Shown in pieces: positions 1 through 64,000 of a stretch of 64,000 bases of DNA. Position 1 is the stretch's first letter. Every line of letters begins with the position of its first letter. The translations under genes and the position numbers were made by a program. The stretch is from Acidobacteria bacterium 13_1_20CM_3_53_8. GTDB lineage: Bacteria; Acidobacteriota; Blastocatellia; Pyrinomonadales; Pyrinomonadaceae. The stretch spans positions 20,737 through 84,736 of the forward strand of contig MNJR01000101.1 in assembly GCA_001920415.1 (NCBI GenBank), read 5' to 3'. The notes beneath the pieces were generated by a model. The model was not told the DNA's origin and did no database searches. It saw only the letters and a list, made by a program, of their open reading frames with translations.

Positions 1-973
1 TCGCATTCGCCCCGCCGCCCCAGGGGATTGAGAATGACGCTATCATTGCGCCCCTGTACGTTTTATCTTCATGCGCCTTCAATTCCATAACGGCCATGTT
101 GTATTGCGCTCTATACCTCGCCGGAGCGCTACGCACAGATGCCAGATATTCGTGCCAGCCCGCTTCGTATTCGTTTCTACACCGCGCGAACCCTTTCGAG
201 AGAGATTTTCCGGCGTTGCTTAAAGCTTCGTCGCCATTCTTTCCAAAGCCTAGCGCGAGAGTGAAATTCCCGTCACCGCGCACGCGCGCAACCTGCACAA
301 CGTTGCCGTCAGATGCGCGTGAATAATGGTTCTTCAAACGCCCGCCCTGATTGCGCAATTCAGTGAGACCATCGCTCGTGCCTAAGAATCCGTTCGTCGT
401 TTCGTCGAACCCTGTGCTAGACACGAGCGCCGATGCTTTGTCTGCGTCCGAAGCTAGAAGAGCGCCGTTCTCAGTCCAGGCAGTGTCGTGCATCCCGCTA
501 TTGTTGAGCGAAGGATCGAAATAGATGTATAGAGAATAGCCGTCGCTTCCCACGCTTGCGCGTCCAACGGGCTGAAACTTTATGTCAATCAAAAGGCCAG
601 CGCGCTCAGGGTCTGTAGTGTAAGTTTTAGTTATCGTGTACGCGCCCGTTTTCGCAGTATTCACCTGACGAAAACTGAGAGAGCGCGTATCCATGATGAC
701 GATGCGATGATCTGTGTCTTCTGTCTCAGTCTCTACGCGCCCATCGTGCACGACTACGAGTTGAAGCACCTCTGTATCAGGACAGTCAGCAGTCGGGTAA
801 TAAACCTCCGTCATCGCGCCGCCCTGCAATGTGAACCAGACTTTCGACTCAATACTGTTTGCAGTCCCCACAGCTTGCTTGCCTGCGTCGGGCCAGTGCG
901 CGTCATGTCCGGGCGCTGCAAACAAAGGTAAAAGTAGAAAGGTAAAAGTAAAAAGGGATAAGGCGAAAAGCAT
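1..973 (-). CDS. GH15 glucan 1,4-alpha-glucosidase / glucodextranase (3' end beyond window)
   Basis: The 324 visible codons read without a stop to the window edge, so the C-terminus is missing. After a signal peptide, the protein starts APGHDAHWPDAGK and continues KVWFTLQGGAMTEVYYPT, which matches the N-terminal beta-sandwich of bacterial GH15 glucoamylase and glucodextranase. Near the cut end it has MASFSIPWG-like residues (IASFSIPWGGGANA), a typical entry to the (alpha/alpha)6 catalytic domain. The catalytic glutamates lie outside the window. The enzyme should release glucose from alpha-glucans outside the cytoplasm. ATG at 973 is the only ATG between an upstream in-frame TGA and the mature domain, and no clear ribosome site precedes it. 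The signal peptide (MLFALSLFTFTFLLLPLFA) is encoded by the intergenic heptamer repeat. It lies 76 bp downstream of the permease on the same strand, so it probably shares its operon. Confidence 0.85.
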   Translation of the reverse strand, partial: MLFALSLFTFTFLLLPLFAAPGHDAHWPDAGKQAVGTANSIESKVWFTLQGGAMTEVYYPTADCPDTEVLQLVVVHDGRVETETEDTDHRIVIMDTRSLSFRQVNTAKTGAYTITKTYTTDPERAGLLIDIKFQPVGRASVGSDGYSLYIYFDPSLNNSGMHDTAWTENGALLASDADKASALVSSTGFDETTNGFLGTSDGLTELRNQGGRLKNHYSRASDGNVVQVARVRGDGNFTLALGFGKNGDEALSNAGKSLSKGFARCRNEYEAGWHEYLASVRSAPARYRAQYNMAVMELKAHEDKTYRGAMIASFSIPWGGGANA

Positions 974-1049
974 TTTTACATTTTTAATTAAGATATGGTT
1001 TCTGCCTCACTTTTGCCTTTTGCCTTTTACCTTTTGCCTTTCCTTTGCC
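924..1049. repeat. Heptamer inverted-repeat element (AAAAGGT/AAAAGTA words)
   Basis: The left arm (924-956) is made of 7-base words of the type AAAAGTA and AAAAGGT. The right arm (1007-1048) carries the complementary words CTTTTGC and CTTTTAC. They could fold into a long imperfect stem. The element fills the whole gap after the permease stop (1050) and runs into the start of the GH15 gene, where it encodes signal-peptide residues. Confidence 0.85.
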
Positions 1050-2267
1050 TCATCCTTTGCGACGACCGAGCATATCAAGCCCCACAGCGAAGACCAGAAT
1101 CGCACCCTTCGTTATGTCCTGCACGTAATCTTTAATTCCGGCCAGCGACATTCCGTTATCCAGACTCGCCATAAACAGCGCGCCAAGACAAGCGCCGAAG
1201 ACAGTGCCGCGCCCGCCCACAAGGCTCGCTCCGCCGATTACGCACGCCGCAATAGCGTTCAATTCCAGAAGCGTGCCAGCGTCGGGCGTCGCGCTGCCCA
1301 ATCGAGCAGTGTTTATCATCCCTGCTACAGCAGCGAGCGCGCCTATGATGCAGAAGACCGCAAGAATGTGCAGACGCAGGTTGATGCCGGAAAGGCGCGC
1401 CGCGTCCGGGTTGCCGCCTATGGCGTAAAGATAACGACCGAAAGTTGTCTGCTCTGTAAGGAACGCGCCCACGACTGCGACAGCGATCAAGATGATTACG
1501 GGAACAGGCACGCCAGAATAACTATTAAGAACCCAGATGAAACCTATTATGACTGCGGAAGGAATGATCGTGCGAACAGCAAGGCTTATCGCGCTCGCCG
1601 CCTGAAGCCCATGTCTTCGGCGCGCGCTATTGCGCCGGACGTTGAGGAGAACTATGCTTGCGACCGCCGCTACAGCAATCACCCACCCCGTAGGCTTTGA
1701 AACGTACTGCTGCCCAATGTCCCTAAAACTTTGCAGCGCAACGGGGATAGTGTTGCCTTGAGTTAGACCTTTAACCGCGCCGCGCCAAACAAGCATACCT
1801 CCGAGTGTGACTATGAACGCGGGGATGTTGGCATAAGCAGTGAGCGCGCCGTGCAGCGCTCCGATTAGAAGACCTGCGACCACTGCGGCTGCGAGCGCTG
1901 GCACAAGTCCGTAGCCGAACCAAGTCAAAAATATCGCTGCTATTCCTCCTGTCAACCCGACGACCGAACCTACGGAGAGATCAATCTGTCCCGTGACGAT
2001 GACCATCAACATGCCTACGGCCAGCACTCCCGTCACAGCCGTCTGCCGCATAAGGTTCGAGATATTGCGCGGCTCAAGAAAGATGTTGTTGGTTTTATAA
2101 GAGAAGATTACCCAGATAGCCACCAGCGCGAAGACCAAGGTATAAGCGCGCAAAGCGTCTGTGGGAATCCGTAATCCGCCGACGCGCAACTGCGGCGCTG
2201 TGTCTGCCATCACAGGCGGTCTGTCAACCGCAGGCTCGTTTGCAACACGCTCGTTGGTTTGGCTCAT
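1050..2267 (-). CDS. xylH: Xylose-type sugar ABC transporter permease
   Basis: This is a 405-residue inner-membrane permease of the BPD_transp_2 (RbsC/XylH) family with about ten hydrophobic segments. The family hallmark is seen in VGMLMVIVTGQIDLSVGSVVG and in the later GGASLVGGRGTVFGA. It should form the channel of a monosaccharide importer with the ATPase and binding protein upstream. The start is placed at 2267 because AGAAAGG lies 8 bases before that ATG. A longer reading from 2330 would add 21 residues encoded by repeat DNA. It is third in the order binding protein, ATPase, permease, as in xylFGH of Escherichia coli, and is followed by GH15. The xylose assignment rests on family resemblance; glucose or another sugar is possible. 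Confidence 0.88.
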   Translation of the reverse strand: MSQTNERVANEPAVDRPPVMADTAPQLRVGGLRIPTDALRAYTLVFALVAIWVIFSYKTNNIFLEPRNISNLMRQTAVTGVLAVGMLMVIVTGQIDLSVGSVVGLTGGIAAIFLTWFGYGLVPALAAAVVAGLLIGALHGALTAYANIPAFIVTLGGMLVWRGAVKGLTQGNTIPVALQSFRDIGQQYVSKPTGWVIAVAAVASIVLLNVRRNSARRRHGLQAASAISLAVRTIIPSAVIIGFIWVLNSYSGVPVPVIILIAVAVVGAFLTEQTTFGRYLYAIGGNPDAARLSGINLRLHILAVFCIIGALAAVAGMINTARLGSATPDAGTLLELNAIAACVIGGASLVGGRGTVFGACLGALFMASLDNGMSLAGIKDYVQDITKGAILVFAVGLDMLGRRKG

Positions 2268-2282
2268 CGGTAAGACCTTTCT

Positions 2283-2406
2283 GAAGTGAGCAGTGAGCGG
2301 TAAGCAGTGAGCAGTAGGTTTTCTGAGCATTAACCTTGAGAGATGAATTCAAGACAGCAAGCCTCTCAACCTCTTCTTGCTGACTACTGCTTACTGCTCA
2401 CTTCTT
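2283..2406. repeat. Heptamer inverted-repeat element (AGTGAGC/AGTAAGC words)
   Basis: The left arm (2283-2316) carries AGTGAGC-type words and the right arm (2381-2404) carries the complementary ACTGCTC/ACTACTG words. The right arm overlaps the end of xylG. Read on the minus strand, three successive heptamers contain TGA, TAA and TAG in three different frames, and the xylG stop is the TAG. Confidence 0.85.
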
Positions 2407-3934
2407 TCACGTGTCCTGTCGCGCAGGACATTACTGCTTCGGGTGTGGCTTCCGCTCGTTTGAACTCGCCTGTGATGTGTCCCTCATGCAAGACAAGCAC
2501 GCGGTCGGAGAGTCCGAGGACTTCTGGCAATTCGGACGAGACGAGTACGATTGCCAATCCTTCGCTCGCCAGACGGTTGACCTGAGCGTAAATCTCCTGC
2601 TTTGCGCCAACGTCAATGCCGCGCGTTGGCTCGTCCAGAAAGAGAACGCGCGGTTTCGTCAACAGCCATTTCGCCAGAACTACCTTCTGCTGGTTGCCGC
2701 CAGAAAGCGTGCCTACAATAGTGAAAACGTTATTGGCCTTCACGCGAAGCTCGCGTGAAGCACGTTCGCCTGCGGCTGCTTCCGCATCAGCGTTCGTCAC
2801 AAATCTGCCGGACACGTGCGGCAGACTTGCAAGCGTCATGTTGTTCAAGATTGTCTGATCCAGAATCAGCCCGAAGCGTTTTCGATCTTCCGTAACAAAA
2901 CCCAGTCCGTACCTGATTGCTTCAGAAGGACTATTGATGCGTACGCGTTTCCCTTCCACGAAAATCTGGCCGCGCACACGCCCCGCATGAGCGCCGAAGA
3001 TTGCCATCAGCAGGTCGCTGCGTCCTGCGCCCATCAATCCGGCTATCCCTAAAACTTCGCCGCGCCGCACACTGAAGCTAACATTCTTGACCAGAAATTT
3101 TCCGGGAACGTTAGGGTCTTCGACAGTCATGTTGCGAACCTCGAACACAGGCGCTCCTGCCTCGTGCGTCCGCTTAGGAAAGATGTCTCCGACCTCGCGC
3201 CCGACCATTCGCGCAATCACGCGCGCCTCGTCCAGATTTTTGGTAAAGTCGGTCCCGACCGTTCGCCCGTCGCGCAGGACTGTGATGCGGTCGCTCAATC
3301 GGAACACTTCATCAAGCTTGTGCGAGATGTAGATCATCCCTACGCCGCGCGCACGCAAACTGTCCAGGATTTTGAAGAGCGTTTCGACCTCTGATTCCGT
3401 TAGCGCTGCCGTAGGCTCGTCCAGCACGAGTATGCGCGCCGTCTGGGAAAGCGCTTTTGCAATCTCTACAAGTTGCTGCTGGCCTATTCCTAGATTTCGC
3501 ACGGGCGTGCGCGGGTCAATCTTCAAATGAAGCTCGTCTAGAAGCGCGTGAGCGCGGCGGTAAAGTTCATCCCAGAGAATTATGCCGAAGCGACGAGGCT
3601 CGCGCCCAAGAAAAATGTTCTCGCCGACGGTCATGTCTTTGACGAGCGAGAGTTCCTGATAGACTACGGCGATGCCTGCCGATTCAGCCTGACGTATTCC
3701 AGCAAAACGCTGTGCCTCGCCATTAATTAAAATTTCGCCGCCGTACTCTGGATGAGGATAGACGCCGCCTAGCACTTTCATCAGCGTTGACTTGCCAGCG
3801 CCATTCTCGCCCACGAGCGCGTGAACCTCGCCCGCATAGAGGTCGAAGCTCACGCCGTCCAGAGCGCGCACGCCCGGAAAACTCTTCGTGATGTTGCGCA
3901 TCTCAAGAAGCGGCTGTTTGCTCTCGGCGGCCAT
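2384..3934 (-). CDS. xylG: Xylose-type sugar ABC transporter ATP-binding protein
   Basis: This 516-residue cytoplasmic ATPase has two ABC domains, as usual for the monosaccharide (CUT2) importers. Domain 1 has Walker A GENGAGKST near residue 43, a family-typical weak signature (GIGQQQLVEIAKAL) and Walker B ILVLDEPTAAL. Domain 2 has the degenerate P-loop GLMGAGRSD, a full LSGGNQQKVVLAKWL signature and VLFLDEPTRGID. The length is normal for XylG, RbsA and MglA. ATG 3934 is preceded by GGGGA at a suitable distance. The last residues (VSSKQ) and the stop are encoded inside the heptamer repeat at 2381-2406, so the natural C-terminus has been shaped by the repeat. It is the middle gene of the importer operon. 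Confidence 0.92.
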   Translation of the reverse strand: MAAESKQPLLEMRNITKSFPGVRALDGVSFDLYAGEVHALVGENGAGKSTLMKVLGGVYPHPEYGGEILINGEAQRFAGIRQAESAGIAVVYQELSLVKDMTVGENIFLGREPRRFGIILWDELYRRAHALLDELHLKIDPRTPVRNLGIGQQQLVEIAKALSQTARILVLDEPTAALTESEVETLFKILDSLRARGVGMIYISHKLDEVFRLSDRITVLRDGRTVGTDFTKNLDEARVIARMVGREVGDIFPKRTHEAGAPVFEVRNMTVEDPNVPGKFLVKNVSFSVRRGEVLGIAGLMGAGRSDLLMAIFGAHAGRVRGQIFVEGKRVRINSPSEAIRYGLGFVTEDRKRFGLILDQTILNNMTLASLPHVSGRFVTNADAEAAAGERASRELRVKANNVFTIVGTLSGGNQQKVVLAKWLLTKPRVLFLDEPTRGIDVGAKQEIYAQVNRLASEGLAIVLVSSELPEVLGLSDRVLVLHEGHITGEFKRAEATPEAVMSCATGHVKEVSSKQ

Positions 3935-3990
3935 TCAATATTCCCCACAGAAAATGCTGGCTCATGACAAGAATCGTGGCAAATGAAAAC

Positions 3991-4069
3991 TATCCACGCG
4001 CACCACACGAAATAACACGAATGAAGAAGCTATTTCTTTTCGTGTCTTTTCGTGTGAATTCGTGGATAG
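3991..4069. repeat. Decamer inverted-repeat element (CACGAANNNN words)
   Basis: TATCCACG at the left pairs with CGTGGATA at the right. Inside, CACGAA recurs every 10 bases and the right arm carries the complementary TTCGTG words. Related elements lie at 13342-13429 and 18081-18156. It sits between xylF and xylG. Confidence 0.85.
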
Positions 4070-4130
4070 CTCTTTCTCTCATCATCTTGCTCTTCTCATC
4101 AGCACTATTCCTTATAATTGAGCCAGAGCG

Positions 4131-5315
4131 TTAGATCGTCGGCGTCATGTTGCAGATGAGCGCGAACAGTTCTGTGTTCTCTTCCTCTCGGCGGTTTCTG
4201 GCATTTGCGTTCGTGTTGCTTTGCGCTTGCGGCTTAGGCCATTGCTCGCGCGGCACGTTCGCGTAAACCTCTTCCAGCTTATGATAGCCGTCGCGTATCA
4301 CAGTGTCTGCCATGTTGCTTCTATCAACGGAGACCGGCGGAATCAAAATGGCAGGTATAGGCTTGCCGTTATCAACCGTGTCGTGCGTTTCGACTCTTTC
4401 GCCGTGTGCGAGTTTCATAGCCGCGTCAACGGCTGAGTAAGCAAGCGGTTTGATTGGCTTGTAAACGGTCATGGTCTGCTTGCCTTCAGCAATTCGCTGG
4501 CATGCTGCCAACTCCGCGTCCTGACCTGTAACAATCACCTTGCCCGTAAGGTTCTGCTCTTCTATAGCGCGTATGGCACCGCCAGCAGTTCCATCGTTCG
4601 ATGCGACCACAGCCTGAATATTATTGTTCGTCTGGGTGAGCGCATTTTCAGTTATGTTCAAAGCCTCTTCTGCTTTCCACTCGCGCGCGGGCTGGTCAAC
4701 GACGATTCTTATGTCGCCGCGCTGCACAGCCGGGTTTAGAATGTTCATCTGCCCATCGTGAAGAAGCTTTGCATTGTTATCCGTCGGCGAGCCTTGAACG
4801 AGGACGAAGTTCGCAGGCTTAGGAGCGTTCGGAAGCTGATTGAGATGATCCAGCGCGTACTGAGCCTGCATCTCTCCAATCTTTATGACCTGATGCGAGA
4901 GATAAAGGTCAACGTCCGTGCCTAAGATAAGACGGTCGTAGCTTATGACTGGAACATTCTGGCGATGAGCCGATTCGACTATGGCTTTGGCCGCCTGCCC
5001 GTCGTGCGGCGCGACTATTAGAACGTTGACGCCCTGCGTCAGCATGTTCTCGGCCTGTGCCAGTTGAAGGCTGTCGCTGCCGTTGGCAACCTGCGTGATA
5101 ATGTCAGCGCCGACTTCGCGCGCGTGCGCTTCAACCAACTCCCTGTCGCGCTGCCATCGCTCTTCTTTGAGCGTGTCCATCGAAAAGCCTATGCGAACTT
5201 TTCCGCTGCTGCTCTTCGCCTGATTGCCGCCGGATTGATTCGGCTGGTTGGCGCAACCCGCCGAGAGAAGCGCCGCTGCCATCAAGAACACAATAAACTT
5301 TTTCAGAGATCGCAT
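4131..5315 (-). CDS. xylF: Xylose-type periplasmic sugar-binding lipoprotein
   Basis: This 394-residue substrate-binding protein of the Peripla_BP_4 family closely follows XylF. Diagnostic segments are RIGFSMDTLKEERWQRDRE, SPTDNNAKLLHDGQM, VVASNDGTAGGAIRAI, VTGQDAELAACQRIAEGKQ and TMTVYKPIKPLA. The N-terminus is a lipoprotein signal with lipobox LLSAGC, so it is probably anchored to the outside of a membrane. The ATG at 5315 follows AAGGAAGG with 7 intervening bases, a strong ribosome site. The last twenty or so residues, rich in N, R and E, extend beyond the usual XylF end. As first gene of the operon it defines the cargo, which resemblance suggests is xylose or a similar monosaccharide. Confidence 0.92.
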   Translation of the reverse strand: MRSLKKFIVFLMAAALLSAGCANQPNQSGGNQAKSSSGKVRIGFSMDTLKEERWQRDRELVEAHAREVGADIITQVANGSDSLQLAQAENMLTQGVNVLIVAPHDGQAAKAIVESAHRQNVPVISYDRLILGTDVDLYLSHQVIKIGEMQAQYALDHLNQLPNAPKPANFVLVQGSPTDNNAKLLHDGQMNILNPAVQRGDIRIVVDQPAREWKAEEALNITENALTQTNNNIQAVVASNDGTAGGAIRAIEEQNLTGKVIVTGQDAELAACQRIAEGKQTMTVYKPIKPLAYSAVDAAMKLAHGERVETHDTVDNGKPIPAILIPPVSVDRSNMADTVIRDGYHKLEEVYANVPREQWPKPQAQSNTNANARNRREEENTELFALICNMTPTI

Positions 5316-5729
5316 AGGTTATCCTTCCTTTTTGCGCCTCCAACTGTGTGCGCAAGCTGAGCGAGTAGAGACGTGCGCTCTATAAGCCCCGCACAGCTTG
5401 CGCCGCGCCTCGCGTTTGATTGAAGGGAAACTGAACTGCTTTTACCTGTGGCCGTAAGCTTAACAAAGCCAACCGGAAAATTCTATTGAATTTTCTTGTC
5501 TTCGGTGCTATTTTGCGCTCATCCCCGATAGTTTTTCTGTACGAAGCAGCCGCGAGCTGTGAAAGCTATAATCTATTTCCCTTCAAGCGCGAACATGTTT
5601 GAAAGCTTGTGCGACGGTGTAAGTCGCACAAGAAATGCTCTTTGCTAGCAAAAGAATCCTTGGCCTCGCTTGATTTAATGGCGAAGGCTAATCCGGTCTG
5701 TACATTTTTGACATGGGGAGAGTTAATCT
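5316..5729. other. Divergent intergenic region with a perfect 10-bp hairpin
   Basis: This 414-bp gap separates xylF and the TonB-dependent receptor, which diverge, so it must hold both promoters. No convincing promoter boxes were identified. The one clear structure is a perfect 10-bp stem, CTTGTGCGAC (5606-5615) with GTCGCACAAG (5623-5632) around a 7-base loop, about 100 bases before the receptor start. It has no T-run, so it is not an ordinary terminator. Confidence 0.55.
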
Positions 5730-8700
5730 ATGAATCCCAAACTTCATCTCGTCCGCGCAATTCTTTGTAGCCTTGCGACGCTCCTGCTCGCCATGAGCGC
5801 ACAGGCTCAGTTCCGCGCAGCCGTGCAAGGCACAGTGTTCGACCCGAACAACGCAGGCGTCGTCGGCGCAACCGTCACCCTAACCAACAGCGAAACAAAC
5901 AAGTCGCAGCAGACGACCACAAGCAGCGAAGGCTTCTACCGCTTCACTGAATTGCCGCCGGGCACGTACACACTGACGGCAGAGATGACTGGCTTTAAGA
6001 GGCAGTCGCTCGAATCGGTCGTCGTCAACGCGGAGCAGACGCTTGGCGTAAACATACAGCTTGAGTTGGGCGTGGCAACTGAGACCGTCACAATCACGGA
6101 TCAGGTGAGCCAGCAGATTGAGACCGAAAACGCTAACATTGACCGCAACGTCTCCACTATGGAGATACAACGCCTTCCGCAGTTTGGGCGCGACCCTTAC
6201 GAGTTGACCAGATTGACGCCCGGAGTGTTTGGCGATTTCGCGCGCGGCGGCAGCGGCACAGCAGTAAATCTACCCAACCAATCGGGGCCGGGCGGATCGA
6301 ATAGAGCAATCTTTCAAACGGAGAACCAACCTCAAATTTCAGCTAACGGCCAGCGTGTCTCTGCAAATAGCTACCAGATTGACGGCACTAGCGTGAACAG
6401 TTTGACATGGGGCGGCGCGGCTGTTGTGACGCCCAACCAGGAATCTGTTAGAGAGGTGCAGGTCATCGCTAACAATTATTCTGCGGAGTACGGGCGCAAC
6501 TCCGGCGCGCAGGTTCTGACCGTTTCGCAGAGCGGGACCAACGATTTTCACGGCAGTCTCTTCATCAAGAATAACAGCCCCGGTCTTAACGCCTTCAACA
6601 AATACGGTGGGCCTGGGCCAAACGGAACTTCGCTTCCGGGCGTGCGGAACAACCAGCACTATAACCAGTTCGGCGGCAGCCTCGGCGGGCCTATTCCAAT
6701 TCCGCGATTCGGCGAACGCACGGGGCCGGACTTCAAGCTGGCAAAGAATAAAGCATTCTTCTTCTTCTCTTATGAAGGCTTGCGCAGCAACTCCACAAGC
6801 GTATTCACCGAACTGGTCGAGACTCCTCAATACAGACAACTCATTCAGCAGGTCAGACCGGGCAGCATAGCTGCAAGGATATTGGGTTCGCCCGGTATTG
6901 AGCCGCGCATCATCAGCGTCATTCCCGTCCCCTGCAATTTCTTCTCAGGCTTCAACAACACCAACTGCCGGCAGGTAGCTGGTGGATTAGATTTAGGCTC
7001 GCCCGCCGGGGCTACAGGTCAGTATCTAAGCTTTGGCAACTTACAGGGCGGCGGCTTTGACGGCATTCCAGACGTAGAGTACGCTCAGATGGCCGCGCCT
7101 CAAACGAGCCGTGGCAACCAGTTCAATCCTCGAATTGACCTGAATCTGACCACCAGAGATACGATTACCTTCAGCAGCTACATCTCGCAATTCAAAGGTC
7201 TGTCGAGCGACCCCGGTGGCAGGAGTCGTCCAATGGCAGATATAAACACAGCGCCTCGCAATCTCTTTGGGACGCTGACCTATGTTCGCACAATCTCTCC
7301 GACCACTATCAACGAGGCGCGCGTTAACGGCACGCGCTTCGCATTCAATGAACTGAACTCCTCGACTGGAACTAATTGGGGCATCCCGCGCATAGAGATT
7401 GAGACCTACCCGCGCGACCGCATACGTTTTGGCCCACCGTGGGCTGAAACCACTCCGGGCATCTTCGCGCAGAACACTTATGAGTTTCGTGACACGCTGA
7501 GGAATTCGCATGGGAATCACGGACTAAGTTTCGGCGTGGACATCAACTGGGAGCAGAATAATAACAATCTGTTGGGCGGCTCTCGCCCGCTCTACACTTT
7601 TGCCGGACTCTTCAACTTCGCCAACGACGCGCCGCTCTTCTACCAGATTCGCGCCAACCCGCAGACAGGCGGGCCTGCCATTGCGCAGCGCTACTTCCGT
7701 TCAAAAATCTACTCGCTCTTCGCTCAGGACGACTGGAAGATCAGACCTAACCTTACGCTCAACCTTGGGCTTCGCTGGGAATACTTTACGCCCCTATCGG
7801 AAGCGCAAGGACATCTCAGCAATCTTGTGTTAGGCCAGGGCACGGCAGGATTGACAGGGGCGAGCCTTGTAGTCACCAAGAGTTTGTATCCCCCTGACCG
7901 TAACAACTTCGCTCCGCGTATAGGCTTCGCGTGGAGTCCCAAAAATTTTGCAGGCGTGCACACGGAGAACAACCTTGTGATACGCGGCGGCTTTGGCATC
8001 GCTTACAATAGGATTCCCACGGTCGTCTTCGCTAACGCGTTCGGCAATCCGCCCTTCTTTGAACGAGCAAATATCTGTTGCGGCACATCCGCAAGCGACT
8101 TCAGCACGCCTTTCAACGGCGGCCAGATTCTCTATGCGCTCGGAGCAAACAATTCGCCATCCAGCTACCCGGCGAATCCCGCGCTTGTTTTGACATTCAA
8201 TCCGACAACGGGAGTGCCGAATGTGACGAACGGAGGAATACAACTGGAGGTCTGGGGCGCGCCCGCTAAAGTGCCTACGCCCTACGTCTATACCTACTCG
8301 CTAGAAGGGCAGTACGCCTTGCCCGCCAAGCTCACGGCCACGCTAGGTTATCAAGGGAGCACAGGCCGCAAGCTTTTGCGGCTTGTCAATGAACAATTCT
8401 TCTTTCCGAACCCGAGTTGGGTGGGCGGCGTCTTCTTCCCTACGCCTGACACGGACTCCAATTACAACGCTATGCTCGTAACGCTGTCGCGCCGGTTCGC
8501 TCAGGGCTTCCAGTTCAATGCCAACTATCGTTGGAGCAAGAGCATTGACGTTGTTTCAAATGAAGCTCCAACCGCGCAGACAAATCCTACGTATCCATTG
8601 GACGTGCGACAAGAGGTTGGCCCATCGGATTACGACGTGCGCCACAACTTCGTCATGTCTGCGCTCTGGGATTTGCCCTTCTTCAATCACCGCCGCGACC

Positions 8701-9215
8701 TTGCGGGAAGCATTCTGGGCGGCTGGCATCTGGACACAATCATCACGTGGCACACGGGCTTCCCATGGACGCCGCTTGTGGGTAATTGCATCAGCACGCG
8801 CGGCGCGTCAATCTGTCCTGTCCGACCTGTGGCCTACTCCGGCGGAGCAGGCACATCTTCATCCAATTCTGCCTTTATCACAGGTAGCAATTTCCCCGGC
8901 GGCGGAGCAAAATTCTTTTCTACGGCTGCGCCTGTAGGATTCCAACTGCCCGGCGTTGGCCGCAACTCGTTCCGAGGGCCGCACTACCGCGACGTTGATC
9001 TGTCAATCGCCAAGCGCTTCGGACTTTCAAGCTTGCTCAATGAAGGAGCTTCCTTTGAGATAAAAGCCAACTTCTTCAATGTCTTCAACCTGCTGAACCT
9101 ACAGCCATTCGGGTTCAATACTTCGAGCACGGTTGTCACCGATGCTAACTTCGGTCGTGCAGGGGGCGCGCTCTCAGGCCGTGTCGTGGAGGTGCAGGCG
9201 CGGTTCAGTTTCTAA
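5730..9215 (+). CDS. Oar-like TonB-dependent outer-membrane receptor
   Basis: This 1161-residue protein begins with a signal peptide ending near MSAQAQ. A carboxypeptidase-regulatory-like beta domain follows (VQGTVFDPNNAGVVGATVTLTN, about residues 33-115). Next are a plug domain (QISANGQRVSANSYQIDG) and a long beta-barrel that ends in aromatic FSF. This is the Oar/SusC-like layout common in Acidobacteriota, where such receptors are thought to bind and import oligosaccharides or other large ligands. GGAGAG lies 8 bases before the ATG. Its neighbours are a sugar importer and many glycoside hydrolases, so a glucan or oligosaccharide ligand is a reasonable inference. No SusD-like partner is seen. 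Confidence 0.9.
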   Translation: MNPKLHLVRAILCSLATLLLAMSAQAQFRAAVQGTVFDPNNAGVVGATVTLTNSETNKSQQTTTSSEGFYRFTELPPGTYTLTAEMTGFKRQSLESVVVNAEQTLGVNIQLELGVATETVTITDQVSQQIETENANIDRNVSTMEIQRLPQFGRDPYELTRLTPGVFGDFARGGSGTAVNLPNQSGPGGSNRAIFQTENQPQISANGQRVSANSYQIDGTSVNSLTWGGAAVVTPNQESVREVQVIANNYSAEYGRNSGAQVLTVSQSGTNDFHGSLFIKNNSPGLNAFNKYGGPGPNGTSLPGVRNNQHYNQFGGSLGGPIPIPRFGERTGPDFKLAKNKAFFFFSYEGLRSNSTSVFTELVETPQYRQLIQQVRPGSIAARILGSPGIEPRIISVIPVPCNFFSGFNNTNCRQVAGGLDLGSPAGATGQYLSFGNLQGGGFDGIPDVEYAQMAAPQTSRGNQFNPRIDLNLTTRDTITFSSYISQFKGLSSDPGGRSRPMADINTAPRNLFGTLTYVRTISPTTINEARVNGTRFAFNELNSSTGTNWGIPRIEIETYPRDRIRFGPPWAETTPGIFAQNTYEFRDTLRNSHGNHGLSFGVDINWEQNNNNLLGGSRPLYTFAGLFNFANDAPLFYQIRANPQTGGPAIAQRYFRSKIYSLFAQDDWKIRPNLTLNLGLRWEYFTPLSEAQGHLSNLVLGQGTAGLTGASLVVTKSLYPPDRNNFAPRIGFAWSPKNFAGVHTENNLVIRGGFGIAYNRIPTVVFANAFGNPPFFERANICCGTSASDFSTPFNGGQILYALGANNSPSSYPANPALVLTFNPTTGVPNVTNGGIQLEVWGAPAKVPTPYVYTYSLEGQYALPAKLTATLGYQGSTGRKLLRLVNEQFFFPNPSWVGGVFFPTPDTDSNYNAMLVTLSRRFAQGFQFNANYRWSKSIDVVSNEAPTAQTNPTYPLDVRQEVGPSDYDVRHNFVMSALWDLPFFNHRRDLAGSILGGWHLDTIITWHTGFPWTPLVGNCISTRGASICPVRPVAYSGGAGTSSSNSAFITGSNFPGGGAKFFSTAAPVGFQLPGVGRNSFRGPHYRDVDLSIAKRFGLSSLLNEGASFEIKANFFNVFNLLNLQPFGFNTSSTVVTDANFGRAGGALSGRVVEVQARFSF

Positions 9216-9241
9216 TCGAAATAGAGAAACGGAGAACGAAG

Positions 9242-9276
9242 ACGGATGAGTTTGCAATAGCGGCTCATCCGTTTTC
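9242..9276 (+). terminator. Rho-independent terminator after the TonB receptor
   Basis: ACGGATGAG (9242-9250) pairs perfectly with CTCATCCGT (9264-9272) and is followed by a T-rich run (TTTTCGCTTTT). It lies 27 bases after the receptor stop codon, in the right orientation. Confidence 0.75.
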
Positions 9277-9306
9277 GCTTTTGCGATTGCGCGCGACTGA
9301 GGACAG

Positions 9307-9454
9307 GTCAGTACCGCCTGCGGTAGCGGGCGGGTGAAGAAGTAAAAAGTAAAAAGTAAAAAGTGAGAAGAAGCCAATCTTCTTATTTTTGCCTTTTGCC
9401 TTTTTACTTTTGACTTTGCTAACAGACCCGCCCGCTACCGCAGGCGGTACTGAC
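9307..9454. repeat. REP-like inverted pair enclosing heptamer arms
   Basis: A 29-base REP-like unit (9307-9335, GTCAGTACCGCC... GGCGGGT) is repeated in reverse at 9426-9454. Between them lies a second inverted repeat of AGTAAAA heptamers (9340-9366) and complementary words (9387-9415). The result is a nested palindrome between two convergent genes. Confidence 0.9.
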
Positions 9455-9464
9455 TTGATCTGCT

Positions 9465-10916
9465 CTAACGAGGTGTAGAAGAAGGTGAAGCTTGCGTTGA
9501 TTCATCCGTCTCAAAATCTTCTGTGCTGTAATCGCTGCGTCGTCTGGTCTTGCGCTCTTCGTCAAGGCGCTTGAAGATTTCAAGTTCTTGACTGGCTTCC
9601 GCCTTTCGTTTCAGGCGCGAATAGGCCAGGAAAAGCTGGTAATGTATTCCGGGGAATTTTGTATTGAGCGCCACGCCGCGCAGCAAGATTGGTATGGCAT
9701 CCTCGTACCTTTGAGTTTTCACTAGCAGGCGACCCATGTCATAGATGGCTACGAAGTGCCGGTTGTTGCTGAGCGCGAGCGCTCGTTGAAGCAGTTGCTC
9801 CGCCTCTGCGTAATCCGCGTGCTCGCCCAGTATGAATCCAAGTTGGGCCAACGCATCCGCATTGTCCGGCTCAATCGCAAGCGTCTTTCGCAACTCCGCT
9901 TCGGCCAGTTCATAATCGGCACGGCCTCGCGCAGCGAGCGCGACGAAATAATGTGCTTCGGCCACGTTCGGAAACCGATGTGCGCCGCGCTCGAATGTCG
10001 CAAGCGCCTTTGCGTTATCGCCCGATAGCAAATAGACGCCGCCGAGCCGCACATAATAGACAAGCTTCGTAGAGTCTTGCGCCAACGCGCGCTCGTAATA
10101 TTCTATAGCCCTGTCGGGTTGCCGGTTCTTCCTCAACTCTTCGCCTATCATGAAATTCGCTTCCGCGAAATCGGGTCGCAGTGCGAGAGCTTTCAACCAA
10201 TATCTCGCCGCAGCCTCGCTATCCCCGCGCGCCGAAGCAATCAATCCCAGATAATAGAGAGTCCCTGCGTCATCTGGCGAAAGCGTTGCGGCGGACGCAA
10301 GCGCGCTCGCTGCTTCATCTAGCCGTTTAAGCTGGTACTGTACAACGCCTAGGTTATAGAGCACCGTGAAAGTGTTCGGGAAGAAAGCATTTGCTCGCTC
10401 AAGAAGAGGAAGCGCGCGGTTGTAATCGCCGCGCGCAGTGTAGAGCAATCCCAGATTCAAAACGGCCTGCGGGTGGTCTGGATTTTCATGCAACACTGAT
10501 TCAAATAGTTGAACAGCCTGATCCGTATGATTCGTTCGCGCCAAGAGAACGCCAAGATTTGCGCGCGCCGAGATTGATCTTGGATTCAGACGAAGCGCTT
10601 CACGGTATTCGCGCTCGGCCTCCTCTGTGCGCCCGCGCTGGTCAAGGATTGCGCCGAGCAAGTTGTGAGCGTCCGCCGCTTGCGGAGCAATCGCAAGGAT
10701 GCGCCGAACAATCGGCTCCGCGTCATCAATCCTTCCCGCTTGCAGAAGCTCCGCAGCTTCGCGCAAGTTTTCGGCGACATCGTTTGTGTCTGTCGCGCGA
10801 CCAGTTGGCGCGCCGCGCCGCTGCGCTGTTGCAACCGCCTGTATAAAAACAACTGCCAGCAACGCAGCCACGCACCTTATAAATGCGCGCGCCACAAATT
10901 TTTTCCGCAACATCAT
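9465..10916 (-). CDS. Secreted TPR-repeat protein
   Basis: This 483-residue protein has an N-terminal signal peptide (RCVAALLAVVFIQAVATAQ) and then roughly ten tetratricopeptide repeats from about residue 45 to 440. Examples are AHNLLGAILDQRGRTEEAEREYREAL and AVLNLGLLYTARGDYNRALPLLERA. TPRs are protein-binding scaffolds, so a periplasmic adaptor role is likely, but no enzymatic motif is visible. The ending (HYQLFLAYSRLKRKAEASQELEIF) matches the ending of the TPR protein at 28020-29738, so the two are paralogues. It starts with two ATG codons (10916 and 10913) without a strong ribosome site. It converges with the TonB receptor across a nested palindrome. Confidence 0.85.
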   Translation of the reverse strand: MMLRKKFVARAFIRCVAALLAVVFIQAVATAQRRGAPTGRATDTNDVAENLREAAELLQAGRIDDAEPIVRRILAIAPQAADAHNLLGAILDQRGRTEEAEREYREALRLNPRSISARANLGVLLARTNHTDQAVQLFESVLHENPDHPQAVLNLGLLYTARGDYNRALPLLERANAFFPNTFTVLYNLGVVQYQLKRLDEAASALASAATLSPDDAGTLYYLGLIASARGDSEAAARYWLKALALRPDFAEANFMIGEELRKNRQPDRAIEYYERALAQDSTKLVYYVRLGGVYLLSGDNAKALATFERGAHRFPNVAEAHYFVALAARGRADYELAEAELRKTLAIEPDNADALAQLGFILGEHADYAEAEQLLQRALALSNNRHFVAIYDMGRLLVKTQRYEDAIPILLRGVALNTKFPGIHYQLFLAYSRLKRKAEASQELEIFKRLDEERKTRRRSDYSTEDFETDESTQASPSSTPR

Positions 10917-11029
10917 GGCTGTAACATCATAGCTGTTCGATTAAACGCGATATAGTATACTGACAGCAAATACCGTCGGCAAAATTTCGTAAAAGACCAG
11001 CCCACCAAGCGGGCTAGGAGGAGTTTGTC

Positions 11030-13255
11030 ATGAAGCTCGTCAAAGCCACCTGTCTTCTGCTAATCCTTGCTTTCGCACTTATAGCAGTGCCCGTCGGCTC
11101 GCCCCGTTCGCAGCCGGGCATTGAAAGAAGAATCAACGCGATCATCGCGCGCATGACGCTTGAAGAGAAGTTGGGCCAACTACAGCAACTGGACGGCGAA
11201 GCTAATGGCAACTACCGCCCCGAACATCGTGACATGATTCGCAAGGGATTGCTGGGGTCTACATTGAATGTGCGCGGGGCCGTGCGCACAAACGAATTGC
11301 AGCGCGTTGCTATGAACGAATCGCGCCTGAAGATTCCCGTGCTCTTCGGCTTTGACGTGATTCATGGCTACCGCACAATCTTTACCGTCCCGCTCGGCGA
11401 AGCAAGTAGTTGGGACCCTGTAGTTGCCGAAAGGTCTGCGAGCATCGCTGCGGCTGAAGCCAGAGCGGCGGGCGTAGCATGGACTTTCGCGCCTATGGTT
11501 GACATAGCGCGCGACGCACGCTGGGGTCGAATCATTGAAGGCGCGGGCGAAGACCCGTTTCTAGGCGCAGCTATGGCGCGTGCGCGCGTGCGCGGATTTC
11601 AGGGCAGCGAACAAAGCGCGCCCGATAGAGTCATGGCCTGCGCCAAACACTGGGTTGCTTACGGCGCAGCAGAATCCGGGCGCGACTACAACACTGTGGA
11701 CATGTCGGAAAACACTCTACGCACAATCTACTTGCCGCCGTTCAAAGCCGCAGTTGATGCTGGCGTAGGAACATTCATGAGCGCTTTCAACTCTCTCAAC
11801 GGAGTTCCTTCGACGGCTAATCCGTTCACGCTGACGAAAGTGCTCAGAGGCGAATGGCGGTTTGACGGGTTCGTGGTGAGCGATTACACGGCGGTCGAAG
11901 AACTAATCAAGCACGGCGTTGCTGCGGATGAAGCGGAGGCGGCGCGTCTGGCATTGAACGCGGGCGTTGACATGGAGATGGTCAGCCGTCTCTACAACAA
12001 ACACCTGCCAGCGTTGTTGCGCTCGAACAAGGTTGCGCAGGCGACCATTGACGAGGCCGTGCGAAGAATCCTGCGCATAAAATTTCGTCTTGGCTTGTTC
12101 GATCACCCTTACACGGACGAATCGCGCGAGAGCAAAGTTATCATGAGTCAGGAAAACTTGAGCGCTACGCGCGAGATTGCGACGCGCTCCTTTGTGCTTC
12201 TTAAAAACGCCCAAGAAACTCTGCCGCTCAGCAAAAGCGCAAGGTCAATCGCTGTGATTGGCCCACTCGCGGACGACCAGCAAGACATGATCGGCTCGTG
12301 GAATGGAGACGGAAGAAGCCAGGATGCTGTGACTCTTCTTGCTGGAATTAAAACAAAAGTTTCTCAGTCAACGAAGATTGTTTACGCGAAAGGCTGCGAC
12401 GTTTCAGGTGATTCGACGGAAGGTTTTGCAGAAGCCGTGCGCGCCGCGCGTCAATCGGATTTAGCGATCGTTGCCGTAGGCGAATCCGCAGACATGAGCG
12501 GCGAGGCATCGTCGCGCGCATCGCTCGATCTGCCGGGTCGTCAACTAGATTTAGTTAAAGCAATTCAGGCTACGGGCAAACCCGTCGTAGTTGTTTTGAT
12601 GAACGGTCGCCCGCTCACAATCAACTGGCTTGCGGAAAATGTTCCAGCGATTCTTGAAACATGGTTCGCTGGCACTGAGGGCGGCAACGCAATCGCAGAC
12701 GTTCTATTCGGCGACGTGAACCCGGGCGGAAAACTTCCAGTCACATTCCCGCGAAGCGTTGGGCAGGAACCGCTCTACTACAATCACATGAACACAGGCC
12801 GCCCGCCGGACGCAAACAACAAGTACACATCTAAATATCTGGACGTTTCGTGGACGCCACTCTTTCCCTTCGGCTTCGGTTTAAGTTACACGCAGTTTCG
12901 TCTCTCCGATTTGCAACTGAGCACAAAGCGCATTCTGCCGGGCGGTGAATTGACCACGAGTGTTGAAATAGAGAACACAGGCCGACGCGCGGGCGACGAA
13001 ACGGTAGAGCTTTACATACGCGACGTGGCCGCAAGTGTAACGCGCCCCGTGATGGAGTTGAAAGGCTTCGAGCGCGTCACGCTGCAACCGGGAGAAAGAC
13101 GCCGCATCACGTTCAAGCTCACGCCTGCGCTCCTAGGCTTTTACAACCGAGAGATGCGTTTCACGGTTGAGCCGGGCGTCTTCCATGTAATGATCGGCAC
13201 AAGCTCCGCAGACCCCAACATGCTTCAAACAGATTTCGAGGTAGCTGAGCGCTAA
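11030..13255 (+). CDS. bglX: GH3 beta-glucosidase (BglX-like)
   Basis: This 741-residue exported enzyme has the standard three-part GH3 layout: an N-terminal barrel with KHWVAYGAAESGRDYNTVDMSE, an alpha/beta sandwich, and a fibronectin III-like end (about residues 650-735). The nucleophile aspartate is in FVVSDYTAVEELI, and the acid/base glutamate is probably in MSGEASSRASLDLPG. It should remove glucose from the non-reducing ends of beta-glucosides in the periplasm. A signal peptide covers about the first 24 residues. AGGAGG lies 8 bases before the ATG. The next gene begins downstream on the same strand and encodes a GH144-type protein, which suggests shared use of beta-1,2-glucan or a related polymer. 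Confidence 0.93.
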   Translation: MKLVKATCLLLILAFALIAVPVGSPRSQPGIERRINAIIARMTLEEKLGQLQQLDGEANGNYRPEHRDMIRKGLLGSTLNVRGAVRTNELQRVAMNESRLKIPVLFGFDVIHGYRTIFTVPLGEASSWDPVVAERSASIAAAEARAAGVAWTFAPMVDIARDARWGRIIEGAGEDPFLGAAMARARVRGFQGSEQSAPDRVMACAKHWVAYGAAESGRDYNTVDMSENTLRTIYLPPFKAAVDAGVGTFMSAFNSLNGVPSTANPFTLTKVLRGEWRFDGFVVSDYTAVEELIKHGVAADEAEAARLALNAGVDMEMVSRLYNKHLPALLRSNKVAQATIDEAVRRILRIKFRLGLFDHPYTDESRESKVIMSQENLSATREIATRSFVLLKNAQETLPLSKSARSIAVIGPLADDQQDMIGSWNGDGRSQDAVTLLAGIKTKVSQSTKIVYAKGCDVSGDSTEGFAEAVRAARQSDLAIVAVGESADMSGEASSRASLDLPGRQLDLVKAIQATGKPVVVVLMNGRPLTINWLAENVPAILETWFAGTEGGNAIADVLFGDVNPGGKLPVTFPRSVGQEPLYYNHMNTGRPPDANNKYTSKYLDVSWTPLFPFGFGLSYTQFRLSDLQLSTKRILPGGELTTSVEIENTGRRAGDETVELYIRDVAASVTRPVMELKGFERVTLQPGERRRITFKLTPALLGFYNREMRFTVEPGVFHVMIGTSSADPNMLQTDFEVAER

Positions 13256-13341
13256 CAGATGACCGTGCGGCATTCATCATTGATTTCAAGTTCGCCTTCT
13301 CTAAATCGAACCACAAGAGATTCGGACACGGAAAAAAGATT

Positions 13342-13429
13342 GTCCACGAAATCACACGAAACGACACGAACCAAACACGTACCTTATTCGTGGATTTTTC
13401 TTCGTGTCGTTTCGTGTGGTTTCGTGGAC
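13342..13429. repeat. Decamer inverted-repeat element (CACGAANNNN words)
   Basis: The left arm 13342-13370 (GTCCACGAAATCACACGAAA onward) is almost exactly complementary to 13401-13429. CACGAA recurs every 10 bases. It fills the gap between the GH3 gene and the proposed start of the next gene. Reading the downstream gene from ATG 13259 would translate through it, which argues against that start. Confidence 0.88.
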
Positions 13430-13474
13430 CATATTTTTGCTGCATCTCAATCTTGCCGGTTTCAATTTAACTCT

Positions 13475-14926
13475 TTGCGCAGGCGGATTGCGCTCATCCT
13501 TCTTCTTCTCTCGCTCATCCCTTCGCCCACGCCTGCATCTCTTCAATCTAACTTAACTGCGCCGCTTCCGGCTTCTTATCTCACCGCGCGCGAACAGGAT
13601 TTCATAGAAGATTTGGAGCGCCGCTCGTTCCGTTATTTCTGGGAGCAGGCAGATGCGCGCACGGGTCTGGTCAACGACCGCGCGCGCGCAGACGGATCAG
13701 CGATTGACGAAAACCATCGCAACGTTGCTAGCATAGCGGCGACTGGCTTTGGCCTGACTGCGCTCTGCATAGCAGCCGAGCGCGGATGGATTACAAAGAA
13801 TGATGCACGCGAGCGTGTTCGCTCCTCGCTTCACTTCTTCGCCAGTGAAGCGGCGCAAACGCACGGCTGGTTCTATCACTGGATGGACAGTGCTACGGGC
13901 GCGCGGCGATGGCAGAGCGAAGTCTCTTCGATTGACACGGCGCTTCTGCTCGCCGGAGTGCTAACGGCGCGCGGCTATTTTCGCAACGACCGTGAGATAG
14001 TGCGACTCGCAACACGAATTTACAATCGAGTTGATTTTCGGTGGATGCTCAACCATCATCCACAGCTTCTCTCGCACGGTTGGAAGCCTGAGACTGGATT
14101 CCTGAAACCGCGCTGGGATACTTACAGCGAAGACACTATTCTCTACTTGCTGGCAATAGGCTCGCCCACACACCCTATAACTCCGCGCTCATGGTACGCC
14201 ATACGGCGCGATCACATAAGCTTTGCCGTATACAACTACGTGGGAACTCGCGGCGTCCCGCTCTTCATGCACCAGTACGCGCACGCGTGGGTTGATTACA
14301 GAGGCCGTCAAGAGCGCAAAGGCGATCACGTGGATTATTTTCAAAATTCAATCGAAGCCACACGCGCTCATAAAGCTTTCTGTCTGAGTCTAGCGCATGA
14401 ATTTCCGGGCTACACGGAAAACGTCTGGGGCATCACGGCGTCGGACAGCGCGCACGGTTACGTCGCGTGGGGCGGGCCGCCGCGCGACCCTGCGATTGAC
14501 GGCACAGTTGTGCCTAGCGCTGCTGGCGGCTCGCTGATGTTCACGCCGGAAATTTCACAGTCTGCGCTGCAAACTATGCGCGAGAAATTTGGCGAGAGGA
14601 TTTATGGCAAGTACGGATTCGTTGACGCATTTAATCCTAACAACGGCTGGGTTGACACGGACGTGATAGGAATAAACGTAGGCATAATTCTTCTAAGCGC
14701 AGAGAATATGCGAAGCGCTAATGTCTGGCGATGGTTCATGCGCAACCGAGAGATTCATCGCGCCATGCGTGCAATAGAACTTCTGCCCTCGAACCGCCGA
14801 GTCCGTCACAGAATGGAGCGCGGTCGGATTGAACACCTCAACGCCAAACGGGCGAATCATCTTATCGCTCTACGAAAGATGCGAAAGCCCCATGCGTCTA
14901 GCGCGAGCGCTGGTAATCCTGCCTGA
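13475..14926 (+). CDS. GH144-type glucanase (PF10091 'glucoamylase' family), secreted
   Basis: The body matches the PF10091 family: FIEDLERRSFRYFWEQADARTGLVNDRA, IAATGFGLTALCIAAERGWI, HGWFYHWMDSATGARRW, SEVSSIDTALLLAGVL, ENVWGITASDSAHGY and YGKYGFVDAFNPNNGWVDTDVIGINVG. Characterised members hydrolyse beta-1,2-glucan (GH144); the old name glucoamylase is not well supported. I place the start at TTG 13475, giving 483 residues and a signal peptide MRRRIALILLLLSLIPSPTPAS. The in-frame ATG at 13259 would put the decamer hairpin repeat into the protein. The C-terminal 70 bases overlap the convergent amylase gene, so the tail is probably longer than in relatives. It sits directly after a GH3 beta-glucosidase, a pairing that fits release of glucooligosaccharides followed by trimming to glucose. 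Confidence 0.82.
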   Translation: MRRRIALILLLLSLIPSPTPASLQSNLTAPLPASYLTAREQDFIEDLERRSFRYFWEQADARTGLVNDRARADGSAIDENHRNVASIAATGFGLTALCIAAERGWITKNDARERVRSSLHFFASEAAQTHGWFYHWMDSATGARRWQSEVSSIDTALLLAGVLTARGYFRNDREIVRLATRIYNRVDFRWMLNHHPQLLSHGWKPETGFLKPRWDTYSEDTILYLLAIGSPTHPITPRSWYAIRRDHISFAVYNYVGTRGVPLFMHQYAHAWVDYRGRQERKGDHVDYFQNSIEATRAHKAFCLSLAHEFPGYTENVWGITASDSAHGYVAWGGPPRDPAIDGTVVPSAAGGSLMFTPEISQSALQTMREKFGERIYGKYGFVDAFNPNNGWVDTDVIGINVGIILLSAENMRSANVWRWFMRNREIHRAMRAIELLPSNRRVRHRMERGRIEHLNAKRANHLIALRKMRKPHASSASAGNPA

Positions 14927-16281
14927 CGACGACGCGACGCGCGTTCCTCTTCCGTAGCATTCGGCTTCAAAGGCTCAGCTATGTCCGGCGTGACTTCTGT
15001 GAACGCAGCAATGCTTCCCGCCTCTACAAATCCCATGAACGGGTGATTGGAAAAGTTGATTGCCACAAGAAACTCTTCGTCTGCGGAGCGGCGAATATAT
15101 GTGATGACGCGCTCTTCGTCTGAATTTCTAATCCACTCGGTCTCGCCCTGCTGCAATGCCGCGTGCGAGCGACGCAACGCGATTATCTGTTTGTAGAATC
15201 GCGTATACTCCGGCCTGCGCCGCGCAATCTTCCAAAACACAGGCATACGCTCAAAGAGCGCAGGGTCGCCAGATTCCGTCGCGTCGCCCACTTCCATCCC
15301 GTTGTACAGAAGCGGCACGCCGTCAATCGTGAACATGAATGCGGAGCCAGCGAGCGCTGCCCGACGGCCTAGTTGCGAGACAGCGCGCTGCTCGTCGTGG
15401 TCGTCCGTGAATCTCATCTGGAGCGCGCCGCGTGGAAGATGCGCGTGCGCGTCCTCCCAGACTTCACGGAGCTTGCTCGCAGGCGACCTGCCCCACACAA
15501 CATCCTCTGTCTTGTGAAAGAGCGTCCAGTCGTAATAAGCATCAAAAGCTTTCAAAAGCCAGTTGGGCGTGCAGCAGGTTTCGCCCAACATGAAAATGTT
15601 CGGCTTAACTCTTTCAAGCTCATCCCTGGCGCGCTCCCAGAAATCCAGCGGAATCATCCCGGCCACGTCGCAGCGAAAACCGTCAAGGTCAAACTCGCGC
15701 AGCCAATACTTCATCATCTCAATCAAATAAGTTCTCAGGCGCGGGTTATCGAAGTTCAATTGTGCAACGTCAACATCGGGGCCAGCCCAGTCAGCGGCGG
15801 GCGGCAGTATGTGGCCTTGCGCGTCTCGTTTATAAAAATCCGGGTCGCGCATCAATACGCTATCCCACGAAGTGTGATTCGCAACGATGTCCATGATAAC
15901 TTTCATCTTGCGACGATGCGCTTCCGCTACAAGCCTACGCAAATCCTCTTTCGTGCCGTAATCGGGATTCACTTCATAATAATCGCGCACGGCATACGGG
16001 CTTCCTATAGTTCCCTTTTTGCGCAACTGCCCTATGGGATGAATCGGCATCAGCCACAAAATTGTCACGCCAAGATTCTTCAAATCATCGAGGCGCGCAG
16101 TTATAGCGTTGAACGTCCCTTCCTGCGAAAAACTTCTCTCGTAGATTTCATAAATCACCCCGTCGCGCACCCACTGCGGACTTGTACGCGCCGCACGCTG
16201 CGAAACGTCCTGCTGCGATGCGACCGATGATGAGAGCAGGATAAGCGTTAACAACGCTGCGATGAATTTTCGTGTTGACAT
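14857..16281 (-). CDS. GH13 alpha-amylase family enzyme, secreted
   Basis: This 474-residue enzyme has a signal peptide (about 1-22) and a complete GH13 barrel. Conserved regions are I DIVANH (131-136), II GFRCDVA with nucleophile D205, III MLGET with acid/base E234, and IV FTDDHDEQR with D296 as the transition-state stabiliser. Region IV has DDHD where most relatives have NHD. A C-terminal beta domain follows (VAINFSNHPF). It should hydrolyse or rearrange alpha-1,4-glucans in the periplasm. It converges with the GH144-type gene, overlapping by 70 bases, and lies downstream of the sugar transporter gene on the same strand, separated by a 200-bp palindromic repeat. Confidence 0.9.
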   Translation of the reverse strand: MSTRKFIAALLTLILLSSSVASQQDVSQRAARTSPQWVRDGVIYEIYERSFSQEGTFNAITARLDDLKNLGVTILWLMPIHPIGQLRKKGTIGSPYAVRDYYEVNPDYGTKEDLRRLVAEAHRRKMKVIMDIVANHTSWDSVLMRDPDFYKRDAQGHILPPAADWAGPDVDVAQLNFDNPRLRTYLIEMMKYWLREFDLDGFRCDVAGMIPLDFWERARDELERVKPNIFMLGETCCTPNWLLKAFDAYYDWTLFHKTEDVVWGRSPASKLREVWEDAHAHLPRGALQMRFTDDHDEQRAVSQLGRRAALAGSAFMFTIDGVPLLYNGMEVGDATESGDPALFERMPVFWKIARRRPEYTRFYKQIIALRRSHAALQQGETEWIRNSDEERVITYIRRSADEEFLVAINFSNHPFMGFVEAGSIAAFTEVTPDIAEPLKPNATEEERASRRRQAGLPALALDAWGFRIFRRAIR

Positions 16282-16324
16282 AGCAATCGCTATCGCGATG
16301 TTATCCGAAGTGCATGCACAAATC

Positions 16325-16526
16325 AGCCGCGTAGCGGCAATTTGAATTTAGCCCGGCGTTTCAACGCCGGGAAGATAGTGTTAGATTTTGATCGTCGTCG
16401 CGCGAGCGACGATTGAATCATCCCTGACCCATTCCTCAACCGTCGCTGATGCGACGCGTCGCGGCGGCGTTGCGATTCCCGGCTTTGAAAAGCCGGGCTA
16501 AATTCAGCAGCGCCGCTAGCGCGGCT
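16325..16526. repeat. About 200-bp palindromic element, copy 1
   Basis: The outer arms AGCCGCGTAGCGGC and GCCGCTAGCGCGGCT enclose a hairpin (TAGCCCGGCGTTTCAACGCCGGG), a CGTCGCGCGAGCGACG palindrome, and a second CCGGCTTTGAAAAGCCGG hairpin. The right end is identical over about 36 bases to 37309-37343. It fills most of the 299-bp gap between the amylase and transporter genes. Confidence 0.85.
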
Positions 16527-16580
16527 CACTTTATACATACTTCAAGTTATCTGACGGAAGGCAATTCTACCTCCCGCCCA

Positions 16581-18023
16581 TTATCTCTTCTCTTCGTCAA
16601 TCAATCCCGTACTCGGCACAGGCTGAATTGATTGCTGCACCAGCACAGGCTCGACTTCGTCGCCGCGTATCACATCTCTCACATCGCGCACCGATATATC
16701 GCGCACACGCGTAACCAGCAGAGCGGCGATTAGCATGAAGACTCCGCCGGTCATCACCATGTAGAGCGGCGCGTTGTGATTCTCTGCGCCAAAGACCGCG
16801 CGAATTATAGGGCCGAAGGTGAGCGCTTGCGTTATCTCAGGCAGGACTATGAAGAAATTGAAGACGCCCATGTAGATGCCCATGCGCGCGGGCGGCAAAG
16901 CGCCGGAAAGAATCGCGTATGGCATTGAGAGAATCGAAGCCCACGCAATACCGACTCCGACCATCGTCAGAAGCAGCACGTACTTGTCCTGTATGAAATA
17001 GACAGAGAGCAGCCCCGCGCCCCCACAGATAAGCGAGACAGCGTGCACGGTCTTCCGGCTTGTAGCAGAAGCGAGCTTCGGCAACGCGAAGGCTACAATG
17101 AACGTAACGATGGAATAGACAGCGAAGCAATTTCCGCCCCACTCGCCGCCGAGCGCGAAGCGCGTATCATTTGGACTGGTCGCGCCGAAGACGTGATATG
17201 AAGTCATCAGTCCGAAGAAGAGCCACATGCAGAACAGGCCGAGCCATGTGAAGAACTGAACCACTGCAAGCTGCTTCATCGTCGCAGGCATCTGGCCGAT
17301 TGCCGAGAAGATTTCCGCTAGAAGAGCTTTGATCGTGGCAACAATGCCGCGATGCGCGCTCCTCATTCGCTCGAAAGCTTCCATATCTTCCGGTGGATAT
17401 TCTTTCGACGTAAACACAGTCCACAGCACCGCCAGAAGAAATGCTACCGCGCCTATCTTGAAAGAGTATTGAACCGTGAGCGGGATTCCGCTAGGCGTTC
17501 TGCCCGTCACGCCGAAGTAGCGAAAGATGTAAGGCAGCGCATTAGCAAGCGAAGCGCCTATGCCTATGAAGAAACTCTGCATGACGAAGCCTACGGTGCG
17601 CTGATCCTCGTTCAATTTGTCCGCAACGAAGGCGCGAAAAGGCTCCATAGAAACATTTATGCTTGCGTCTAGAACCCAGAGAAACGATGCAGCCATTCTC
17701 ACGCTCGTCGAATCCGGCATGATGAAGAGCGCTATGCTTGCGAGTATTGCGCCGATGAGAAAGTAGGGTCGCCGTCTTCCGAGCCAGTTCCAGGTGCGAT
17801 CCGACATCGCGCCAATAACGGGCTGAACCAGCAAGCCCGTCATAGGGCCTGCGAGCCAGAGCAACGGAATGTCTGAATCTCTAGCGCCCAGGTAAGAATA
17901 GATGGCGCTCATGTTGGCTAACTGCAAGCCCCAGCCGAACTGTATTCCTAGAAATCCGAAACTCATGTTCCAGATTTGCCCGAAGCTGAGACGCGGTTTA
18001 CTCTGCGGCAAAGTTTGCGCCAT
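16581..18023 (-). CDS. GPH/MFS-type sugar (maltose or sucrose-like) transporter
   Basis: This 480-residue inner-membrane protein has about twelve transmembrane segments and the features of the glycoside-cation symporter / SLC45-like MFS group: LAGPMTGLLVQPVIGAMSDRTWNWLGRRRPYFLIGAI and FAVYSIVTFIVAFALPKLA. It probably brings maltose, maltodextrin or sucrose into the cell with cations. The start is set at 18023 because AGGAGAGG lies just upstream; a start at 18044 would place that ribosome site inside the coding region. Its neighbours are three GH13 enzymes and 4-alpha-glucanotransferase, which supports a maltooligosaccharide substrate. There is no direct evidence for the substrate. Confidence 0.88.
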   Translation of the reverse strand: MAQTLPQSKPRLSFGQIWNMSFGFLGIQFGWGLQLANMSAIYSYLGARDSDIPLLWLAGPMTGLLVQPVIGAMSDRTWNWLGRRRPYFLIGAILASIALFIMPDSTSVRMAASFLWVLDASINVSMEPFRAFVADKLNEDQRTVGFVMQSFFIGIGASLANALPYIFRYFGVTGRTPSGIPLTVQYSFKIGAVAFLLAVLWTVFTSKEYPPEDMEAFERMRSAHRGIVATIKALLAEIFSAIGQMPATMKQLAVVQFFTWLGLFCMWLFFGLMTSYHVFGATSPNDTRFALGGEWGGNCFAVYSIVTFIVAFALPKLASATSRKTVHAVSLICGGAGLLSVYFIQDKYVLLLTMVGVGIAWASILSMPYAILSGALPPARMGIYMGVFNFFIVLPEITQALTFGPIIRAVFGAENHNAPLYMVMTGGVFMLIAALLVTRVRDISVRDVRDVIRGDEVEPVLVQQSIQPVPSTGLIDEEKR

Positions 18024-18080
18024 GTCCTCTCCTCCTCTTCTCATTTAGCGCCGATTGGGCATAAAGAACGTGAAAGATTC

Positions 18081-18156
18081 TATCCACGAATTCACACGAA
18101 GCGACACGAAACAAAAGAAGTAAGCTTCGTGTCGTTTCGTGTGAATTCGTGGATTA
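18081..18156. repeat. Decamer inverted-repeat element (CACGAANNNN words)
   Basis: The left arm 18081-18110 (TATCCACGAATTCACACGAA onward) is complementary to 18126-18156. CACGAA recurs every 10 bases. It lies between the transporter and the SDR gene. Confidence 0.9.
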
Positions 18157-18211
18157 TCTTCCTCACCTTTAAAAGCAATTCGCTTACATCTAACTGAGGC
18201 TCATCTATTTT

Positions 18212-18928
18212 TCAGCGCGCATAAATATTGATGTCTTCTAAGATTACATTGCGGTCTAGCGAGAGCGCATACATAAGCGTGCGCGCCATGTTCTGAACAT
18301 GAATGAAGCCGGGGCGCGGTTCTTCATCTGGCCCAACGCGCTCCACATCAACTAATCCTGGACAAAAATTGAAGACGCGAACGTTCGCTCCGACTTTTCT
18401 AACATGGTCGCGCAAGGATTCTGCGAAACCCAGCAGACCGAATTTAGAAGCGCAGTATGAAGGCACGTCGGCATAGCCGTGCTTGCCAGCCTGCGATGAA
18501 ACATTCACAACGTCGCCGAAATCCTGCGCGACCATACCTTGCACAAGCCTGCGCACAAGCCACATCACGCCGCGCAAATTCGTATCAAAAACCTTATCCC
18601 AGCCCTCGTCCGTGATTTCGGTCACGGTCTCAGGCACGGCCAGCCCAGAGTTATTAATGAGTATGTCAACCGCGCCCCATCTCTCATTGATGTGCATCAC
18701 AAGATTTTCCGTCAGCGCGCGGTCTCGTATGTCGAAGGCATACGGGAAAACTCGCTCGGCGCTAAGGCGCGAGTTGATTTCGTCTGCGGCGCGGTTGAGC
18801 ACGTCGTCGCGCCGCGAGGCTATACAGACGCGCGCGCCAGCAGAGGCCAACGCTTCCGTGAAAGCGCGGCCAATTCCTGTCGCGCCGCCTGTGACGAGCG
18901 CGACCTGTTCCGCTATAGGTTTAGTCAT
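18212..18928 (-). CDS. Short-chain dehydrogenase/reductase
   Basis: This 238-residue cytoplasmic oxidoreductase has the classical SDR fold. The nucleotide-binding motif is TGGATGIGRAF near residue 13, NNSGLA marks the adenine-ring pocket, and the catalytic tyrosine and lysine are in YCASKFG with an upstream serine in NVSSQAG. Its substrate cannot be told from the sequence. The preferred ATG is 18928, three codons inside the longest reading, since AGGATGG lies just upstream of it. The gene is 21 bases after the GH13 gene on the same strand, so it is probably co-transcribed with the alpha-glucan genes and could act on a sugar or sugar derivative, but this is inference. Confidence 0.88.
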   Translation of the reverse strand: MTKPIAEQVALVTGGATGIGRAFTEALASAGARVCIASRRDDVLNRAADEINSRLSAERVFPYAFDIRDRALTENLVMHINERWGAVDILINNSGLAVPETVTEITDEGWDKVFDTNLRGVMWLVRRLVQGMVAQDFGDVVNVSSQAGKHGYADVPSYCASKFGLLGFAESLRDHVRKVGANVRVFNFCPGLVDVERVGPDEEPRPGFIHVQNMARTLMYALSLDRNVILEDINIYAR

Positions 18929-18949
18929 AAAAACCATCCTATTTTCTTT

Positions 18950-20851
18950 TCAGCGAACCGAGAAGATGCTGGCCGAGCGCCCCCGTATCTCGACTTTAAT
19001 CCTGCCGCCTGTTACGCGAACATCTCGCGCCGTGTTAAGACGATCAATCAGCAACGTGCCTTCAACGAATCTTTGAGCGGGCACTTCAAATTCAACAGTC
19101 GCAGGCTTACGATCATTATTGAAGACAACTATCACAGCGGCTCCGCCAGAGCTTCGCATAAAGGCGTACTGCTTCTCTTCGACCAGAAGATTCGTGAGCG
19201 CGCCGCGTCTGAGCGGCTCAAGCTCTGCGCGAAGACGCGCAAGGTTGCGCAGGTTCTCGAACACAGATTGCTCGTCCGCGTTTCGTCCCGCGCGTGTGAA
19301 TGCGTCGCGCGAATCGTTCAGGAAACCGCCCGGAAAGTCGCGCCGATTGTCTGGGTCGTCCGCGCCCGTCATTCCAATCTCATCGCCGTAGTAAAGCTGC
19401 GGAATGCCGCGCGTCGTGAGCAGAAACGTGTGAGCCAGTTTTAGTCCCGTATAGGTTGCGCCCGGCTCAGACATGAAGCGCTTCATGTCGTGATTGCCGA
19501 TGAAGGTGACTAGCACGCTTGGATCAACGTACCAATCGTCATGAGCCAGCATGCGCGCGACCTCGCGTATCTCTTTCACTTCAGCAAAGGCGCGCCGGGC
19601 GGGATAAAGCAGAGGGAAATCAAAGAGCGTGTCAATGCCCGAATCAACTCCGTCGTAACGCGCTTTGCCTTTCTGAAAAAACGATACGAGCGCAGGGTCG
19701 CCGTCATACATCTCGCCTACAACGTTTATGTTCGGATACTCGCCTCTTATCGCAGCAGACCAATCACGCCAGAAACTTCTGGGGACATAAGGCAAGGTGT
19801 CTTCGCGTATGCCGTCAATGCCTGTCATGCCAATCCACCAGAGCGTGTTCTGAATCTCGTAGCGCGCAGTTTCCGTGTCGTTCTGATTAAGATCGGGAAG
19901 GATGTCTATGAACCAACCTTCAAGCGTGCCGCGTTGCTCTTGATATGCGGCGTGCGAATCCATCATCGTCCACGGTTGAAAAGGATTCGCGCTGTGGCTT
20001 GCCGCTGTGCCGTTGTACCAAGTAGGCGTAGGCTCGTCTTCTGCCCAGGTGTGATAAGGCCCTGTGTGATTCATCACGCTATCCTGAATCACCTTTATTC
20101 CTAAACGATGCGCTCGCTCGACCAACTCTCTAAGCTTCATCATAGTGCCGAAGTGCTCTTCTACTCCGTAGAAATCAACTGCGCCGTAGCCGTGATAGTC
20201 CGTGATTGGCACGCCTTCAGGCATCTCTCTTTCGTTCAAGTGATTCACGTTGTCGTACCAAGGGGTGAGCCAGATTGCCGTCACTCCAAGGTCGCGCAGG
20301 TAAGGAAGATGATTGATGACGCCCTGAAAATCTCCGCCGTGATAATACTTAGGCTTCGCGCGGTCGAAGAGTCCGCGCGACACTACAGGGTTATTGTTCG
20401 ACGGGTCGCCGTCGCTGAAGCGGTCTGTCATTATCAGGTAGAGCACGTCGTCGGGCGTAAATCCCTGAAATCTTCCCGTGCGCGCAAGCGGCTCGCTGAT
20501 TTCAAACGGCGCTTCAACCGAACCATTACCTGTTTTGATTCTCAAAGAGCGGCGGCCAGGTCTTGCGTGCTCGTCAATCGTCACGTCAACGAAAAGATAC
20601 GTCCCCGCGTCATTCACCTTTACATTGCCAGCCTTAATTCCTGAGCCGACCGTTTCAACGCTCGCGCCTGAAAAATTCTTTCCGCGAATCATCACGCGCA
20701 CAGGGTTGATTGAATGGCCTGCCCACCAGTTTGGCGGTTCTATTTTAAGAACCTGCGGCGCGGATTGGGCAGCGCAGACAAAGGAACAGGCGGATAGCAG
20801 GACGATGAAGAAGATGCTATGAGCAATGAAGTTCAGAAATTTTCTTTTCAT
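18950..20851 (-). CDS. GH13 neopullulanase/cyclomaltodextrinase-like enzyme, paralogue A
   Basis: This 633-residue exported enzyme has a signal peptide ending near CAAQS and an N-terminal immunoglobulin-like domain (KIEPPNWWAGHSINPVRVMIRG), as in cyclomaltodextrinases and SusA-type neopullulanases. The barrel follows, with YLIMTDRFSDGDP and the catalytic regions IQDSVMNH, GIREDT (nucleophile D351), VVGEMYD (E380) and FIGNHD (D455). A C-terminal beta domain ends the protein. It should cut maltodextrins or cyclodextrins in the periplasm. ATG 20851 is preferred (AGAG upstream, MKRK signal start); ATG 20869 would add six residues. The gene at 23036-24946 has the same layout and many identical blocks, so the two are duplicates flanking malQ. 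Confidence 0.92.
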   Translation of the reverse strand: MKRKFLNFIAHSIFFIVLLSACSFVCAAQSAPQVLKIEPPNWWAGHSINPVRVMIRGKNFSGASVETVGSGIKAGNVKVNDAGTYLFVDVTIDEHARPGRRSLRIKTGNGSVEAPFEISEPLARTGRFQGFTPDDVLYLIMTDRFSDGDPSNNNPVVSRGLFDRAKPKYYHGGDFQGVINHLPYLRDLGVTAIWLTPWYDNVNHLNEREMPEGVPITDYHGYGAVDFYGVEEHFGTMMKLRELVERAHRLGIKVIQDSVMNHTGPYHTWAEDEPTPTWYNGTAASHSANPFQPWTMMDSHAAYQEQRGTLEGWFIDILPDLNQNDTETARYEIQNTLWWIGMTGIDGIREDTLPYVPRSFWRDWSAAIRGEYPNINVVGEMYDGDPALVSFFQKGKARYDGVDSGIDTLFDFPLLYPARRAFAEVKEIREVARMLAHDDWYVDPSVLVTFIGNHDMKRFMSEPGATYTGLKLAHTFLLTTRGIPQLYYGDEIGMTGADDPDNRRDFPGGFLNDSRDAFTRAGRNADEQSVFENLRNLARLRAELEPLRRGALTNLLVEEKQYAFMRSSGGAAVIVVFNNDRKPATVEFEVPAQRFVEGTLLIDRLNTARDVRVTGGRIKVEIRGRSASIFSVR

Positions 20852-20953
20852 GAGTTCTCTGATTCTCATCTGATTATCTTTGAAAGAGATGAACTGTGGA
20901 GTTCCGTCATTTACGCATCTTAAGCGATAGAAGAGTTCTCAGCCATCGAAGAC

Positions 20954-21133
20954 GGCGGCAGCATAAAGCCCGGTGCGTAAGCGCCGGGTTAAAGTTAGAA
21001 AATTCAAGCAAGCTATCGAAGACGAGCGACAGCCCTTTGATTATTATGGGCTGTCACCCGCTCTCGCGGGCTTCGGTAATCTTAACTACTATGCTAACCC
21101 GGCGCTCGCCGCACCGGGCTTTATGCTGCCGCC
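20954..21133. repeat. Palindromic intergenic element of the 'reserved GC hairpin' type
   Basis: The left arm 20954-20990 (GGCGGCAGCATAAAGCCCGG onward) is complementary to 21095-21133, with a second inner hairpin CAGCCC/GGGCTG near 21030-21057. It resembles the 200-bp palindromes at 16325 and 37147 in organisation but has a different sequence. It occupies most of the 309-bp gap between malQ and the GH13 gene. Confidence 0.75.
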
Positions 21134-21178
21134 CACTCACGTGGGCTGAAATTCAACGCGCGCTTTAGGTGAATCATT

Positions 21179-22723
21179 CTACTTACTCGCCGTCTCCGCC
21201 ATGCGACCGTAAACTTCGGTCAACTCTCTTAATCTCTTCCCCAATTCTTCTGTTAGAGCATCCGGCCTGTAACGCCAAGCCCAGTTGCCGGAAGTGGAAT
21301 TGGGAAGATTCATGCGTGCCTCTGTTCCCAACCCAAGAATGTCTTGCAGAGGAATGATAGCGGTGTTTGCTACGGACGCGAGCAGCGCGCGAATAAAATC
21401 CCGGTGAATCTCTCTGCCGTCAGAATTGAGATAATTCAGGCAGTATGAGCGCTCGCGCTCTATCTGCTCGGCGTCGCGCGTAGAACCCGCTCCCGCCTGA
21501 CTGTTGAACCAGCCAACGGTTGTATCGTTGTCGTGAGTGCCTGTGTATGCGACAGAGTTTTGGACGTAGTTGTGCGGAAGGTCTTTGTTCTTCGGGTCGC
21601 TGCTGAAACCGAATTGAAGTATGCGCATGCCCGGAAAACCGAACTCATCTCTGAGCGCTACAACGTCCGGCGTTATCACGCCCAAATCTTCCGCCATGAT
21701 TGGCAATTCACCGAGCGCATTCTTTATCGCATGAAAAAGTTCGCGCCCAGGAACGTTCACCCAACGCCCGCGCTCTGCGGTTTTGTCGCCGCCGGGAATC
21801 TCCCAGCAGGCAGCGAAACCCCTAAAATGGTCTATGCGAAGAATGTCAACTATCTGTAGCGTGGCCTTGACGCGCTTTATCCACCAACTGAATCCGTCTG
21901 CGAGCATTCTCTCCCAGTTGTAAATAGGATTGCCCCACATCTGCCCGGTCTTGCTGAAGTAATCGGGCGGGACTCCCGCGACGACTATCGGTTTTTCATT
22001 TTCATCGAGCTTGAATTGTTCGGGCTGAGTCCAAACGTCTGCGGAATCCTGTGCGACGAAGATGGGAATGTCGCCCACCAGCTTTATCCCCATCATGTGA
22101 CAGTAGGAGCGAAGCCGCGCCCATTGCTTGAAGAAGAGATATTGATAAAATTTTTGAGCTTCTACCTCGCCGCGCAACTGCTCGCGTTTTTGGGCCAGCG
22201 CCTGCTGCTCGCGTCTTACAAGTTCAGGCTCCCACTCGTTCCAGGCTCTCTCTTCATGCGCCGTCTTCAACGCGCGAAAGAGCGCGTAATCATCCAGCCA
22301 CCAGGCCATGTGATTTGCGAAAGCTTGAAATTCTTGGCGAAGCGTCGTGCCTGAATTTTCCCTGCTAAATCTATCGAAAGCTTTTTTGAGAAGCGGCTGC
22401 TTGAACTCTATAACTTTTTGATACTCGACCTTCTCTTGGGAAAACTCCGGCACGGCGCCTATTTCTTCTTGATGGAGTAAGCCCTCTTCGACAAGGCGCT
22501 CAGGCGCGATGAGCATTGTGTTTCCGGCGAAGGCGGAATACGAAGCGTAGGGAGAATCGCCGTAGCCTGTTGGCCCAAGCGGGAGCGTTTGCCATATGGT
22601 CTGACCGCTTCGCTCAAGAAAGTCTGCGAAGCGGAAGGCTTCATCGCCCAGATCGCCTATTCCGAACTGGGACGGCAACGATGTAGGATGCAGCAAGATG
22701 CCGCTCGCTCTGGGGAAGCTCAC
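21179..22723 (-). CDS. malQ: 4-alpha-glucanotransferase
   Basis: This is a 514-residue cytoplasmic GH77 enzyme (amylomaltase) that transfers glucan segments between maltooligosaccharides and releases glucose. It opens with FPRASGILLHPTSLPSQFGIGDLG, the usual start of MalQ. Catalytic positions are visible in ILRIDHFRGF (nucleophile D), MAEDLGVITPDV (E) and YTGTHDNDTT (D). I set the start at GTG 22723, which follows AAGGAGG. The longer frame from 22918 adds 65 residues with no family match and reaches the flanking repeat. It lies between two periplasmic GH13 paralogues on the same strand, giving a complete path from external maltodextrin to glucose when combined with the transporter. Confidence 0.93.
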   Translation of the reverse strand: MSFPRASGILLHPTSLPSQFGIGDLGDEAFRFADFLERSGQTIWQTLPLGPTGYGDSPYASYSAFAGNTMLIAPERLVEEGLLHQEEIGAVPEFSQEKVEYQKVIEFKQPLLKKAFDRFSRENSGTTLRQEFQAFANHMAWWLDDYALFRALKTAHEERAWNEWEPELVRREQQALAQKREQLRGEVEAQKFYQYLFFKQWARLRSYCHMMGIKLVGDIPIFVAQDSADVWTQPEQFKLDENEKPIVVAGVPPDYFSKTGQMWGNPIYNWERMLADGFSWWIKRVKATLQIVDILRIDHFRGFAACWEIPGGDKTAERGRWVNVPGRELFHAIKNALGELPIMAEDLGVITPDVVALRDEFGFPGMRILQFGFSSDPKNKDLPHNYVQNSVAYTGTHDNDTTVGWFNSQAGAGSTRDAEQIERERSYCLNYLNSDGREIHRDFIRALLASVANTAIIPLQDILGLGTEARMNLPNSTSGNWAWRYRPDALTEELGKRLRELTEVYGRMAETASK

Positions 22724-22896
22724 ACGCCCTCCTTGACCGTAGAAAGGCTGCGGCGCTCGCAGCCAATTACAGATGGAGCGAATATGAAAACCAACTGGAC
22801 GCTTTTCATATTCACGCGCGCGCCGCTTGCTCAAAATTAGATAATGCTGGTTCTTGCTTTCCTTACAGTATAACCCGACTGCCGCGATTTTGCTTC

Positions 22897-23032
22897 TAGG
22901 AGTTGCGCAGTTGAACAAGCATGTCAGTACCGCCTGCGGTAGCGGGCGGGTGTGGCTGCGACTAACGACCCGCCCGCTACCGCAGGCGGTACTGACTTTT
23001 GCTGCACTTTCCTATCAACTGCGTAACTCCTA
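22897..23032. mobile_element. 136-bp MITE-like element, copy 1 (non-coding)
   Basis: It is bounded by 18-bp terminal inverted repeats (TAGGAGTTGCGCAGTTGA and its near-perfect complement). Inside lies an inverted pair of 29-base REP-like units (from 22923, and ending 22996). The directly repeated pentamer GCTTC at 22892-22896 and 23033-23037 is a target-site duplication. The second pentamer overlaps the stop codon of the GH13 gene (23036). Length is exactly the same as copy 2 at 35515-35650, which lies in the opposite orientation. Confidence 0.92.
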
Positions 23033-23035
23033 GCT

Positions 23036-24946
23036 TCATCTTTGAATCTTAAAAGCCGAGGCAGATTGAGCTGCGAGGTCGAATCGAATCTCTTGATTCA
23101 CAACAGCCGCAGAGCTTCCCCGTGTGATAAGCGGAATAATGCGCTCGCCATTCGTTAGATTGAGCCGCAAGATTGGAATCTTTATCTGCTTTGGATTCGT
23201 CGCGCGGTTGATGGCGATGATGATTGTCTCTCGCGCATCGCGCCGCGCGTAAACATAGGAGTCATCATCAAACTCAAGGTCAATCAAACTTCCGCGTCGA
23301 ATCGCCACATGCTCGCGGCGCAAGCGAATCCACTCGTGCGTCCAATCGTACATCTGACTTTCTGGCCGTGTGCGACCCGAAGCAAGAAATGCGTTGCGCG
23401 CATCATTGGGGAAGCCGCCGGGAAAATCCTGCCGGTTATCTGGATCGTCCGCGCCCTGCATGGCTATCTCGTCGCCGTAGTAAAGCTGCGGCGTGCCACG
23501 CACCGTCAGAGTAAAAGCCAGGTGAAGCCGCGCGCCCTCGAATGTTCCGCCTTCCAGCGAAATGAAGCGACGAAAATCGTGATTGCCTACGAGCGTGGTC
23601 AGTCTGGTCGCATCTGTATAGAGCGCGTCGTATTTCAACTCGTCGCGCAGCGCCTTCATGGGCTTCTTGTTCGTGAAAACATCTTCCGAGACGTGCCAGA
23701 GCGGAAAGTCGAAATCCGAATCAAGCTCAGTGTCAATGCCGTCCCAACCTTTTCGTCCGCCCATGAAGAAGGCAACATGCGCAGCTTCGGGGTCGTTAAC
23801 TTCTCCAACCATCCACATACGCGAATACTGTTTGTGCAGCGCGTGATTCAAATCGCGTATGAAGAAGCGCGGCATGTACTGGATTGTGTCCTGGCGTATC
23901 CCGTCTATCCCGGTCACGCCAACCCACCACAGCGCGTTCTGAATTTCGTAGCGAGCAACTTCCCGTTCTTCCTGATTCATGTCTGGCATCTCGTCCGCGA
24001 ACCAACCGTCAAGAGTCGGGCGGCGGTCAACTTCAGCAGCATGAGGCGAGAGCAGAAAGTCTCCGCGAAAAGGATTTTGAATGTGACGCCCGCGCGTGCC
24101 GTGAAACCAGTCCGGCAGAGGCGGATCATTAAGCCAGGGGTGATGGCTGCCCACGTGATTCGCAACCTGATCCTGAATCACTTTTAAACCCAACTCATGC
24201 GCGCGACCGACAAGCTCGCGCACAGTTTCCAGAGTGCCGAAGTGGTCTTCGACTCCGTAGTAATCTATCGCGCCGTAGCCATGATAAAAAGTGTTCGGAC
24301 ACCACGGATGGTCGCAAGTGTGCACGCCGTTCCAGTTGTCGTACCAAGGGGTGAGCCAGATTGCCGTCACTCCCAAATCTCTCAAGTACGCCAGGTGATT
24401 GATGACACCGCGAATGTCGCCGCCGTGATAGGCGCGCGCATTTCTTCTGTCGTTAGCTTCGCGCGGAGAATCAGCCGGAGCATCGTTCGACGTGTCGCCG
24501 TTGCTGAAACGGTCTGGCATTATCAAGTAGATGATGTCGTCCGTCGTGATGCCTTGAAAATTTGTTGAAGTGTCGAGCGTAGGATTTATCTTGAACGGAA
24601 TTGTCGTGCGCCCCGAAGGAGTGATAACGAGTAGCGGGTAGACGCCGGGTTTCGCAACGGGGCTGATTCGTACGCTGACGAAGAGATACGTGCCCGCGCC
24701 GTTCACCCTGACTTCGCTTGCTTGAGTTTCGCGCTTTATGGAAGTGACGCGAGCGCCGCGAAGATTCGTGCCGCGAATAAGAAGACGAACCGGATTAATA
24801 GTGTGCGCAGCCCACCACGACGGCGGCTCGACTTTCGTTACCGCCGGTGCTTGCGCTCTGACATTGACACACGTCACTACGCAGACCAGCAGGCACATCA
24901 ATGCCCCAATCGTTTTCCAGACGATCTTTGATAGATAGACTTTCAC
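23036..24946 (-). CDS. GH13 neopullulanase/cyclomaltodextrinase-like enzyme, paralogue B
   Basis: This 636-residue exported enzyme is built like paralogue A: signal peptide, N-terminal immunoglobulin-like domain (KVEPPSWWAAHTINPVRLLIRG), GH13 barrel, C-terminal beta domain. Catalytic regions are IQDQVANH, GIRQDT (nucleophile D353), MVGEVND (E382) and LVGNHD (D457). A CDHPWCP segment in the barrel is absent from paralogue A and could form a disulfide. The start is uncertain: GTG 24946 gives a normal lysine-led signal, TTG 24955 adds three residues, and neither has a strong ribosome site. The stop codon coincides with the target duplication of the MITE, so insertion occurred exactly at the gene end. 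Confidence 0.9.
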   Translation of the reverse strand: MKVYLSKIVWKTIGALMCLLVCVVTCVNVRAQAPAVTKVEPPSWWAAHTINPVRLLIRGTNLRGARVTSIKRETQASEVRVNGAGTYLFVSVRISPVAKPGVYPLLVITPSGRTTIPFKINPTLDTSTNFQGITTDDIIYLIMPDRFSNGDTSNDAPADSPREANDRRNARAYHGGDIRGVINHLAYLRDLGVTAIWLTPWYDNWNGVHTCDHPWCPNTFYHGYGAIDYYGVEDHFGTLETVRELVGRAHELGLKVIQDQVANHVGSHHPWLNDPPLPDWFHGTRGRHIQNPFRGDFLLSPHAAEVDRRPTLDGWFADEMPDMNQEEREVARYEIQNALWWVGVTGIDGIRQDTIQYMPRFFIRDLNHALHKQYSRMWMVGEVNDPEAAHVAFFMGGRKGWDGIDTELDSDFDFPLWHVSEDVFTNKKPMKALRDELKYDALYTDATRLTTLVGNHDFRRFISLEGGTFEGARLHLAFTLTVRGTPQLYYGDEIAMQGADDPDNRQDFPGGFPNDARNAFLASGRTRPESQMYDWTHEWIRLRREHVAIRRGSLIDLEFDDDSYVYARRDARETIIIAINRATNPKQIKIPILRLNLTNGERIIPLITRGSSAAVVNQEIRFDLAAQSASAFKIQR

Positions 24947-24960
24947 GCTCGGCAAAAAAA

Positions 24961-25068
24961 GCAGAGGTTAGAGGTTGGAGGTTTGAAAAGATTTCAAATC
25001 TCAAATTTGAGATTTCAAATTCAATTAACGGGCAGCGAACACTGACCTCTAGCCTCTAACCTCTGCTT
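24961..25068. repeat. Double heptamer inverted-repeat element (AGAGGTT and ATTTCAA words)
   Basis: The outer arms are AGAGGTT-type words (24961-24984) and complementary ACCTCTA words (25044-25066). An inner array uses ATTTCAA words (24990-25025). It lies between the cytochrome stop and the upstream region of the GH13 gene. Confidence 0.8.
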
Positions 25069-25070
25069 TC

Positions 25071-25436
25071 TCATCTTCTGAACCGTCGAACGTAGGCGAC
25101 CAATGCTGCGATCTCGCTCCGGCTCAATTTTCTCTTGAACGATGGCATACCGCCTTTGCCGTTAGAGACGATTGCAATTAGTTGCCTGTTGCTTCTGCCA
25201 TGCTCCTGCCACCAGCGCGGGTCTGTGAAATCGGGCGAGCCGTAGACGTGCCCCAAAGGCGTATCGCCCTGACCATCTGCGCCGTGACACCGCGCGCAGT
25301 TTTGAACGAAAAGCTCTGCCGCATTCACCTTGCGCGGCGGAGGAGTCTTACTTGCTCCTGCGTTTGCGCCAAAAAGATAAGTGCCGAAAAGAACGAGTGC
25401 CGCCGCCAGCACGGCCAACTTCAAAAACCTTCCCAT
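25071..25436 (-). CDS. Small monohaem cytochrome c, exported
   Basis: This 121-residue protein has an N-terminal hydrophobic export or anchor segment (FLKLAVLAAALVLFGTYLFGA) and one haem-binding CARCH motif near residue 49. A methionine ligand is likely in GGMPSF, and the protein ends in the usual helix (IAALVAYVRRF). It is a class I cytochrome c of the c6/CccA type and should carry electrons in the periplasm. ATG 25436 is chosen; an in-frame TTG at 25448 is 4 bases after GGAG and is a real alternative. The multihaem cytochrome gene upstream on the same strand, 120 bases away, is a likely operon partner. Confidence 0.85.
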   Translation of the reverse strand: MGRFLKLAVLAAALVLFGTYLFGANAGASKTPPPRKVNAAELFVQNCARCHGADGQGDTPLGHVYGSPDFTDPRWWQEHGRSNRQLIAIVSNGKGGMPSFKRKLSRSEIAALVAYVRRFRR

Positions 25437-25462
25437 TTCTCGAATCAACGCTCCATCATTTC

Positions 25463-25571
25463 GATTTTGGATTTTAGATTTTGGATTAAAGAATTAGCGA
25501 GCGGATTGAATTTGATTGGCAACCTGCCTCTTCAATCTGCTTTTCAATCCAAAATCCAAAATCTAAAATCC
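25463..25571. repeat. Heptamer inverted-repeat element (GATTTTG/GATTTTA words)
   Basis: The left arm 25463-25486 (GATTTTGGATTTTAGATTTT) is complementary to 25545-25570 (ATCCAAAATCTAAAATC type). The element ends at the base before the stop codon of the multihaem gene (25572). Confidence 0.88.
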
Positions 25572-27857
25572 TTATTGTCCTTCGCCGTGCGCGCTCGTGT
25601 TCAGATCGTGCACGTGGAAGAATACGCTTTCGTTGCTCATCTCCGGGTGACGACGAAGAAACTCATTCGCCAGCGGCAACTCCGACGGGTCTTCCTTCTG
25701 ATCCGCGAAGATGCGCGCTTCGCGCCGCGCCTCGTCGTTCATACCAAGTTTTTTGTAGATGAGCATAAGGTTGTAGTGTGCGCCTGTGTCCTCCGGGTCA
25801 ATTGCCAAGATAGCTTCGTAAGCATTGCGCGCCTCCGTGTAATCGCGCCTTATCTTGCAAAGCTCTCCCAATTGCTGAAGCGATACGCGGTCGCGCGGGA
25901 AAGCCCCTAAAATTTTTCTGATGTTCGCTTCGGCTTCGTCCAACTGGCCGCGCTTTATCATCACGCGCGCCTGCTGGAATAGCGCACGCGGGTTTGCGGG
26001 GTTCGCCTGCACGACTGCATCAAGAATCTGCTCGGCATCGTCGTAATGATCAAGTTCGATTAACGCCATAGCGCGATTGACCAGAGCCATCGGACGATAA
26101 TGTTCGTCCAACTCAGCCGCGTGGCCGAAAGCTTCAGCCGCGAGCGGATACTGCTTATTATCGAAGAGCGCTATGCCGTAGTTATTCCAGCGCCGCCAGT
26201 CTGGAAAGACGCCCCTCGTATTAGGTGGCGCTGCTGCTTGCGGAAGGTTCTCGCCAACGGAAAGCGCGTACTCGGTCGAAGCCATGTTAACAATCGGATA
26301 CTCAATCGAATGACCCAGAGCGTAATCGCTGAAGACGCGCGTGAACCGTCGGTAGCGCAGGCGCGTAGTCATGTGCAGAGCGCCCGATTGCATGTTAGCG
26401 GGAATCTTGAATCGGTAGCGCGCAACGTCTGAGCGACCTGACTGAATCTGGTTGTTCTGCGCAAAGAGGCGCGAGCGCCAGATGTGATGTAGGTTGTTGA
26501 ATGAACCGTCGGCGCGAACGAGATAAGTTTTGTAGTTATGCGCGGACTCGTCCAGATAGCCGTTGGGCTTGATGAAGCCTGAATTGTACAGCACGCGCCC
26601 CGCGTCGTCCGTCACAGTGAACTCGACGAACGCTTCATAAAAATCTCGCAGCTCAGGCGGGAACGAATGCCCTATGTTCTTGTTGGTGATTACAACGTCT
26701 GCGGTAATCTCGTCACTGGCTTTTATCTGAAAGCTGCTGCGGTTTAGGGGCGCTATGAAATCTTCGTCGCCAGCATTGCCAGACTTTCGACGGATTGCAA
26801 AGATGTCAACGCCTAGCGCGTCCGCTTCCAAAAACTTTGTGACGGCTTCCAGTTGCTGCGGCCACTTGTAGAAATAAGGTATAGCAGTATTGGCCGCAGC
26901 CCATCTGTGCGTCTTCAATGTCCCGTTCTTCGCCGCCACATCGAATAGCGGCGCAGGCTCCGCTTTCATGTGGCACGTCTGGCACGTCTCCAGATTTCTT
27001 TCGTAATAGGGATGCGGCGACTGTTTCGAGAACGAAGACATCTGCCACTCGTCACTGACAGCGAACGCGCGCAGAAACTTGTAATCGTTCAATTCGCGCG
27101 GCACCTGCGACTTGTGGCATGCGCCGCAGAATTCCGAAGTGTGCAGCAGTGGGCGCATCATAGCGCGGCGATGCGAAGGCACGTCGTTCAGAATCTCTTG
27201 ATCCGTCACGTTCAGAAGCCGCGTGCCGTCTTCACGCACGAGCAGCGCGGGTTGTCCCATAACGTAGCCGCCTATGCCGCGCCCGTTCACAGATTGAATC
27301 GAGTGGCAGGCGATGCACGACACGCCGTCTTCATCAAATGGTCGCTTGATGTGAGTGCTCTTTGTGAGCGCGCCCGAAAAGAGCGCCGCAGGGTTGTGGC
27401 ATGATTCGCAGTGGCGCGTGAACTCTATGCCACGTTGCGAAATCAGGTCGCGCACGTTCTTTTGATAAAAAGGTTCGCGGAATGCGTTGCCGTGCGCAGA
27501 TTGACGCCATTGCGCGTGAGCGTCCGTGTGACATTGCGCGCAGCGCGAAGACGAAATGAATTGATCGCCGGGAATGAAACCGCCCGTCGCGGTCGTCGCG
27601 TTCGATGGCGCGAAAGGATTCTGGCCGAAACGAAAGTCGTAGTTTCTCGAAATCTCTTCGTTATATTTTTTGACGGCGTCTTCCGTCGAACTATTATTCG
27701 AGTTCTTATTAGAGCTGCTGTCAACAGTAGCCCTCGCGCCTCGCACGAAGCAGACTAGGGCGATAATGAAGACTAGAAGAGTCAGCAGCTTGATAGCATC
27801 TTGCTTGCTAGGTCGTGCTTGCTCTTCGTTCTTAGATTCGGAGGAATCTTTCCGCAT
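25572..27857 (-). CDS. Pentahaem cytochrome c fused to TPR repeats
   Basis: This 761-residue protein has one N-terminal membrane segment (LLTLLVFIIALVCFVRGARA) and then five CxxCH haem motifs: CAQCH, CESCH, CIACH, CGACH and CQTCH. Their spacing recalls the cytochrome c554/c-prime family (PF13435). A beta-rich middle follows (KASDEITADVVITNKNIGHSFP), and TPR repeats fill about the last 230 residues (YGIALFDNKQYPLAAEAFGHAAEL onward). The haem part should move electrons in the periplasm and the TPR part should bind a partner protein. ATG 27857 is chosen over a GTG four codons earlier. It lies between a small cytochrome and two more TPR proteins on the same strand. The electron donor and acceptor cannot be told from sequence. 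Confidence 0.88.
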   Translation of the reverse strand: MRKDSSESKNEEQARPSKQDAIKLLTLLVFIIALVCFVRGARATVDSSSNKNSNNSSTEDAVKKYNEEISRNYDFRFGQNPFAPSNATTATGGFIPGDQFISSSRCAQCHTDAHAQWRQSAHGNAFREPFYQKNVRDLISQRGIEFTRHCESCHNPAALFSGALTKSTHIKRPFDEDGVSCIACHSIQSVNGRGIGGYVMGQPALLVREDGTRLLNVTDQEILNDVPSHRRAMMRPLLHTSEFCGACHKSQVPRELNDYKFLRAFAVSDEWQMSSFSKQSPHPYYERNLETCQTCHMKAEPAPLFDVAAKNGTLKTHRWAAANTAIPYFYKWPQQLEAVTKFLEADALGVDIFAIRRKSGNAGDEDFIAPLNRSSFQIKASDEITADVVITNKNIGHSFPPELRDFYEAFVEFTVTDDAGRVLYNSGFIKPNGYLDESAHNYKTYLVRADGSFNNLHHIWRSRLFAQNNQIQSGRSDVARYRFKIPANMQSGALHMTTRLRYRRFTRVFSDYALGHSIEYPIVNMASTEYALSVGENLPQAAAPPNTRGVFPDWRRWNNYGIALFDNKQYPLAAEAFGHAAELDEHYRPMALVNRAMALIELDHYDDAEQILDAVVQANPANPRALFQQARVMIKRGQLDEAEANIRKILGAFPRDRVSLQQLGELCKIRRDYTEARNAYEAILAIDPEDTGAHYNLMLIYKKLGMNDEARREARIFADQKEDPSELPLANEFLRRHPEMSNESVFFHVHDLNTSAHGEGQ

Positions 27858-27880
27858 AACGCTTTTCACTTTCAGAATTA

Positions 27881-28011
27881 AGGCAAAAGTAAAAAGGTAA
27901 AAGTGAGGCGAAAACCATCTTTAATTAAATTGCCTTCGTCCTTATCCCTTTTGACTTTTAACTTTTACCTTTTTACTTCTTCACCCACCCGCTACCGCAG
28001 GTGGTACTGAC
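27881..28011. repeat. Heptamer inverted-repeat element with a single REP-like end
   Basis: Arms of AAAAGTA/AAAAGGT words (27881-27904) and complementary CTTTTGA/CTTTTAC words (27949-27978) are followed by one 29-base REP-like unit (27983-28011), which has two substitutions relative to the common form. No matching REP unit is seen on the left. Confidence 0.85.
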
Positions 28012-28019
28012 CTTCTTTA

Positions 28020-29738
28020 CTATTGAGGCGATAGCCCAAGCATCTGCTGTGTGCGCAGATGCTCTTCAAGAATGCGCTCCTGCTTGACCTGTCGTTCCAA
28101 TTCTTCCAAACGCTTGAACTCTGCAAGCTCAACTTGCGCTCGTTCGGTCTGGTGCAGGCGCGAGTATGCCAGAAAGAGTTGGTAGTGCGCCTGCGTGTGC
28201 GTAGGGTTTCGCTCGATTACGCGCTGAAGTCGCCGGGCAGCTTCCTCGTAATCGCGCTTCTTCAAAGCTAGCCGCGCATAATCGTAAAGAACCGGAACGT
28301 TTTCGGGCTGTAATTCTAACGCGCGACGAAGCGGCGCTTCCGCCTCCTCGAACCTGCCCTGCTCTATACGCACGTAGCCCAGGCTTGCGAGCGCGTCAAC
28401 GTGCTCTGGATGTTTAGCCAGAAATTTTTCCAGAAACTCTCTAGCGCGGTCGAAGTTGCCTGCTGCGCGCTGCGCATAGCCCTGCATGTATTCGATGTTC
28501 TCAATGTTCGGGTCAATCGAGGCAGCGAGGTCAAAGTCGGCAGCCGAAGCCGCCCACTCGCCTTTGCGATAATTGGCGTTTGCGCGAGCGAGCACGTAGA
28601 TGGTCTGGCGCGCGTCAAGCTGCATGGCCGCAGTGTATTCAGAGATCGCTCCGTCCCAGTAGCCTACGTTGAAATACTCGCGCCCCAGCAAGTAATGAAG
28701 ATTAGGGTTGCGCTGGTCGCGTTCGATTCCGTGCTTGAATTCTATGATGGCGTTGGCGTGGTCGCCGCGTTGGCTCGCTATCAGGCCAAGGCGTACGTGT
28801 GTCTCGGCTGGCGCGGGGTTGATGTCTGCGGCTTCTGAAAGATAGTGCGCGGCTTCGTCGTTGCGATCCAGGTTGTAGAGCGTGACGCCCAGATTGTAGA
28901 GCACCTCGAAGGTGTGCGGCATCATCTCGTTCACGCGTGTGAAGATTTTCGAGGCGCGTTCGTATTGCTCGTTCTGAGCGAGCGCTGTGGCTAACGTAAA
29001 TAGAGCGCGTGCGTCTCGCGCGTAGTTGCGCTCGATCATGTCTGCGGCGGCGTTTGCTTCCACCGCGCGGTTTGCTCTGTAAGCGACGTTCAGAAACGCC
29101 AGTGCGAGTTGCGGGTCGTCGGGCGCTGCGGCGCGAGCGCGAGCGAAATGCTCTGCTGCTTTGGCGAAATCGCCAGCGTCGCCGTAGAGAGCGCCGAGAT
29201 TGTAATGGGCTTGCAGGTGATTCGGCTCAATACGAAGAACACGCTCGAACTCTTCAATCGCCTGCGCGGTCTTCCCCTGCTCGGCTAGCATTCGCCCGAT
29301 GTTGTTGTGCGCGCTGACAAAGTTTGGATCAAGACGTATGGCCGTTGTGAATTCCTGGAAAGCTTGATCCGCATGCCCAGCTTTTTCGAGTATGACGCCG
29401 AGTATGTTGTGCGGGACTGCCGAGCGCGGAGACTCAGCGATTGCAGCACGCGCGCTACGCTCTGCTCCGGCCAAGTCATCGCGTTGAAGCGCAGCAACCG
29501 CAGCATCAAGAGATGCCCGCGCGCCAGCCGTCAAATCGTTTGCAGCCGGGTGCGCAGCGCCGCTCTGAGGCGTTGCGGTCGTTCGTCTTCGCTGCGCAGG
29601 CCGCTGCGCGAAAGTTGATGAATCAACGAACACGCTTGAACAAACGGTGAGCACAAGAACACTGCACAAATGAGAGACGAATAGAAGAGTCTCCGCTTCC
29701 TTAAAGTAGAATCGAATTTGCGCCATGCTCGGTCTCAT
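28020..29738 (-). CDS. Exported TPR-repeat protein, paralogue of 9465-10916
   Basis: This 572-residue protein has an N-terminal hydrophobic signal (LLFVSHLCSVLVLTVCSSVFV) and about twelve TPR repeats from residue 90 to the end. Examples are VPHNILGVILEKAGHADQAFQEFTTAI and AHNNIGRMLAEQGKTAQAIEEFERVL. It shares the closing HYQLFLAYSRLHQTERAQVELAEFKRLEE block with the TPR protein at 9465-10916. The longest frame begins at 29849 but overlaps the upstream TPR gene by 92 bases, so ATG 29738 (or 29726) is more likely. It lies 19 bases after that gene, so co-transcription is expected. The role is probably protein scaffolding in the periplasm; no catalytic motif is seen. Confidence 0.85.
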   Translation of the reverse strand: MRPSMAQIRFYFKEAETLLFVSHLCSVLVLTVCSSVFVDSSTFAQRPAQRRRTTATPQSGAAHPAANDLTAGARASLDAAVAALQRDDLAGAERSARAAIAESPRSAVPHNILGVILEKAGHADQAFQEFTTAIRLDPNFVSAHNNIGRMLAEQGKTAQAIEEFERVLRIEPNHLQAHYNLGALYGDAGDFAKAAEHFARARAAAPDDPQLALAFLNVAYRANRAVEANAAADMIERNYARDARALFTLATALAQNEQYERASKIFTRVNEMMPHTFEVLYNLGVTLYNLDRNDEAAHYLSEAADINPAPAETHVRLGLIASQRGDHANAIIEFKHGIERDQRNPNLHYLLGREYFNVGYWDGAISEYTAAMQLDARQTIYVLARANANYRKGEWAASAADFDLAASIDPNIENIEYMQGYAQRAAGNFDRAREFLEKFLAKHPEHVDALASLGYVRIEQGRFEEAEAPLRRALELQPENVPVLYDYARLALKKRDYEEAARRLQRVIERNPTHTQAHYQLFLAYSRLHQTERAQVELAEFKRLEELERQVKQERILEEHLRTQQMLGLSPQ

Positions 29739-29757
29739 AATTTCAGTTCCACTAATT

Positions 29758-31320
29758 CTACTGTCTAGGCGCTGTCCTTGTGCGAAACTCGCGGTTGATG
29801 CGCTCGACTTCTGCAAACTCGCGCGCGGCCTCTTCCGTCCTGCCCGCACGCTTTAGCGCAAGACCTAACTGATAGTGCGCGTCGGCGCGGTCGGGGATAA
29901 GCGTAACGGCCACTTTGAGCGGTTCGATAGCATCCGAAAATCTTTCGGCGAGTATGAGCGCGCGCCCAAGTGCCCAGTGTGCCTCGAAGCTATGAGCGTT
30001 GAGCGAGATGGCGCGCTTTAGGGCAGAGATAGCATCGTCAATCTTGCCCTGCTTCACAAGAAGCGCGCCCAGACCGACCTGCCCCATAGCGGAATTGGGA
30101 TCAATTCGTGTGAGTTCCTGATATTCCGTGAGCGCCGCTTCGGAATCACCGGCGGATTCGAGCGCCGTGCCCAGAAAGAAGCGCGCTTCTGCGTTGCGTT
30201 GGTCAAGCGAGACTGCCGCGCGCAGACTCTTAACGGCATTCGCGTAATCCTGCATTGCATACTGTACACGGCCAAGATAGAAGCGCGCGTCGAAGCTACT
30301 GGCATCGAGCGCGACCGCTTGAGTCAAAGCATCGCTGGCTTCTGCGTCGTGACCGCCGCGCGCCGCAAGTATGATTCCAAGAAGCGCATGAGCGGCAGCA
30401 GCGCCAGCGTCAAGTCTGAGCGCACGACGCGCCTCTCGCTCGGCATCCGCGCTTCGGCCAGTGTTGAAGAGCGAGAGCGCGTTAAAATATGCTATCTCGA
30501 CGGAATCTGATTGCTCGCGCGCAAGGTCTGCGAAAACATCTTCGGCCTCGCCCCACTTCTTCAACTTAATCAGAGCAAGCCCCAAATCCTGCTTCGCACC
30601 ATAGAGCGTAGGGTCTTGACGCAGCGCCTGACGAAAACCCGTTATCGCCGCGTTTAAATCTCCGCGATCCGAAGCGAGCAGCGCGTCAACGTAAACGACT
30701 CGCGGGTCTGTAGGGCGAGAGTCCTGCAAAAGATTTAGTTGCGCTATGGCCTGAGCAGTGTCACCTAGCGTGCGATAGACCGCTAGAAGGTCAAAACGAA
30801 TCTCCGTTTGTCGCGGGTCAATCTCCAGCGCGCGTCTGAGATGCGTTGCGGCCTCTCTAAGATTCTGCTCGCCGCCGCTGAACATCAGAAAGCGCCCCAA
30901 CTGATATTGCGCAGTGAAATTCTTCTCGTCTAGCTTAACTGCCTCGCGCTCTTGTGTAACAGCCTCTGCGCGTCGCCCCAGTTTCCACAGAACGTAACCG
31001 TAGTTGGCCTTAACCGTAGCATTGTTAGGCTCAACCGCAAGCGCGCGCCGCAAATCTTCCAGAGCTTCGGGGTATCGTTGAAGCCCCATGCGCGCGTAGG
31101 CGCGTGTGCGAAGAGCCTCCGTATCATTCGGATTTGCGGCGAGCTTTTTCGTAGCCTCTGTTTCTGCGCGCTCGTCACGCATTCTGGGCGAACTGAAACG
31201 CTCTACGTGCGAGCGTTCGGCCACAGGAGTGGGGTTGGGCGCGGGCGCTGCCTGTCCCAACAGAACTCGCGCCGACGAGAGCAGATAAAAGAGGGCAAGA
31301 ACGGGAAAGCGATACTTCAT
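29758..31320 (-). CDS. Exported TPR-repeat protein
   Basis: This 520-residue protein has a clear signal peptide (MKYRFPVLALFYLLSSARVLLGQ), a short proline-rich linker, and about twelve TPR units covering residues 50-505. Examples are TEALRTRAYARMGLQRYPEALEDLRRAL and EAHWALGRALILAERFSDAIEPLKVAV. It is likely a periplasmic scaffold. It is the first gene of a probable four-gene transcription unit, TPR, TPR, pentahaem-TPR, cytochrome c, all on the minus strand. A heptamer hairpin begins 8 bases upstream of the start codon, which could affect translation or isolate the unit from the receptor gene upstream. Confidence 0.87.
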   Translation of the reverse strand: MKYRFPVLALFYLLSSARVLLGQAAPAPNPTPVAERSHVERFSSPRMRDERAETEATKKLAANPNDTEALRTRAYARMGLQRYPEALEDLRRALAVEPNNATVKANYGYVLWKLGRRAEAVTQEREAVKLDEKNFTAQYQLGRFLMFSGGEQNLREAATHLRRALEIDPRQTEIRFDLLAVYRTLGDTAQAIAQLNLLQDSRPTDPRVVYVDALLASDRGDLNAAITGFRQALRQDPTLYGAKQDLGLALIKLKKWGEAEDVFADLAREQSDSVEIAYFNALSLFNTGRSADAEREARRALRLDAGAAAAHALLGIILAARGGHDAEASDALTQAVALDASSFDARFYLGRVQYAMQDYANAVKSLRAAVSLDQRNAEARFFLGTALESAGDSEAALTEYQELTRIDPNSAMGQVGLGALLVKQGKIDDAISALKRAISLNAHSFEAHWALGRALILAERFSDAIEPLKVAVTLIPDRADAHYQLGLALKRAGRTEEAAREFAEVERINREFRTRTAPRQ

Positions 31321-31327
31321 GATAAGA

Positions 31328-31419
31328 GCAGTTTTCAGTTTTTAGTTTTCAGTTTTCAGTTTTCAGAAAATGGTCTTCAGTTTCTTTCTGAAAACTGAAA
31401 ACCAAAAACTGAAAACTGC
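31328..31419. repeat. Heptamer inverted-repeat element (CAGTTTT words)
   Basis: Five or more CAGTTTT-type heptamers (31328-31364) are complementary to CTGAAAA words at 31387-31419. It ends 8 bases from the TPR start codon at 31320. Confidence 0.9.
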
Positions 31420-31483
31420 CTTTCTTGGTGCGTGGGCGTCCGAGGGGAGACCGTGCGACGCGTTTGGGCGCGAGCATTCTAAC

Positions 31484-31529
31484 AAAAAACGACCGCGCGT
31501 GCTGCCCGTCGGAGACGCCCGGTCGTTTT
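31484..31529 (-). terminator. Candidate terminator after the second TonB receptor
   Basis: AAAACGACCG (31486-31495) pairs with CGGTCGTTTT (31520-31529) across a 24-base loop. Read on the minus strand the stem is followed by TTTTTTG. It lies about 120 bases downstream of the receptor stop. A-T ends on both sides could make it bidirectional. Confidence 0.55.
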
Positions 31530-31594
31530 CGAGAAAGAGAACTCGCCTGGGTGACAATCAACCGCACAGTCGCCCGTAGGCCGTAAATGCCAAG

Positions 31595-31630
31595 CCGCTT
31601 TGTCTCTCATTATCAAGAGAGACAAAGCGG
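31595..31630. other. Perfect 14-bp hairpin just after the second TonB receptor
   Basis: CCGCTTTGTCTCTC (31595-31608) pairs perfectly with GAGAGACAAAGCGG (31617-31630) around the loop ATTATCAA. It lies 17 bases beyond the receptor stop (31647). No T-run follows, so it may protect the mRNA 3' end instead of terminating transcription. Confidence 0.7.
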
Positions 31631-31646
31631 GCTGCAACCTTACCGC

Positions 31647-34600
31647 TTAGAAGAGCAACTTCACGCGGTATTGAATCACACGGGCCGGGAGCGCCGCGTC
31701 GAAGCGACCGAACGAACCCGCATCGTCAATGTTGTTGTTGGGCACAGTGAAGGTCGTCTGGTTGAACAGGTTGAAGAACTCCATGCCGATCTGTAACCTC
31801 AGATTCTCACGGATAGCCGTGTTCTTGAAGACGGACATGTCTGTGCGAACGAAGCCCGGCCCCGTGAAAGTATTTCGCGCTAGAGTGCCAAAGCGTATCT
31901 GCTGACCCGCAGCGTTTACGACACACTCAGGCCCCGGACACGCACCAGCCGGGTCTCTGAATGCCGCCACGTTCATAAAGCGACCTGCCGGGACATTCGA
32001 GAACGGGTCTCCGATTTGTGTAGCGCGACGACCTGCGTTATTGCCGCTCACAACAGTAAACGGAAAGCCGGAGCGCCCGTTGACTATAAAGTTCAACTGC
32101 CAGCCGCTAGCTATCCTGTTCATTGCTCCGTGCGCGTCGCTCAAGTAGCGCTGCCCCCTTCCGAACGGCAAGTCTATTATCACGTCCGCAGACAGAAGAT
32201 GCCTGACATCCAGCGCCGAACGCCCCTCTTCGCAGGTGTCTGGGCAGAGCGGATTCTGCGGGCCGCCTTGCGTGCCGCGCCCTTCGCCTATGCCTTGGAA
32301 GACGCCCGTAGAAGTATCTGTGTTCTTTGAGAATGTGTAAGAGACTTGCCCCTGCACGTTATGAGAAAGCCGCTTCTGCAACTGCATCTGAAGGCCGTTG
32401 TAATCGGCCCGAGCCGCGTTGGTATATAAGCGGGCTGCAAGAGGAATGCCCAACGGGTTGCGCGCTTCTGCTGTGCCCGACCCACCTATGTCACGTGTCA
32501 CCAAGAGGTTACGCGTGCGATTGCCGACGTAGCCTATGTCGAAAGCCCAATCGTGCATGAATTGAACTTGGTACGTGATGTTGAACTCATGGACGTAGGC
32601 GGTGCGTTGCTGTGGGTCTTGACGAAAGACAGTAAGCGGACAATTTTGAGTGGGGTCCGTACAGAAGAATCCGGGCAAACTCAGCGCGGTCGGACTGACG
32701 ACCGGAACGTTCGGCGCGCCCGTTTGCAAGTTGAATACGCTACGCGGTGTCGAAGCGTCGAACGCATTGTTGTAGGTGACACTGTTCGTGAACGGCGGAT
32801 TGTTTACGAGCGGCGGTCGGTCGGTCGCGTCCAGCGTGTAGAGCAGGCCGTAGCCGCCTCGAATCACCATGTTGCGGTCTGCGCCGAACGAATAAGCGAA
32901 CCCTGCGCGTGGGCCGAAGTTGTTTCTATCAGCCTGTATGAGCGTGTCGCTTGAGCTACTAGCAACTATAACTGTGCGCGTCGCCGGGTCGTAGTTGCCC
33001 AAACGACCGTTCGCTTCATGCTGCGGCGGGAAATAATCCCAGCGCAAGCCCAGATTGAGCGTCAGGTTAGGATTGACTTTAAGATCATCCTGCACGAACA
33101 AGCCCAATTCCTGAGAGCGAAGGTTGAACGCGCCGCCCGGTACGCTGCCTCGGAAAAACTGTAACGACGCAACGTTGCGATCCAAAATGTTCGCCATTGC
33201 GTTGCCCGTGCCGCCAAACGCTATGCCGTTTGCATCAACGAAGCAAGCTGCGGGTGTGCCCGATCCAGCAGGGCACGCTGGATTCGGCCCCGTCGAAGGG
33301 CCATTGTCCGCGTAAGCGTAGTTGCCCTTCAATCCGCCCGTGCGCCCGCCGTCAATCGTATGCAGGTAGCGCAGTCTGTCTTCGCCTCCGAACTTGAAAG
33401 TGTTCCTGCCCCTGATGATCGTCATTGTGTCGGCGAAGTATGGATTCCTGCTGTTGACTATAAACGGGCCACCGTCGCCCGCGAACTCTACGAAGCCGTT
33501 GCCGAAGCCACCGACGAGCATAGAGCCTGATCGCTCGAAGCTTCCATCATTGACGTTCGCAACGCCTACGTCCGAAGCGAATGTGGCGCTGATGCCGCAC
33601 GCGCCGCCGACCGCGCAGTTAATGATGCCTATGTCGAGCTTGGTGAACCCGAAGCGCGCTTCGTTCAGCATTGTCGGGCTGAAAGTGTGTGTTTCAGTGA
33701 CGGCTATCTGGCGCGAGTTGCCGATTTCGTTTCCTGCGCCGAACCCTGCCGGAACTTCTGGGAAGAACGAGCCGCGAACGTTGCTCTGATTCTGGTAGCT
33801 GAAGCGACCGGAAAGCGTATCTGCATTGCTTAAGTGATGGTCAATCTTGATGTCGTAGTTGTTGATGACCTCACGAACTTCGCGCGTGGCGAAATAGTTG
33901 TTGTCGTTCTGGCCCGGATTGGTGCGCGGGAAATTCGGCAGCGGGAAGAGGTTGTAGAACTTCTGCGAGACGGGGCTAATCTGTGCCTGCGGGATGATGT
34001 TGCCGGGAAACGCCACGCCCGTAAGCGGATTGATTAGAGGTGCGGTGAACTCCGAAAAGTTTCCGGCTCTCATCAAAGCTGAAGGAACCGTTGAGCGTAT
34101 CGCTGCCGGTAGGTTGTTGCGACCGCCTAAGTAATCGAAGAAGAAGAACAGCTTGTTCTTAATAATAGGCCCGCCGACTGCGCCGCCGAACTCGTGAATC
34201 TGCTGCACGGCCTTCTTAGGAACTTGCGCGCCGGGTGTCAGCCGCGCATTGTTAATGTCGCGCGCCAAAATTGGGTGTGTAGCATTCAGCGCGGAGTTCT
34301 GTCCATAGTAATAGAGCGAGCCGTGAAAGTCGTTCGAGCCGGAACGGAAAGAGGTATTGACGACCGCGCCAGCCGCACGACCGACTTCAGCCGGTGGCAC
34401 GCTCGTCGTAACACGAAACTCAGCTATCGCATCCGGGTTGACATACACGCCGATTTGCCCGAACTGCGGTTCGTTATTATCCACGCCGTCAACCGAGAAG
34501 TTATTGTTGGTCGGGCGCTGGCCGTTGGCCGAGATTACCGAACCGCCGCTACGCGCGAAGCGTGCTGATTCGGTCGAACCGGCAGGATTACCCCCGCCCG

Positions 34601-35189
34601 GCCCTTGACCGCCCGCGTTCGGGTCGCCATTGTTATTTGAGCGCGCGTCCGAAAGAGTGCCTATTGTCACGCGCGAGACGCCGGGCGTGAGCGTGGCTAG
34701 CTGCGTGAAGTTGCGGCCAGAGAGCGGAAGCTCCGTGACCTCGCGCCCCGTTACGACGCTGCCGCGCTCGCTCTCTTCGGTCTGAACGAGCGGCGCGCCA
34801 GCTATGACCGTCACTTGGTTGCCAGTAATCTCGCCCGGCTCAAGCTTAACGTCTAGCGAAGTCTTTGTCCCGGTTTGCACCACTACGCTCTGCTGCAAGC
34901 TGGGCTTGAAACCGGCTGACGTAATCTTGACATTGTAATTGCCGGGTTCGAGTAGCGGCACCTCATATTCACCCTGACCGCCGCTCGTCGCAGTGCGTTC
35001 CGCGTTGGTCTCAGTGTTCGTGACCGTGACGGTCGCGCCAACCACAGCCGCGCCGTTGATGTCTTGAACGTTGCCGCTGATAGAGCCTTTATTGGTTTGC
35101 GCGAATGCCGAAAGCGCTAGAACCGATAGCAGACACACCAAGCAGCAGACCCGTGTGAACAGGTGCGCGAATCTCCTGAATGTAGTCAT
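31647..35189 (-). CDS. Oar-like TonB-dependent outer-membrane receptor
   Basis: This 1180-residue protein has a signal peptide ending LALSAFAQ and a carboxypeptidase-regulatory domain (ISGNVQDINGAAVVGATVTVTNTETNAERT). A plug with SGRNFTQLATLTPGV and ISANGQRPTNNNFSVDGVDNNEP follows, then a beta-barrel ending RVKLLF. It belongs to the same Oar-like family as 5730-9215 but the two are clearly diverged. It should sit in the outer membrane and take up or bind a large ligand, possibly a glycan or peptide. AAGAGG lies 6 bases before the ATG. A ROK-family repressor lies about 600 bases upstream on the same strand, which would fit sugar-responsive control, though no operator was identified. Confidence 0.9.
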   Translation of the reverse strand: MTTFRRFAHLFTRVCCLVCLLSVLALSAFAQTNKGSISGNVQDINGAAVVGATVTVTNTETNAERTATSGGQGEYEVPLLEPGNYNVKITSAGFKPSLQQSVVVQTGTKTSLDVKLEPGEITGNQVTVIAGAPLVQTEESERGSVVTGREVTELPLSGRNFTQLATLTPGVSRVTIGTLSDARSNNNGDPNAGGQGPGGGNPAGSTESARFARSGGSVISANGQRPTNNNFSVDGVDNNEPQFGQIGVYVNPDAIAEFRVTTSVPPAEVGRAAGAVVNTSFRSGSNDFHGSLYYYGQNSALNATHPILARDINNARLTPGAQVPKKAVQQIHEFGGAVGGPIIKNKLFFFFDYLGGRNNLPAAIRSTVPSALMRAGNFSEFTAPLINPLTGVAFPGNIIPQAQISPVSQKFYNLFPLPNFPRTNPGQNDNNYFATREVREVINNYDIKIDHHLSNADTLSGRFSYQNQSNVRGSFFPEVPAGFGAGNEIGNSRQIAVTETHTFSPTMLNEARFGFTKLDIGIINCAVGGACGISATFASDVGVANVNDGSFERSGSMLVGGFGNGFVEFAGDGGPFIVNSRNPYFADTMTIIRGRNTFKFGGEDRLRYLHTIDGGRTGGLKGNYAYADNGPSTGPNPACPAGSGTPAACFVDANGIAFGGTGNAMANILDRNVASLQFFRGSVPGGAFNLRSQELGLFVQDDLKVNPNLTLNLGLRWDYFPPQHEANGRLGNYDPATRTVIVASSSSDTLIQADRNNFGPRAGFAYSFGADRNMVIRGGYGLLYTLDATDRPPLVNNPPFTNSVTYNNAFDASTPRSVFNLQTGAPNVPVVSPTALSLPGFFCTDPTQNCPLTVFRQDPQQRTAYVHEFNITYQVQFMHDWAFDIGYVGNRTRNLLVTRDIGGSGTAEARNPLGIPLAARLYTNAARADYNGLQMQLQKRLSHNVQGQVSYTFSKNTDTSTGVFQGIGEGRGTQGGPQNPLCPDTCEEGRSALDVRHLLSADVIIDLPFGRGQRYLSDAHGAMNRIASGWQLNFIVNGRSGFPFTVVSGNNAGRRATQIGDPFSNVPAGRFMNVAAFRDPAGACPGPECVVNAAGQQIRFGTLARNTFTGPGFVRTDMSVFKNTAIRENLRLQIGMEFFNLFNQTTFTVPNNNIDDAGSFGRFDAALPARVIQYRVKLLF

Positions 35190-35495
35190 AACTGGCCTCT
35201 TAGGGTGAATCGTAACTGTTGGATTGCGCGCCCGCCCTACAGGGAATAGAGCGAGAGCAACTACTTCACACTAAAACCGAAATTCGGCCAAAGGTTAAGA
35301 CAGCTAGCCTTGGCGCTAGATTTTTACGGAAAGAATTTTTAATTGAACTTTCGCAAGAGCCTGATGCGAAAGTTTGTTGCCTGACCGAACGAAGTATATG
35401 CAAATTTTGGATAGTGTCAACAGATTTTCCGCATTCCAAGAAGAAAAATGAGCATTTCAGTGCTGAGCATCACCAAAATTCATAAAGCCAAGCAT

Positions 35496-35760
35496 CTTAG
35501 CGAGCTTATCTCTTTAGGAGTTACGCAGTTGACAGAAAAGCGCAAGCCAAGTCAGTACCGCCTGCGGTAGCGGGCGGGTCTCTGCCGCACCAATCACCCG
35601 CCCGCTACCGCAGGCGGTACTGACCTGTTCGTTCAACTGCGTAACTCCTACTCTTATCTTTGCGCCTTTGCGTGAAACAGCAATTCTCTTGATGCTCAAG
35701 AATTATGTGAACTGTAGGTTCACGCAAAGGCGCAAAGGGAAATGCTTAAGAAGCGCTAAG
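35496..35760. repeat. Inverted-repeat element with CTTAGCGAGCTTA ends, interrupted by the MITE
   Basis: The arms contain CTTTGCGCCTTTGCGTGAA (35659 on) and TTCACGCAAAGGCGCAAAG (35719-35737), with outer ends CTTAGCGAGCTTATC (35496) and CTTAAGAAGCGCTAAG (35760). Without the inserted MITE and one target duplication it is about 124 bp, close to the intact copy at 57072-57190. The 603-bp gap 35190-35792 otherwise shows nothing recognisable. Confidence 0.85.
35515..35650. mobile_element. 136-bp MITE-like element, copy 2 (non-coding)
   Basis: The ends are perfect 18-bp inverted repeats, TAGGAGTTACGCAGTTGA and its complement. Two 29-base REP-like units face each other inside (from 35551, and ending 35624). 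It is flanked by the direct pentamer CTCTT (35510-35514 and 35651-35655). Removing the element and one pentamer gives a sequence identical over 29 bases to the complement of 57162-57190, which is an uninterrupted copy of the target. Confidence 0.95.
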
Positions 35761-35792
35761 GAGTTTATATCTATTCGCGGCTTTGGATTGAT

Positions 35793-36983
35793 TTATGCGG
35801 CGTTCGCCGAAGAGAATTTGGTAGCGAGGACTAGGCTGAGCGCGCCCATCATCGTAGGGCGCTCGCCCAGCGTAGAGGCGGTAATATGTGCGGAAGGAAG
35901 GCCGCGTCGTATGCTTCGCGCGATTGTTTCGTTCAGCGCGTCCGAGACCAGATGCCACGCGCGCGTGATTGCGCCGCCTACGACAACTGCTTGCGGGCTG
36001 AGACCGACAACGAGGTTGGAGATTCCTATGCCAAGATAGTGCGCTGTCTCTACGAGCGCCCTCTGTGCTGCCTCTTCACCAGCAAGCGCTCGCTCGACGA
36101 CAAGAGACAAACTAATTTTGTCATCAGAGACGGCAGAGTATTTCCTGTATCGCGCCGACGCAGCCCGTCCAGAAGAGAATGCTTCCCAGCAATCAAGGTT
36201 TCCGCACGAACATGCTATTGGGCCGTCCTGGCCTATGACCATGTGGCCGAACTCGCCCGCAGCGCCGTACTCGCCCCTGTACACCTGCCCGTCAAAGACT
36301 ATGCCTGTGCCTATGCCTTCGCCTACGAAGACCATTATGAAGTCGCGCACCTCGCTCACCTCTGGCCGCCCGAACCAAAGCTCTGCGAGCGCAGCCGCGT
36401 TCGCATCGTTATCAATCATCACGGGCAGCCCCGTTGCAGCGGAAATCTCGTCCGCCACGCCTACGTCCTGCCACTTGAACCAGGGAATATAGACCGCGCG
36501 CCCTTTGCACGGATCAACCAGACCTGGAAGACTCACGCCCACGCCTTCAACAGAGCCTTTGCCTTTGCGATTTATCTCTCGCACCTGTTCGAGCACGCGC
36601 GAGATAGTGCGCTCGTAAGACGGGTCTGTTGCAAACTCTGTTCGTTCGAGCACGCGACCCGCCAGATTGCAGGCAGCGACGTTGGTTAACGTAGGCGTGA
36701 TGTCAACGCCTATGGCGAAGATGCCTGTGGTGCGCAGGCGCAAGAGCGTGGGGCGACGACCTCCGGTTGATTCGCCCTCGCCTATCTCCTGTATCAACCC
36801 GTCGGCCTTCAACTCCTCAACGATGGTCGAGACGGTAGAGCGTTGTAGCGCCGTCTCTCTTGAAATCTCTGCGCGCGATATTGGCTCGCGCTCGCGCACG
36901 TAGTTCAAGACGATCTGCCGGTTGATGTCGCGTATGGTGCTAAGGCGCGCCGCCTGAGCCTTCTTCAGATCAATTCGTCGCAA
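35793..36983 (-). CDS. ROK-family transcriptional repressor (NagC/XylR-like)
   Basis: This 396-residue protein has an N-terminal winged helix-turn-helix (NRQIVLNYVREREPISRAEISRETALQRSTVSTIVEEL, about residues 20-58) and a ROK sugar-binding domain. Domain features are GVSLPGLVD, FVGEGIGTGIVFDG, GAAGEFGHM and the zinc motif CSCGNLDCWE. Relatives bind a sugar or sugar phosphate and release DNA. I keep the TTG start at 36983, which has GGAG 8 bases upstream and no ATG nearby. The nearest possible targets are the downstream TonB receptor and its own gene. The sugar importer operon lies 30 kb away, so a link to it is speculative. Confidence 0.9.
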   Translation of the reverse strand: MRRIDLKKAQAARLSTIRDINRQIVLNYVREREPISRAEISRETALQRSTVSTIVEELKADGLIQEIGEGESTGGRRPTLLRLRTTGIFAIGVDITPTLTNVAACNLAGRVLERTEFATDPSYERTISRVLEQVREINRKGKGSVEGVGVSLPGLVDPCKGRAVYIPWFKWQDVGVADEISAATGLPVMIDNDANAAALAELWFGRPEVSEVRDFIMVFVGEGIGTGIVFDGQVYRGEYGAAGEFGHMVIGQDGPIACSCGNLDCWEAFSSGRAASARYRKYSAVSDDKISLSLVVERALAGEEAAQRALVETAHYLGIGISNLVVGLSPQAVVVGGAITRAWHLVSDALNETIARSIRRGLPSAHITASTLGERPTMMGALSLVLATKFSSANAA

Positions 36984-37146
36984 CGTTTGTGCTCCGAAAG
37001 AGTCAACTACTCAATGCGAGGACGAAAACTGTAGAAACTATCTTATAACGAAAAAGAGGTCTGACGAAAAAGTTTATGCCTACTACATAAAGATTAATGC
37101 GAGACTTATGCTTGCATTCCAATAGATAAAGAGCGCGCATAAATTG

Positions 37147-37344
37147 AGCCGCGCTAGCGGCGGCTTGATTTTAGCCCGGCTTTTCAAAGCCGGGTGAGCC
37201 AGCGTCAGTCATCACGTCGCGCGAGCGACGGTTGAACAAGCTGTTCAATAGTTCATACGTCGCTCGCGCGACGCTCTTTTCTGCTCAACGCTTTTCCCGG
37301 CTTTAAAAAGCCGGGCTAAATTCAGCAGCGCCGCTAGCGCGGCT
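37147..37344. repeat. About 200-bp palindromic element, copy 2
   Basis: The ends GAGCCGCGCTAGCGGC and GCCGCTAGCGCGGCT enclose two CCGGCTTT/AAAGCCGG hairpins and facing CGTCGCGCGAGCGACG / CGTCGCTCGCGCGACG palindromes. It has the same order of parts as copy 1 at 16325-16526, and the right end is identical. It fills over half of the 363-bp gap between the ROK gene and the CRTAC1-like gene; nothing else is visible in that gap. Confidence 0.87.
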
Positions 37345-37346
37345 TA

Positions 37347-39179
37347 TCATCTGTTCGATGCGCCTTTGCCCTGTGTAATGGTAAGAACTCTGTCCACACC
37401 CGGCACATCGAAAGTTTCTGTCGCGCCGTTGGGCCAATGTATCTCCAGCCTATCAACTTTCGTTGCCGCGCCTAGCCCGAAATGAAGTCGCGGATCGTTG
37501 TACGATGCGAAAACGCTCCCTGTGGTCAAGTATGCAAAAGCGCCCGTAGCATCGCGCGGGCTTTTTTTGGAAACGTCGCCAATGAGATGCAATTCAAGCC
37601 AGTGGCCTTGATTGGCCGTCACATTCCTGAGAATGGTCGGCGCGGCGTCCATGTTATTCATCACAACGTCCACTCTTCCATCTCCATCAAGGTCGCCCAC
37701 AGCAAGACCACGAGTGCACCAACTTTCGGCAAGGCCGCTCGACGGCGCTGCGCTGACGCGCTCAAACTTTCCGTTCTTCAAATTCCTGAACAGAAGCGGC
37801 TGCTGCTCGTAGCTAGTTCCCCACTGGTGCTGGTCAACAGACGGATAGACGTGGCCGTTAGCCACAAAAATATCTTTCCAACCGTCGTTGTCGAAATCTA
37901 TGAAGTCAGTTCCCCAACCCAAAAACGGGTAGGTTGATTCGCCATGCCCTGCCTGAAAAGTAACGTCCGTAAAGTTCCCACTGCCGTCGTTGTGATAGAG
38001 CACGTTTGAATCATCGGAAAAGTTCGTGATGTAGAAATCAACGCGCCCATCGTTATCGTAATCGCCTACGGCCAAGCCCATGCCAGCCTGCTCGCGCCCG
38101 TTCTCATTGAGCGCAACGCCCGATGGATAGCCAACTTCTTCAAATGTCCCGTTGCCCTTGTTTATGTATAGCAGCTTTGGCGTCGAATCGTTGACGACCA
38201 TCAAATCCAGCAGATCGTCTTCGTCAACGTGCACGAACGCCGAAGAAAATCCGTAATATCTCTGCGGGTCGTTGACGCCCGCCTTGACGCTCACATCCTC
38301 GAAAGTGCCGTCCGGCTTTTGGTGATAAAGAGTGTCCGGCTCGCCGCGAAGACCGCGCGGGCCGCAAAGCACGGGCGTGCCGCGAAACTGGCAGAAGTTC
38401 TGGCCTACGCTGCCGGGACGGCCAGCCTCGCTGGGATTCGGAGGAAGATTATTAAGATCGAATTCGACGTAGCCCGGCACGAACAGGTCTAATCTTCCGT
38501 CGCCATCGTAATCTCCCCACGTAGCGCCCTCGCTCCATCCTTTGCGCGCTACGCCCACGCGCTCGGCCACATCCGTGAACGTGCCGTCGCCGTTGTTGTG
38601 ATAAAGACGCGAGATGCCGTAGTTGCCTACAAAAATGTCTGGCCTTCCATCGTTGTCATAATCGCCAACGGCCACGCCCATGCCCCAGCGTTCGTTGGCA
38701 ACGCCCGCTCTATCCGTCACGTCCTCGAACTTCCAGTTGCCCAGATTATGATAGAGCGCAGCATGCGGAGCTTTGCCGCCACTCTTCATTATGTCAATGG
38801 TCGAGCCGTTCAAGATGTATATGTCCGGCTGTCCGTCGCCATCGTAATCGAAGATAGCTATGCCGCCCGATACGCCTTCAAGTATGTAATTCTTCGCGGA
38901 GCTTCCCGACAGGTGCTTGAATTTTGCGAGCGCCGTCTTCTGCGTCATGTCTTCAAAGACAAGGGGCGCGCGCGGGTCTGTGATGCCGACCGTGCGGCGA
39001 GAAGTGTAGTTAATGGTCGCGCCCGTTGATACGCCGCCCATCCCTTGCGATTGAGTGGGCGATGGCTTCGGCTGAGTATTCTGCGCAGACGAGACTAGCG
39101 GCATGAAAATCAGTAGCGAGATTGCAGAGAGCGCGAGCGCTTTGAATGAGCGTGCTCGTAGGGGTTTCAGTTGAAACAT
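37347..39179 (-). CDS. Secreted CRTAC1-like VCBS/ASPIC-UnbV beta-propeller protein
   Basis: This 610-residue protein has a signal peptide (about 1-32), about seven calcium-binding FG-GAP/VCBS blades and a C-terminal ASPIC/UnbV domain. Blade examples are FDYDGDGQPDIYILNG, VGDYDNDGRPDIFVGNYG, WGDYDGDGRLDLFVPGY and VGDYDNDGRVDFYITN. The UnbV end includes LHFGLGAATKVDRLEIHWPNG. The DxDxDG loops bind calcium in known relatives. The function in bacteria is not established; a surface or periplasmic binding protein is likely. A related gene lies directly upstream on the same strand but is broken. AGGT lies shortly before the ATG at 39179. Confidence 0.88.
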   Translation of the reverse strand: MFQLKPLRARSFKALALSAISLLIFMPLVSSAQNTQPKPSPTQSQGMGGVSTGATINYTSRRTVGITDPRAPLVFEDMTQKTALAKFKHLSGSSAKNYILEGVSGGIAIFDYDGDGQPDIYILNGSTIDIMKSGGKAPHAALYHNLGNWKFEDVTDRAGVANERWGMGVAVGDYDNDGRPDIFVGNYGISRLYHNNGDGTFTDVAERVGVARKGWSEGATWGDYDGDGRLDLFVPGYVEFDLNNLPPNPSEAGRPGSVGQNFCQFRGTPVLCGPRGLRGEPDTLYHQKPDGTFEDVSVKAGVNDPQRYYGFSSAFVHVDEDDLLDLMVVNDSTPKLLYINKGNGTFEEVGYPSGVALNENGREQAGMGLAVGDYDNDGRVDFYITNFSDDSNVLYHNDGSGNFTDVTFQAGHGESTYPFLGWGTDFIDFDNDGWKDIFVANGHVYPSVDQHQWGTSYEQQPLLFRNLKNGKFERVSAAPSSGLAESWCTRGLAVGDLDGDGRVDVVMNNMDAAPTILRNVTANQGHWLELHLIGDVSKKSPRDATGAFAYLTTGSVFASYNDPRLHFGLGAATKVDRLEIHWPNGATETFDVPGVDRVLTITQGKGASNR

Positions 39180-39308
39180 CGGATTACCTAATGAAGTTAT
39201 CGGATTTGTATCTTTAATGTTTGAAGCTTCGGGTGAACAGGATGCTCATCTCAAAGGATGAATGAACATACGCGACCGCGCAATGGCGTGTCAACGCGAG
39301 CAAGAGAT

Positions 39309-39421
39309 AAGGTAAAAGGCAAAAGTGTAGGCACGCCTTGCAGGCGTGAATTAAAAATTAAAAATCAGAGGTGAAGGCTTTAACTTCACTTTTGCCTTTT
39401 ACCTTTTTACTTTTGCCTTTT
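39309..39421. repeat. Heptamer inverted-repeat element with CACGCC hairpin
   Basis: Arms of AAAAGGT/AAAAGGC words (39309-39327) and complementary words (39388-39421) flank a short hairpin CACGCC-TTGCA-GGCGTG (39332-39348). Similar hairpins are at 41258-41274, 55492-55508 and 56873-56890. The element ends 3 bases before the stop codon of the upstream reading frame. Confidence 0.85.
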
Positions 39422-39423
39422 CT

Positions 39424-41183
39424 TCATCTTTCTTCTCGAATCGTCATGTAGCGATCAATCGCAGGGTTCACGGCGCGCTGCGATTTTCCGCCCGGCCAGC
39501 GCACTTCGATGGATTTCACGCCCGCAGATTGGCCCAGGCCAGCGATTATCCTTGGATCATTCGACGAAATGTAACTGCCCGCGCTCGATACGTCAAAAAC
39601 TTGCTGGCGATTGCTTGCGTCCGTCACTATCACACGCGCGCCCAATCCCTGACGATTGGATTTCGTGCCAGCGAGCGAGATTCCAATCCAGTGATTGCCA
39701 GTCCCTTTGTTGCGGAAGATTACGGGCGTGCTATCGAGTACGCCGAGCACAATGTCAACCTGTCCGTCGTTGTTTAGATCACCGAACGCAGCGCCGCGCG
39801 CCGCGAATGGTTTCTCATCAGAAGCGGCGTCTGCTTGTACTTCAAATAGTTAGACGTGCGCTCGATTGTATCTAGCACGTGGCTCTGAGCGACAAAAATG
39901 TCCCGCAGTCCATCGTTGTCGGCGTCAATGAACTTTGTGCCCCAGCCCGAATAGAGCAGAGTGATTTGGCCGACGCCCGCAGTGTTCGTAGTATAAGTGA
40001 AAGATGCGTCGCCGTTGTTGTGATAGAGCGGGTAAGTCTCATTCGAGAGCGCCGTGATAAAAATATCCGGGTAGCCGTCGTTATCGTAATCCGCAACGTC
40101 AACGCCCATGCCCGCGAAAGTCTTTCCATTCTCGTCGTAACCAACGCCGCTCAATTCCGCCATCTCTTCAAACGTCCCGTCGCCTTTGTTCCTGTAAAGA
40201 CGCTGGCGCACGCTGTCGTTCGCAACCACTACGTCCACCCAACCGTCGTTATCCAAATCCGCGAAGGCCACACCCAATCCCTTGCCGGTCGCGTCAACAA
40301 TACCTGCGCGCGCGCTAACGTCCTCGAACGTGCCGTCCGATTTTTGATGAAGCAGAACATTTGATGCCCCTTTGAAATTATCTGGATGGCAGTAAGCCCT
40401 GAAACCCGGTCGCGTGTCGCCGCAGTAAATCGCGCCGCGCTCGAAATCCCAGTCCATGTATCGCGCTACGAAAATATCAAGCCGACCGTCGTGGTTGTAG
40501 TCGAACCAGCCCGCGCTCGTTGACCACCCAGTAACGCCCGCGTTCAATTTTTTAGTCACGTCCGTGAACGTTCCGTCGCCGTTATTGTGATAAAGCGTTG
40601 TGCCGCCGTAAGCTGTGACGAATAGATCAATGAAACCATCGTTATCGTAATCGGCAGCAGCCACGCCCATTGTGTAGCCGTCGCCCCGAACGCCTGCGCG
40701 CTCCGTCACATCTTCAAACGTTCCGTCCGTTTTCTGATGATATAAACGATTCCAGTATTTCGGGTCGCGCTTGTCCGGCATAGCCCCTCGCGGCATAGGG
40801 TCATCGAGTCGCGCTCCGTTCGTAAAAAAAAGGTCTGGCCGACCATCGTTGTCGTAATCCAACATTGCAACGCCGCTGCCCATTGATTCCGGCAGATATT
40901 TTTGGGACGTAAACGATGCGTTGTGCTTGAAGTTCAAGCCCGATGAAGCTGTAACGTCCGCGAACGTCACGGTCGAAGGCGATTGCGGCGCAGAAGGCGG
41001 CGGTGGACGGCTCGGCTCCGCACCGCTGTAAGCTCTTCCCGTCCCCTGCCGCGCTGGAGAAGGTGATGGCTGTTGTTGCTGCGCGCGTGCGTGGAGAGAT
41101 GGGAAGTTGAGTGCGCCCGCAACGGCGAGCAATGCGAAGAGCAGAAGGATAGAAACGCGCAAAAATTTCATTGATTGGAGCAT
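39424..41183 (-). pseudogene. CRTAC1-like VCBS/UnbV gene disrupted by frameshift and small deletion
   Basis: Two frames together make one CRTAC1-like protein. The first (39774-41183, 469 codons) has a signal peptide and six or seven DxDxDG blades and breaks off at KYKQTPLLMRNHSRRAALRSVI. The second frame continues KPFAARGAAFGDLNNDGQVDIVLGV and then the UnbV end with IAGLGQSAGVKSIEVRWPGGK to 39424. Relatives have about 15-25 more residues between the RN of LLMRN and the ARGAAFGDL segment, so a small deletion as well as a frame change is indicated, near 39790-39850. This could be a true decay event beside an intact paralogue (37347-39179) or a sequencing or assembly error. If natural, the truncated protein would lack its last propeller blade and UnbV domain. 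Confidence 0.85.
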
Positions 41184-41257
41184 CAGTGCCGCCTGCTATA
41201 AGCCAAACAGAGAAGAAGAAAGGCGTAGAGGCACTCGCCCATTTTTAATTTATCATT

Positions 41258-41274
41258 CACGCCTGCAAGGCGTG
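41258..41274. repeat. Isolated CACGCC/GGCGTG hairpin
   Basis: CACGCC-TGCAA-GGCGTG lies upstream of the broken CRTAC1-like gene. It is the same small hairpin that occurs inside the heptamer elements at 39332, 55492 and 56873, in inverted orientation, but here without heptamer arms. The rest of 41184-41413 shows nothing recognisable. Confidence 0.6.
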
Positions 41275-41413
41275 TGCTATTTTACTGCTCACACGGCTTC
41301 TAGCAGGCATCGCTGATGAAGCCTTAAGAATCGACTACGCAATTTTCCGACGAAATGAGAACGAGGGAGGAGACAGCAACACTTTCATCAAGCGCATTCT
41401 AAACTTTAACCTT

Positions 41414-42424
41414 TCATTCGTCCAACCTTCGTTTCGCCTCGTCAATCAGTTGATTGTTTCTCTCGTAAGAAATCTCTCGCGTCATGCCAGCATCCGTTTC
41501 AAGCTCAGGCGGGTAGATATGTTTTTGATAAACCGGGTAAGCCTCTGTTCTTAAGTGAGCGAGCATGTGATGACCGCGACGCGATGCGCGTTCGTGTCTG
41601 AGCGCCGTAATATCAACGGGAGCGACAACGATTCTCTCGCCCGGCCCCGGACTCGCCTGAGCCAACAACCTCCCATCATAATCAACAACCTGACTCCCGC
41701 CCGGCCATGAATAAGGCGGGTAATGCTTCAGGCTCGCGCCCTGATTCGCAGCAACCACGTAAGCAATGTTCTCAATCGCCCTGCAACGGTTCACAACCGT
41801 CCACCAGTCCATAGGCTCGGTCGCGCCCCAGGGGTCCATGTACGCCGAGACGCGCACCAGAACTTCAGCGCCGTTTGCAGCAAGCTGTCGAATCGCTTCA
41901 GGGAAAATCCAGTCGTAGCAGATAGCGCAACCAATCCGTCCAATCGGCGTGTCGGCCACAGGGAACATCTGTTCGTCGTAGCCTTCCAGGTCGTGCGGGC
42001 TTGCGTGGACTTCATACGGAATCCACGTATTCACCTTTCGGTATTTATAAAGAATTCCTGTTGGCCCAATCAGGCAAGTCGTGTTGAAGACAACATCAGG
42101 CCACTTCGGATCAACTTCCAGCATAGAGCCGCTCTGAATGTATATGTCATGCTCACGCGCTTTCTGTTCAAGAAGTTCTGTGTGCTCGTTCGGAATTTTT
42201 ACAGCGAGCTTTTCAATCAACTCCACAGCCTTCTCAAAAACCGGCGCAGCGTGCGCAAATTCTGGAAAGACTACCAATCGAACGGGCAGAAACGGCGCGC
42301 TCCCCGCAACAGCCGAGTCAATCATGCTCAGCATTCTGTCTGTATTAGCCCGCATCCCTCGACGCTCAAGCGGATTCGGCAAATCCGTCTGACAAGCAGC
42401 AACGGAATATCTTATGTGTTCCAT
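41414..42424 (-). CDS. Carbon-nitrogen hydrolase (nitrilase superfamily)
   Basis: This 336-residue cytoplasmic enzyme has the catalytic triad of the nitrilase superfamily: E55 in VVFPEFAHA, K130 in YKYRKVNTW and C169 in GCAICYDWIFPE. The fold is the alpha-beta-beta-alpha sandwich, and the length is typical of amidase-type members that hydrolyse a C-N bond. The substrate is unknown; the sequence is closer to amidases than to true nitrilases. The ATG at 42424 follows the end of a CAGTTTT heptamer element with only a few bases between, and no ribosome site is evident. The gene is 121 bases downstream of the TPR-VCBS gene on the same strand. Confidence 0.9.
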   Translation of the reverse strand: MEHIRYSVAACQTDLPNPLERRGMRANTDRMLSMIDSAVAGSAPFLPVRLVVFPEFAHAAPVFEKAVELIEKLAVKIPNEHTELLEQKAREHDIYIQSGSMLEVDPKWPDVVFNTTCLIGPTGILYKYRKVNTWIPYEVHASPHDLEGYDEQMFPVADTPIGRIGCAICYDWIFPEAIRQLAANGAEVLVRVSAYMDPWGATEPMDWWTVVNRCRAIENIAYVVAANQGASLKHYPPYSWPGGSQVVDYDGRLLAQASPGPGERIVVAPVDITALRHERASRRGHHMLAHLRTEAYPVYQKHIYPPELETDAGMTREISYERNNQLIDEAKRRLDE

Positions 42425-42428
42425 AAAA

Positions 42429-42562
42429 GCAGTTTTGAGTTTTTAGTTTTCAGTTTTCAGCTAGTATCTCAATAATTCAAGGCTAGACTCTAAAGCTTTT
42501 AGTTTGTATCCTCCAAGCCAAGTTCTTAATCTGAAAACTGAAAACTCAAAACTGAAAACTGT
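42429..42562. repeat. Heptamer inverted-repeat element (CAGTTTT/CTGAAAA words)
   Basis: The left arm 42429-42461 (GCAGTTTTGAGTTTTTAGTT onward) is complementary to 42530-42561. The right arm overlaps the end of the TPR-VCBS gene, whose last residues (SFQF) and TGA stop at 42546 are made of the heptamer words. Confidence 0.9.
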
Positions 42563-45500
42563 TTCCTATCACCAATCTCGGTACTTGTTCCGTTACGACG
42601 CGCGTGTTGTACCGCTCTATGTAAGATTGCCTCTCGTCCGTCATAGGATAAGTTTCCGGCGGCGAGTAAGGATACCTGCTCATGCCGTGAAACGGGAGCG
42701 GCGCGACCTGATCCGGGCTGGCGGAGTTGATGTCCATCTCTTTGCTGAAACCGTCTGCGTAGAGCAGAAACGTGCGCGTCCAGCCCGCCGGCAATGGCGG
42801 CAGTTGCGTGGCGTCGAACGATAAACTTATCTCGTCGCCGGGACGCGAGATTACGAACATATCGTCCGAAGATTTCAGAAGCTCGCGCACGTCGCCTGTG
42901 CGTGTGTAATGGCCGGGCATGACTTTCCAGGGCGAAGTGAATGACACTTTTTGATAATCATACGTGAACGGCTCTCGTCCGTCGGGCGTTATCTCTTCGG
43001 AAAATCCGCGCCACTGAAGTTCCGCCACAACTGGGTCAAGCCGCATCATCTTGAACGGAGCGTCGCCGTCCGAAGTGTCAACGAGAATCTGATCCCAGTA
43101 GATTCGCATGCTGGTTACAATGCGCACCTCGCGGCTCGCGGATAAAAATTTTCCAGTGAGATCAACCGTTACGGTCTGCGGCCTGCCTACTGGGATGCCT
43201 ATGTCTTCTATGACTGTCTTCCAGTTGCCGTCCGCGTCTCTGACTTGAAGAGCGGGCAACTTCATCTCCGCGCCGTGCTGCGAGGCGGCCACGTTGTCGC
43301 TAGACCAGGCGTAATCAGTCCAGCCCGTCAGAAGCAGAAGCGTTCGAGCGTTTCGATTCTGATTGTTCTCACTAAGCTTTAGAGTTAGCGTGTGCTCGTC
43401 AGCGTAGCCGCGTGGTCGGTTTAGCCTAAACCCGTCAACATACTTGCGGTCGAGTTTAAGAATGCGGTCTAAAACGTTTCGTCCTCTGTCATCGAATGCT
43501 GTGAGCGGAGCGCGTGCGCCCTCTGTGGTGTAGAGCTTGAAAGGCGGCAGAGGCGGATCAATCATGCCTTCGTTCGGATAAACGGCGACGCCTGCGGGGT
43601 GCGCAACCGCTATCAACTGCAAACGGTCAACGTAGAGCGTCTCTTCCAATTCATTCGTCACGCGCAATTCGTAACGACCGTTGCGCTCTCGCAGTTGATC
43701 GCCGCGAATGCGAACGTACTCGTCCGGGTCTGGCGTGTTGTAGCGACCGGGTTCTTCCAAATAACCCATCTCGCCGCCGCCCATAAAATCTGTGATGAAT
43801 TCGAAACGCTCGCCGTTCCAAGTGTAAAGATATGGACAGGACGAAGGCTTGCGGTCTAGCTCTGTGATAGAGAGGCTGAGAGCGCGGCTCGTTCCCCTGT
43901 TACGATTGCTCGCGGCTTCGCCAAACTCCGTCTCGGCCTGAACAATCCCGGCAGGCCAGAGCACGCGCACGGCGTCGGGCGCACGGCGTTGGCCCAATCC
44001 GAAAACAATGTCGGCAGGCGCTGGCGCTGGACACGCCGAATATTTTTCTAACTTTTGCCACAAACTTCCCGCGCGCTCTTCAACTTTTGCGCCGACGCCA
44101 CTGCGATTGCTCACCTTGCCAGAGAGTCGCACGCGCACAGAATGGTTTCGATTCCCGCCATCGTTGCGCACGAATCTCAATTCGTCTCTGTCTGAAATCA
44201 CAAGAATATCTGTGTCGCCGTCGCCGTCAACATCACCCGACGCAAGACCGCGATGCGAACCGCCGGGACGCGGAAACCAGTAGTTCAAATCATCGCCGAT
44301 AGCACGCGACCTCACGTCGTCCCACCTGTTTTCGCCCACGTTGCGCCACACGCGCAAGCCTCTGCTTGAATCGGTGATCAAGTCGAGCAGGCCGTCGTTG
44401 TCGTAATCCAGAAACTGCGCGCCCATTTCAGAGGATGTGCCGGGCGGCGCTTCGTGTATGGTGAAATGGCCGCGACCATCACTGATTGCAAAGATGCCGG
44501 GCATGCTAGCTCTGCCGAAGAAGAAGTCTGTGAATCCGTCTTTATTAACATCGCCTGCCGCGACGCTGACGAATTTCCCGCTAATGCTCAGTCCAACTTC
44601 CTGAGCCACGTCGCGGAAACTTCCGTCGCGCATGTTGCGAAAAAGCTGAGGCTGCGCGTCGTAGTTCACAACGAGCAGGTCAATATCTCTACGATTGTCG
44701 AAATCCGTTGGGACTATAGCCACAGCATGACCGTTTGAGCCTTTCACTTTCGCAGCATCCGTTATGTCCGTGAAAGTTCCGTTGCCGTTGTTACGCAGTA
44801 ATAGATTCGGCGCGCCTTTTAAGTTTTGCAAATAATCTTGAGTTGGATTCGAGAGCGCGTGAGGCAAAGGGTTTGGCCCAAGCAATGAAGAGATTTCCAC
44901 GCCGCGCAAATCCGCCAGTCCTGCAATAAAAATGTCCAAGTCACCATCGTGGTCAACGTCAACGAACGCGACTGAGACTGAGAGATAAGGATAATCGGGA
45001 ATGGCTGCTTCCGTTATGCGCTCAGAAAATTTTCCGCCGCCATCGTTATGAAAGAGCGCGCACTTGCCGTAGCGCAGCACGAACAAATCCTCTCGCCCGT
45101 CGTTGTCGTAATCGCCCGCCACAGCGCCCACGTTGACGCCAATAGTTGCAGCGCCTAAAGCTCCAGAAGAAGAAGCGGCATCAACGTACCCGCCGCCGTC
45201 GTTTCTGAAGAGTCGCAATGAATTCGGTGTCAGCCTGAGCAAGTCAAGGCGGCCATCGCCATCGAAATCGAAAAGCAGCACGCGGCTGCCGAACGGAGCG
45301 GCAAAGCGGTTGATGAGCGCATCATCCGGTCGAATCACGATTGCTGTCTGGCTTGTTGCAACTCTTCTATTTCGTCCTCGCGCGACTCTTCTTTCTCCGC
45401 TTCTTCTGTTCGTTACTGTCGTACTGAACGTGCGCGCCGTCGCATCGTTGAAAACGACGGGCGGCGTTGCGCGATCAACCAGTCCGTCTTCCGCTCCTGT

Positions 45501-46238
45501 AGAAACTACTGCTTCGGCGTAGCGTCCCTGCTCAAGATAGTTCTGGCCTATGACAGTGCCCGCGCCGCTCGCGCGTAGCTCTTGAAATTTTTGAATGAGG
45601 CGCTGGCCTTCCGCGCGCTCGCCCGTGCGCGTCAGTGTGATTGCGAGGTTGTAAATAGCAGTTGTGTTGTAAGGCTCCGCATCAATCGCAATGCGGAATC
45701 GTTCAATCGCTTCCTTGTATTTGCGCTGCTGCGAGTAGAGCTGGCCCAGGTTGACGTTCGCGCCTACGTCCTGCGGATCAATCTTTAGAACTTGAAGAAA
45801 ATCCTCGACCGCTTCATCCACACGATTCTGCGCTTTCGCAATCAGCCCCATGATGTAGTAGGGCTGCGGCGCGCGAGGCGTAAGAGCCAGAGCAGCCCTA
45901 GCCTCGCGCGTTGCGCTTTCAACGTCAGGCGCGTTGTAGAGCGCAATGCACAGATTGATTCGCGCTATGCCCAGACGAGAATCAATATGAAGGGCGCGCG
46001 TGAAACTTTCCGCCGCGTCACGATACTTGAACTGTTCAAGGAGCGCCACACCCAGATTATTCTCTCTGTAAGCCTGCTCGCGCGTTGCGAACCCGACACC
46101 GGAAGTTGAAGAAGATTGAAGAGCGAAATCTGTTGAACCCGGCAACGCTGGCGCGCTCAGTTTCGCCACTGCCGTTGCGCTGTGAAATAAGAGCAATGAG
46201 GAGAGAGATAACGAGAGAATGCCTTTGAATAGATTCAT
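42546..46238 (-). CDS. Giant secreted TPR-VCBS-ASPIC/UnbV protein
   Basis: This 1230-residue protein has a signal peptide, then about five TPR units (residues 58-230, from RENNLGVALLEQFKYRDAAESF). A VCBS/FG-GAP propeller follows at about 315-690, with LLFDFDGDGRLDLLRL, AGDYDNDGREDLFVLRYG, FVDVDHDGDLDIFIAG and GDVDGDGDTDILVIS. The UnbV segment is at about 700-780 (DIVFGLGQRRAPDAVRVLWPAG). The last 430 residues form a beta-rich region of unknown family (SSCPYLYTWNGERFEFITDFMGGGEMGY). It joins the two protein types that surround it in the window, TPR scaffolds and CRTAC1-like propellers. A cell-surface or periplasmic binding role is likely. The very C-terminus is encoded by repeat DNA. No ribosome site is obvious at 46238. 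Confidence 0.88.
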   Translation of the reverse strand: MNLFKGILSLSLSSLLLFHSATAVAKLSAPALPGSTDFALQSSSTSGVGFATREQAYRENNLGVALLEQFKYRDAAESFTRALHIDSRLGIARINLCIALYNAPDVESATREARAALALTPRAPQPYYIMGLIAKAQNRVDEAVEDFLQVLKIDPQDVGANVNLGQLYSQQRKYKEAIERFRIAIDAEPYNTTAIYNLAITLTRTGERAEGQRLIQKFQELRASGAGTVIGQNYLEQGRYAEAVVSTGAEDGLVDRATPPVVFNDATARTFSTTVTNRRSGERRVARGRNRRVATSQTAIVIRPDDALINRFAAPFGSRVLLFDFDGDGRLDLLRLTPNSLRLFRNDGGGYVDAASSSGALGAATIGVNVGAVAGDYDNDGREDLFVLRYGKCALFHNDGGGKFSERITEAAIPDYPYLSVSVAFVDVDHDGDLDIFIAGLADLRGVEISSLLGPNPLPHALSNPTQDYLQNLKGAPNLLLRNNGNGTFTDITDAAKVKGSNGHAVAIVPTDFDNRRDIDLLVVNYDAQPQLFRNMRDGSFRDVAQEVGLSISGKFVSVAAGDVNKDGFTDFFFGRASMPGIFAISDGRGHFTIHEAPPGTSSEMGAQFLDYDNDGLLDLITDSSRGLRVWRNVGENRWDDVRSRAIGDDLNYWFPRPGGSHRGLASGDVDGDGDTDILVISDRDELRFVRNDGGNRNHSVRVRLSGKVSNRSGVGAKVEERAGSLWQKLEKYSACPAPAPADIVFGLGQRRAPDAVRVLWPAGIVQAETEFGEAASNRNRGTSRALSLSITELDRKPSSCPYLYTWNGERFEFITDFMGGGEMGYLEEPGRYNTPDPDEYVRIRGDQLRERNGRYELRVTNELEETLYVDRLQLIAVAHPAGVAVYPNEGMIDPPLPPFKLYTTEGARAPLTAFDDRGRNVLDRILKLDRKYVDGFRLNRPRGYADEHTLTLKLSENNQNRNARTLLLLTGWTDYAWSSDNVAASQHGAEMKLPALQVRDADGNWKTVIEDIGIPVGRPQTVTVDLTGKFLSASREVRIVTSMRIYWDQILVDTSDGDAPFKMMRLDPVVAELQWRGFSEEITPDGREPFTYDYQKVSFTSPWKVMPGHYTRTGDVRELLKSSDDMFVISRPGDEISLSFDATQLPPLPAGWTRTFLLYADGFSKEMDINSASPDQVAPLPFHGMSRYPYSPPETYPMTDERQSYIERYNTRVVTEQVPRLVIGNSFQF

Positions 46239-46245
46239 AGAAAGA

Positions 46246-46360
46246 AAGTCAAAAGTAAAAAGGCAAAAGTAAAAAGGGATAAGGACTAAAGCATTTTAAT
46301 AAAAGCGGTTTCCGCCTCACTTTTGCCTTTTTACTTTTACCTTTTGACTTCTTTTTGCCT
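46246..46360. repeat. Heptamer inverted-repeat element (AAAAGTA/AAAAGGC words)
   Basis: The left arm 46246-46281 and right arm 46317-46358 are built of complementary AAAAGTA and CTTTTTA type words. It fills the gap between the hypothetical secreted protein and the TPR-VCBS gene. Confidence 0.88.
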
Positions 46361-46368
46361 TTGCGAAG

Positions 46369-46890
46369 CTACTTCGCAGTGATTAGAACGTAATCGCGTC
46401 CGTCGTAAAGTCTGATGCCCGCGCCGTCAACCATCATCATCAGCGGTCTTGGACGGCGCAAACGAGCGTCCCTTGACGTTGGCACGCTGAACAACTTGTT
46501 GTTTGCCAAATCCAGTATGTTCATCTGCCCTTGCTCTGTGAACCCGAAGCCGTAAGCTCCTACGTCCAACTCATGGTCTCCAATCTTGATTTTAGAATCT
46601 GTGATTAGAAACCCTTCATAGACGGCGCGCACGTCCGCAGAATAGCCGGAGGTATCAACAAGCCCCGCTATGACGTAGCGATTAGCTCCAAATCTAGCCG
46701 CAGCCGAGTTGCGCATCTGTGTAGGCGCGCTCTGACCTGCGAAGTAGAAGCTCGTAGGCACGACGCGAGTCAAATCCGCGCCCGCGAGTACGACCGCGCC
46801 GCCGGTTTGCGCGCCCATCACGGCGATCGCAATGAATAGAGCGAGCACAGCACTCAATGATAAAGAGAAGAGACGCAAATGGTCGCGCAT
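46369..46890 (-). CDS. Small secreted protein of unknown function
   Basis: This 173-residue protein has a signal peptide (MRDHLRLFSLSLSAVLALFIAIAVMGAQ). The mature part contains VLAGADLTRVVPTSFYFAGQSAPTQMRNSAA, RYVIAGLVDTSGYSADVRAVYEGFLITDS and VDGAGIRLYDGRDYVLITAK. I do not recognise a family; the predicted structure is mostly beta. The start is ATG 46890, preceded by AAGGAG with 6 intervening bases; the longer frame to 46950 has no support. It lies upstream of the giant TPR-VCBS gene on the same strand with only a heptamer element between, so the two may be co-transcribed and act together outside the cytoplasm. Confidence 0.8.
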   Translation of the reverse strand: MRDHLRLFSLSLSAVLALFIAIAVMGAQTGGAVVLAGADLTRVVPTSFYFAGQSAPTQMRNSAAARFGANRYVIAGLVDTSGYSADVRAVYEGFLITDSKIKIGDHELDVGAYGFGFTEQGQMNILDLANNKLFSVPTSRDARLRRPRPLMMMVDGAGIRLYDGRDYVLITAK

Positions 46891-47228
46891 ATATTTCTCC
46901 TTCACAATGATCAAGTCAAACCGAGCCTGCACAACCGGGAAATCCCTCACCGATGTGCAGGAAATCCGAAGTAGAACGACGATACTGATTTTGAGGAGAA
47001 CTTCACCAGCAGGAACATTGCAAAGTTAAGATTCTACGAGCGCGGCTGTCAAGACTTTCGCACGCGGCGCGACTTCTGTTACGCTCTCAGCGTTCAGGAA
47101 CTGAAAAGCCATTGCGCTCTCGCTCTGCTTCTACAGCGTCTTGGCGTGAGATGGTTTTTCACGCTGGAGCCGCAAAGAAAGAGCGCACAGGAATTTTTTA
47201 ACGCACTCAAAATCTCAGGTTCAGTTGA
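46891..47228. other. Divergent intergenic region, nothing recognisable
   Basis: This 338-bp gap lies between a minus-strand and a plus-strand gene, so it should hold two promoters. I see no clear promoter boxes, repeat or RNA structure. Confidence 0.5.
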
Positions 47229-48329
47229 ATGTCCTTAATACTCTCCCTACTTGGCATCCTTCTAATCGTCATCGTTCTCTGGGACACATTCGAGACGATC
47301 ATACTGCCGCGCCGTGTGACGCGCCGCTTACGATTGACGAGCGTGCTCTACAAAGTCGCTTGGACGCCCTGGTCTGCGTTTGCCCGTAGCGTTGGAAATA
47401 AGAAGAGGCGCGAGAAATACTTGGGGCTGTTCGGTCCGCTCTCCCTGCTGATGCTGCTCATGTTCTGGGCAGTGGCGCTCATCCTGGGCTACGCGCTGCT
47501 GCACTGGGCCAACACCACAGGCTTGAACGTGCCGCTGGGTACAGCTTCGTTCGGCACTTATCTATACCTGAGCGGCGTGACTTTCTTCACGCTCGGGTAC
47601 GGCGACGTTGCGCCGATCGGACAACTTGGTCGCACGCTCGCCGTGTTTGAGGCTGCGACGGGACTTGGGCTTCTGGCAGTAGTCATAGGATACCTGCCCG
47701 TTCTTTATCAAGCTTTCTCGCGCCGCGAAATGAACATTTCATTACTGGACGCGCGCGCAGGCTCGCCTTCGAGCGCCACGGAGTTGCTCAGGCGTCATGG
47801 TGAGAGCGGACACTTGAGCGATCTGGCGGGGCTACTGCACGAGTGGGAGCGATGGTCTGCCGAGCTTCTGGAAAGCCATCTCTCTTATCCTGTGCTCTGC
47901 TTCTTCCGTTCACAGCACGATAATCAATCATGGCTCTCTTCATTGACGACTATCCTGGACACATGCGCTCTGGTGATGGTCGGAGTTGACGGTGCGCCGG
48001 CGTGGCAGGCTCGTCTTACCTTCGCCATGTCGCGCCACGCTGTTGTTGACATAGCGCAGATTTTCAACACTGCTCCGAGCGCGCCCCTTTCATGCTCAAG
48101 CCGTCTTTCGTCGGAAGACCTCATTCGCTTGCGCAAGATTCTTATGGAGACGGGAGTCCCTTTGCGCGACGGTGGCGACGCAGACCGCCGCCTGGCAGAA
48201 CTTCGCGCGATGTACGAGCCTTACGTGTTCGCGCTCTCAGAGATGTTGCTGATGCCTCTGCCTCCTTGGATTCTTGGCGCTGACGGGATTGATAACTGGA
48301 AGACGAGCGCGTGGGGAAGAATACAGTGA
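47229..48329 (+). CDS. Two-pore-segment potassium channel-like membrane protein
   Basis: This 366-residue inner-membrane protein has hydrophobic segments at about residues 2-22, 72-92 and 134-155. The pore loop VTFFTLGYGDVAPIG at about 117-131 contains the potassium selectivity signature TLGYGD (121-126). This is the Ion_trans_2 type of small K+ channel. The C-terminal 200 residues are cytoplasmic, mostly helical, and match no RCK/TrkA domain I can recognise, so gating is unknown. AGG lies 9 bases before the ATG. The stop codon at 48327 is followed at once by GGATGAG heptamers, and the next gene starts inside that array. Confidence 0.88.
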   Translation: MSLILSLLGILLIVIVLWDTFETIILPRRVTRRLRLTSVLYKVAWTPWSAFARSVGNKKRREKYLGLFGPLSLLMLLMFWAVALILGYALLHWANTTGLNVPLGTASFGTYLYLSGVTFFTLGYGDVAPIGQLGRTLAVFEAATGLGLLAVVIGYLPVLYQAFSRREMNISLLDARAGSPSSATELLRRHGESGHLSDLAGLLHEWERWSAELLESHLSYPVLCFFRSQHDNQSWLSSLTTILDTCALVMVGVDGAPAWQARLTFAMSRHAVVDIAQIFNTAPSAPLSCSSRLSSEDLIRLRKILMETGVPLRDGGDADRRLAELRAMYEPYVFALSEMLLMPLPPWILGADGIDNWKTSAWGRIQ

Positions 48330-48362
48330 AGGGATGAGGGCGGAGGGATGAGGGATGAAGGA
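48330..48362. repeat. Single-arm heptamer array (GGATGAG words)
   Basis: Four heptamers of the type GGATGAG follow the channel stop codon directly. The last one supplies the ATG (48355) of the downstream gene. No inverted partner arm is seen, unlike the other elements. Confidence 0.75.
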
Positions 48363-49257
48363 AGGAGTGAGAGCAAGATTTTTATTTCATGGTTACATTG
48401 GCCTTTTGATAATCGCCGTCGCAGAAGTTCTGTTGTTTGCGGGGAATCGCGTTGTTGGCGTGTGGTTCACGCCGATTGTGTGGACGGGTTATGTGCTCTT
48501 TGTTGACGCGCTCTGTTATAGATTGAAAGGGCGTTCGCTCATGGTGACGGACAGGCTTGAGATGCTGGTCGTCTTAGTGGTTTCAATAGCGTGCTGGTGG
48601 CTTTGCGAATTCTACAACGCGCCCAGATTCTGGAGATCGGATTTGGAATTGTGGTGGCACTACCACAGCCTCGTTCCTAACCCGTTCCTGCGCCGCGTCG
48701 GCTACGATTGGGCGTTTGCGACGATCTTCCCGGCGCTCTTTGAGACTGCCGAAGTGTTCGGAGCCGGAGTCTTCGCGCGGTTGAAAACTTTCGGAGCGAT
48801 GAAGCTTTCGCGCGCGTCTCTTATCCTTTTAATCGTCATAGGCGCAATCACGGCGATCCTGCCGCTGATAATAATCTCGCCCTGGCTAGCACCGCTCCTC
48901 TGGCTCTCTTTCATCTTACTGCTTGACCCGCTCAATCATTTGCGCGGATGGCCTTCAATCACGGGCGACGCAATGCGTGGCAGTTACAGAAGACTCGCTT
49001 GCTTACTAGCAAGCGGTTTTGTCTGCGGCATTCTGTGGGAGTTCTGGAACTACTGGGCGATCTCGAAATGGACTTACACTGTGCCGTATCTTGGCGATGT
49101 GAAAATTTTCGAGATGCCAGTGCTAGGCTATCTGGGCTTCCCGCCTTTCGCCGTTGAGTGTTGGGCCATGTACATCTTTTGCCGCTCACTGCTCAATAGT
49201 TCGTCCGCCGGTGCTCGCCCGCAAGATGATGGGAGCATTATAGCGACTGCGAAGTAA
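48355..49257 (+). CDS. Integral membrane protein of unknown function
   Basis: This 300-residue protein has about seven hydrophobic segments, for example LFHGYIGLLIIAVAEVLLF, WFTPIVWTGYVLFVDALCY, LVVLVVSIACWWLCEFYN, LILLIVIGAITAILPLIII and LLWLSFILLLDPLNHLRGWP. Charged and tryptophan-rich motifs (WLCEFYNAPRFW, GILWEFWNYWAISKW) recur in two halves, which suggests an internal duplication. I do not recognise the family. The ATG at 48355 lies in a heptamer array that also offers GGAGG-like ribosome binding. It is 25 bases after the channel gene on the same strand, so the two are probably one operon; a shared role in membrane homeostasis is only a guess. Confidence 0.8.
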   Translation: MKEGVRARFLFHGYIGLLIIAVAEVLLFAGNRVVGVWFTPIVWTGYVLFVDALCYRLKGRSLMVTDRLEMLVVLVVSIACWWLCEFYNAPRFWRSDLELWWHYHSLVPNPFLRRVGYDWAFATIFPALFETAEVFGAGVFARLKTFGAMKLSRASLILLIVIGAITAILPLIIISPWLAPLLWLSFILLLDPLNHLRGWPSITGDAMRGSYRRLACLLASGFVCGILWEFWNYWAISKWTYTVPYLGDVKIFEMPVLGYLGFPPFAVECWAMYIFCRSLLNSSSAGARPQDDGSIIATAK

Positions 49258-49390
49258 AGGCAAAGGAAAGGCAAAAGGTAAAAGTAAAAAGGCAAAAGTT
49301 AGGGGAAGCCAAATTTTTATTAAAGCGGTTTCAGCCTTCCTTTTGACTTTTTACTTTTACCTTTTGCCTTCTTCAGCAGGCGGTACTGAC
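49256..49390. repeat. Heptamer inverted-repeat element with a REP remnant
   Basis: Arms of AAAAGGT/AAAAGTA words (49256-49300) and complementary words (49338-49373) are followed by the last 15 bases of a REP-like unit (GCAGGCGGTACTGAC, 49376-49390). It starts at the stop codon of the membrane protein gene. Confidence 0.85.
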
Positions 49391-49400
49391 TTTTGGACTT

Positions 49401-50765
49401 TCATGCTCGCGCCGCTTCTTCACCGAGCGCAAGAATCTCTTCGCGTATGGCGCGGCGCTCGACCAGAAGTTTTTTAAAGAAGCGGCTGCGCGTGACGAAG
49501 AAGGTGAGAGCGCGCAGCGTACCTATGAAGCGGTCTAACTTCTCGAAGAATCTGACGGCGGCGTAACCGGCAAGCGGTATCACGATGAGAGAGGCTAACG
49601 CTATGGGCCAACCCGCGAATCTGAAGAGTAGAAAAGCTGCCGGCAACCACGTCAGCGGAAAGAGCAGCATCGCGGCTATTATCTTCACAGTCGAGATTAC
49701 GTCTTCGGCGTCACGCGAGAATTTTGTGGCGACGTAGCCTGCAAGTTTGTAAGCAGGGTAATGCACTACTATGCCTGCGACCGCAACCGGAGAAAGAAGA
49801 GCGAATAGAAGGGCGCGCGATAATAGATTGAGGACGACTTCGCTGCCGGAAGCTTTCGGAACCGTTAGATCGTCGGCTTCCAATCCAACCTGCTTCAACT
49901 CCTCCTCGAAACGTGTAAGACGCGCAACGAGCGCAGATAATCTTTCCGGCGAGCGCGATTGCAAAAGAGCGTACCCTTCGACGAAGCGTCGTCGCAACTC
50001 AAGCTCGCGCGCCAGACGCTTTTCACCAGAACTCTCTGCTGCCGATGAGAAGATTCTTTCGGCGCGAGCAATGAGCGCGAGCGCCTCTTCGTGCTCTGCA
50101 TTGAGCACGACTTCGCGCAGCGCCCGCTCGACCTCTGCGGAGAGCGCGCGCACGCGCTTGTGCGGTGGCTCGCCGTCCGGTTCAAGCTCTACAGGCTCGA
50201 CCTTTATAGGCTCGCCAAAATATAGGAGCGCTGAACTGCGAAAGGTCGTTTTCGCTGTGTAGTAAAGCCCAGCCGGGACTATCTGTAGATTGAGCGCAGC
50301 GCCCGAAGATGCTGCGCCAAGCGCGATTCGCGCCGCTCCTGTTTTCAAAGGTTTCAGGCGCGGCTCGCTGTGCGACGTTCCTTCAGGGCAGATTGCCAGC
50401 GTGCCTCCGCGCGCAAGCAACTCCCTTGCTTGCTCGAATGTCTCGCGGTTGCGCGCTGTGTCGGCCATGTCCTGCTTGCGATAGACTGGAAGCGAATCGA
50501 GCGAGCGCACCAAGTAGCCCAGCACAGGCATACGAAAGAGCGGCGCTTTGGCAAGGAACGAAACCCGGCGCGGCACAAGGCATAGCAGGAAGACAGGATC
50601 AACCAGAGCGTTCGGATGATTCAGGACGAAGATGACTGGACTCTTTTTCGGAACTCGTTCGAGGCCGCCGACCTCTATGCGACGGAAGAAGATGCGAAGC
50701 GCCAACTTAAGCACGGGGCAGATGATTCGCCTGATCAACGTCCGACTCCTTCCAGAATGCAACAC
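49401..50765 (-). CDS. PlsC-like glycerophospholipid acyltransferase, membrane-associated
   Basis: This 454-residue protein carries an acyltransferase domain in the first 230 residues: motif I FVLNHPNALVD (H50 and D56), SLPVYRK, and CPEGTSHSEPRL in place of the usual FPEGTS. The spacing HX5D with NAL is found in a subgroup of COG0204 acyltransferases. The second half holds two or three hydrophobic segments (AIAMLLFPLTWLPAAFLLFRFAGWP) that would anchor it to the inner membrane. It should transfer an acyl chain to a glycerol phosphate or lysophospholipid. The start is uncertain: GTG 50765 or TTG 50762, with no strong ribosome site. It converges with the upstream membrane-protein gene. Confidence 0.83.
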   Translation of the reverse strand: MLHSGRSRTLIRRIICPVLKLALRIFFRRIEVGGLERVPKKSPVIFVLNHPNALVDPVFLLCLVPRRVSFLAKAPLFRMPVLGYLVRSLDSLPVYRKQDMADTARNRETFEQARELLARGGTLAICPEGTSHSEPRLKPLKTGAARIALGAASSGAALNLQIVPAGLYYTAKTTFRSSALLYFGEPIKVEPVELEPDGEPPHKRVRALSAEVERALREVVLNAEHEEALALIARAERIFSSAAESSGEKRLARELELRRRFVEGYALLQSRSPERLSALVARLTRFEEELKQVGLEADDLTVPKASGSEVVLNLLSRALLFALLSPVAVAGIVVHYPAYKLAGYVATKFSRDAEDVISTVKIIAAMLLFPLTWLPAAFLLFRFAGWPIALASLIVIPLAGYAAVRFFEKLDRFIGTLRALTFFVTRSRFFKKLLVERRAIREEILALGEEAARA

Positions 50766-50874
50766 GGCGCGCGAGAGAGAGCGCTAACCTCAATCATAAT
50801 CTGCCAGAGATGTAGAAACAATCAAGAGTCAGGCTGAGTGGATCAATTTGAATTAAAGGATGAGGGCGTTGCGA

Positions 50875-50980
50875 TTTAACCGCCGCAGGACGCAGAGGAG
50901 GCGCAGAGAAAACCTTTGATTTGAAATTTCAGATTTGAGATTTCAAATTCTTAAATCCTCTGCGTCCTGCGGCGGTTAAA
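50875..50980. repeat. Perfect 25-bp inverted repeat with inner heptamer array
   Basis: TTTAACCGCCGCAGGACGCA onward (50875-50899) is exactly complementary to 50956-50980. Between the arms is an array of GATTTGA/AATTTCA heptamers (50918-50950), like the inner array at 24990-25025. The element lies in the 364-bp divergent gap 50766-51129, in which nothing else is recognisable. Confidence 0.9.
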
Positions 50981-51129
50981 TTCTTCATTCAATCACTCTT
51001 AACTTCAAGATTCAGGCTGAAGGGTGAATGGATAGAGCTTAACGCTTCAGAAGGTGCATTACGGGCGGCTTAGTGAGATAATGGCGGCGCTTTCCGCATC
51101 ATCTAATCGAAAAGAGTTTGAGGAGCCAG

Positions 51130-53103
51130 ATGAAACGCGTTGTGACCTCTCTGCTGTTCACGGTTCTGCTGCTGCTGGCCGCATCTTCTATCATTGCTCA
51201 GCAGGCCAGCCATCCTTTTACTGTCGGCGATCTATTGAAAGTTCGTCGCGTCTCAGACCCGCAGGTCTCTCCGAAAGGAGACATGATCGCCTACACAATT
51301 GGCGATGTTGACAGAAATGCGAACAAGATAATAACGCAAATTTACGTCGTGCCCATCGGTGGAGGCGAAGCGCGCCAGTTGACCAACGCGCCGCAATCTT
51401 CTACAAGCCCGCGATGGTCGCCCGACGGCTCGCGTCTTGCTTTTATTTCCGCACGCGATGGCGGGGCGCAAATCTGGACGATTGATATTTCAAGTGGCGA
51501 GCTTAAAAAGGTAACGGAGATTTCGACGGGCGCTGGCGATCCCATCTGGTCGCGGGACGGGCGCTGGCTCGCTTTCACTTCCGAAGTTTACCCGGAATGC
51601 CACAACGACGCCTGCAACAAGCAGCGCGCGGAAGCCGCCTCGCAAAGCAAAGTCAAAGCGCGCTTGATTGATAATCTGCTCTACCGACACTGGAACGCTT
51701 GGGCTGAAGGCAAGCGCACACACCTCTTTGTAATCTCTTCCGATGGCGGCGAGGCGCGCGAGTTGACGCCCGGCGATGTTGACGCTCCGCCGATTCAGGG
51801 CGGCGCAGGCGATTACGCCTTCTCGCCAGATGGGGACGAGCTTGCATTTGCAATGAATAGCGAGAAGCAGCTTGCGACTTCTACGAACGGCGACATATTT
51901 TTAGTTTCAGTCAGGGGCGGACATACGCGACCCGTTACGAAGAGCAACATGGCGGACGACGGGCATCCGGTTTATTCGCCGGACAATCACTACATTGCAT
52001 ATCACGCGCAAGTCAGACCGGGCTATGAAGCAGACCGTTGGCGTTTGATGCTTTATGATCGCAAGACAACGCGCACGCGCCCGCTCACAGAAAACGTTGA
52101 CATGTCCGTTTCGTCCCTCGTCTTCTCGCCCGACAGCCAGAAGATTTACTTCAGCGCGTTGGAGCGCGGTCATCAACCTATCTATTCAATCTCTGTGAGC
52201 GGCGGGCAGCCTGTGAAAATCGTTGACGGATACAACGACCACGTCTCGCTCACCTCTGACGGTCACACGCTGGTCTTTCAACGAAGCAGCACGGAGCGCG
52301 CGGATGAGATTTACACGGCGAACGTGGACGGCTCGAATGTCAGGCAGATAACGCACACGAATGACGAGTTCATGGCTGGATTTAATTTGCGCCCGGCAGA
52401 AGAGGTGACTTGGACTGGAGCGGCTGGGGCAAAAGTTTCAGGCTGGATTGTCAAACCAGCGAATTTCAACTCGAACAGACATTGGCCCATGCTTGTTCTG
52501 ATTCACGGCGGACCGCAAGGGGCGTGGAATGACAATTGGGGTTATCGCTGGAATCCTGAAGTCTTCGCAAACGCGGGCTATGTCGTCTTCACTCCGAACC
52601 CGCGAGGCTCCACAGGCTACGGCTCTCGTTTCACGGAAGATATTTCCGGCGACTGGAGCGGGAAAGTTTACACGGACATAATGAACGGCGTGGCTCATGT
52701 AATCTCGCTGGGCTACGTTGATAAGAATCGCATAGGCGCGGCGGGCGGGGTCTCGCACGCGGGCGTTTACGATCTGACCAGCATGTACGGCGCTACGGAA
52801 GAGTTGTGGTTTCCTGAATGGGAATTTCACGGCACGCCCTGGACTAACCCCGAAATGTACGCGCGCAACTCGCCGCACATGTTCGTGCAAAACTTCAAGA
52901 CGCCTCTGATGGTAACGCACGGCGAGATTGATTTCCGCGTGCCTTACACGCAGGGGCTTGAGCTTTTCACTGCGCTGCAACGTCAAGGAGTAGATTCGCG
53001 CCTGCTCTTCTTCCCGGACGAAGGGCACTGGATTCTGAAGCCGCAGAACTCAGAGCTTTGGTACACGACTGTTCTTCAGTGGTTCGATAAGCACCTGAAA
53101 TAA
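51130..53103 (+). CDS. S9-family peptidase (acylaminoacyl-peptidase type) lacking its catalytic serine segment
   Basis: This 657-residue protein has a signal peptide (MKRVVTSLLFTVLLLLAASSIIAQ), a PD40 beta-propeller (SPRWSPDGSRLAFISARDGGAQIW) and an S9 alpha/beta hydrolase domain. The acid D601 (HGEIDFRVP) and base H633 (DEGHWILK) of the triad are present. The nucleophile region is not: the sequence reads RIGAAGG (to residue 540) straight into VSHAGVYDLTSMYGATEELW. Relatives have about 20 residues there containing GGSYGGY or GGSFGGY. The loss is in frame. The protein would be inactive as a peptidase unless the gap is an assembly error. ATG 51130 follows GAGGAG; the TTG at 51118 is less likely. 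The stop lies in a heptamer array. Confidence 0.9.
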   Translation: MKRVVTSLLFTVLLLLAASSIIAQQASHPFTVGDLLKVRRVSDPQVSPKGDMIAYTIGDVDRNANKIITQIYVVPIGGGEARQLTNAPQSSTSPRWSPDGSRLAFISARDGGAQIWTIDISSGELKKVTEISTGAGDPIWSRDGRWLAFTSEVYPECHNDACNKQRAEAASQSKVKARLIDNLLYRHWNAWAEGKRTHLFVISSDGGEARELTPGDVDAPPIQGGAGDYAFSPDGDELAFAMNSEKQLATSTNGDIFLVSVRGGHTRPVTKSNMADDGHPVYSPDNHYIAYHAQVRPGYEADRWRLMLYDRKTTRTRPLTENVDMSVSSLVFSPDSQKIYFSALERGHQPIYSISVSGGQPVKIVDGYNDHVSLTSDGHTLVFQRSSTERADEIYTANVDGSNVRQITHTNDEFMAGFNLRPAEEVTWTGAAGAKVSGWIVKPANFNSNRHWPMLVLIHGGPQGAWNDNWGYRWNPEVFANAGYVVFTPNPRGSTGYGSRFTEDISGDWSGKVYTDIMNGVAHVISLGYVDKNRIGAAGGVSHAGVYDLTSMYGATEELWFPEWEFHGTPWTNPEMYARNSPHMFVQNFKTPLMVTHGEIDFRVPYTQGLELFTALQRQGVDSRLLFFPDEGHWILKPQNSELWYTTVLQWFDKHLK

Positions 53104-53220
53104 GTGATAAGTGATAAGTGATAAGATTAGTTTCAAGTTTCAGGTTAAAAGCTTTCCTAACTCGAAACTTGAAACTTGAAACTCTTTCTCTTATCACTTA
53201 TCACTCATCACTTATCACTT
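53101..53220. repeat. Heptamer inverted-repeat element filling the S9-DUF2071 gap
   Basis: AAGTGAT heptamers (53101-53126) pair with ATCACTT words (53190-53220). An inner array uses GTTTCAA/AAACTTG heptamers (53131-53184). The S9 stop TAA is the first base group of the left arm and the ATG of the next gene follows the last heptamer directly. Confidence 0.92.
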
Positions 53221-53967
53221 ATGAAAAGAGACCCTTCGACAGACACAGACCTTTTAACTGCTCGCGCGAAGCCCGAAGGCTTTCCCGTGATGCACCAGAA
53301 CTGGGGTAAGCTTCTCTTCATGCACTGGCCCATAGAGCCGGAGTTGCTGCGCCCGCTCGTGCCTGAGCGATTGACTATAGATACTTTCAAGAGCATGGCG
53401 TGGATAGGCGTCATACCGTTTACGATGTGGGGCGTGCGCCCCATCTTGCTGCCAGCCGTGCCGGGCTTGAGCGAGATGCACGAGTTGAACGTTAGAACTT
53501 ACGTGCATTTCAATCACCATCCCGGCGTCCTCTTTTTATCGCTAGACATAAACAGCTTGATTGCCAGGACAGCCGCGCGCAACTTCTATTTTCTTCCTTA
53601 CTACTATGCGAACATTGATCTGGAGCAGAAGAATGATACGATTCATTACACGCTGGAACGCGACGATTCGGACGGCCCCAAGGCGAAGTTTGATGCTAGG
53701 TGGAAGATAGGCGAGGAACTCTCTTATTCAAAGCCCGGCTCTATAGAATTCTTCGTAACGGAGCGCTACTGTCTATATACAGAGCACCGTAATCATCTAT
53801 ACCGCGCAAGCATCTATCACGACCCCTGGCCGCTTCATAAGGCAGAGCTTCTATCCATGAAATCAACCATGATTGAATCTCACGGTCTGCCGACTCCTAC
53901 GGAAGAGCCGCTTCTGCATTACGCAGAAGCGCTCGCGGTTGACATCTGGCCGATTGAAGAGTTGTAA
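53221..53967 (+). CDS. DUF2071 (YqjF-like) protein
   Basis: This 248-residue cytoplasmic protein matches the DUF2071/COG3361 family: MHQNWGKLLFMHWPIEPELLRPLVPERLTIDTF, AWIGVIPFTMWGVRP, ELNVRTYVHFNHHPGVLFLSLDIN and LYRASIYHDPWPLHKAEL. The biochemical role of the family is unknown. The start is ATG 53221; the frame is open to 53176 but those 15 residues come from the heptamer repeat. There is no room for a normal ribosome site other than the repeat itself, so translation may depend on coupling to the S9 gene 118 bases upstream. Confidence 0.88.
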   Translation: MKRDPSTDTDLLTARAKPEGFPVMHQNWGKLLFMHWPIEPELLRPLVPERLTIDTFKSMAWIGVIPFTMWGVRPILLPAVPGLSEMHELNVRTYVHFNHHPGVLFLSLDINSLIARTAARNFYFLPYYYANIDLEQKNDTIHYTLERDDSDGPKAKFDARWKIGEELSYSKPGSIEFFVTERYCLYTEHRNHLYRASIYHDPWPLHKAELLSMKSTMIESHGLPTPTEEPLLHYAEALAVDIWPIEEL

Positions 53968-53980
53968 CAGGATTGATGGA

Positions 53981-54082
53981 GAAGAAGAGGGGGAAAGGGG
54001 AAGAGGGAAAGAGGGGAAAAGGTAAAGGCTAACTGCTTTCTCCTTTTCCCCTTTTCCCCATTTCCCCTTTTACCCCTTCCTA
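53981..54082. repeat. Purine/pyrimidine inverted-repeat element (GGGGAAA words)
   Basis: A GGGGAAA/AGGGAAA-rich left arm (53981-54025) pairs with a CCTTTTCCCC-rich right arm (54041-54082). Units are close to 7 bases long. It lies between two convergent genes and could act as a terminator for either. Confidence 0.8.
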
Positions 54083-54097
54083 CTTCATCCTTGCTTT

Positions 54098-55177
54098 TCA
54101 GCGTCTGCGCTGTCTGTTTGTTCTGCGCGCGGGTTGTGATCTGCCTGAGCCGCACGGGACTGTGCCGGAAGCATCTGCTGTCGGTGCCGCTGCTCCTGTG
54201 GGAGCAATCCAAAGTTGCATCATGAATTCGCCGCGACAGCCACCTTCAATTGTCCTGAGCCTGCCGGTATCAATGCCCCTGGAATTGACAAGATAATCCA
54301 TCGCACGCTTCAAGCGATCCTGCGCCTGCCCCGCTCTTGCGCCGTAAGCTATCAAGTAACCGATAGAGCCAGGCTCCTGCTGCAACTGTATAGCGAAGTT
54401 ATCAAGACGCGCCTTCTCGTTATTGAAGTTGATGTCCGGGTATTCGTCAAACTTAGGTGCCTGCGGTCTGAGCACAGGCGTAATAGAGCATGTGGCCGTT
54501 GGCCTGCATGCGGCAGGAACTCCTGCAACGTCCAGCGTCGCCGTGATGGTCTGGCCTCCCAAGCCCCGCGTGTCAATCGTAATCGAAGAAGTTCCCTGTC
54601 CCGAAGTGATCGTCCCATTTGTGATTGACCAGTTGTAGGCCGGACGTAAGCCGGGTGCGCCTCCCGCAAGGTTCGCAGTAATCGTAACGGGCGTTCCCTC
54701 TTCAGGCGTGCCCGTAGGGCAATCAATCGCAAGAGTCGGGCAAGGCGGCGCGCATTCCAGCTTGCGCACTATCACAGAGGTCGAAGCGAAGGCTGTGCAG
54801 CCGCAGTTGTTGTCAACTTCGACTGTGGCCGTATAAGTGCCCGGCTGAACGCCAGACAAATCCCACATCACGTTCGCCCCGTCGCCTACTATGCGCCCGC
54901 CTACGGTCGAATACTGGTAACGCAGAGCGTTGTTCTGCGGGTCGTCTGCGAGCGCGTTCAGTTGTATCTGGCTCGCAGTAGGCGTGCCGAGCGTCTGACC
55001 ATTATCGCAGCCCAGCATCACCACGCGCGTCGGCGCGGAAAGACGAAGAACCGGCGGCTCGCAAGCAGCGGTTCGAGCGCGGTTGTTCTGAGTCCTGTTC
55101 TGCTGCGCGAGCGCAAGACCCATGCACGCGACCAGCAGGACGAGCGCCCCTATAATTGCTCTTCTTCCCAAAATCAT
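54098..55177 (-). CDS. Secreted PKD-repeat protein with OmpA-like C-terminus
   Basis: This 359-residue protein has a signal peptide (ALVLLVACMGLALAQ), two or three Ig/PKD-like modules and an OmpA-like end. The modules are seen in YSTVGGRIVGDGANVMWDLSGVQPGTYTATVEV and YNWSITNGTITSGQGTSSITIDTRGL. The OmpA-like end (FDEYPDINFNNEKARLDNFAIQLQQ, DRLKRAMDYLVNSRGIDTGRLRTIEGG) is followed by a basic tail. Cysteine pairs in the modules (CGCTAF, CAPPCP) suggest disulfides and an extracytoplasmic location. It probably sits at the outer membrane or peptidoglycan. ATG 55177 follows GGAGGG with 8 intervening bases. No partner is evident in the neighbouring genes. Confidence 0.82.
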   Translation of the reverse strand: MILGRRAIIGALVLLVACMGLALAQQNRTQNNRARTAACEPPVLRLSAPTRVVMLGCDNGQTLGTPTASQIQLNALADDPQNNALRYQYSTVGGRIVGDGANVMWDLSGVQPGTYTATVEVDNNCGCTAFASTSVIVRKLECAPPCPTLAIDCPTGTPEEGTPVTITANLAGGAPGLRPAYNWSITNGTITSGQGTSSITIDTRGLGGQTITATLDVAGVPAACRPTATCSITPVLRPQAPKFDEYPDINFNNEKARLDNFAIQLQQEPGSIGYLIAYGARAGQAQDRLKRAMDYLVNSRGIDTGRLRTIEGGCRGEFMMQLWIAPTGAAAPTADASGTVPCGSGRSQPARRTNRQRRR

Positions 55178-55453
55178 CACGAATCCCTCCGGTGACGGAA
55201 TTGCCTACAGCCGTCTTCAATAAAGGTTTAAGTCAAAAGACGAACGAACCTAGAAAGTGACTTAAGAATAGCTTGAGCGCAAAGTATGGCAGGTCTCTAA
55301 AGTTGTCAAGACTTTTATTCCCGAAGCTTAAGCTCGAAAGCGAACCTTCTGCTCATTCAAGCTTGAAACATCAACCTTTCCCAATGAAACCAGCCTTTTG
55401 ACACTCTTTCCCTTTGTAAATAACTAATCGAAAAGAAATACCATTTCTTAATG

Positions 55454-55582
55454 AAAGGCAAAAGGTAAAAGTAAAAAGGCAAAAGTGTGGACACGCCTTG
55501 CAGGCGTGAATTAAAGATTAAAAATCAGAGTTGAATACTTTGTCTTAACTTTTGCCTTTTACCTTTTTACTTTTGCCTTTTA
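55454..55582. repeat. Heptamer inverted-repeat element with CACGCC hairpin
   Basis: Arms of AAAAGGT/AAAAGTA/AAAAGGC words (55454-55487) and complementary words (55549-55582) enclose the CACGCC-TTGCA-GGCGTG hairpin (55492-55508). It ends 2 bases before the stop of the ATP-grasp gene. The rest of the gap 55178-55453 shows nothing recognisable. Confidence 0.88.
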
Positions 55583-55584
55583 TT

Positions 55585-56811
55585 TTATTCTATTCTCTCA
55601 AGCGGCGGAACGATGGCGATGAAATCTTCTGCGAAGCGGCGTGCGTAATCGTCCAGAAGAGCGCGTACGCGCTTTGGGTCTGGAGAGTTGACTATGAGAC
55701 CAACGTGATGCGGCTTTCGCACGCGATAGAAAATTTCCGTGTCTGTGTAAGCCCTTGTGTCCGGCTCTTCCTGCCGCGCCAGCGAGAGTGCGATTCCGCC
55801 ATAATCATTTCTAGCGTCGGGCAACTGATACGCGCCTTCCCGTCCTGCCAGTTCTATCTTCGCCCATTCGCGCCAGAGATTTATGCCGCTTGCCGCTTCC
55901 AGAGTTTCCGCTAGAAACGCGCCGCCGACTCGCGCAGCTATTTCCAGAAAGTAGAAGCGCTCGTCCTCTTCCGATAGTATGAACTCTGCGTGAGCCGCGC
56001 CCCTTTCCAGACCGAGCGTTTTCACAATCTTCTGGTTGAGTCGTAAAAGCTCGCGTTCGTCGCGTGAACTGTGCGCGACCGTGTAAGAGAGAAAGACTCC
56101 GCCATGATGAGCAACGTCCATTGGCGGGCGACCGTACACGTTCACGCCCGCAAAGATCACACGACCATCTTTCACGAGCGAGTCCACGTGATATACACGC
56201 CCGCGCACGAACCGTTCTAACAACCAGTAGCCTGAGCGCTCTCTTAATCTTTCGCGCGCGTCCAACTCATCAATCGCACGCCATACGGCTTCGGCTTCAT
56301 CAAGCTTCTTAATCCCTACAGCCGACACATCAGAGCGCGGCTTCAAGACCCAGGGCGGCTCTACACGATTCATGAATTCGCCAACGTCGTTGTAGTTAAG
56401 CGCGTGCACAAATTCTGGAACATTAATGCCAGCTTCCGAAGCCTCGATTCGCATAGCGAGCTTGTCACGAAATGTTCTGGCTTGCGTGCCCGTCATTCCT
56501 TCTATGCGAAGATGCTCGCGTATCAATCCTGCGTTGATTACGTCAAACTCTTCTAGCGCAACAAGGCGATTAATCTTCTGCTTGCGAGCGAATCGGCTGA
56601 CTATCTCTGTGTACTGCTCTGTCGTTGCGTCGTCCGGCGCGGCCACGAAATCGTCAAGACTCTCTAGCGGCCATTCATGACCGGCATTCTTCTCTTTCGT
56701 AATGAGGACGACGCGAGCGCCCTGCCGTTTGCACTCGACCAAAAATTCCACGCCCTTGAAGTAGCTTGCAAGACAGACTATCTGCAAAGGTGTGTCGCTC
56801 TGCTCGCTCAT
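55585..56811 (-). CDS. ATP-grasp ligase-like protein
   Basis: This 408-residue protein has an ATP-grasp fold: an N-terminal Rossmann-like part (IVCLASYFKGVEFLVECKRQGARVVLITKE), the lysine-bearing WVLKPRSDVSAVGIKKL, the hinge WLLERFVRGRVYHVDSLV, and the magnesium-binding FYFLEIAARVGGAFLAE. It resembles carbamoyl-phosphate-synthase-type and D-ala-D-ala-type peptide or carboxylate ligases of unknown substrate. It should couple a carboxylate to an amine or thiol with ATP in the cytoplasm. ATG 56811 (MSEQSDTP) is preferred to 56835. No biosynthetic partner gene is adjacent, so a specific pathway cannot be assigned. Confidence 0.82.
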   Translation of the reverse strand: MSEQSDTPLQIVCLASYFKGVEFLVECKRQGARVVLITKEKNAGHEWPLESLDDFVAAPDDATTEQYTEIVSRFARKQKINRLVALEEFDVINAGLIREHLRIEGMTGTQARTFRDKLAMRIEASEAGINVPEFVHALNYNDVGEFMNRVEPPWVLKPRSDVSAVGIKKLDEAEAVWRAIDELDARERLRERSGYWLLERFVRGRVYHVDSLVKDGRVIFAGVNVYGRPPMDVAHHGGVFLSYTVAHSSRDERELLRLNQKIVKTLGLERGAAHAEFILSEEDERFYFLEIAARVGGAFLAETLEAASGINLWREWAKIELAGREGAYQLPDARNDYGGIALSLARQEEPDTRAYTDTEIFYRVRKPHHVGLIVNSPDPKRVRALLDDYARRFAEDFIAIVPPLERIE

Positions 56812-56828
56812 AAAATCATCCGCTGAAG

Positions 56829-56961
56829 AAGGCAAAAGTAAAAAGGTAAAAGTAAAAAGGCAAAAGTGTGGACACGCCTTCGTAGGCGTGAATTAGAGAT
56901 TAAAAATTAGAAACAAAAGCTTTCGTCTTAACTTTTGCCTTTTACCTTTTTACTTTTGCCC
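56829..56961. repeat. Heptamer inverted-repeat element with CACGCC-type hairpin
   Basis: The left arm 56829-56866 and right arm 56928-56961 are complementary AAAAGTA/AAAAGGT arrays. Inside is CACGCC-TTCGTA-GGCGTG (56873-56890). It lies upstream of the ATP-grasp start, in the 441-bp divergent gap 56812-57252. Confidence 0.88.
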
Positions 56962-57071
56962 TTTATCTTCTCCTGCCCTTGCAATTGATTAATGAGTGAT
57001 GGTAAAGGCGGCTGCTGTGTATAATCAAGCTATAATCCGCGCTGCTTCTATTTCGTGCGCGTTTCAAAACT

Positions 57072-57190
57072 CTTAGCGAGCTTAAGTATTTCCCTTTGCG
57101 CCTTTGCGTGAACCCTCAATTCTCTCTAAGCTCAAGATTGATGTGAATTGCAGGTTCACGTAAAGGCGCAAAGATAAGAGATAAGCTCGC
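57072..57190. repeat. Intact inverted-repeat element with CTTAGCGAGCTTA ends
   Basis: CTTAGCGAGCTTAAG (57072 on) and ATAAGCTCGC (57190 end) enclose facing CCTTTGCGCCTTTGCGTGAA (57093-57112) and TTCACGTAAAGGCGCAAAG (57155-57173) arms. It is the uninterrupted counterpart of the MITE-split element at 35496-35760. Confidence 0.87.
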
Positions 57191-57252
57191 AGACGGGTTG
57201 AGCAGTTGTTACAGGTTTTGAATTAGCTTCTTAATTCTCAGACGGAGCAAAG

Positions 57253-58818
57253 ATGATCTTCCGCAGCCAACTTGAAGACCTAAAGATTCCCGAAGTTCCA
57301 TTGACGCCCTTCATACTGGAGCGTGCCGAGCGCTTTGGCGAAAAGCTCGCGCTCGTTGATGCGCAAACGGGGCGCGCAATCACTTACGCGCAGTTTGCGC
57401 GCGATGTGAGACGCGCCGCCGCAGGGCTGGCGCGCAGAGGTTTGAGAGCACGCGACGTTCTGGCAATCTACAGCCCGAACCTGCCGGAATACGCTGTGGC
57501 CTTTCACGCCGTCTCGCTTCTTGGCGGCATAGTCACAACCGTCAATCCGCTCTACACGGTTGAAGAGGTCGCGCCGCAATTGAAGGATTCTGAGGCAAAA
57601 TACCTGCTGACATCGCCGCAGCTTTTCAACAGAGCGGCGGCGGCTGCAAGCGAGACCGAAGTGCGCGAGATTTTTGTTTTCGATGAAGATGAGAAGACGG
57701 CTGCGAGTTTCTCATCACTGCTGGAATCGGACGCAACGGACATTCCCGCGCCGGAGATAGATGTTCATGAAGACCTTGTAGCGCTCCTCTATTCGAGCGG
57801 CACTACGGGGTTGCCGAAAGGCGTTATGCTCACGCACTACAACATAGTCGCAAACATACTTCAATCGGGAGCTATGCGAATCATCGGCACGGAAGACACG
57901 CAGGTCTGTTTCCTGCCTTTCTTCCATTGTTACGGCCTGAACGCGATTATGAATCTGGGTCTTTACGTGGGCGCGACGACTTTGACGATGGCGCGCTTCG
58001 ACATGGAGCAGTTTCTAAAAACTGTTTGCGATTACAAAGTGACGCACGCGCCGCTTGTTCCGCCCATAGTGCTCGCGCTGACGAAGCAACAGGTCGTTGA
58101 CGATTACGATCTCTCCTGTCTGAAGACTATTTTTTCGGGCGCGGCTCCGCTTGGCGCGGATGTCTCGCGCGCGTGCGTCGAGCGCATAGCGTGTAGGATT
58201 CGACAGGGCTACGGCATGACTGAGACGAGTCCGGTCGTCACCGTGACTCCGTTCGAGGATGAGAAAGCAAAGCTAGGGTCAGTCGGCGTGTGCGTGCCGA
58301 ACACGGAATGCAAGATCGTTGACACAGAGACTGGCAGAGAACTCGGCTGCGACGAGAAAGGTGAACTCTGTTTTCGCGGGCCGCAGGTGATGAAGGGTTA
58401 TTTGAATAGACCAGAGGCGACCAGTTCTACGATTGACTCGGACGGGTGGCTGCACACGGGCGATGTTGGATACGCCGACACGGAAGGCAACTTCTTCATA
58501 GTTGACAGAGTGAAAGAGCTTATCAAGTACAAGGGCTTTCAGGTCGCGCCCGCCGAACTGGAAGCTGTGCTGCTTACGCATCACGCCATTTCGGAAGCCG
58601 CCGTGATACCGAAACCTGACGAAGAGGCCGGAGAAGTTCCCAAAGCCTTCATAGTGCTGCGCTCGCCTGCTACGGCAGAAGAGATTTCCGCATTCGTCGC
58701 AGAGCGCGTCGCGCCGCACAAAAGGATTCGTGAGATAGAGTTCATAGAGACGATTCCAAAAACGCAGTCCGGCAAAATCCTGCGCCGCGTGCTGGTGCAG
58801 AGAGAAAGAGGAAACTGA
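57253..58818 (+). CDS. Acyl-CoA synthetase / 4-coumarate-CoA ligase-like AMP-forming enzyme
   Basis: This 521-residue cytoplasmic adenylate-forming enzyme carries all core motifs: the P-loop YSSGTTGLPKGVMLTH near 185-200, QGYGMTETSPVV, DGWLHTGDVGY, IKYKGFQVAPAELE and the C-terminal PKTQSGKILRR with the catalytic lysine. It activates a carboxylic acid to an acyl-adenylate and then an acyl-CoA. The motif set is closest to 4-coumarate-CoA ligase and fatty acyl-CoA ligases; the exact acid is unknown. CGGAG lies 5 bases before the ATG. A REP-like inverted pair begins one base after the stop codon. Confidence 0.9.
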   Translation: MIFRSQLEDLKIPEVPLTPFILERAERFGEKLALVDAQTGRAITYAQFARDVRRAAAGLARRGLRARDVLAIYSPNLPEYAVAFHAVSLLGGIVTTVNPLYTVEEVAPQLKDSEAKYLLTSPQLFNRAAAAASETEVREIFVFDEDEKTAASFSSLLESDATDIPAPEIDVHEDLVALLYSSGTTGLPKGVMLTHYNIVANILQSGAMRIIGTEDTQVCFLPFFHCYGLNAIMNLGLYVGATTLTMARFDMEQFLKTVCDYKVTHAPLVPPIVLALTKQQVVDDYDLSCLKTIFSGAAPLGADVSRACVERIACRIRQGYGMTETSPVVTVTPFEDEKAKLGSVGVCVPNTECKIVDTETGRELGCDEKGELCFRGPQVMKGYLNRPEATSSTIDSDGWLHTGDVGYADTEGNFFIVDRVKELIKYKGFQVAPAELEAVLLTHHAISEAAVIPKPDEEAGEVPKAFIVLRSPATAEEISAFVAERVAPHKRIREIEFIETIPKTQSGKILRRVLVQRERGN

Positions 58819-58819
58819 A

Positions 58820-58924
58820 GTCAGTACCGCCTGCGGTAGCGGGCGGGTGATGTACGGCTCTGTGGCTCGCCTGTCGTCTCAATTATCATGATGCTACCCG
58901 CCCGCTACCGCAGGCGGTACTGAC
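58820..58924. repeat. REP-like inverted pair
   Basis: One 29-base REP-like unit (58820-58848) faces another (58896-58924). Unlike the two MITE copies, it lacks the TAGGAGTTACGC terminal repeats. It could form a strong hairpin downstream of the ligase gene. Confidence 0.9.
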
Positions 58925-58960
58925 TCGGTACTTAGTCGCTCGCAAAGAGGTAATGATTTT

Positions 58961-59467
58961 ATGGAAAAGATTTTTTCTAAGATAGACGAAATTCACGCGC
59001 GGCTTATGAGCGCGGTTGAGCCTGTTGACGTGGAAACATTTTCGCGCCGACCGTCGGAAAATGTCTGGAGTCTTGCGGAAATTCTGCACCACCTCTCCAT
59101 GGTCGAACAGAGTGTGCTGAAGGCGCTTCAGAAGGAGATCAAAGCGCCGCCGCAGCGTGTGGGCTTGCGCGGTCGCCTTATGCCTTTGAGATTGCTCGTA
59201 GGCACGCGCCTCGTTCGCATCAAAGCTCCGAAATTCGTAGAGCCAACGGACGCGCCGCAGAAAGCAGAAGCGATGGCAAATTTTAATCGTGTGCGCGAAG
59301 AGCTAAAAGAGTTTGCGCAGAAACACGGGCGCGAGCGCCTGTTGAATCTTGTCTTCAAACATCCTGTGCTTGGCCCAATCTCAGGCTTGGGCGCGCTCTC
59401 GTTCGTCAGCAATCACGAGCGACGCCACTTCAAACAGGTTCGCGAGATAATTGAAAAGCTAAAGTGA
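58961..59467 (+). CDS. DinB-family (YfiT-like) protein
   Basis: This 168-residue protein has the four-helix DinB fold with the expected metal-binding histidines in EILHHLSMVEQSVLKAL (about residues 46-49) and VSNHERRHFKQVREII near the end. Family members bind a metal ion and several act as thiol-dependent transferases, but the substrate here is unknown. ATG 58961 follows AGAGGT with suitable spacing. It is a single gene, separated from the ligase by a REP pair. Confidence 0.88.
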   Translation: MEKIFSKIDEIHARLMSAVEPVDVETFSRRPSENVWSLAEILHHLSMVEQSVLKALQKEIKAPPQRVGLRGRLMPLRLLVGTRLVRIKAPKFVEPTDAPQKAEAMANFNRVREELKEFAQKHGRERLLNLVFKHPVLGPISGLGALSFVSNHERRHFKQVREIIEKLK

Positions 59468-59835
59468 CTTTCCCTCAATGGTGAAACCTCTTGACAGCGC
59501 TGTGACTATAGGAATACATTCCATTCCATTCGTACACAGATAGAATTAAAAGGACTGTTGAAATAGCACGGAAGAATTCTTCGGAGTTGCTGCCTTGCTC
59601 TAGACACTTTGGGCGAACAAACTCGCGCAGCAACCCTTCTGCCTTGAAAGCTTCGGCGTTTAATGAATCGTTTTCGGCGGCGCTCCCTCCCGCAATGGAA
59701 GTCTCCCCCTATGCGTCCATTTGCCTCGCGTAGACATACGTGAAAGATGTTTGTCGCTTACTCCCGACTTCGTCTAGCGCCATTCGTCACGCGGGATCAT
59801 CTACAAGTTTTTGCTCTTTCCAAGGAGAATGCAAC
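59468..59835. other. Intergenic region with a weak promoter candidate
   Basis: This 368-bp gap precedes the TIGR03118-family gene. TTGACA at 59491-59496 with TACATT 18 bases later (59515-59520) is a possible sigma-70 promoter, but the -10 box is poor. AAGGAG at 59822-59827 is the ribosome site of the downstream gene. Nothing else is recognisable. Confidence 0.35.
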
Positions 59836-62472
59836 ATGCGTCATCTGTCATCCGTCAGAAAACAGAGTCGGAATATTTTTTGGATAGTGGTGGCCGCGCT
59901 CGCCTTCTGGCTTGTGCTCGTTGGTCTTCCATCTTCTGCCAAAGTCCCTGCGCGCGCAGCCGCGCAAAACGCCGCCGATAACGTCACTCCTAATCTTGTT
60001 AACAATTACAGGGTGACCAATCTGGTCTCGGACATTCCAGCCGTAGGTCTATTCGTAGACCCTAACCTTGTCAACCCCTGGGGCTTGACCTTTTCTGCGA
60101 CAAGCCCTTTCTGGTCTTCCAATAATGCTACGGGCACGGCCACACTCTACGCCGGTGATGTGAGCGGAAGCCCTCTCACCAAGAATCCGTTAACGGTTAC
60201 GATACCCGGAGGCAAAAACACTGGCGTAGTCTTCAACGGCTCAAGCGATTTCGTGATTACAGATGGCAGCGGAACCAGCGCTGCTCGCTTCATCTTTGCT
60301 ACCGAAGCGGGAACAATCGCGGCGTGGAGAGCGGGCACAGTTGCTATTACGAAAGTGACGACGGCCAATGCTATCTATAAAGGTCTGGCGATTGGCAATA
60401 ACGGCACGGCAAACTTTCTCTATGCGGCCAATTTCCATTCTGGAAAGATTGATGTGTTCGATAAGAATTTCGCTTCCGCCACATTGGCCGGTACCTTTAC
60501 AGACCCGACGCTTCCCGCAGGCTATGCGCCCTTCAACATACAGAACTTAGGAGGCAAGCTCTACGTCGCTTACGCTTTGCAGGATGCGGCTAAGGAAGAT
60601 GATGTGCCCGGCCCCGGCAACGGTTACATTAGTATCTTTGACACCAACGGCAACTTCCAACAGCGCCTTGTCTCCAACGGCCCGCTCAATTCGCCCTGGG
60701 GACTTGCCATCTCGCCTTCCACCTTCGGCATCTTCCCCGGCGCGCTGCTCGTAGGCAACTTCGGCGATGGCCGCATTAACGTCTTCAATCCGACAACGGG
60801 CGCATTCCTGGGCACGCTCAACGATGAGGGCGGCAACCCTATTGAGATTGACGAGCTTTGGGCTATAACTTTCGGCAACGGCGTCGCCGCAGGTGACACA
60901 GGCTCGCTCTACTTCACCTCAGGCATAGGCGAAGAGGTGCATGGCATCTTCGGCAAGATTCAGCCGTCTTCGCCAGCCGCAACGTTGATTCAATTCAGTT
61001 CCGCGACCTACTCGACAAACGAATCCGCTAACGCGACGATCACTGCGACGCGCACGGGCGATCTTACTCAGACGGCGAGCGTCCACTACGCGACTTACGA
61101 TGAAGCGGGAGCGGGCAATGCCTCGCAGGCGAGCGATTACATACTCGCTTCCGGCACGCTCACTTTCGCGCCGGGAGATGCGAGCAAGAGTTTCACAGTG
61201 ATAGTCAACGACGATACATTCGTCGAAGGCGACGAGACCGTTCACTTGATATTGAGTAACGCGGTTAACGCAGGGCTGAGCGCGCCGAACCTTGCGGAGT
61301 TGACCATACATGACAACGACACGGTCTCCGCTGTCATTCCGGTTCAGAGAACTTTCGTAGCCAGCTTGAACGGCGCGCAGGAAGTTCCGCCCAAGGTTAC
61401 GACCGGCAAAGGTCTGGGCATAGTTCTTCTAGCCAACGACGAATTGAGCGCGCAGGTCTCACTCTTCTTCACCGGTCTGACTAGCAACGCCAACGGCGCG
61501 CACATTCATGGCCCGGCAGCACCGGGTACGAACGCCAACATCATCTTCCCGTTCAGCAACGTCCCTGCGGCCACTTCCGGCTCGGTCAATAACGTTACTA
61601 TCAATCCAACTACAGCGCAGGTGGCTGACTTGAAGAATGGGCTTGACTACTTCAACGTTCACACCGTCAACAATTCCGGCGGCGAGATACGTGGTCAGAT
61701 ACTCTTCAACGCGATTGACGAGGCATCCTACTTCGTGCGCCAGAATTATCGTGATTTTCTGAACCGCGAACCCGATTCCGGCGGACTGAGTTTCTGGACA
61801 GGTCAAATCTCGACCGTATGCGGTGCGGACGCGCGATGCATCAGCCGACGCCGCGTTGATGTCTCGGCAGCTTTCTTCTTCTCGCAGGAGTTCCAACAGA
61901 CGGCCTTCTACGTCTATCGAGTCCGCAAGGCCGCGTTGGGCGTGCAGCCAACCTACAGCCAGTTCGTTGACGACCATAACCAACTGCCAACAACATCAGA
62001 CGCAGACAAGCGGGCGTTCACTGAATCGTTCGTGCAGCGCGGAGATTTTCTGGCCGCCTACCCGACGAGCCTGAGCGGCTCAGACTTCATTGACAAGCTT
62101 ATCTTGACCATCAAGAACAACTCCGGCGTTGACCTGACATCGAAGAAGCCTGAGCTTGCGAACGAATACATCCAGGAGGTGACGCAGACAGCAAGCCGCG
62201 CACGCGTCCTGCGCAAGATCATAGAGTATCCTGAGTTCGTCAATGCTGAGTTCAATCCGGCGTTCGTGCTTGTTGAATACTTCGACTATCTCAGGCGTGA
62301 TCCAGATACGGGTGGCTACAACTTCTGGCTCAATGTACTGAACACTCAAGTGCCCGGCAACTTCCGCTCGATGGTCTGCGCTTTCGAGACATCTGCGGAA
62401 TACCAGCAGCGATTCGGGCCAACCGTGACCCGATTCAACACGGAATGCGATCCGGCCATCATAGGCCAGTAG
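59836..62472 (+). CDS. Secreted TIGR03118-Calx-beta-CHRD-DUF4214 protein
   Basis: This 878-residue exported protein has four parts. A TIGR03118 beta-propeller at about 50-380 starts NYRVTNLVSDIPAVGLFVDPNLVNPWGL. A Calx-beta domain lies at about 390-500 (TASVHYATYDEAGAG, ASDYILASGTLTFAPGDASKSF), and a CHRD domain at about 510-625 (RTFVASLNGAQEVPP, HIHGPAAPG). A DUF4214 region at about 635-870 has two repeats (VRQNYRDFLNREPDSGGLSFW and LVEYFDYLRRDPDTGGYNFW). DUF4214 and Calx-beta are common in surface-layer or calcium-binding proteins, so cell-surface attachment is likely. ATG 59836 is preceded by AAGGAG with 8 intervening bases; an earlier in-frame ATG (59740) lacks support and would put 32 residues before the signal. 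Confidence 0.9.
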   Translation: MRHLSSVRKQSRNIFWIVVAALAFWLVLVGLPSSAKVPARAAAQNAADNVTPNLVNNYRVTNLVSDIPAVGLFVDPNLVNPWGLTFSATSPFWSSNNATGTATLYAGDVSGSPLTKNPLTVTIPGGKNTGVVFNGSSDFVITDGSGTSAARFIFATEAGTIAAWRAGTVAITKVTTANAIYKGLAIGNNGTANFLYAANFHSGKIDVFDKNFASATLAGTFTDPTLPAGYAPFNIQNLGGKLYVAYALQDAAKEDDVPGPGNGYISIFDTNGNFQQRLVSNGPLNSPWGLAISPSTFGIFPGALLVGNFGDGRINVFNPTTGAFLGTLNDEGGNPIEIDELWAITFGNGVAAGDTGSLYFTSGIGEEVHGIFGKIQPSSPAATLIQFSSATYSTNESANATITATRTGDLTQTASVHYATYDEAGAGNASQASDYILASGTLTFAPGDASKSFTVIVNDDTFVEGDETVHLILSNAVNAGLSAPNLAELTIHDNDTVSAVIPVQRTFVASLNGAQEVPPKVTTGKGLGIVLLANDELSAQVSLFFTGLTSNANGAHIHGPAAPGTNANIIFPFSNVPAATSGSVNNVTINPTTAQVADLKNGLDYFNVHTVNNSGGEIRGQILFNAIDEASYFVRQNYRDFLNREPDSGGLSFWTGQISTVCGADARCISRRRVDVSAAFFFSQEFQQTAFYVYRVRKAALGVQPTYSQFVDDHNQLPTTSDADKRAFTESFVQRGDFLAAYPTSLSGSDFIDKLILTIKNNSGVDLTSKKPELANEYIQEVTQTASRARVLRKIIEYPEFVNAEFNPAFVLVEYFDYLRRDPDTGGYNFWLNVLNTQVPGNFRSMVCAFETSAEYQQRFGPTVTRFNTECDPAIIGQ

Positions 62473-62485
62473 CGCTTCTCTTTTA

Positions 62486-62586
62486 AGTAAAAAGGCAAAA
62501 GGTAAAAGGCAAAAGTTCAGAGATGAATATTTGTCCTACCTTTTGCCTTTTTACTTTTGCCTTTTTACTTCTACCTTTTTACTTCT
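62486..62586. repeat. Heptamer inverted-repeat element (AAAAGGC/AAAAGGT words)
   Basis: The left arm 62486-62516 and right arm 62537-62585 are complementary heptamer arrays. It lies between the TIGR03118-family gene and the decarboxylase gene. Confidence 0.88.
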
Positions 62587-62674
62587 GCTCCTTGACTACC
62601 GTTAACCTGTCGCACTATCTTCGCTCGCGGCGCGCGTTTATTTTTCCTTCAAAATTTCATGGAGTCTTTTGGGA

Positions 62675-64000
62675 ATGCAACCAACAGTTGTATCGCCTTC
62701 GCCAGCATGGACTATAGAGGGCTATCTTGAAACCCTTGGCGGTCGCCTGACGGTGAGCGGCGCGGACGCCGTCGAACTCGTCGAAAAATTCGGCTCGCCT
62801 CTTTTCGTCTTCTCCGAGCCGCGCATACGCGCAAACGTCGAGCGCTTGAAACGCGCTGCGAGCGCGGTTGGGCGACCCGTACGCTTCTTCTACGCATCGA
62901 AGGCGAACTCGAACATGGCAGTGCTACGAACGGTGCGCGATGCCGAGATTGATTGCGAGGTCAATAGCGGCGGCGAGCTTTACAAAGCTCTGCGCGCAGG
63001 CTTTCGTCCCAATCAGATTATTTTCAACGGCACGAGCAAAACTGATGAGGAGTTGGATGAAGCCGTGCGCGCCGGAATCTACGCCATCAATGTTGATTCC
63101 GTTTTCGAGATTGAGATGGTCGAACGCTCTGCGCGGCGAACGGGCAAGCGAGCCAACATCACGCTCCGCCTCGTTCCCGAAATAGGCACGCGCTCGCACC
63201 TTGGTTTGCAGACTGCGCTGCTCACTTCAAAATTCGGAATCTCATCTTCCGAAGTTTTAGGCGCAACAGTGCGCGCTCTTCAAAACCCCGAACTTGTTCA
63301 CCTCGGCGGCATACACATTCACGTAGGCTCGCAGACCCCTGACATAGAACCTTTCGTCGCCGCTTTCAAAACCATGTGGGAGCATCTTCTGGCAATTCAC
63401 CGCGAGACAGGCCACGCGCTCGAACACATCAACATGGGCGGCGGAATTCCTGTGAACTACCTGCGCGACCGCGCTATGGCGGACGAGTTGCCGGAGCATG
63501 AGCGCGACATGCTGGGCGCAGAGCTTGAACCTGCGGACGTGTTATCTGCCGCGATAGATGTTGCGCGAGAGTCGGCGCGCGATGCAGGGGCGGAACATCT
63601 TCTTGACCGTTTGACCATCCTGCTCGAACCCGGACGCAGCATCATAGCGGACGCAGGGATGGTGCTAACCACCGTGCGCAACATTAAGCAGCGACCCGAA
63701 ACGGGCGACGTGTGGCTGCTCACGGACGCTGGCTACAACCTCATGCTTTCAATGAACAATTACAAGTGGTACTACCATCTTATCTCTGCCTCGCGCGCAG
63801 ATGTCCCTGCTGGCACTGAATACAAAGTCGCAGGGCCTTTGTGCGATTCAGGCGACGTTTACTTTGACATAGAGCGCGAGGGACGACTGCCAGACTACCG
63901 GAAACTTCCAGACGACGTGCAGCCGTGCGAAGTCCTGGCGCTTCTCAATTGCGGCGCATACTCTCTGGCACAGATGTTTCATTACAACGGGCGACCGCTG
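62675..64000 (+). CDS. lysA: Diaminopimelate decarboxylase-like PLP enzyme (3' end beyond window)
   Basis: The 442 visible codons run off the window in frame. The protein is a fold-III PLP decarboxylase of the LysA type. The PLP lysine is K76 in FYASKANSN. Further landmarks are CEVNSGGEL, HIHVGSQ, INMGGGIPVNYL, ILLEPGRSIIADAG, GPLCDSGDVYF and the active-site tyrosine region CGAYSLAQMFHYNGRP. The usual CESGD motif reads CDSGD here. LysA makes lysine from meso-diaminopimelate; closely related enzymes act on ornithine or carboxynorspermidine, so the symbol is provisional. The start at 62675 has only weak support (GGGA upstream). Confidence 0.85.
   Translation, partial: MQPTVVSPSPAWTIEGYLETLGGRLTVSGADAVELVEKFGSPLFVFSEPRIRANVERLKRAASAVGRPVRFFYASKANSNMAVLRTVRDAEIDCEVNSGGELYKALRAGFRPNQIIFNGTSKTDEELDEAVRAGIYAINVDSVFEIEMVERSARRTGKRANITLRLVPEIGTRSHLGLQTALLTSKFGISSSEVLGATVRALQNPELVHLGGIHIHVGSQTPDIEPFVAAFKTMWEHLLAIHRETGHALEHINMGGGIPVNYLRDRAMADELPEHERDMLGAELEPADVLSAAIDVARESARDAGAEHLLDRLTILLEPGRSIIADAGMVLTTVRNIKQRPETGDVWLLTDAGYNLMLSMNNYKWYYHLISASRADVPAGTEYKVAGPLCDSGDVYFDIEREGRLPDYRKLPDDVQPCEVLALLNCGAYSLAQMFHYNGRPL

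Follow-up and report, generated by a model that had tools for sequence, protein, structure and literature searches.

A 136-bp Miniature Element with the Ends of an IS701_2 Insertion Sequence and a REPIN-like Repeat Nested at Its Center in a Pyrinomonadaceae Genome

ISAba11 is an insertion sequence (IS) of ∼1.1 kb that is assigned to the IS701 family and is characterized by a 5-bp direct repeat (PMC7326120, PMC7885321, PMC7760358). Classical IS701 elements are 1400-1550 bp long and make duplications of exactly 4 bp (PMC2266710). The Nezha MITEs of cyanobacteria are probably moved by ISNpu3-like elements (cited in PMC3049150), and degenerate tags are described in some REPIN families (PMC3733652). 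The element studied here, a 136-bp MITE with a REPIN-like center, can be compared with each of these systems. The ISs of its group resemble ISAba11 in being 1044-1102 bp long with a 5-bp duplication, a comparison made by description and not by sequence; the MITE differs in that its duplications are 5 or 6 bp. With classical IS701 there is a likeness in the DDE transposase, which is distantly related (NF033540, 92.6 bits, below the cut-off of 150), but both the length of 1044-1102 bp and the duplications, 5 bp for the IS and 5-6 bp for the MITE, lie outside that definition. By size and duplication, we file the mover as ISAba11-like (IS701_2) and not as classical IS701.

Like Nezha and MITEAba12 (PMC6382973), the element is short and noncoding, has inverted ends that match those of an IS, is present in many copies, and is flanked by target duplications, although it differs in its REPIN-like center, and the comparison with Nezha is again one of description. 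The center recalls REPIN/RAYT systems (PMC3116915, PMC3733652) in its two inverted palindromic REP-like units with a variable spacer, in its >100 copies, and in a Y1-type transposase gene with repeat copies on both sides. Here, however, the units start with GTCAG rather than GTAG, followed by a TACCGC-CT-GCGGTA stem, and much of the population is nested in elements with DDE-type ends. In the open-access literature that we searched, neither MITEs of this IS type nor REPINs lying inside a MITE were the subject of any paper.

The window, the whole stretch of DNA that we analyzed, comprises 64,000 nucleotides, G000:C122:20737-84736, from Acidobacteria bacterium 13_1_20CM_3_53_8. An initial annotation had described in it a 136-bp MITE with perfect 18-bp terminal inverted repeats (TIRs) and CTCTT on both sides, and on rereading this description is exact. 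The features at the locus, together with the empty site, are as follows.

35495-35766, plus strand: host repeat interrupted by the MITE, ∼131 bp without the insert, boundaries approximate
35510-35514, no strand: left target-site duplication CTCTT
35515-35650: MITE, 136 bp, between the CTCTT duplications
35515-35550, plus strand: MITE arm A, 36 nt, 18-bp TIR TAGGAGTTACGCAGTTGA plus subterminal CAGAAAAGCGCAAGCCAA
35551-35624, no strand: REPIN-like element nested in the MITE, 74 nt, with a 16-nt loop between inverted REP-like arms GTCAGTACCGCCTGCGGTAGCGGGCGGGT of 29 nt each
35625-35650, plus strand: MITE arm B, 26 nt, with the right 18-bp TIR at its end
35651-35655, no strand: right target-site duplication CTCTT
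57072-57190, minus strand: host-repeat relative without the insert, serving as a paralogous empty site

The TIR TAGGAGTTACGCAGTTGA is exact at both ends, and the center (35551-35624) reads GTCAGTACCGCCTGCGGTAGCGGGCGGGT, the 16-nt loop, and then the reverse complement of GTCAGTACCGCCTGCGGTAGCGGGCGGGT. As single-stranded DNA, the MITE has a folding energy of −62.8 kcal/mol, whereas shuffled sequences average −21; this corresponds to a z of −14.5, and the structure is far from chance. Long minus-strand ORFs lie on either side (31647-35189 and 35793-36983), and the 136 bp contain no transposase gene. The element is a MITE, as first described, but not a simple one, since its center is a separate REPIN-like palindrome; it is a nested structure in which a MITE carries a second, apparently independently mobile repeat. 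Further along the window, the minus-strand coding DNA at 37863-45131 contains numerous repeats, of direct repeat families D3, D6, and D7, that encode DNDG-type (FG-GAP/VCBS-like) motifs.

Removal of the MITE together with one CTCTT yields GCGAGCTTATCTCTTATCTTTGCGCC, and the minus-strand repeat that ends at 57190 has exactly this sequence. The host repeat is an imperfect palindrome around CTTTGCGCCTTTGCGTGAA with dozens of genomic copies, and the joined flanks, used as a query, give 75 matches in the same genome, many of which continue across the join. In 16 of the 28 uninterrupted copies that we fetched, the 26-bp join is exact, and all but one of the other 12 carry it with 1-5 changes. These copies confirm the empty site proposed in the initial annotation, which is well supported, though it is a paralogous site, in a different copy of the host repeat, and not an allelic one. 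The suggestion that the repeat at 57072-57190 might be unrelated at its ends fails, since the relationship extends to either side of the join. A further MITE copy (C75:180761-180896) likewise lies in a copy of the host repeat.

A search for other copies, as the annotation had proposed, showed that this genome holds 24 complete ones, 134-216 bp long, with the same ends and the central palindrome. Exact 5-6-bp duplications flank 17 of these (18 of 25 when a 103-bp copy that lacks the palindrome is counted), while random 5-mer pairs at the same spacing matched 3 times in 3600 trials. The duplication, first given as 5 bp, is CTCTT here and is either 5 or 6 bp across copies. A second complete copy lies in the window and carries its own REPIN.

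22897-23032, minus strand: second MITE copy, 136 bp, duplication GCTTC
22923-22996: REPIN inside the second copy

The 103-bp copy (L073, G000:C154, ending at C154:11750) has related ends, the duplication GAATG, and no REPIN, and it resembles 103-104-bp MITEs of the relatives G007, G014, and G027.

Pairs of copies are up to 99.3% identical, and their flanks are ∼49% alike, which is the random level. Unrelated flanks around near-identical copies imply transposition, and segmental duplication, which the annotation had named as the alternative source of such copies, is thereby excluded. The MITE has thus inserted with target duplication, as was claimed from the start, and the duplications, the empty site, and the sister copies all support this. 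The near identity of copies with unrelated flanks also suggests fairly recent movement. Arm lengths of exactly 36 and 26 nt and the position of the REPIN are shared by all 24 copies, so that the nest moves as a unit. The best explanation for these elements, which we regard as very probably correct, is a non-autonomous miniature of an ISAba11-like (IS701_2) IS that captured a REPIN-like doublet and spread with it as a unit.

The nested repeat is of a RAYT-associated type. The 15-nt start of the REPIN arm has 137 and 143 matches on the two strands of this genome, compared with 0 and 0 for the reversed control, and the REPIN-like palindrome is commoner outside this MITE than inside. Two examples outside the MITE lie in the window.

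9307-9454, no strand: REPIN, 148 nt, with a AAAAGTAAAAAG-type loop that is also found in some MITE copies
58820-58924, no strand: REPIN, 105 nt

On contig C23, a 169-aa Y1_Tnp ORF with an N-H-A-H motif (C23:1980-2489) is flanked by REPINs near C23:1872 and C23:2500, and a gene between two repeat copies is the arrangement known for RAYT genes. The profile scores of this RAYT-like protein are weak (NF047646, 25.6 bits, cut-off 80; PF01797, 25.8 bits, cut-off 23). REPINs of this type occur widely in the family, and a decayed MITE-REPIN nest is present in another genus (G027:C274:2714-2848). A separate inverted-repeat module, AAAAGTAAAAAGGCAAAAG / CTTTTGCCTTTTTACTTTT, recurs in the window and makes up the loop in some of the REPINs; its sites are 918-1043, 9340-9420, 27873-27981, 39295-39437, 46239-46353, 49256-49373, 55455-55597, 56822-56976, and 62485-62587.

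We surveyed the 48 paired REPINs in contigs C1-C49, about one third of all, with one mispaired row left out. This MITE holds 11 of them, a second inverted-repeat family holds ∼20, and ∼17 lie in neither, which places roughly two thirds inside one or the other element. MITE-borne REPINs are mostly 72-76 nt long and free ones mostly 91-96 nt. The association between size and context gives a Fisher p of ∼2 × 10−6, a value that overstates the number of independent events since the copies are related by descent; moving one borderline REPIN between classes leaves the picture unchanged. The second family has ends TATAGCGG/TATTACGG. Its members are ∼150 bp long, have ends TATAGCGGTTCTCACTTG or TATTACGGTTTGCAATTG, and carry the same REPIN near the center; examples in this genome are loci L200-L215, L219, L226-L230, L233-L234, and L241-L251. 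The two DDE_3 (IS630-type) loci of this genome, considered as a source for the second family, have no such ends, and no transposase was found for this family. At G000:C14:6783-7464, a second-family copy (REPIN at 7075-7148) lies between two DDE_Tnp_1 gene fragments and apparently interrupts the gene.

From these observations, one might instead propose that REPINs entered MITE centers repeatedly, for example through a RAYT-like enzyme that favors hairpin loops, and not by one capture per family. The presence of a REPIN near the center of at least two unrelated inverted-repeat families of this genome and of similar elements in relatives would fit such a course, as would some loop types that are common to MITE-borne and other REPINs. 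The invariant arm lengths of this MITE, 36 and 26 nt, argue against it, as does the mostly short form of the MITE-borne REPINs, which is distinct from that of most free ones, and we consider repeated entry unlikely. For this MITE, we infer a single capture from the constancy of the arms and not from an otherwise identical REPIN-less MITE. Among the 24 copies, four loop classes are found in both orientations while the arms stay constant; the loop has thus changed orientation, probably through recombination at the inverted arms or through template switching there.

The same data allow a finer reading, to which we give about even chances, in which the REPINs are split. The longer form (91-96 nt) would be free and flank the RAYT-like gene, and the shorter form (72-76 nt) would be cargo of two unrelated inverted-repeat families, multiplied by their transposases, with its center flipped or exchanged between copies.

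The initial annotation held that the MITE has no transposase gene and depends on an enzyme supplied in trans, and an IS with identical ends in a relative supports this. A search for the 18-bp end covered 60 genomes of relatives. In G007, a related member of the Pyrinomonadaceae, two inverted 18-bp ends bound a 1044-bp IS (G007:C79:76464-77507). Both ends are identical to the MITE TIR, the duplication is CATTG, and a 331-aa ORF scores 372 bits against NCBIfam NF049921 (transpos_IS701_2), above the cut-off of 250. The IS with these ends, which the annotation had expected to name the family, therefore names it as IS701_2. DDE-type motifs are found in the transposase at DDSTLDK, FDGWY, and EQYHRGIK. 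The same IS is present in JANDLT010000005.1, a Pyrinomonadaceae MAG, and G007 also holds 124-bp MITEs with ends identical to those of the IS and 5-6-bp duplications. Further members of the IS701_2 group in relatives are 1002-1102 bp long with ends TAGGACTTACGCA, several with 5-bp duplications; related ISs with ends TAGGASTTACGCA have duplications such as ATATA, AGTAA, and AGTAT. The arms of the MITE have no clear similarity to the G007 IS outside the 18-bp ends. When the genome collection was searched with the transposase, only three loci were returned, one of which is the G007 IS itself, and a search of solved structures with the same sequence gave no match. The IS1634 family, which was considered for the 5-6-bp duplications, was rejected on a negligible profile score (12.3 bits, cut-off 100).

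The exact 18-bp end occurs in G007, G014, and G036, all of the same family as the window genome. None of the other 395 genomes, which were drawn across the phylum, contains it, and we take it to be lineage-restricted on that account. In the assembly that carries the window, protein and profile searches revealed no IS701_2-type transposase, and none of the single MITE ends that we read in this genome opens into an IS body. Because these searches found none, the mover has probably disappeared or is encoded in the few per cent of the genome that are missing from the assembly. As no matching transposase accompanies the MITE in its own genome, past insertion is supported rather than present-day mobility.

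In principle, the MITE could be moved by another DDE transposase that is resident in this genome and tolerant of these ends, and not by the ISAba11-like type. Eight DDE_Tnp_1 matches are present in this genome, none of the IS701_2 type, and the near-identical MITE copies suggest fairly recent movement, both of which would suit a resident enzyme. Against this, paired TAGGASTTACGCA ends are missing from the resident loci, where the best we saw is a lone weak end that carries two mismatches, and none of the matches to the MITE end across the genome adjoins these loci, which makes a resident mover a very doubtful proposition. The PF01609 transposases of this genome were rejected as movers since their loci have no matching pair of ends. 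A scheme in which the mobile unit is the REPIN alone, moved by the RAYT-like enzyme with the TAGGAGTTACGCA arms as incidental flanking DNA, could draw on the far greater abundance of the REPIN core and on the RAYT-like gene between two REPIN copies, but we give it almost no credence, as the duplications at the outer ends already refute it for the 136-bp unit: in 18 of the 25 copies, exact 5-6-bp duplications lie directly next to the 18-bp ends, which is unexpected for single-strand RAYT-type transposition, and relatives have both REPIN-less MITEs with the same ends and an IS with exactly these ends.

We therefore return to the ISAba11-like miniature with a captured doublet. In the proposed mechanism, a DDE transposase acting in trans would recognize the 18-bp ends and insert the whole unit at 5-6-bp staggered cuts; from the identity of the ends in the relative, an ISAba11-like IS probably supplied this enzyme in the present genome. 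An ancestral MITE probably acquired the RAYT-associated REPIN-like doublet between its 36-nt and 26-nt arms, after which the MITE-REPIN nest spread as a single unit. The REPIN center has later been exchanged or flipped at its 29-bp inverted arms, probably by recombination or template switching. A large share of the REPIN population here would in this way have been multiplied by MITE transposition and not on its own.

The MITE itself is of a known kind; the REPIN nest and the share of REPINs carried in this manner are the part that a specialist might find new. The locus provides a clean case from the Acidobacteriota, in which the insertion and its empty site are accompanied by sister copies and by a relative's IS with matching ends. 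If the split between free and MITE-borne REPINs is true, repeats that move by different transposition chemistries are stacked and spread together. Our results suggest that REPIN-carrying MITEs can inflate REPIN copy number, for which RAYTs alone are usually held responsible, and this inflation is relevant to studies that treat REPIN populations as RAYT-maintained.
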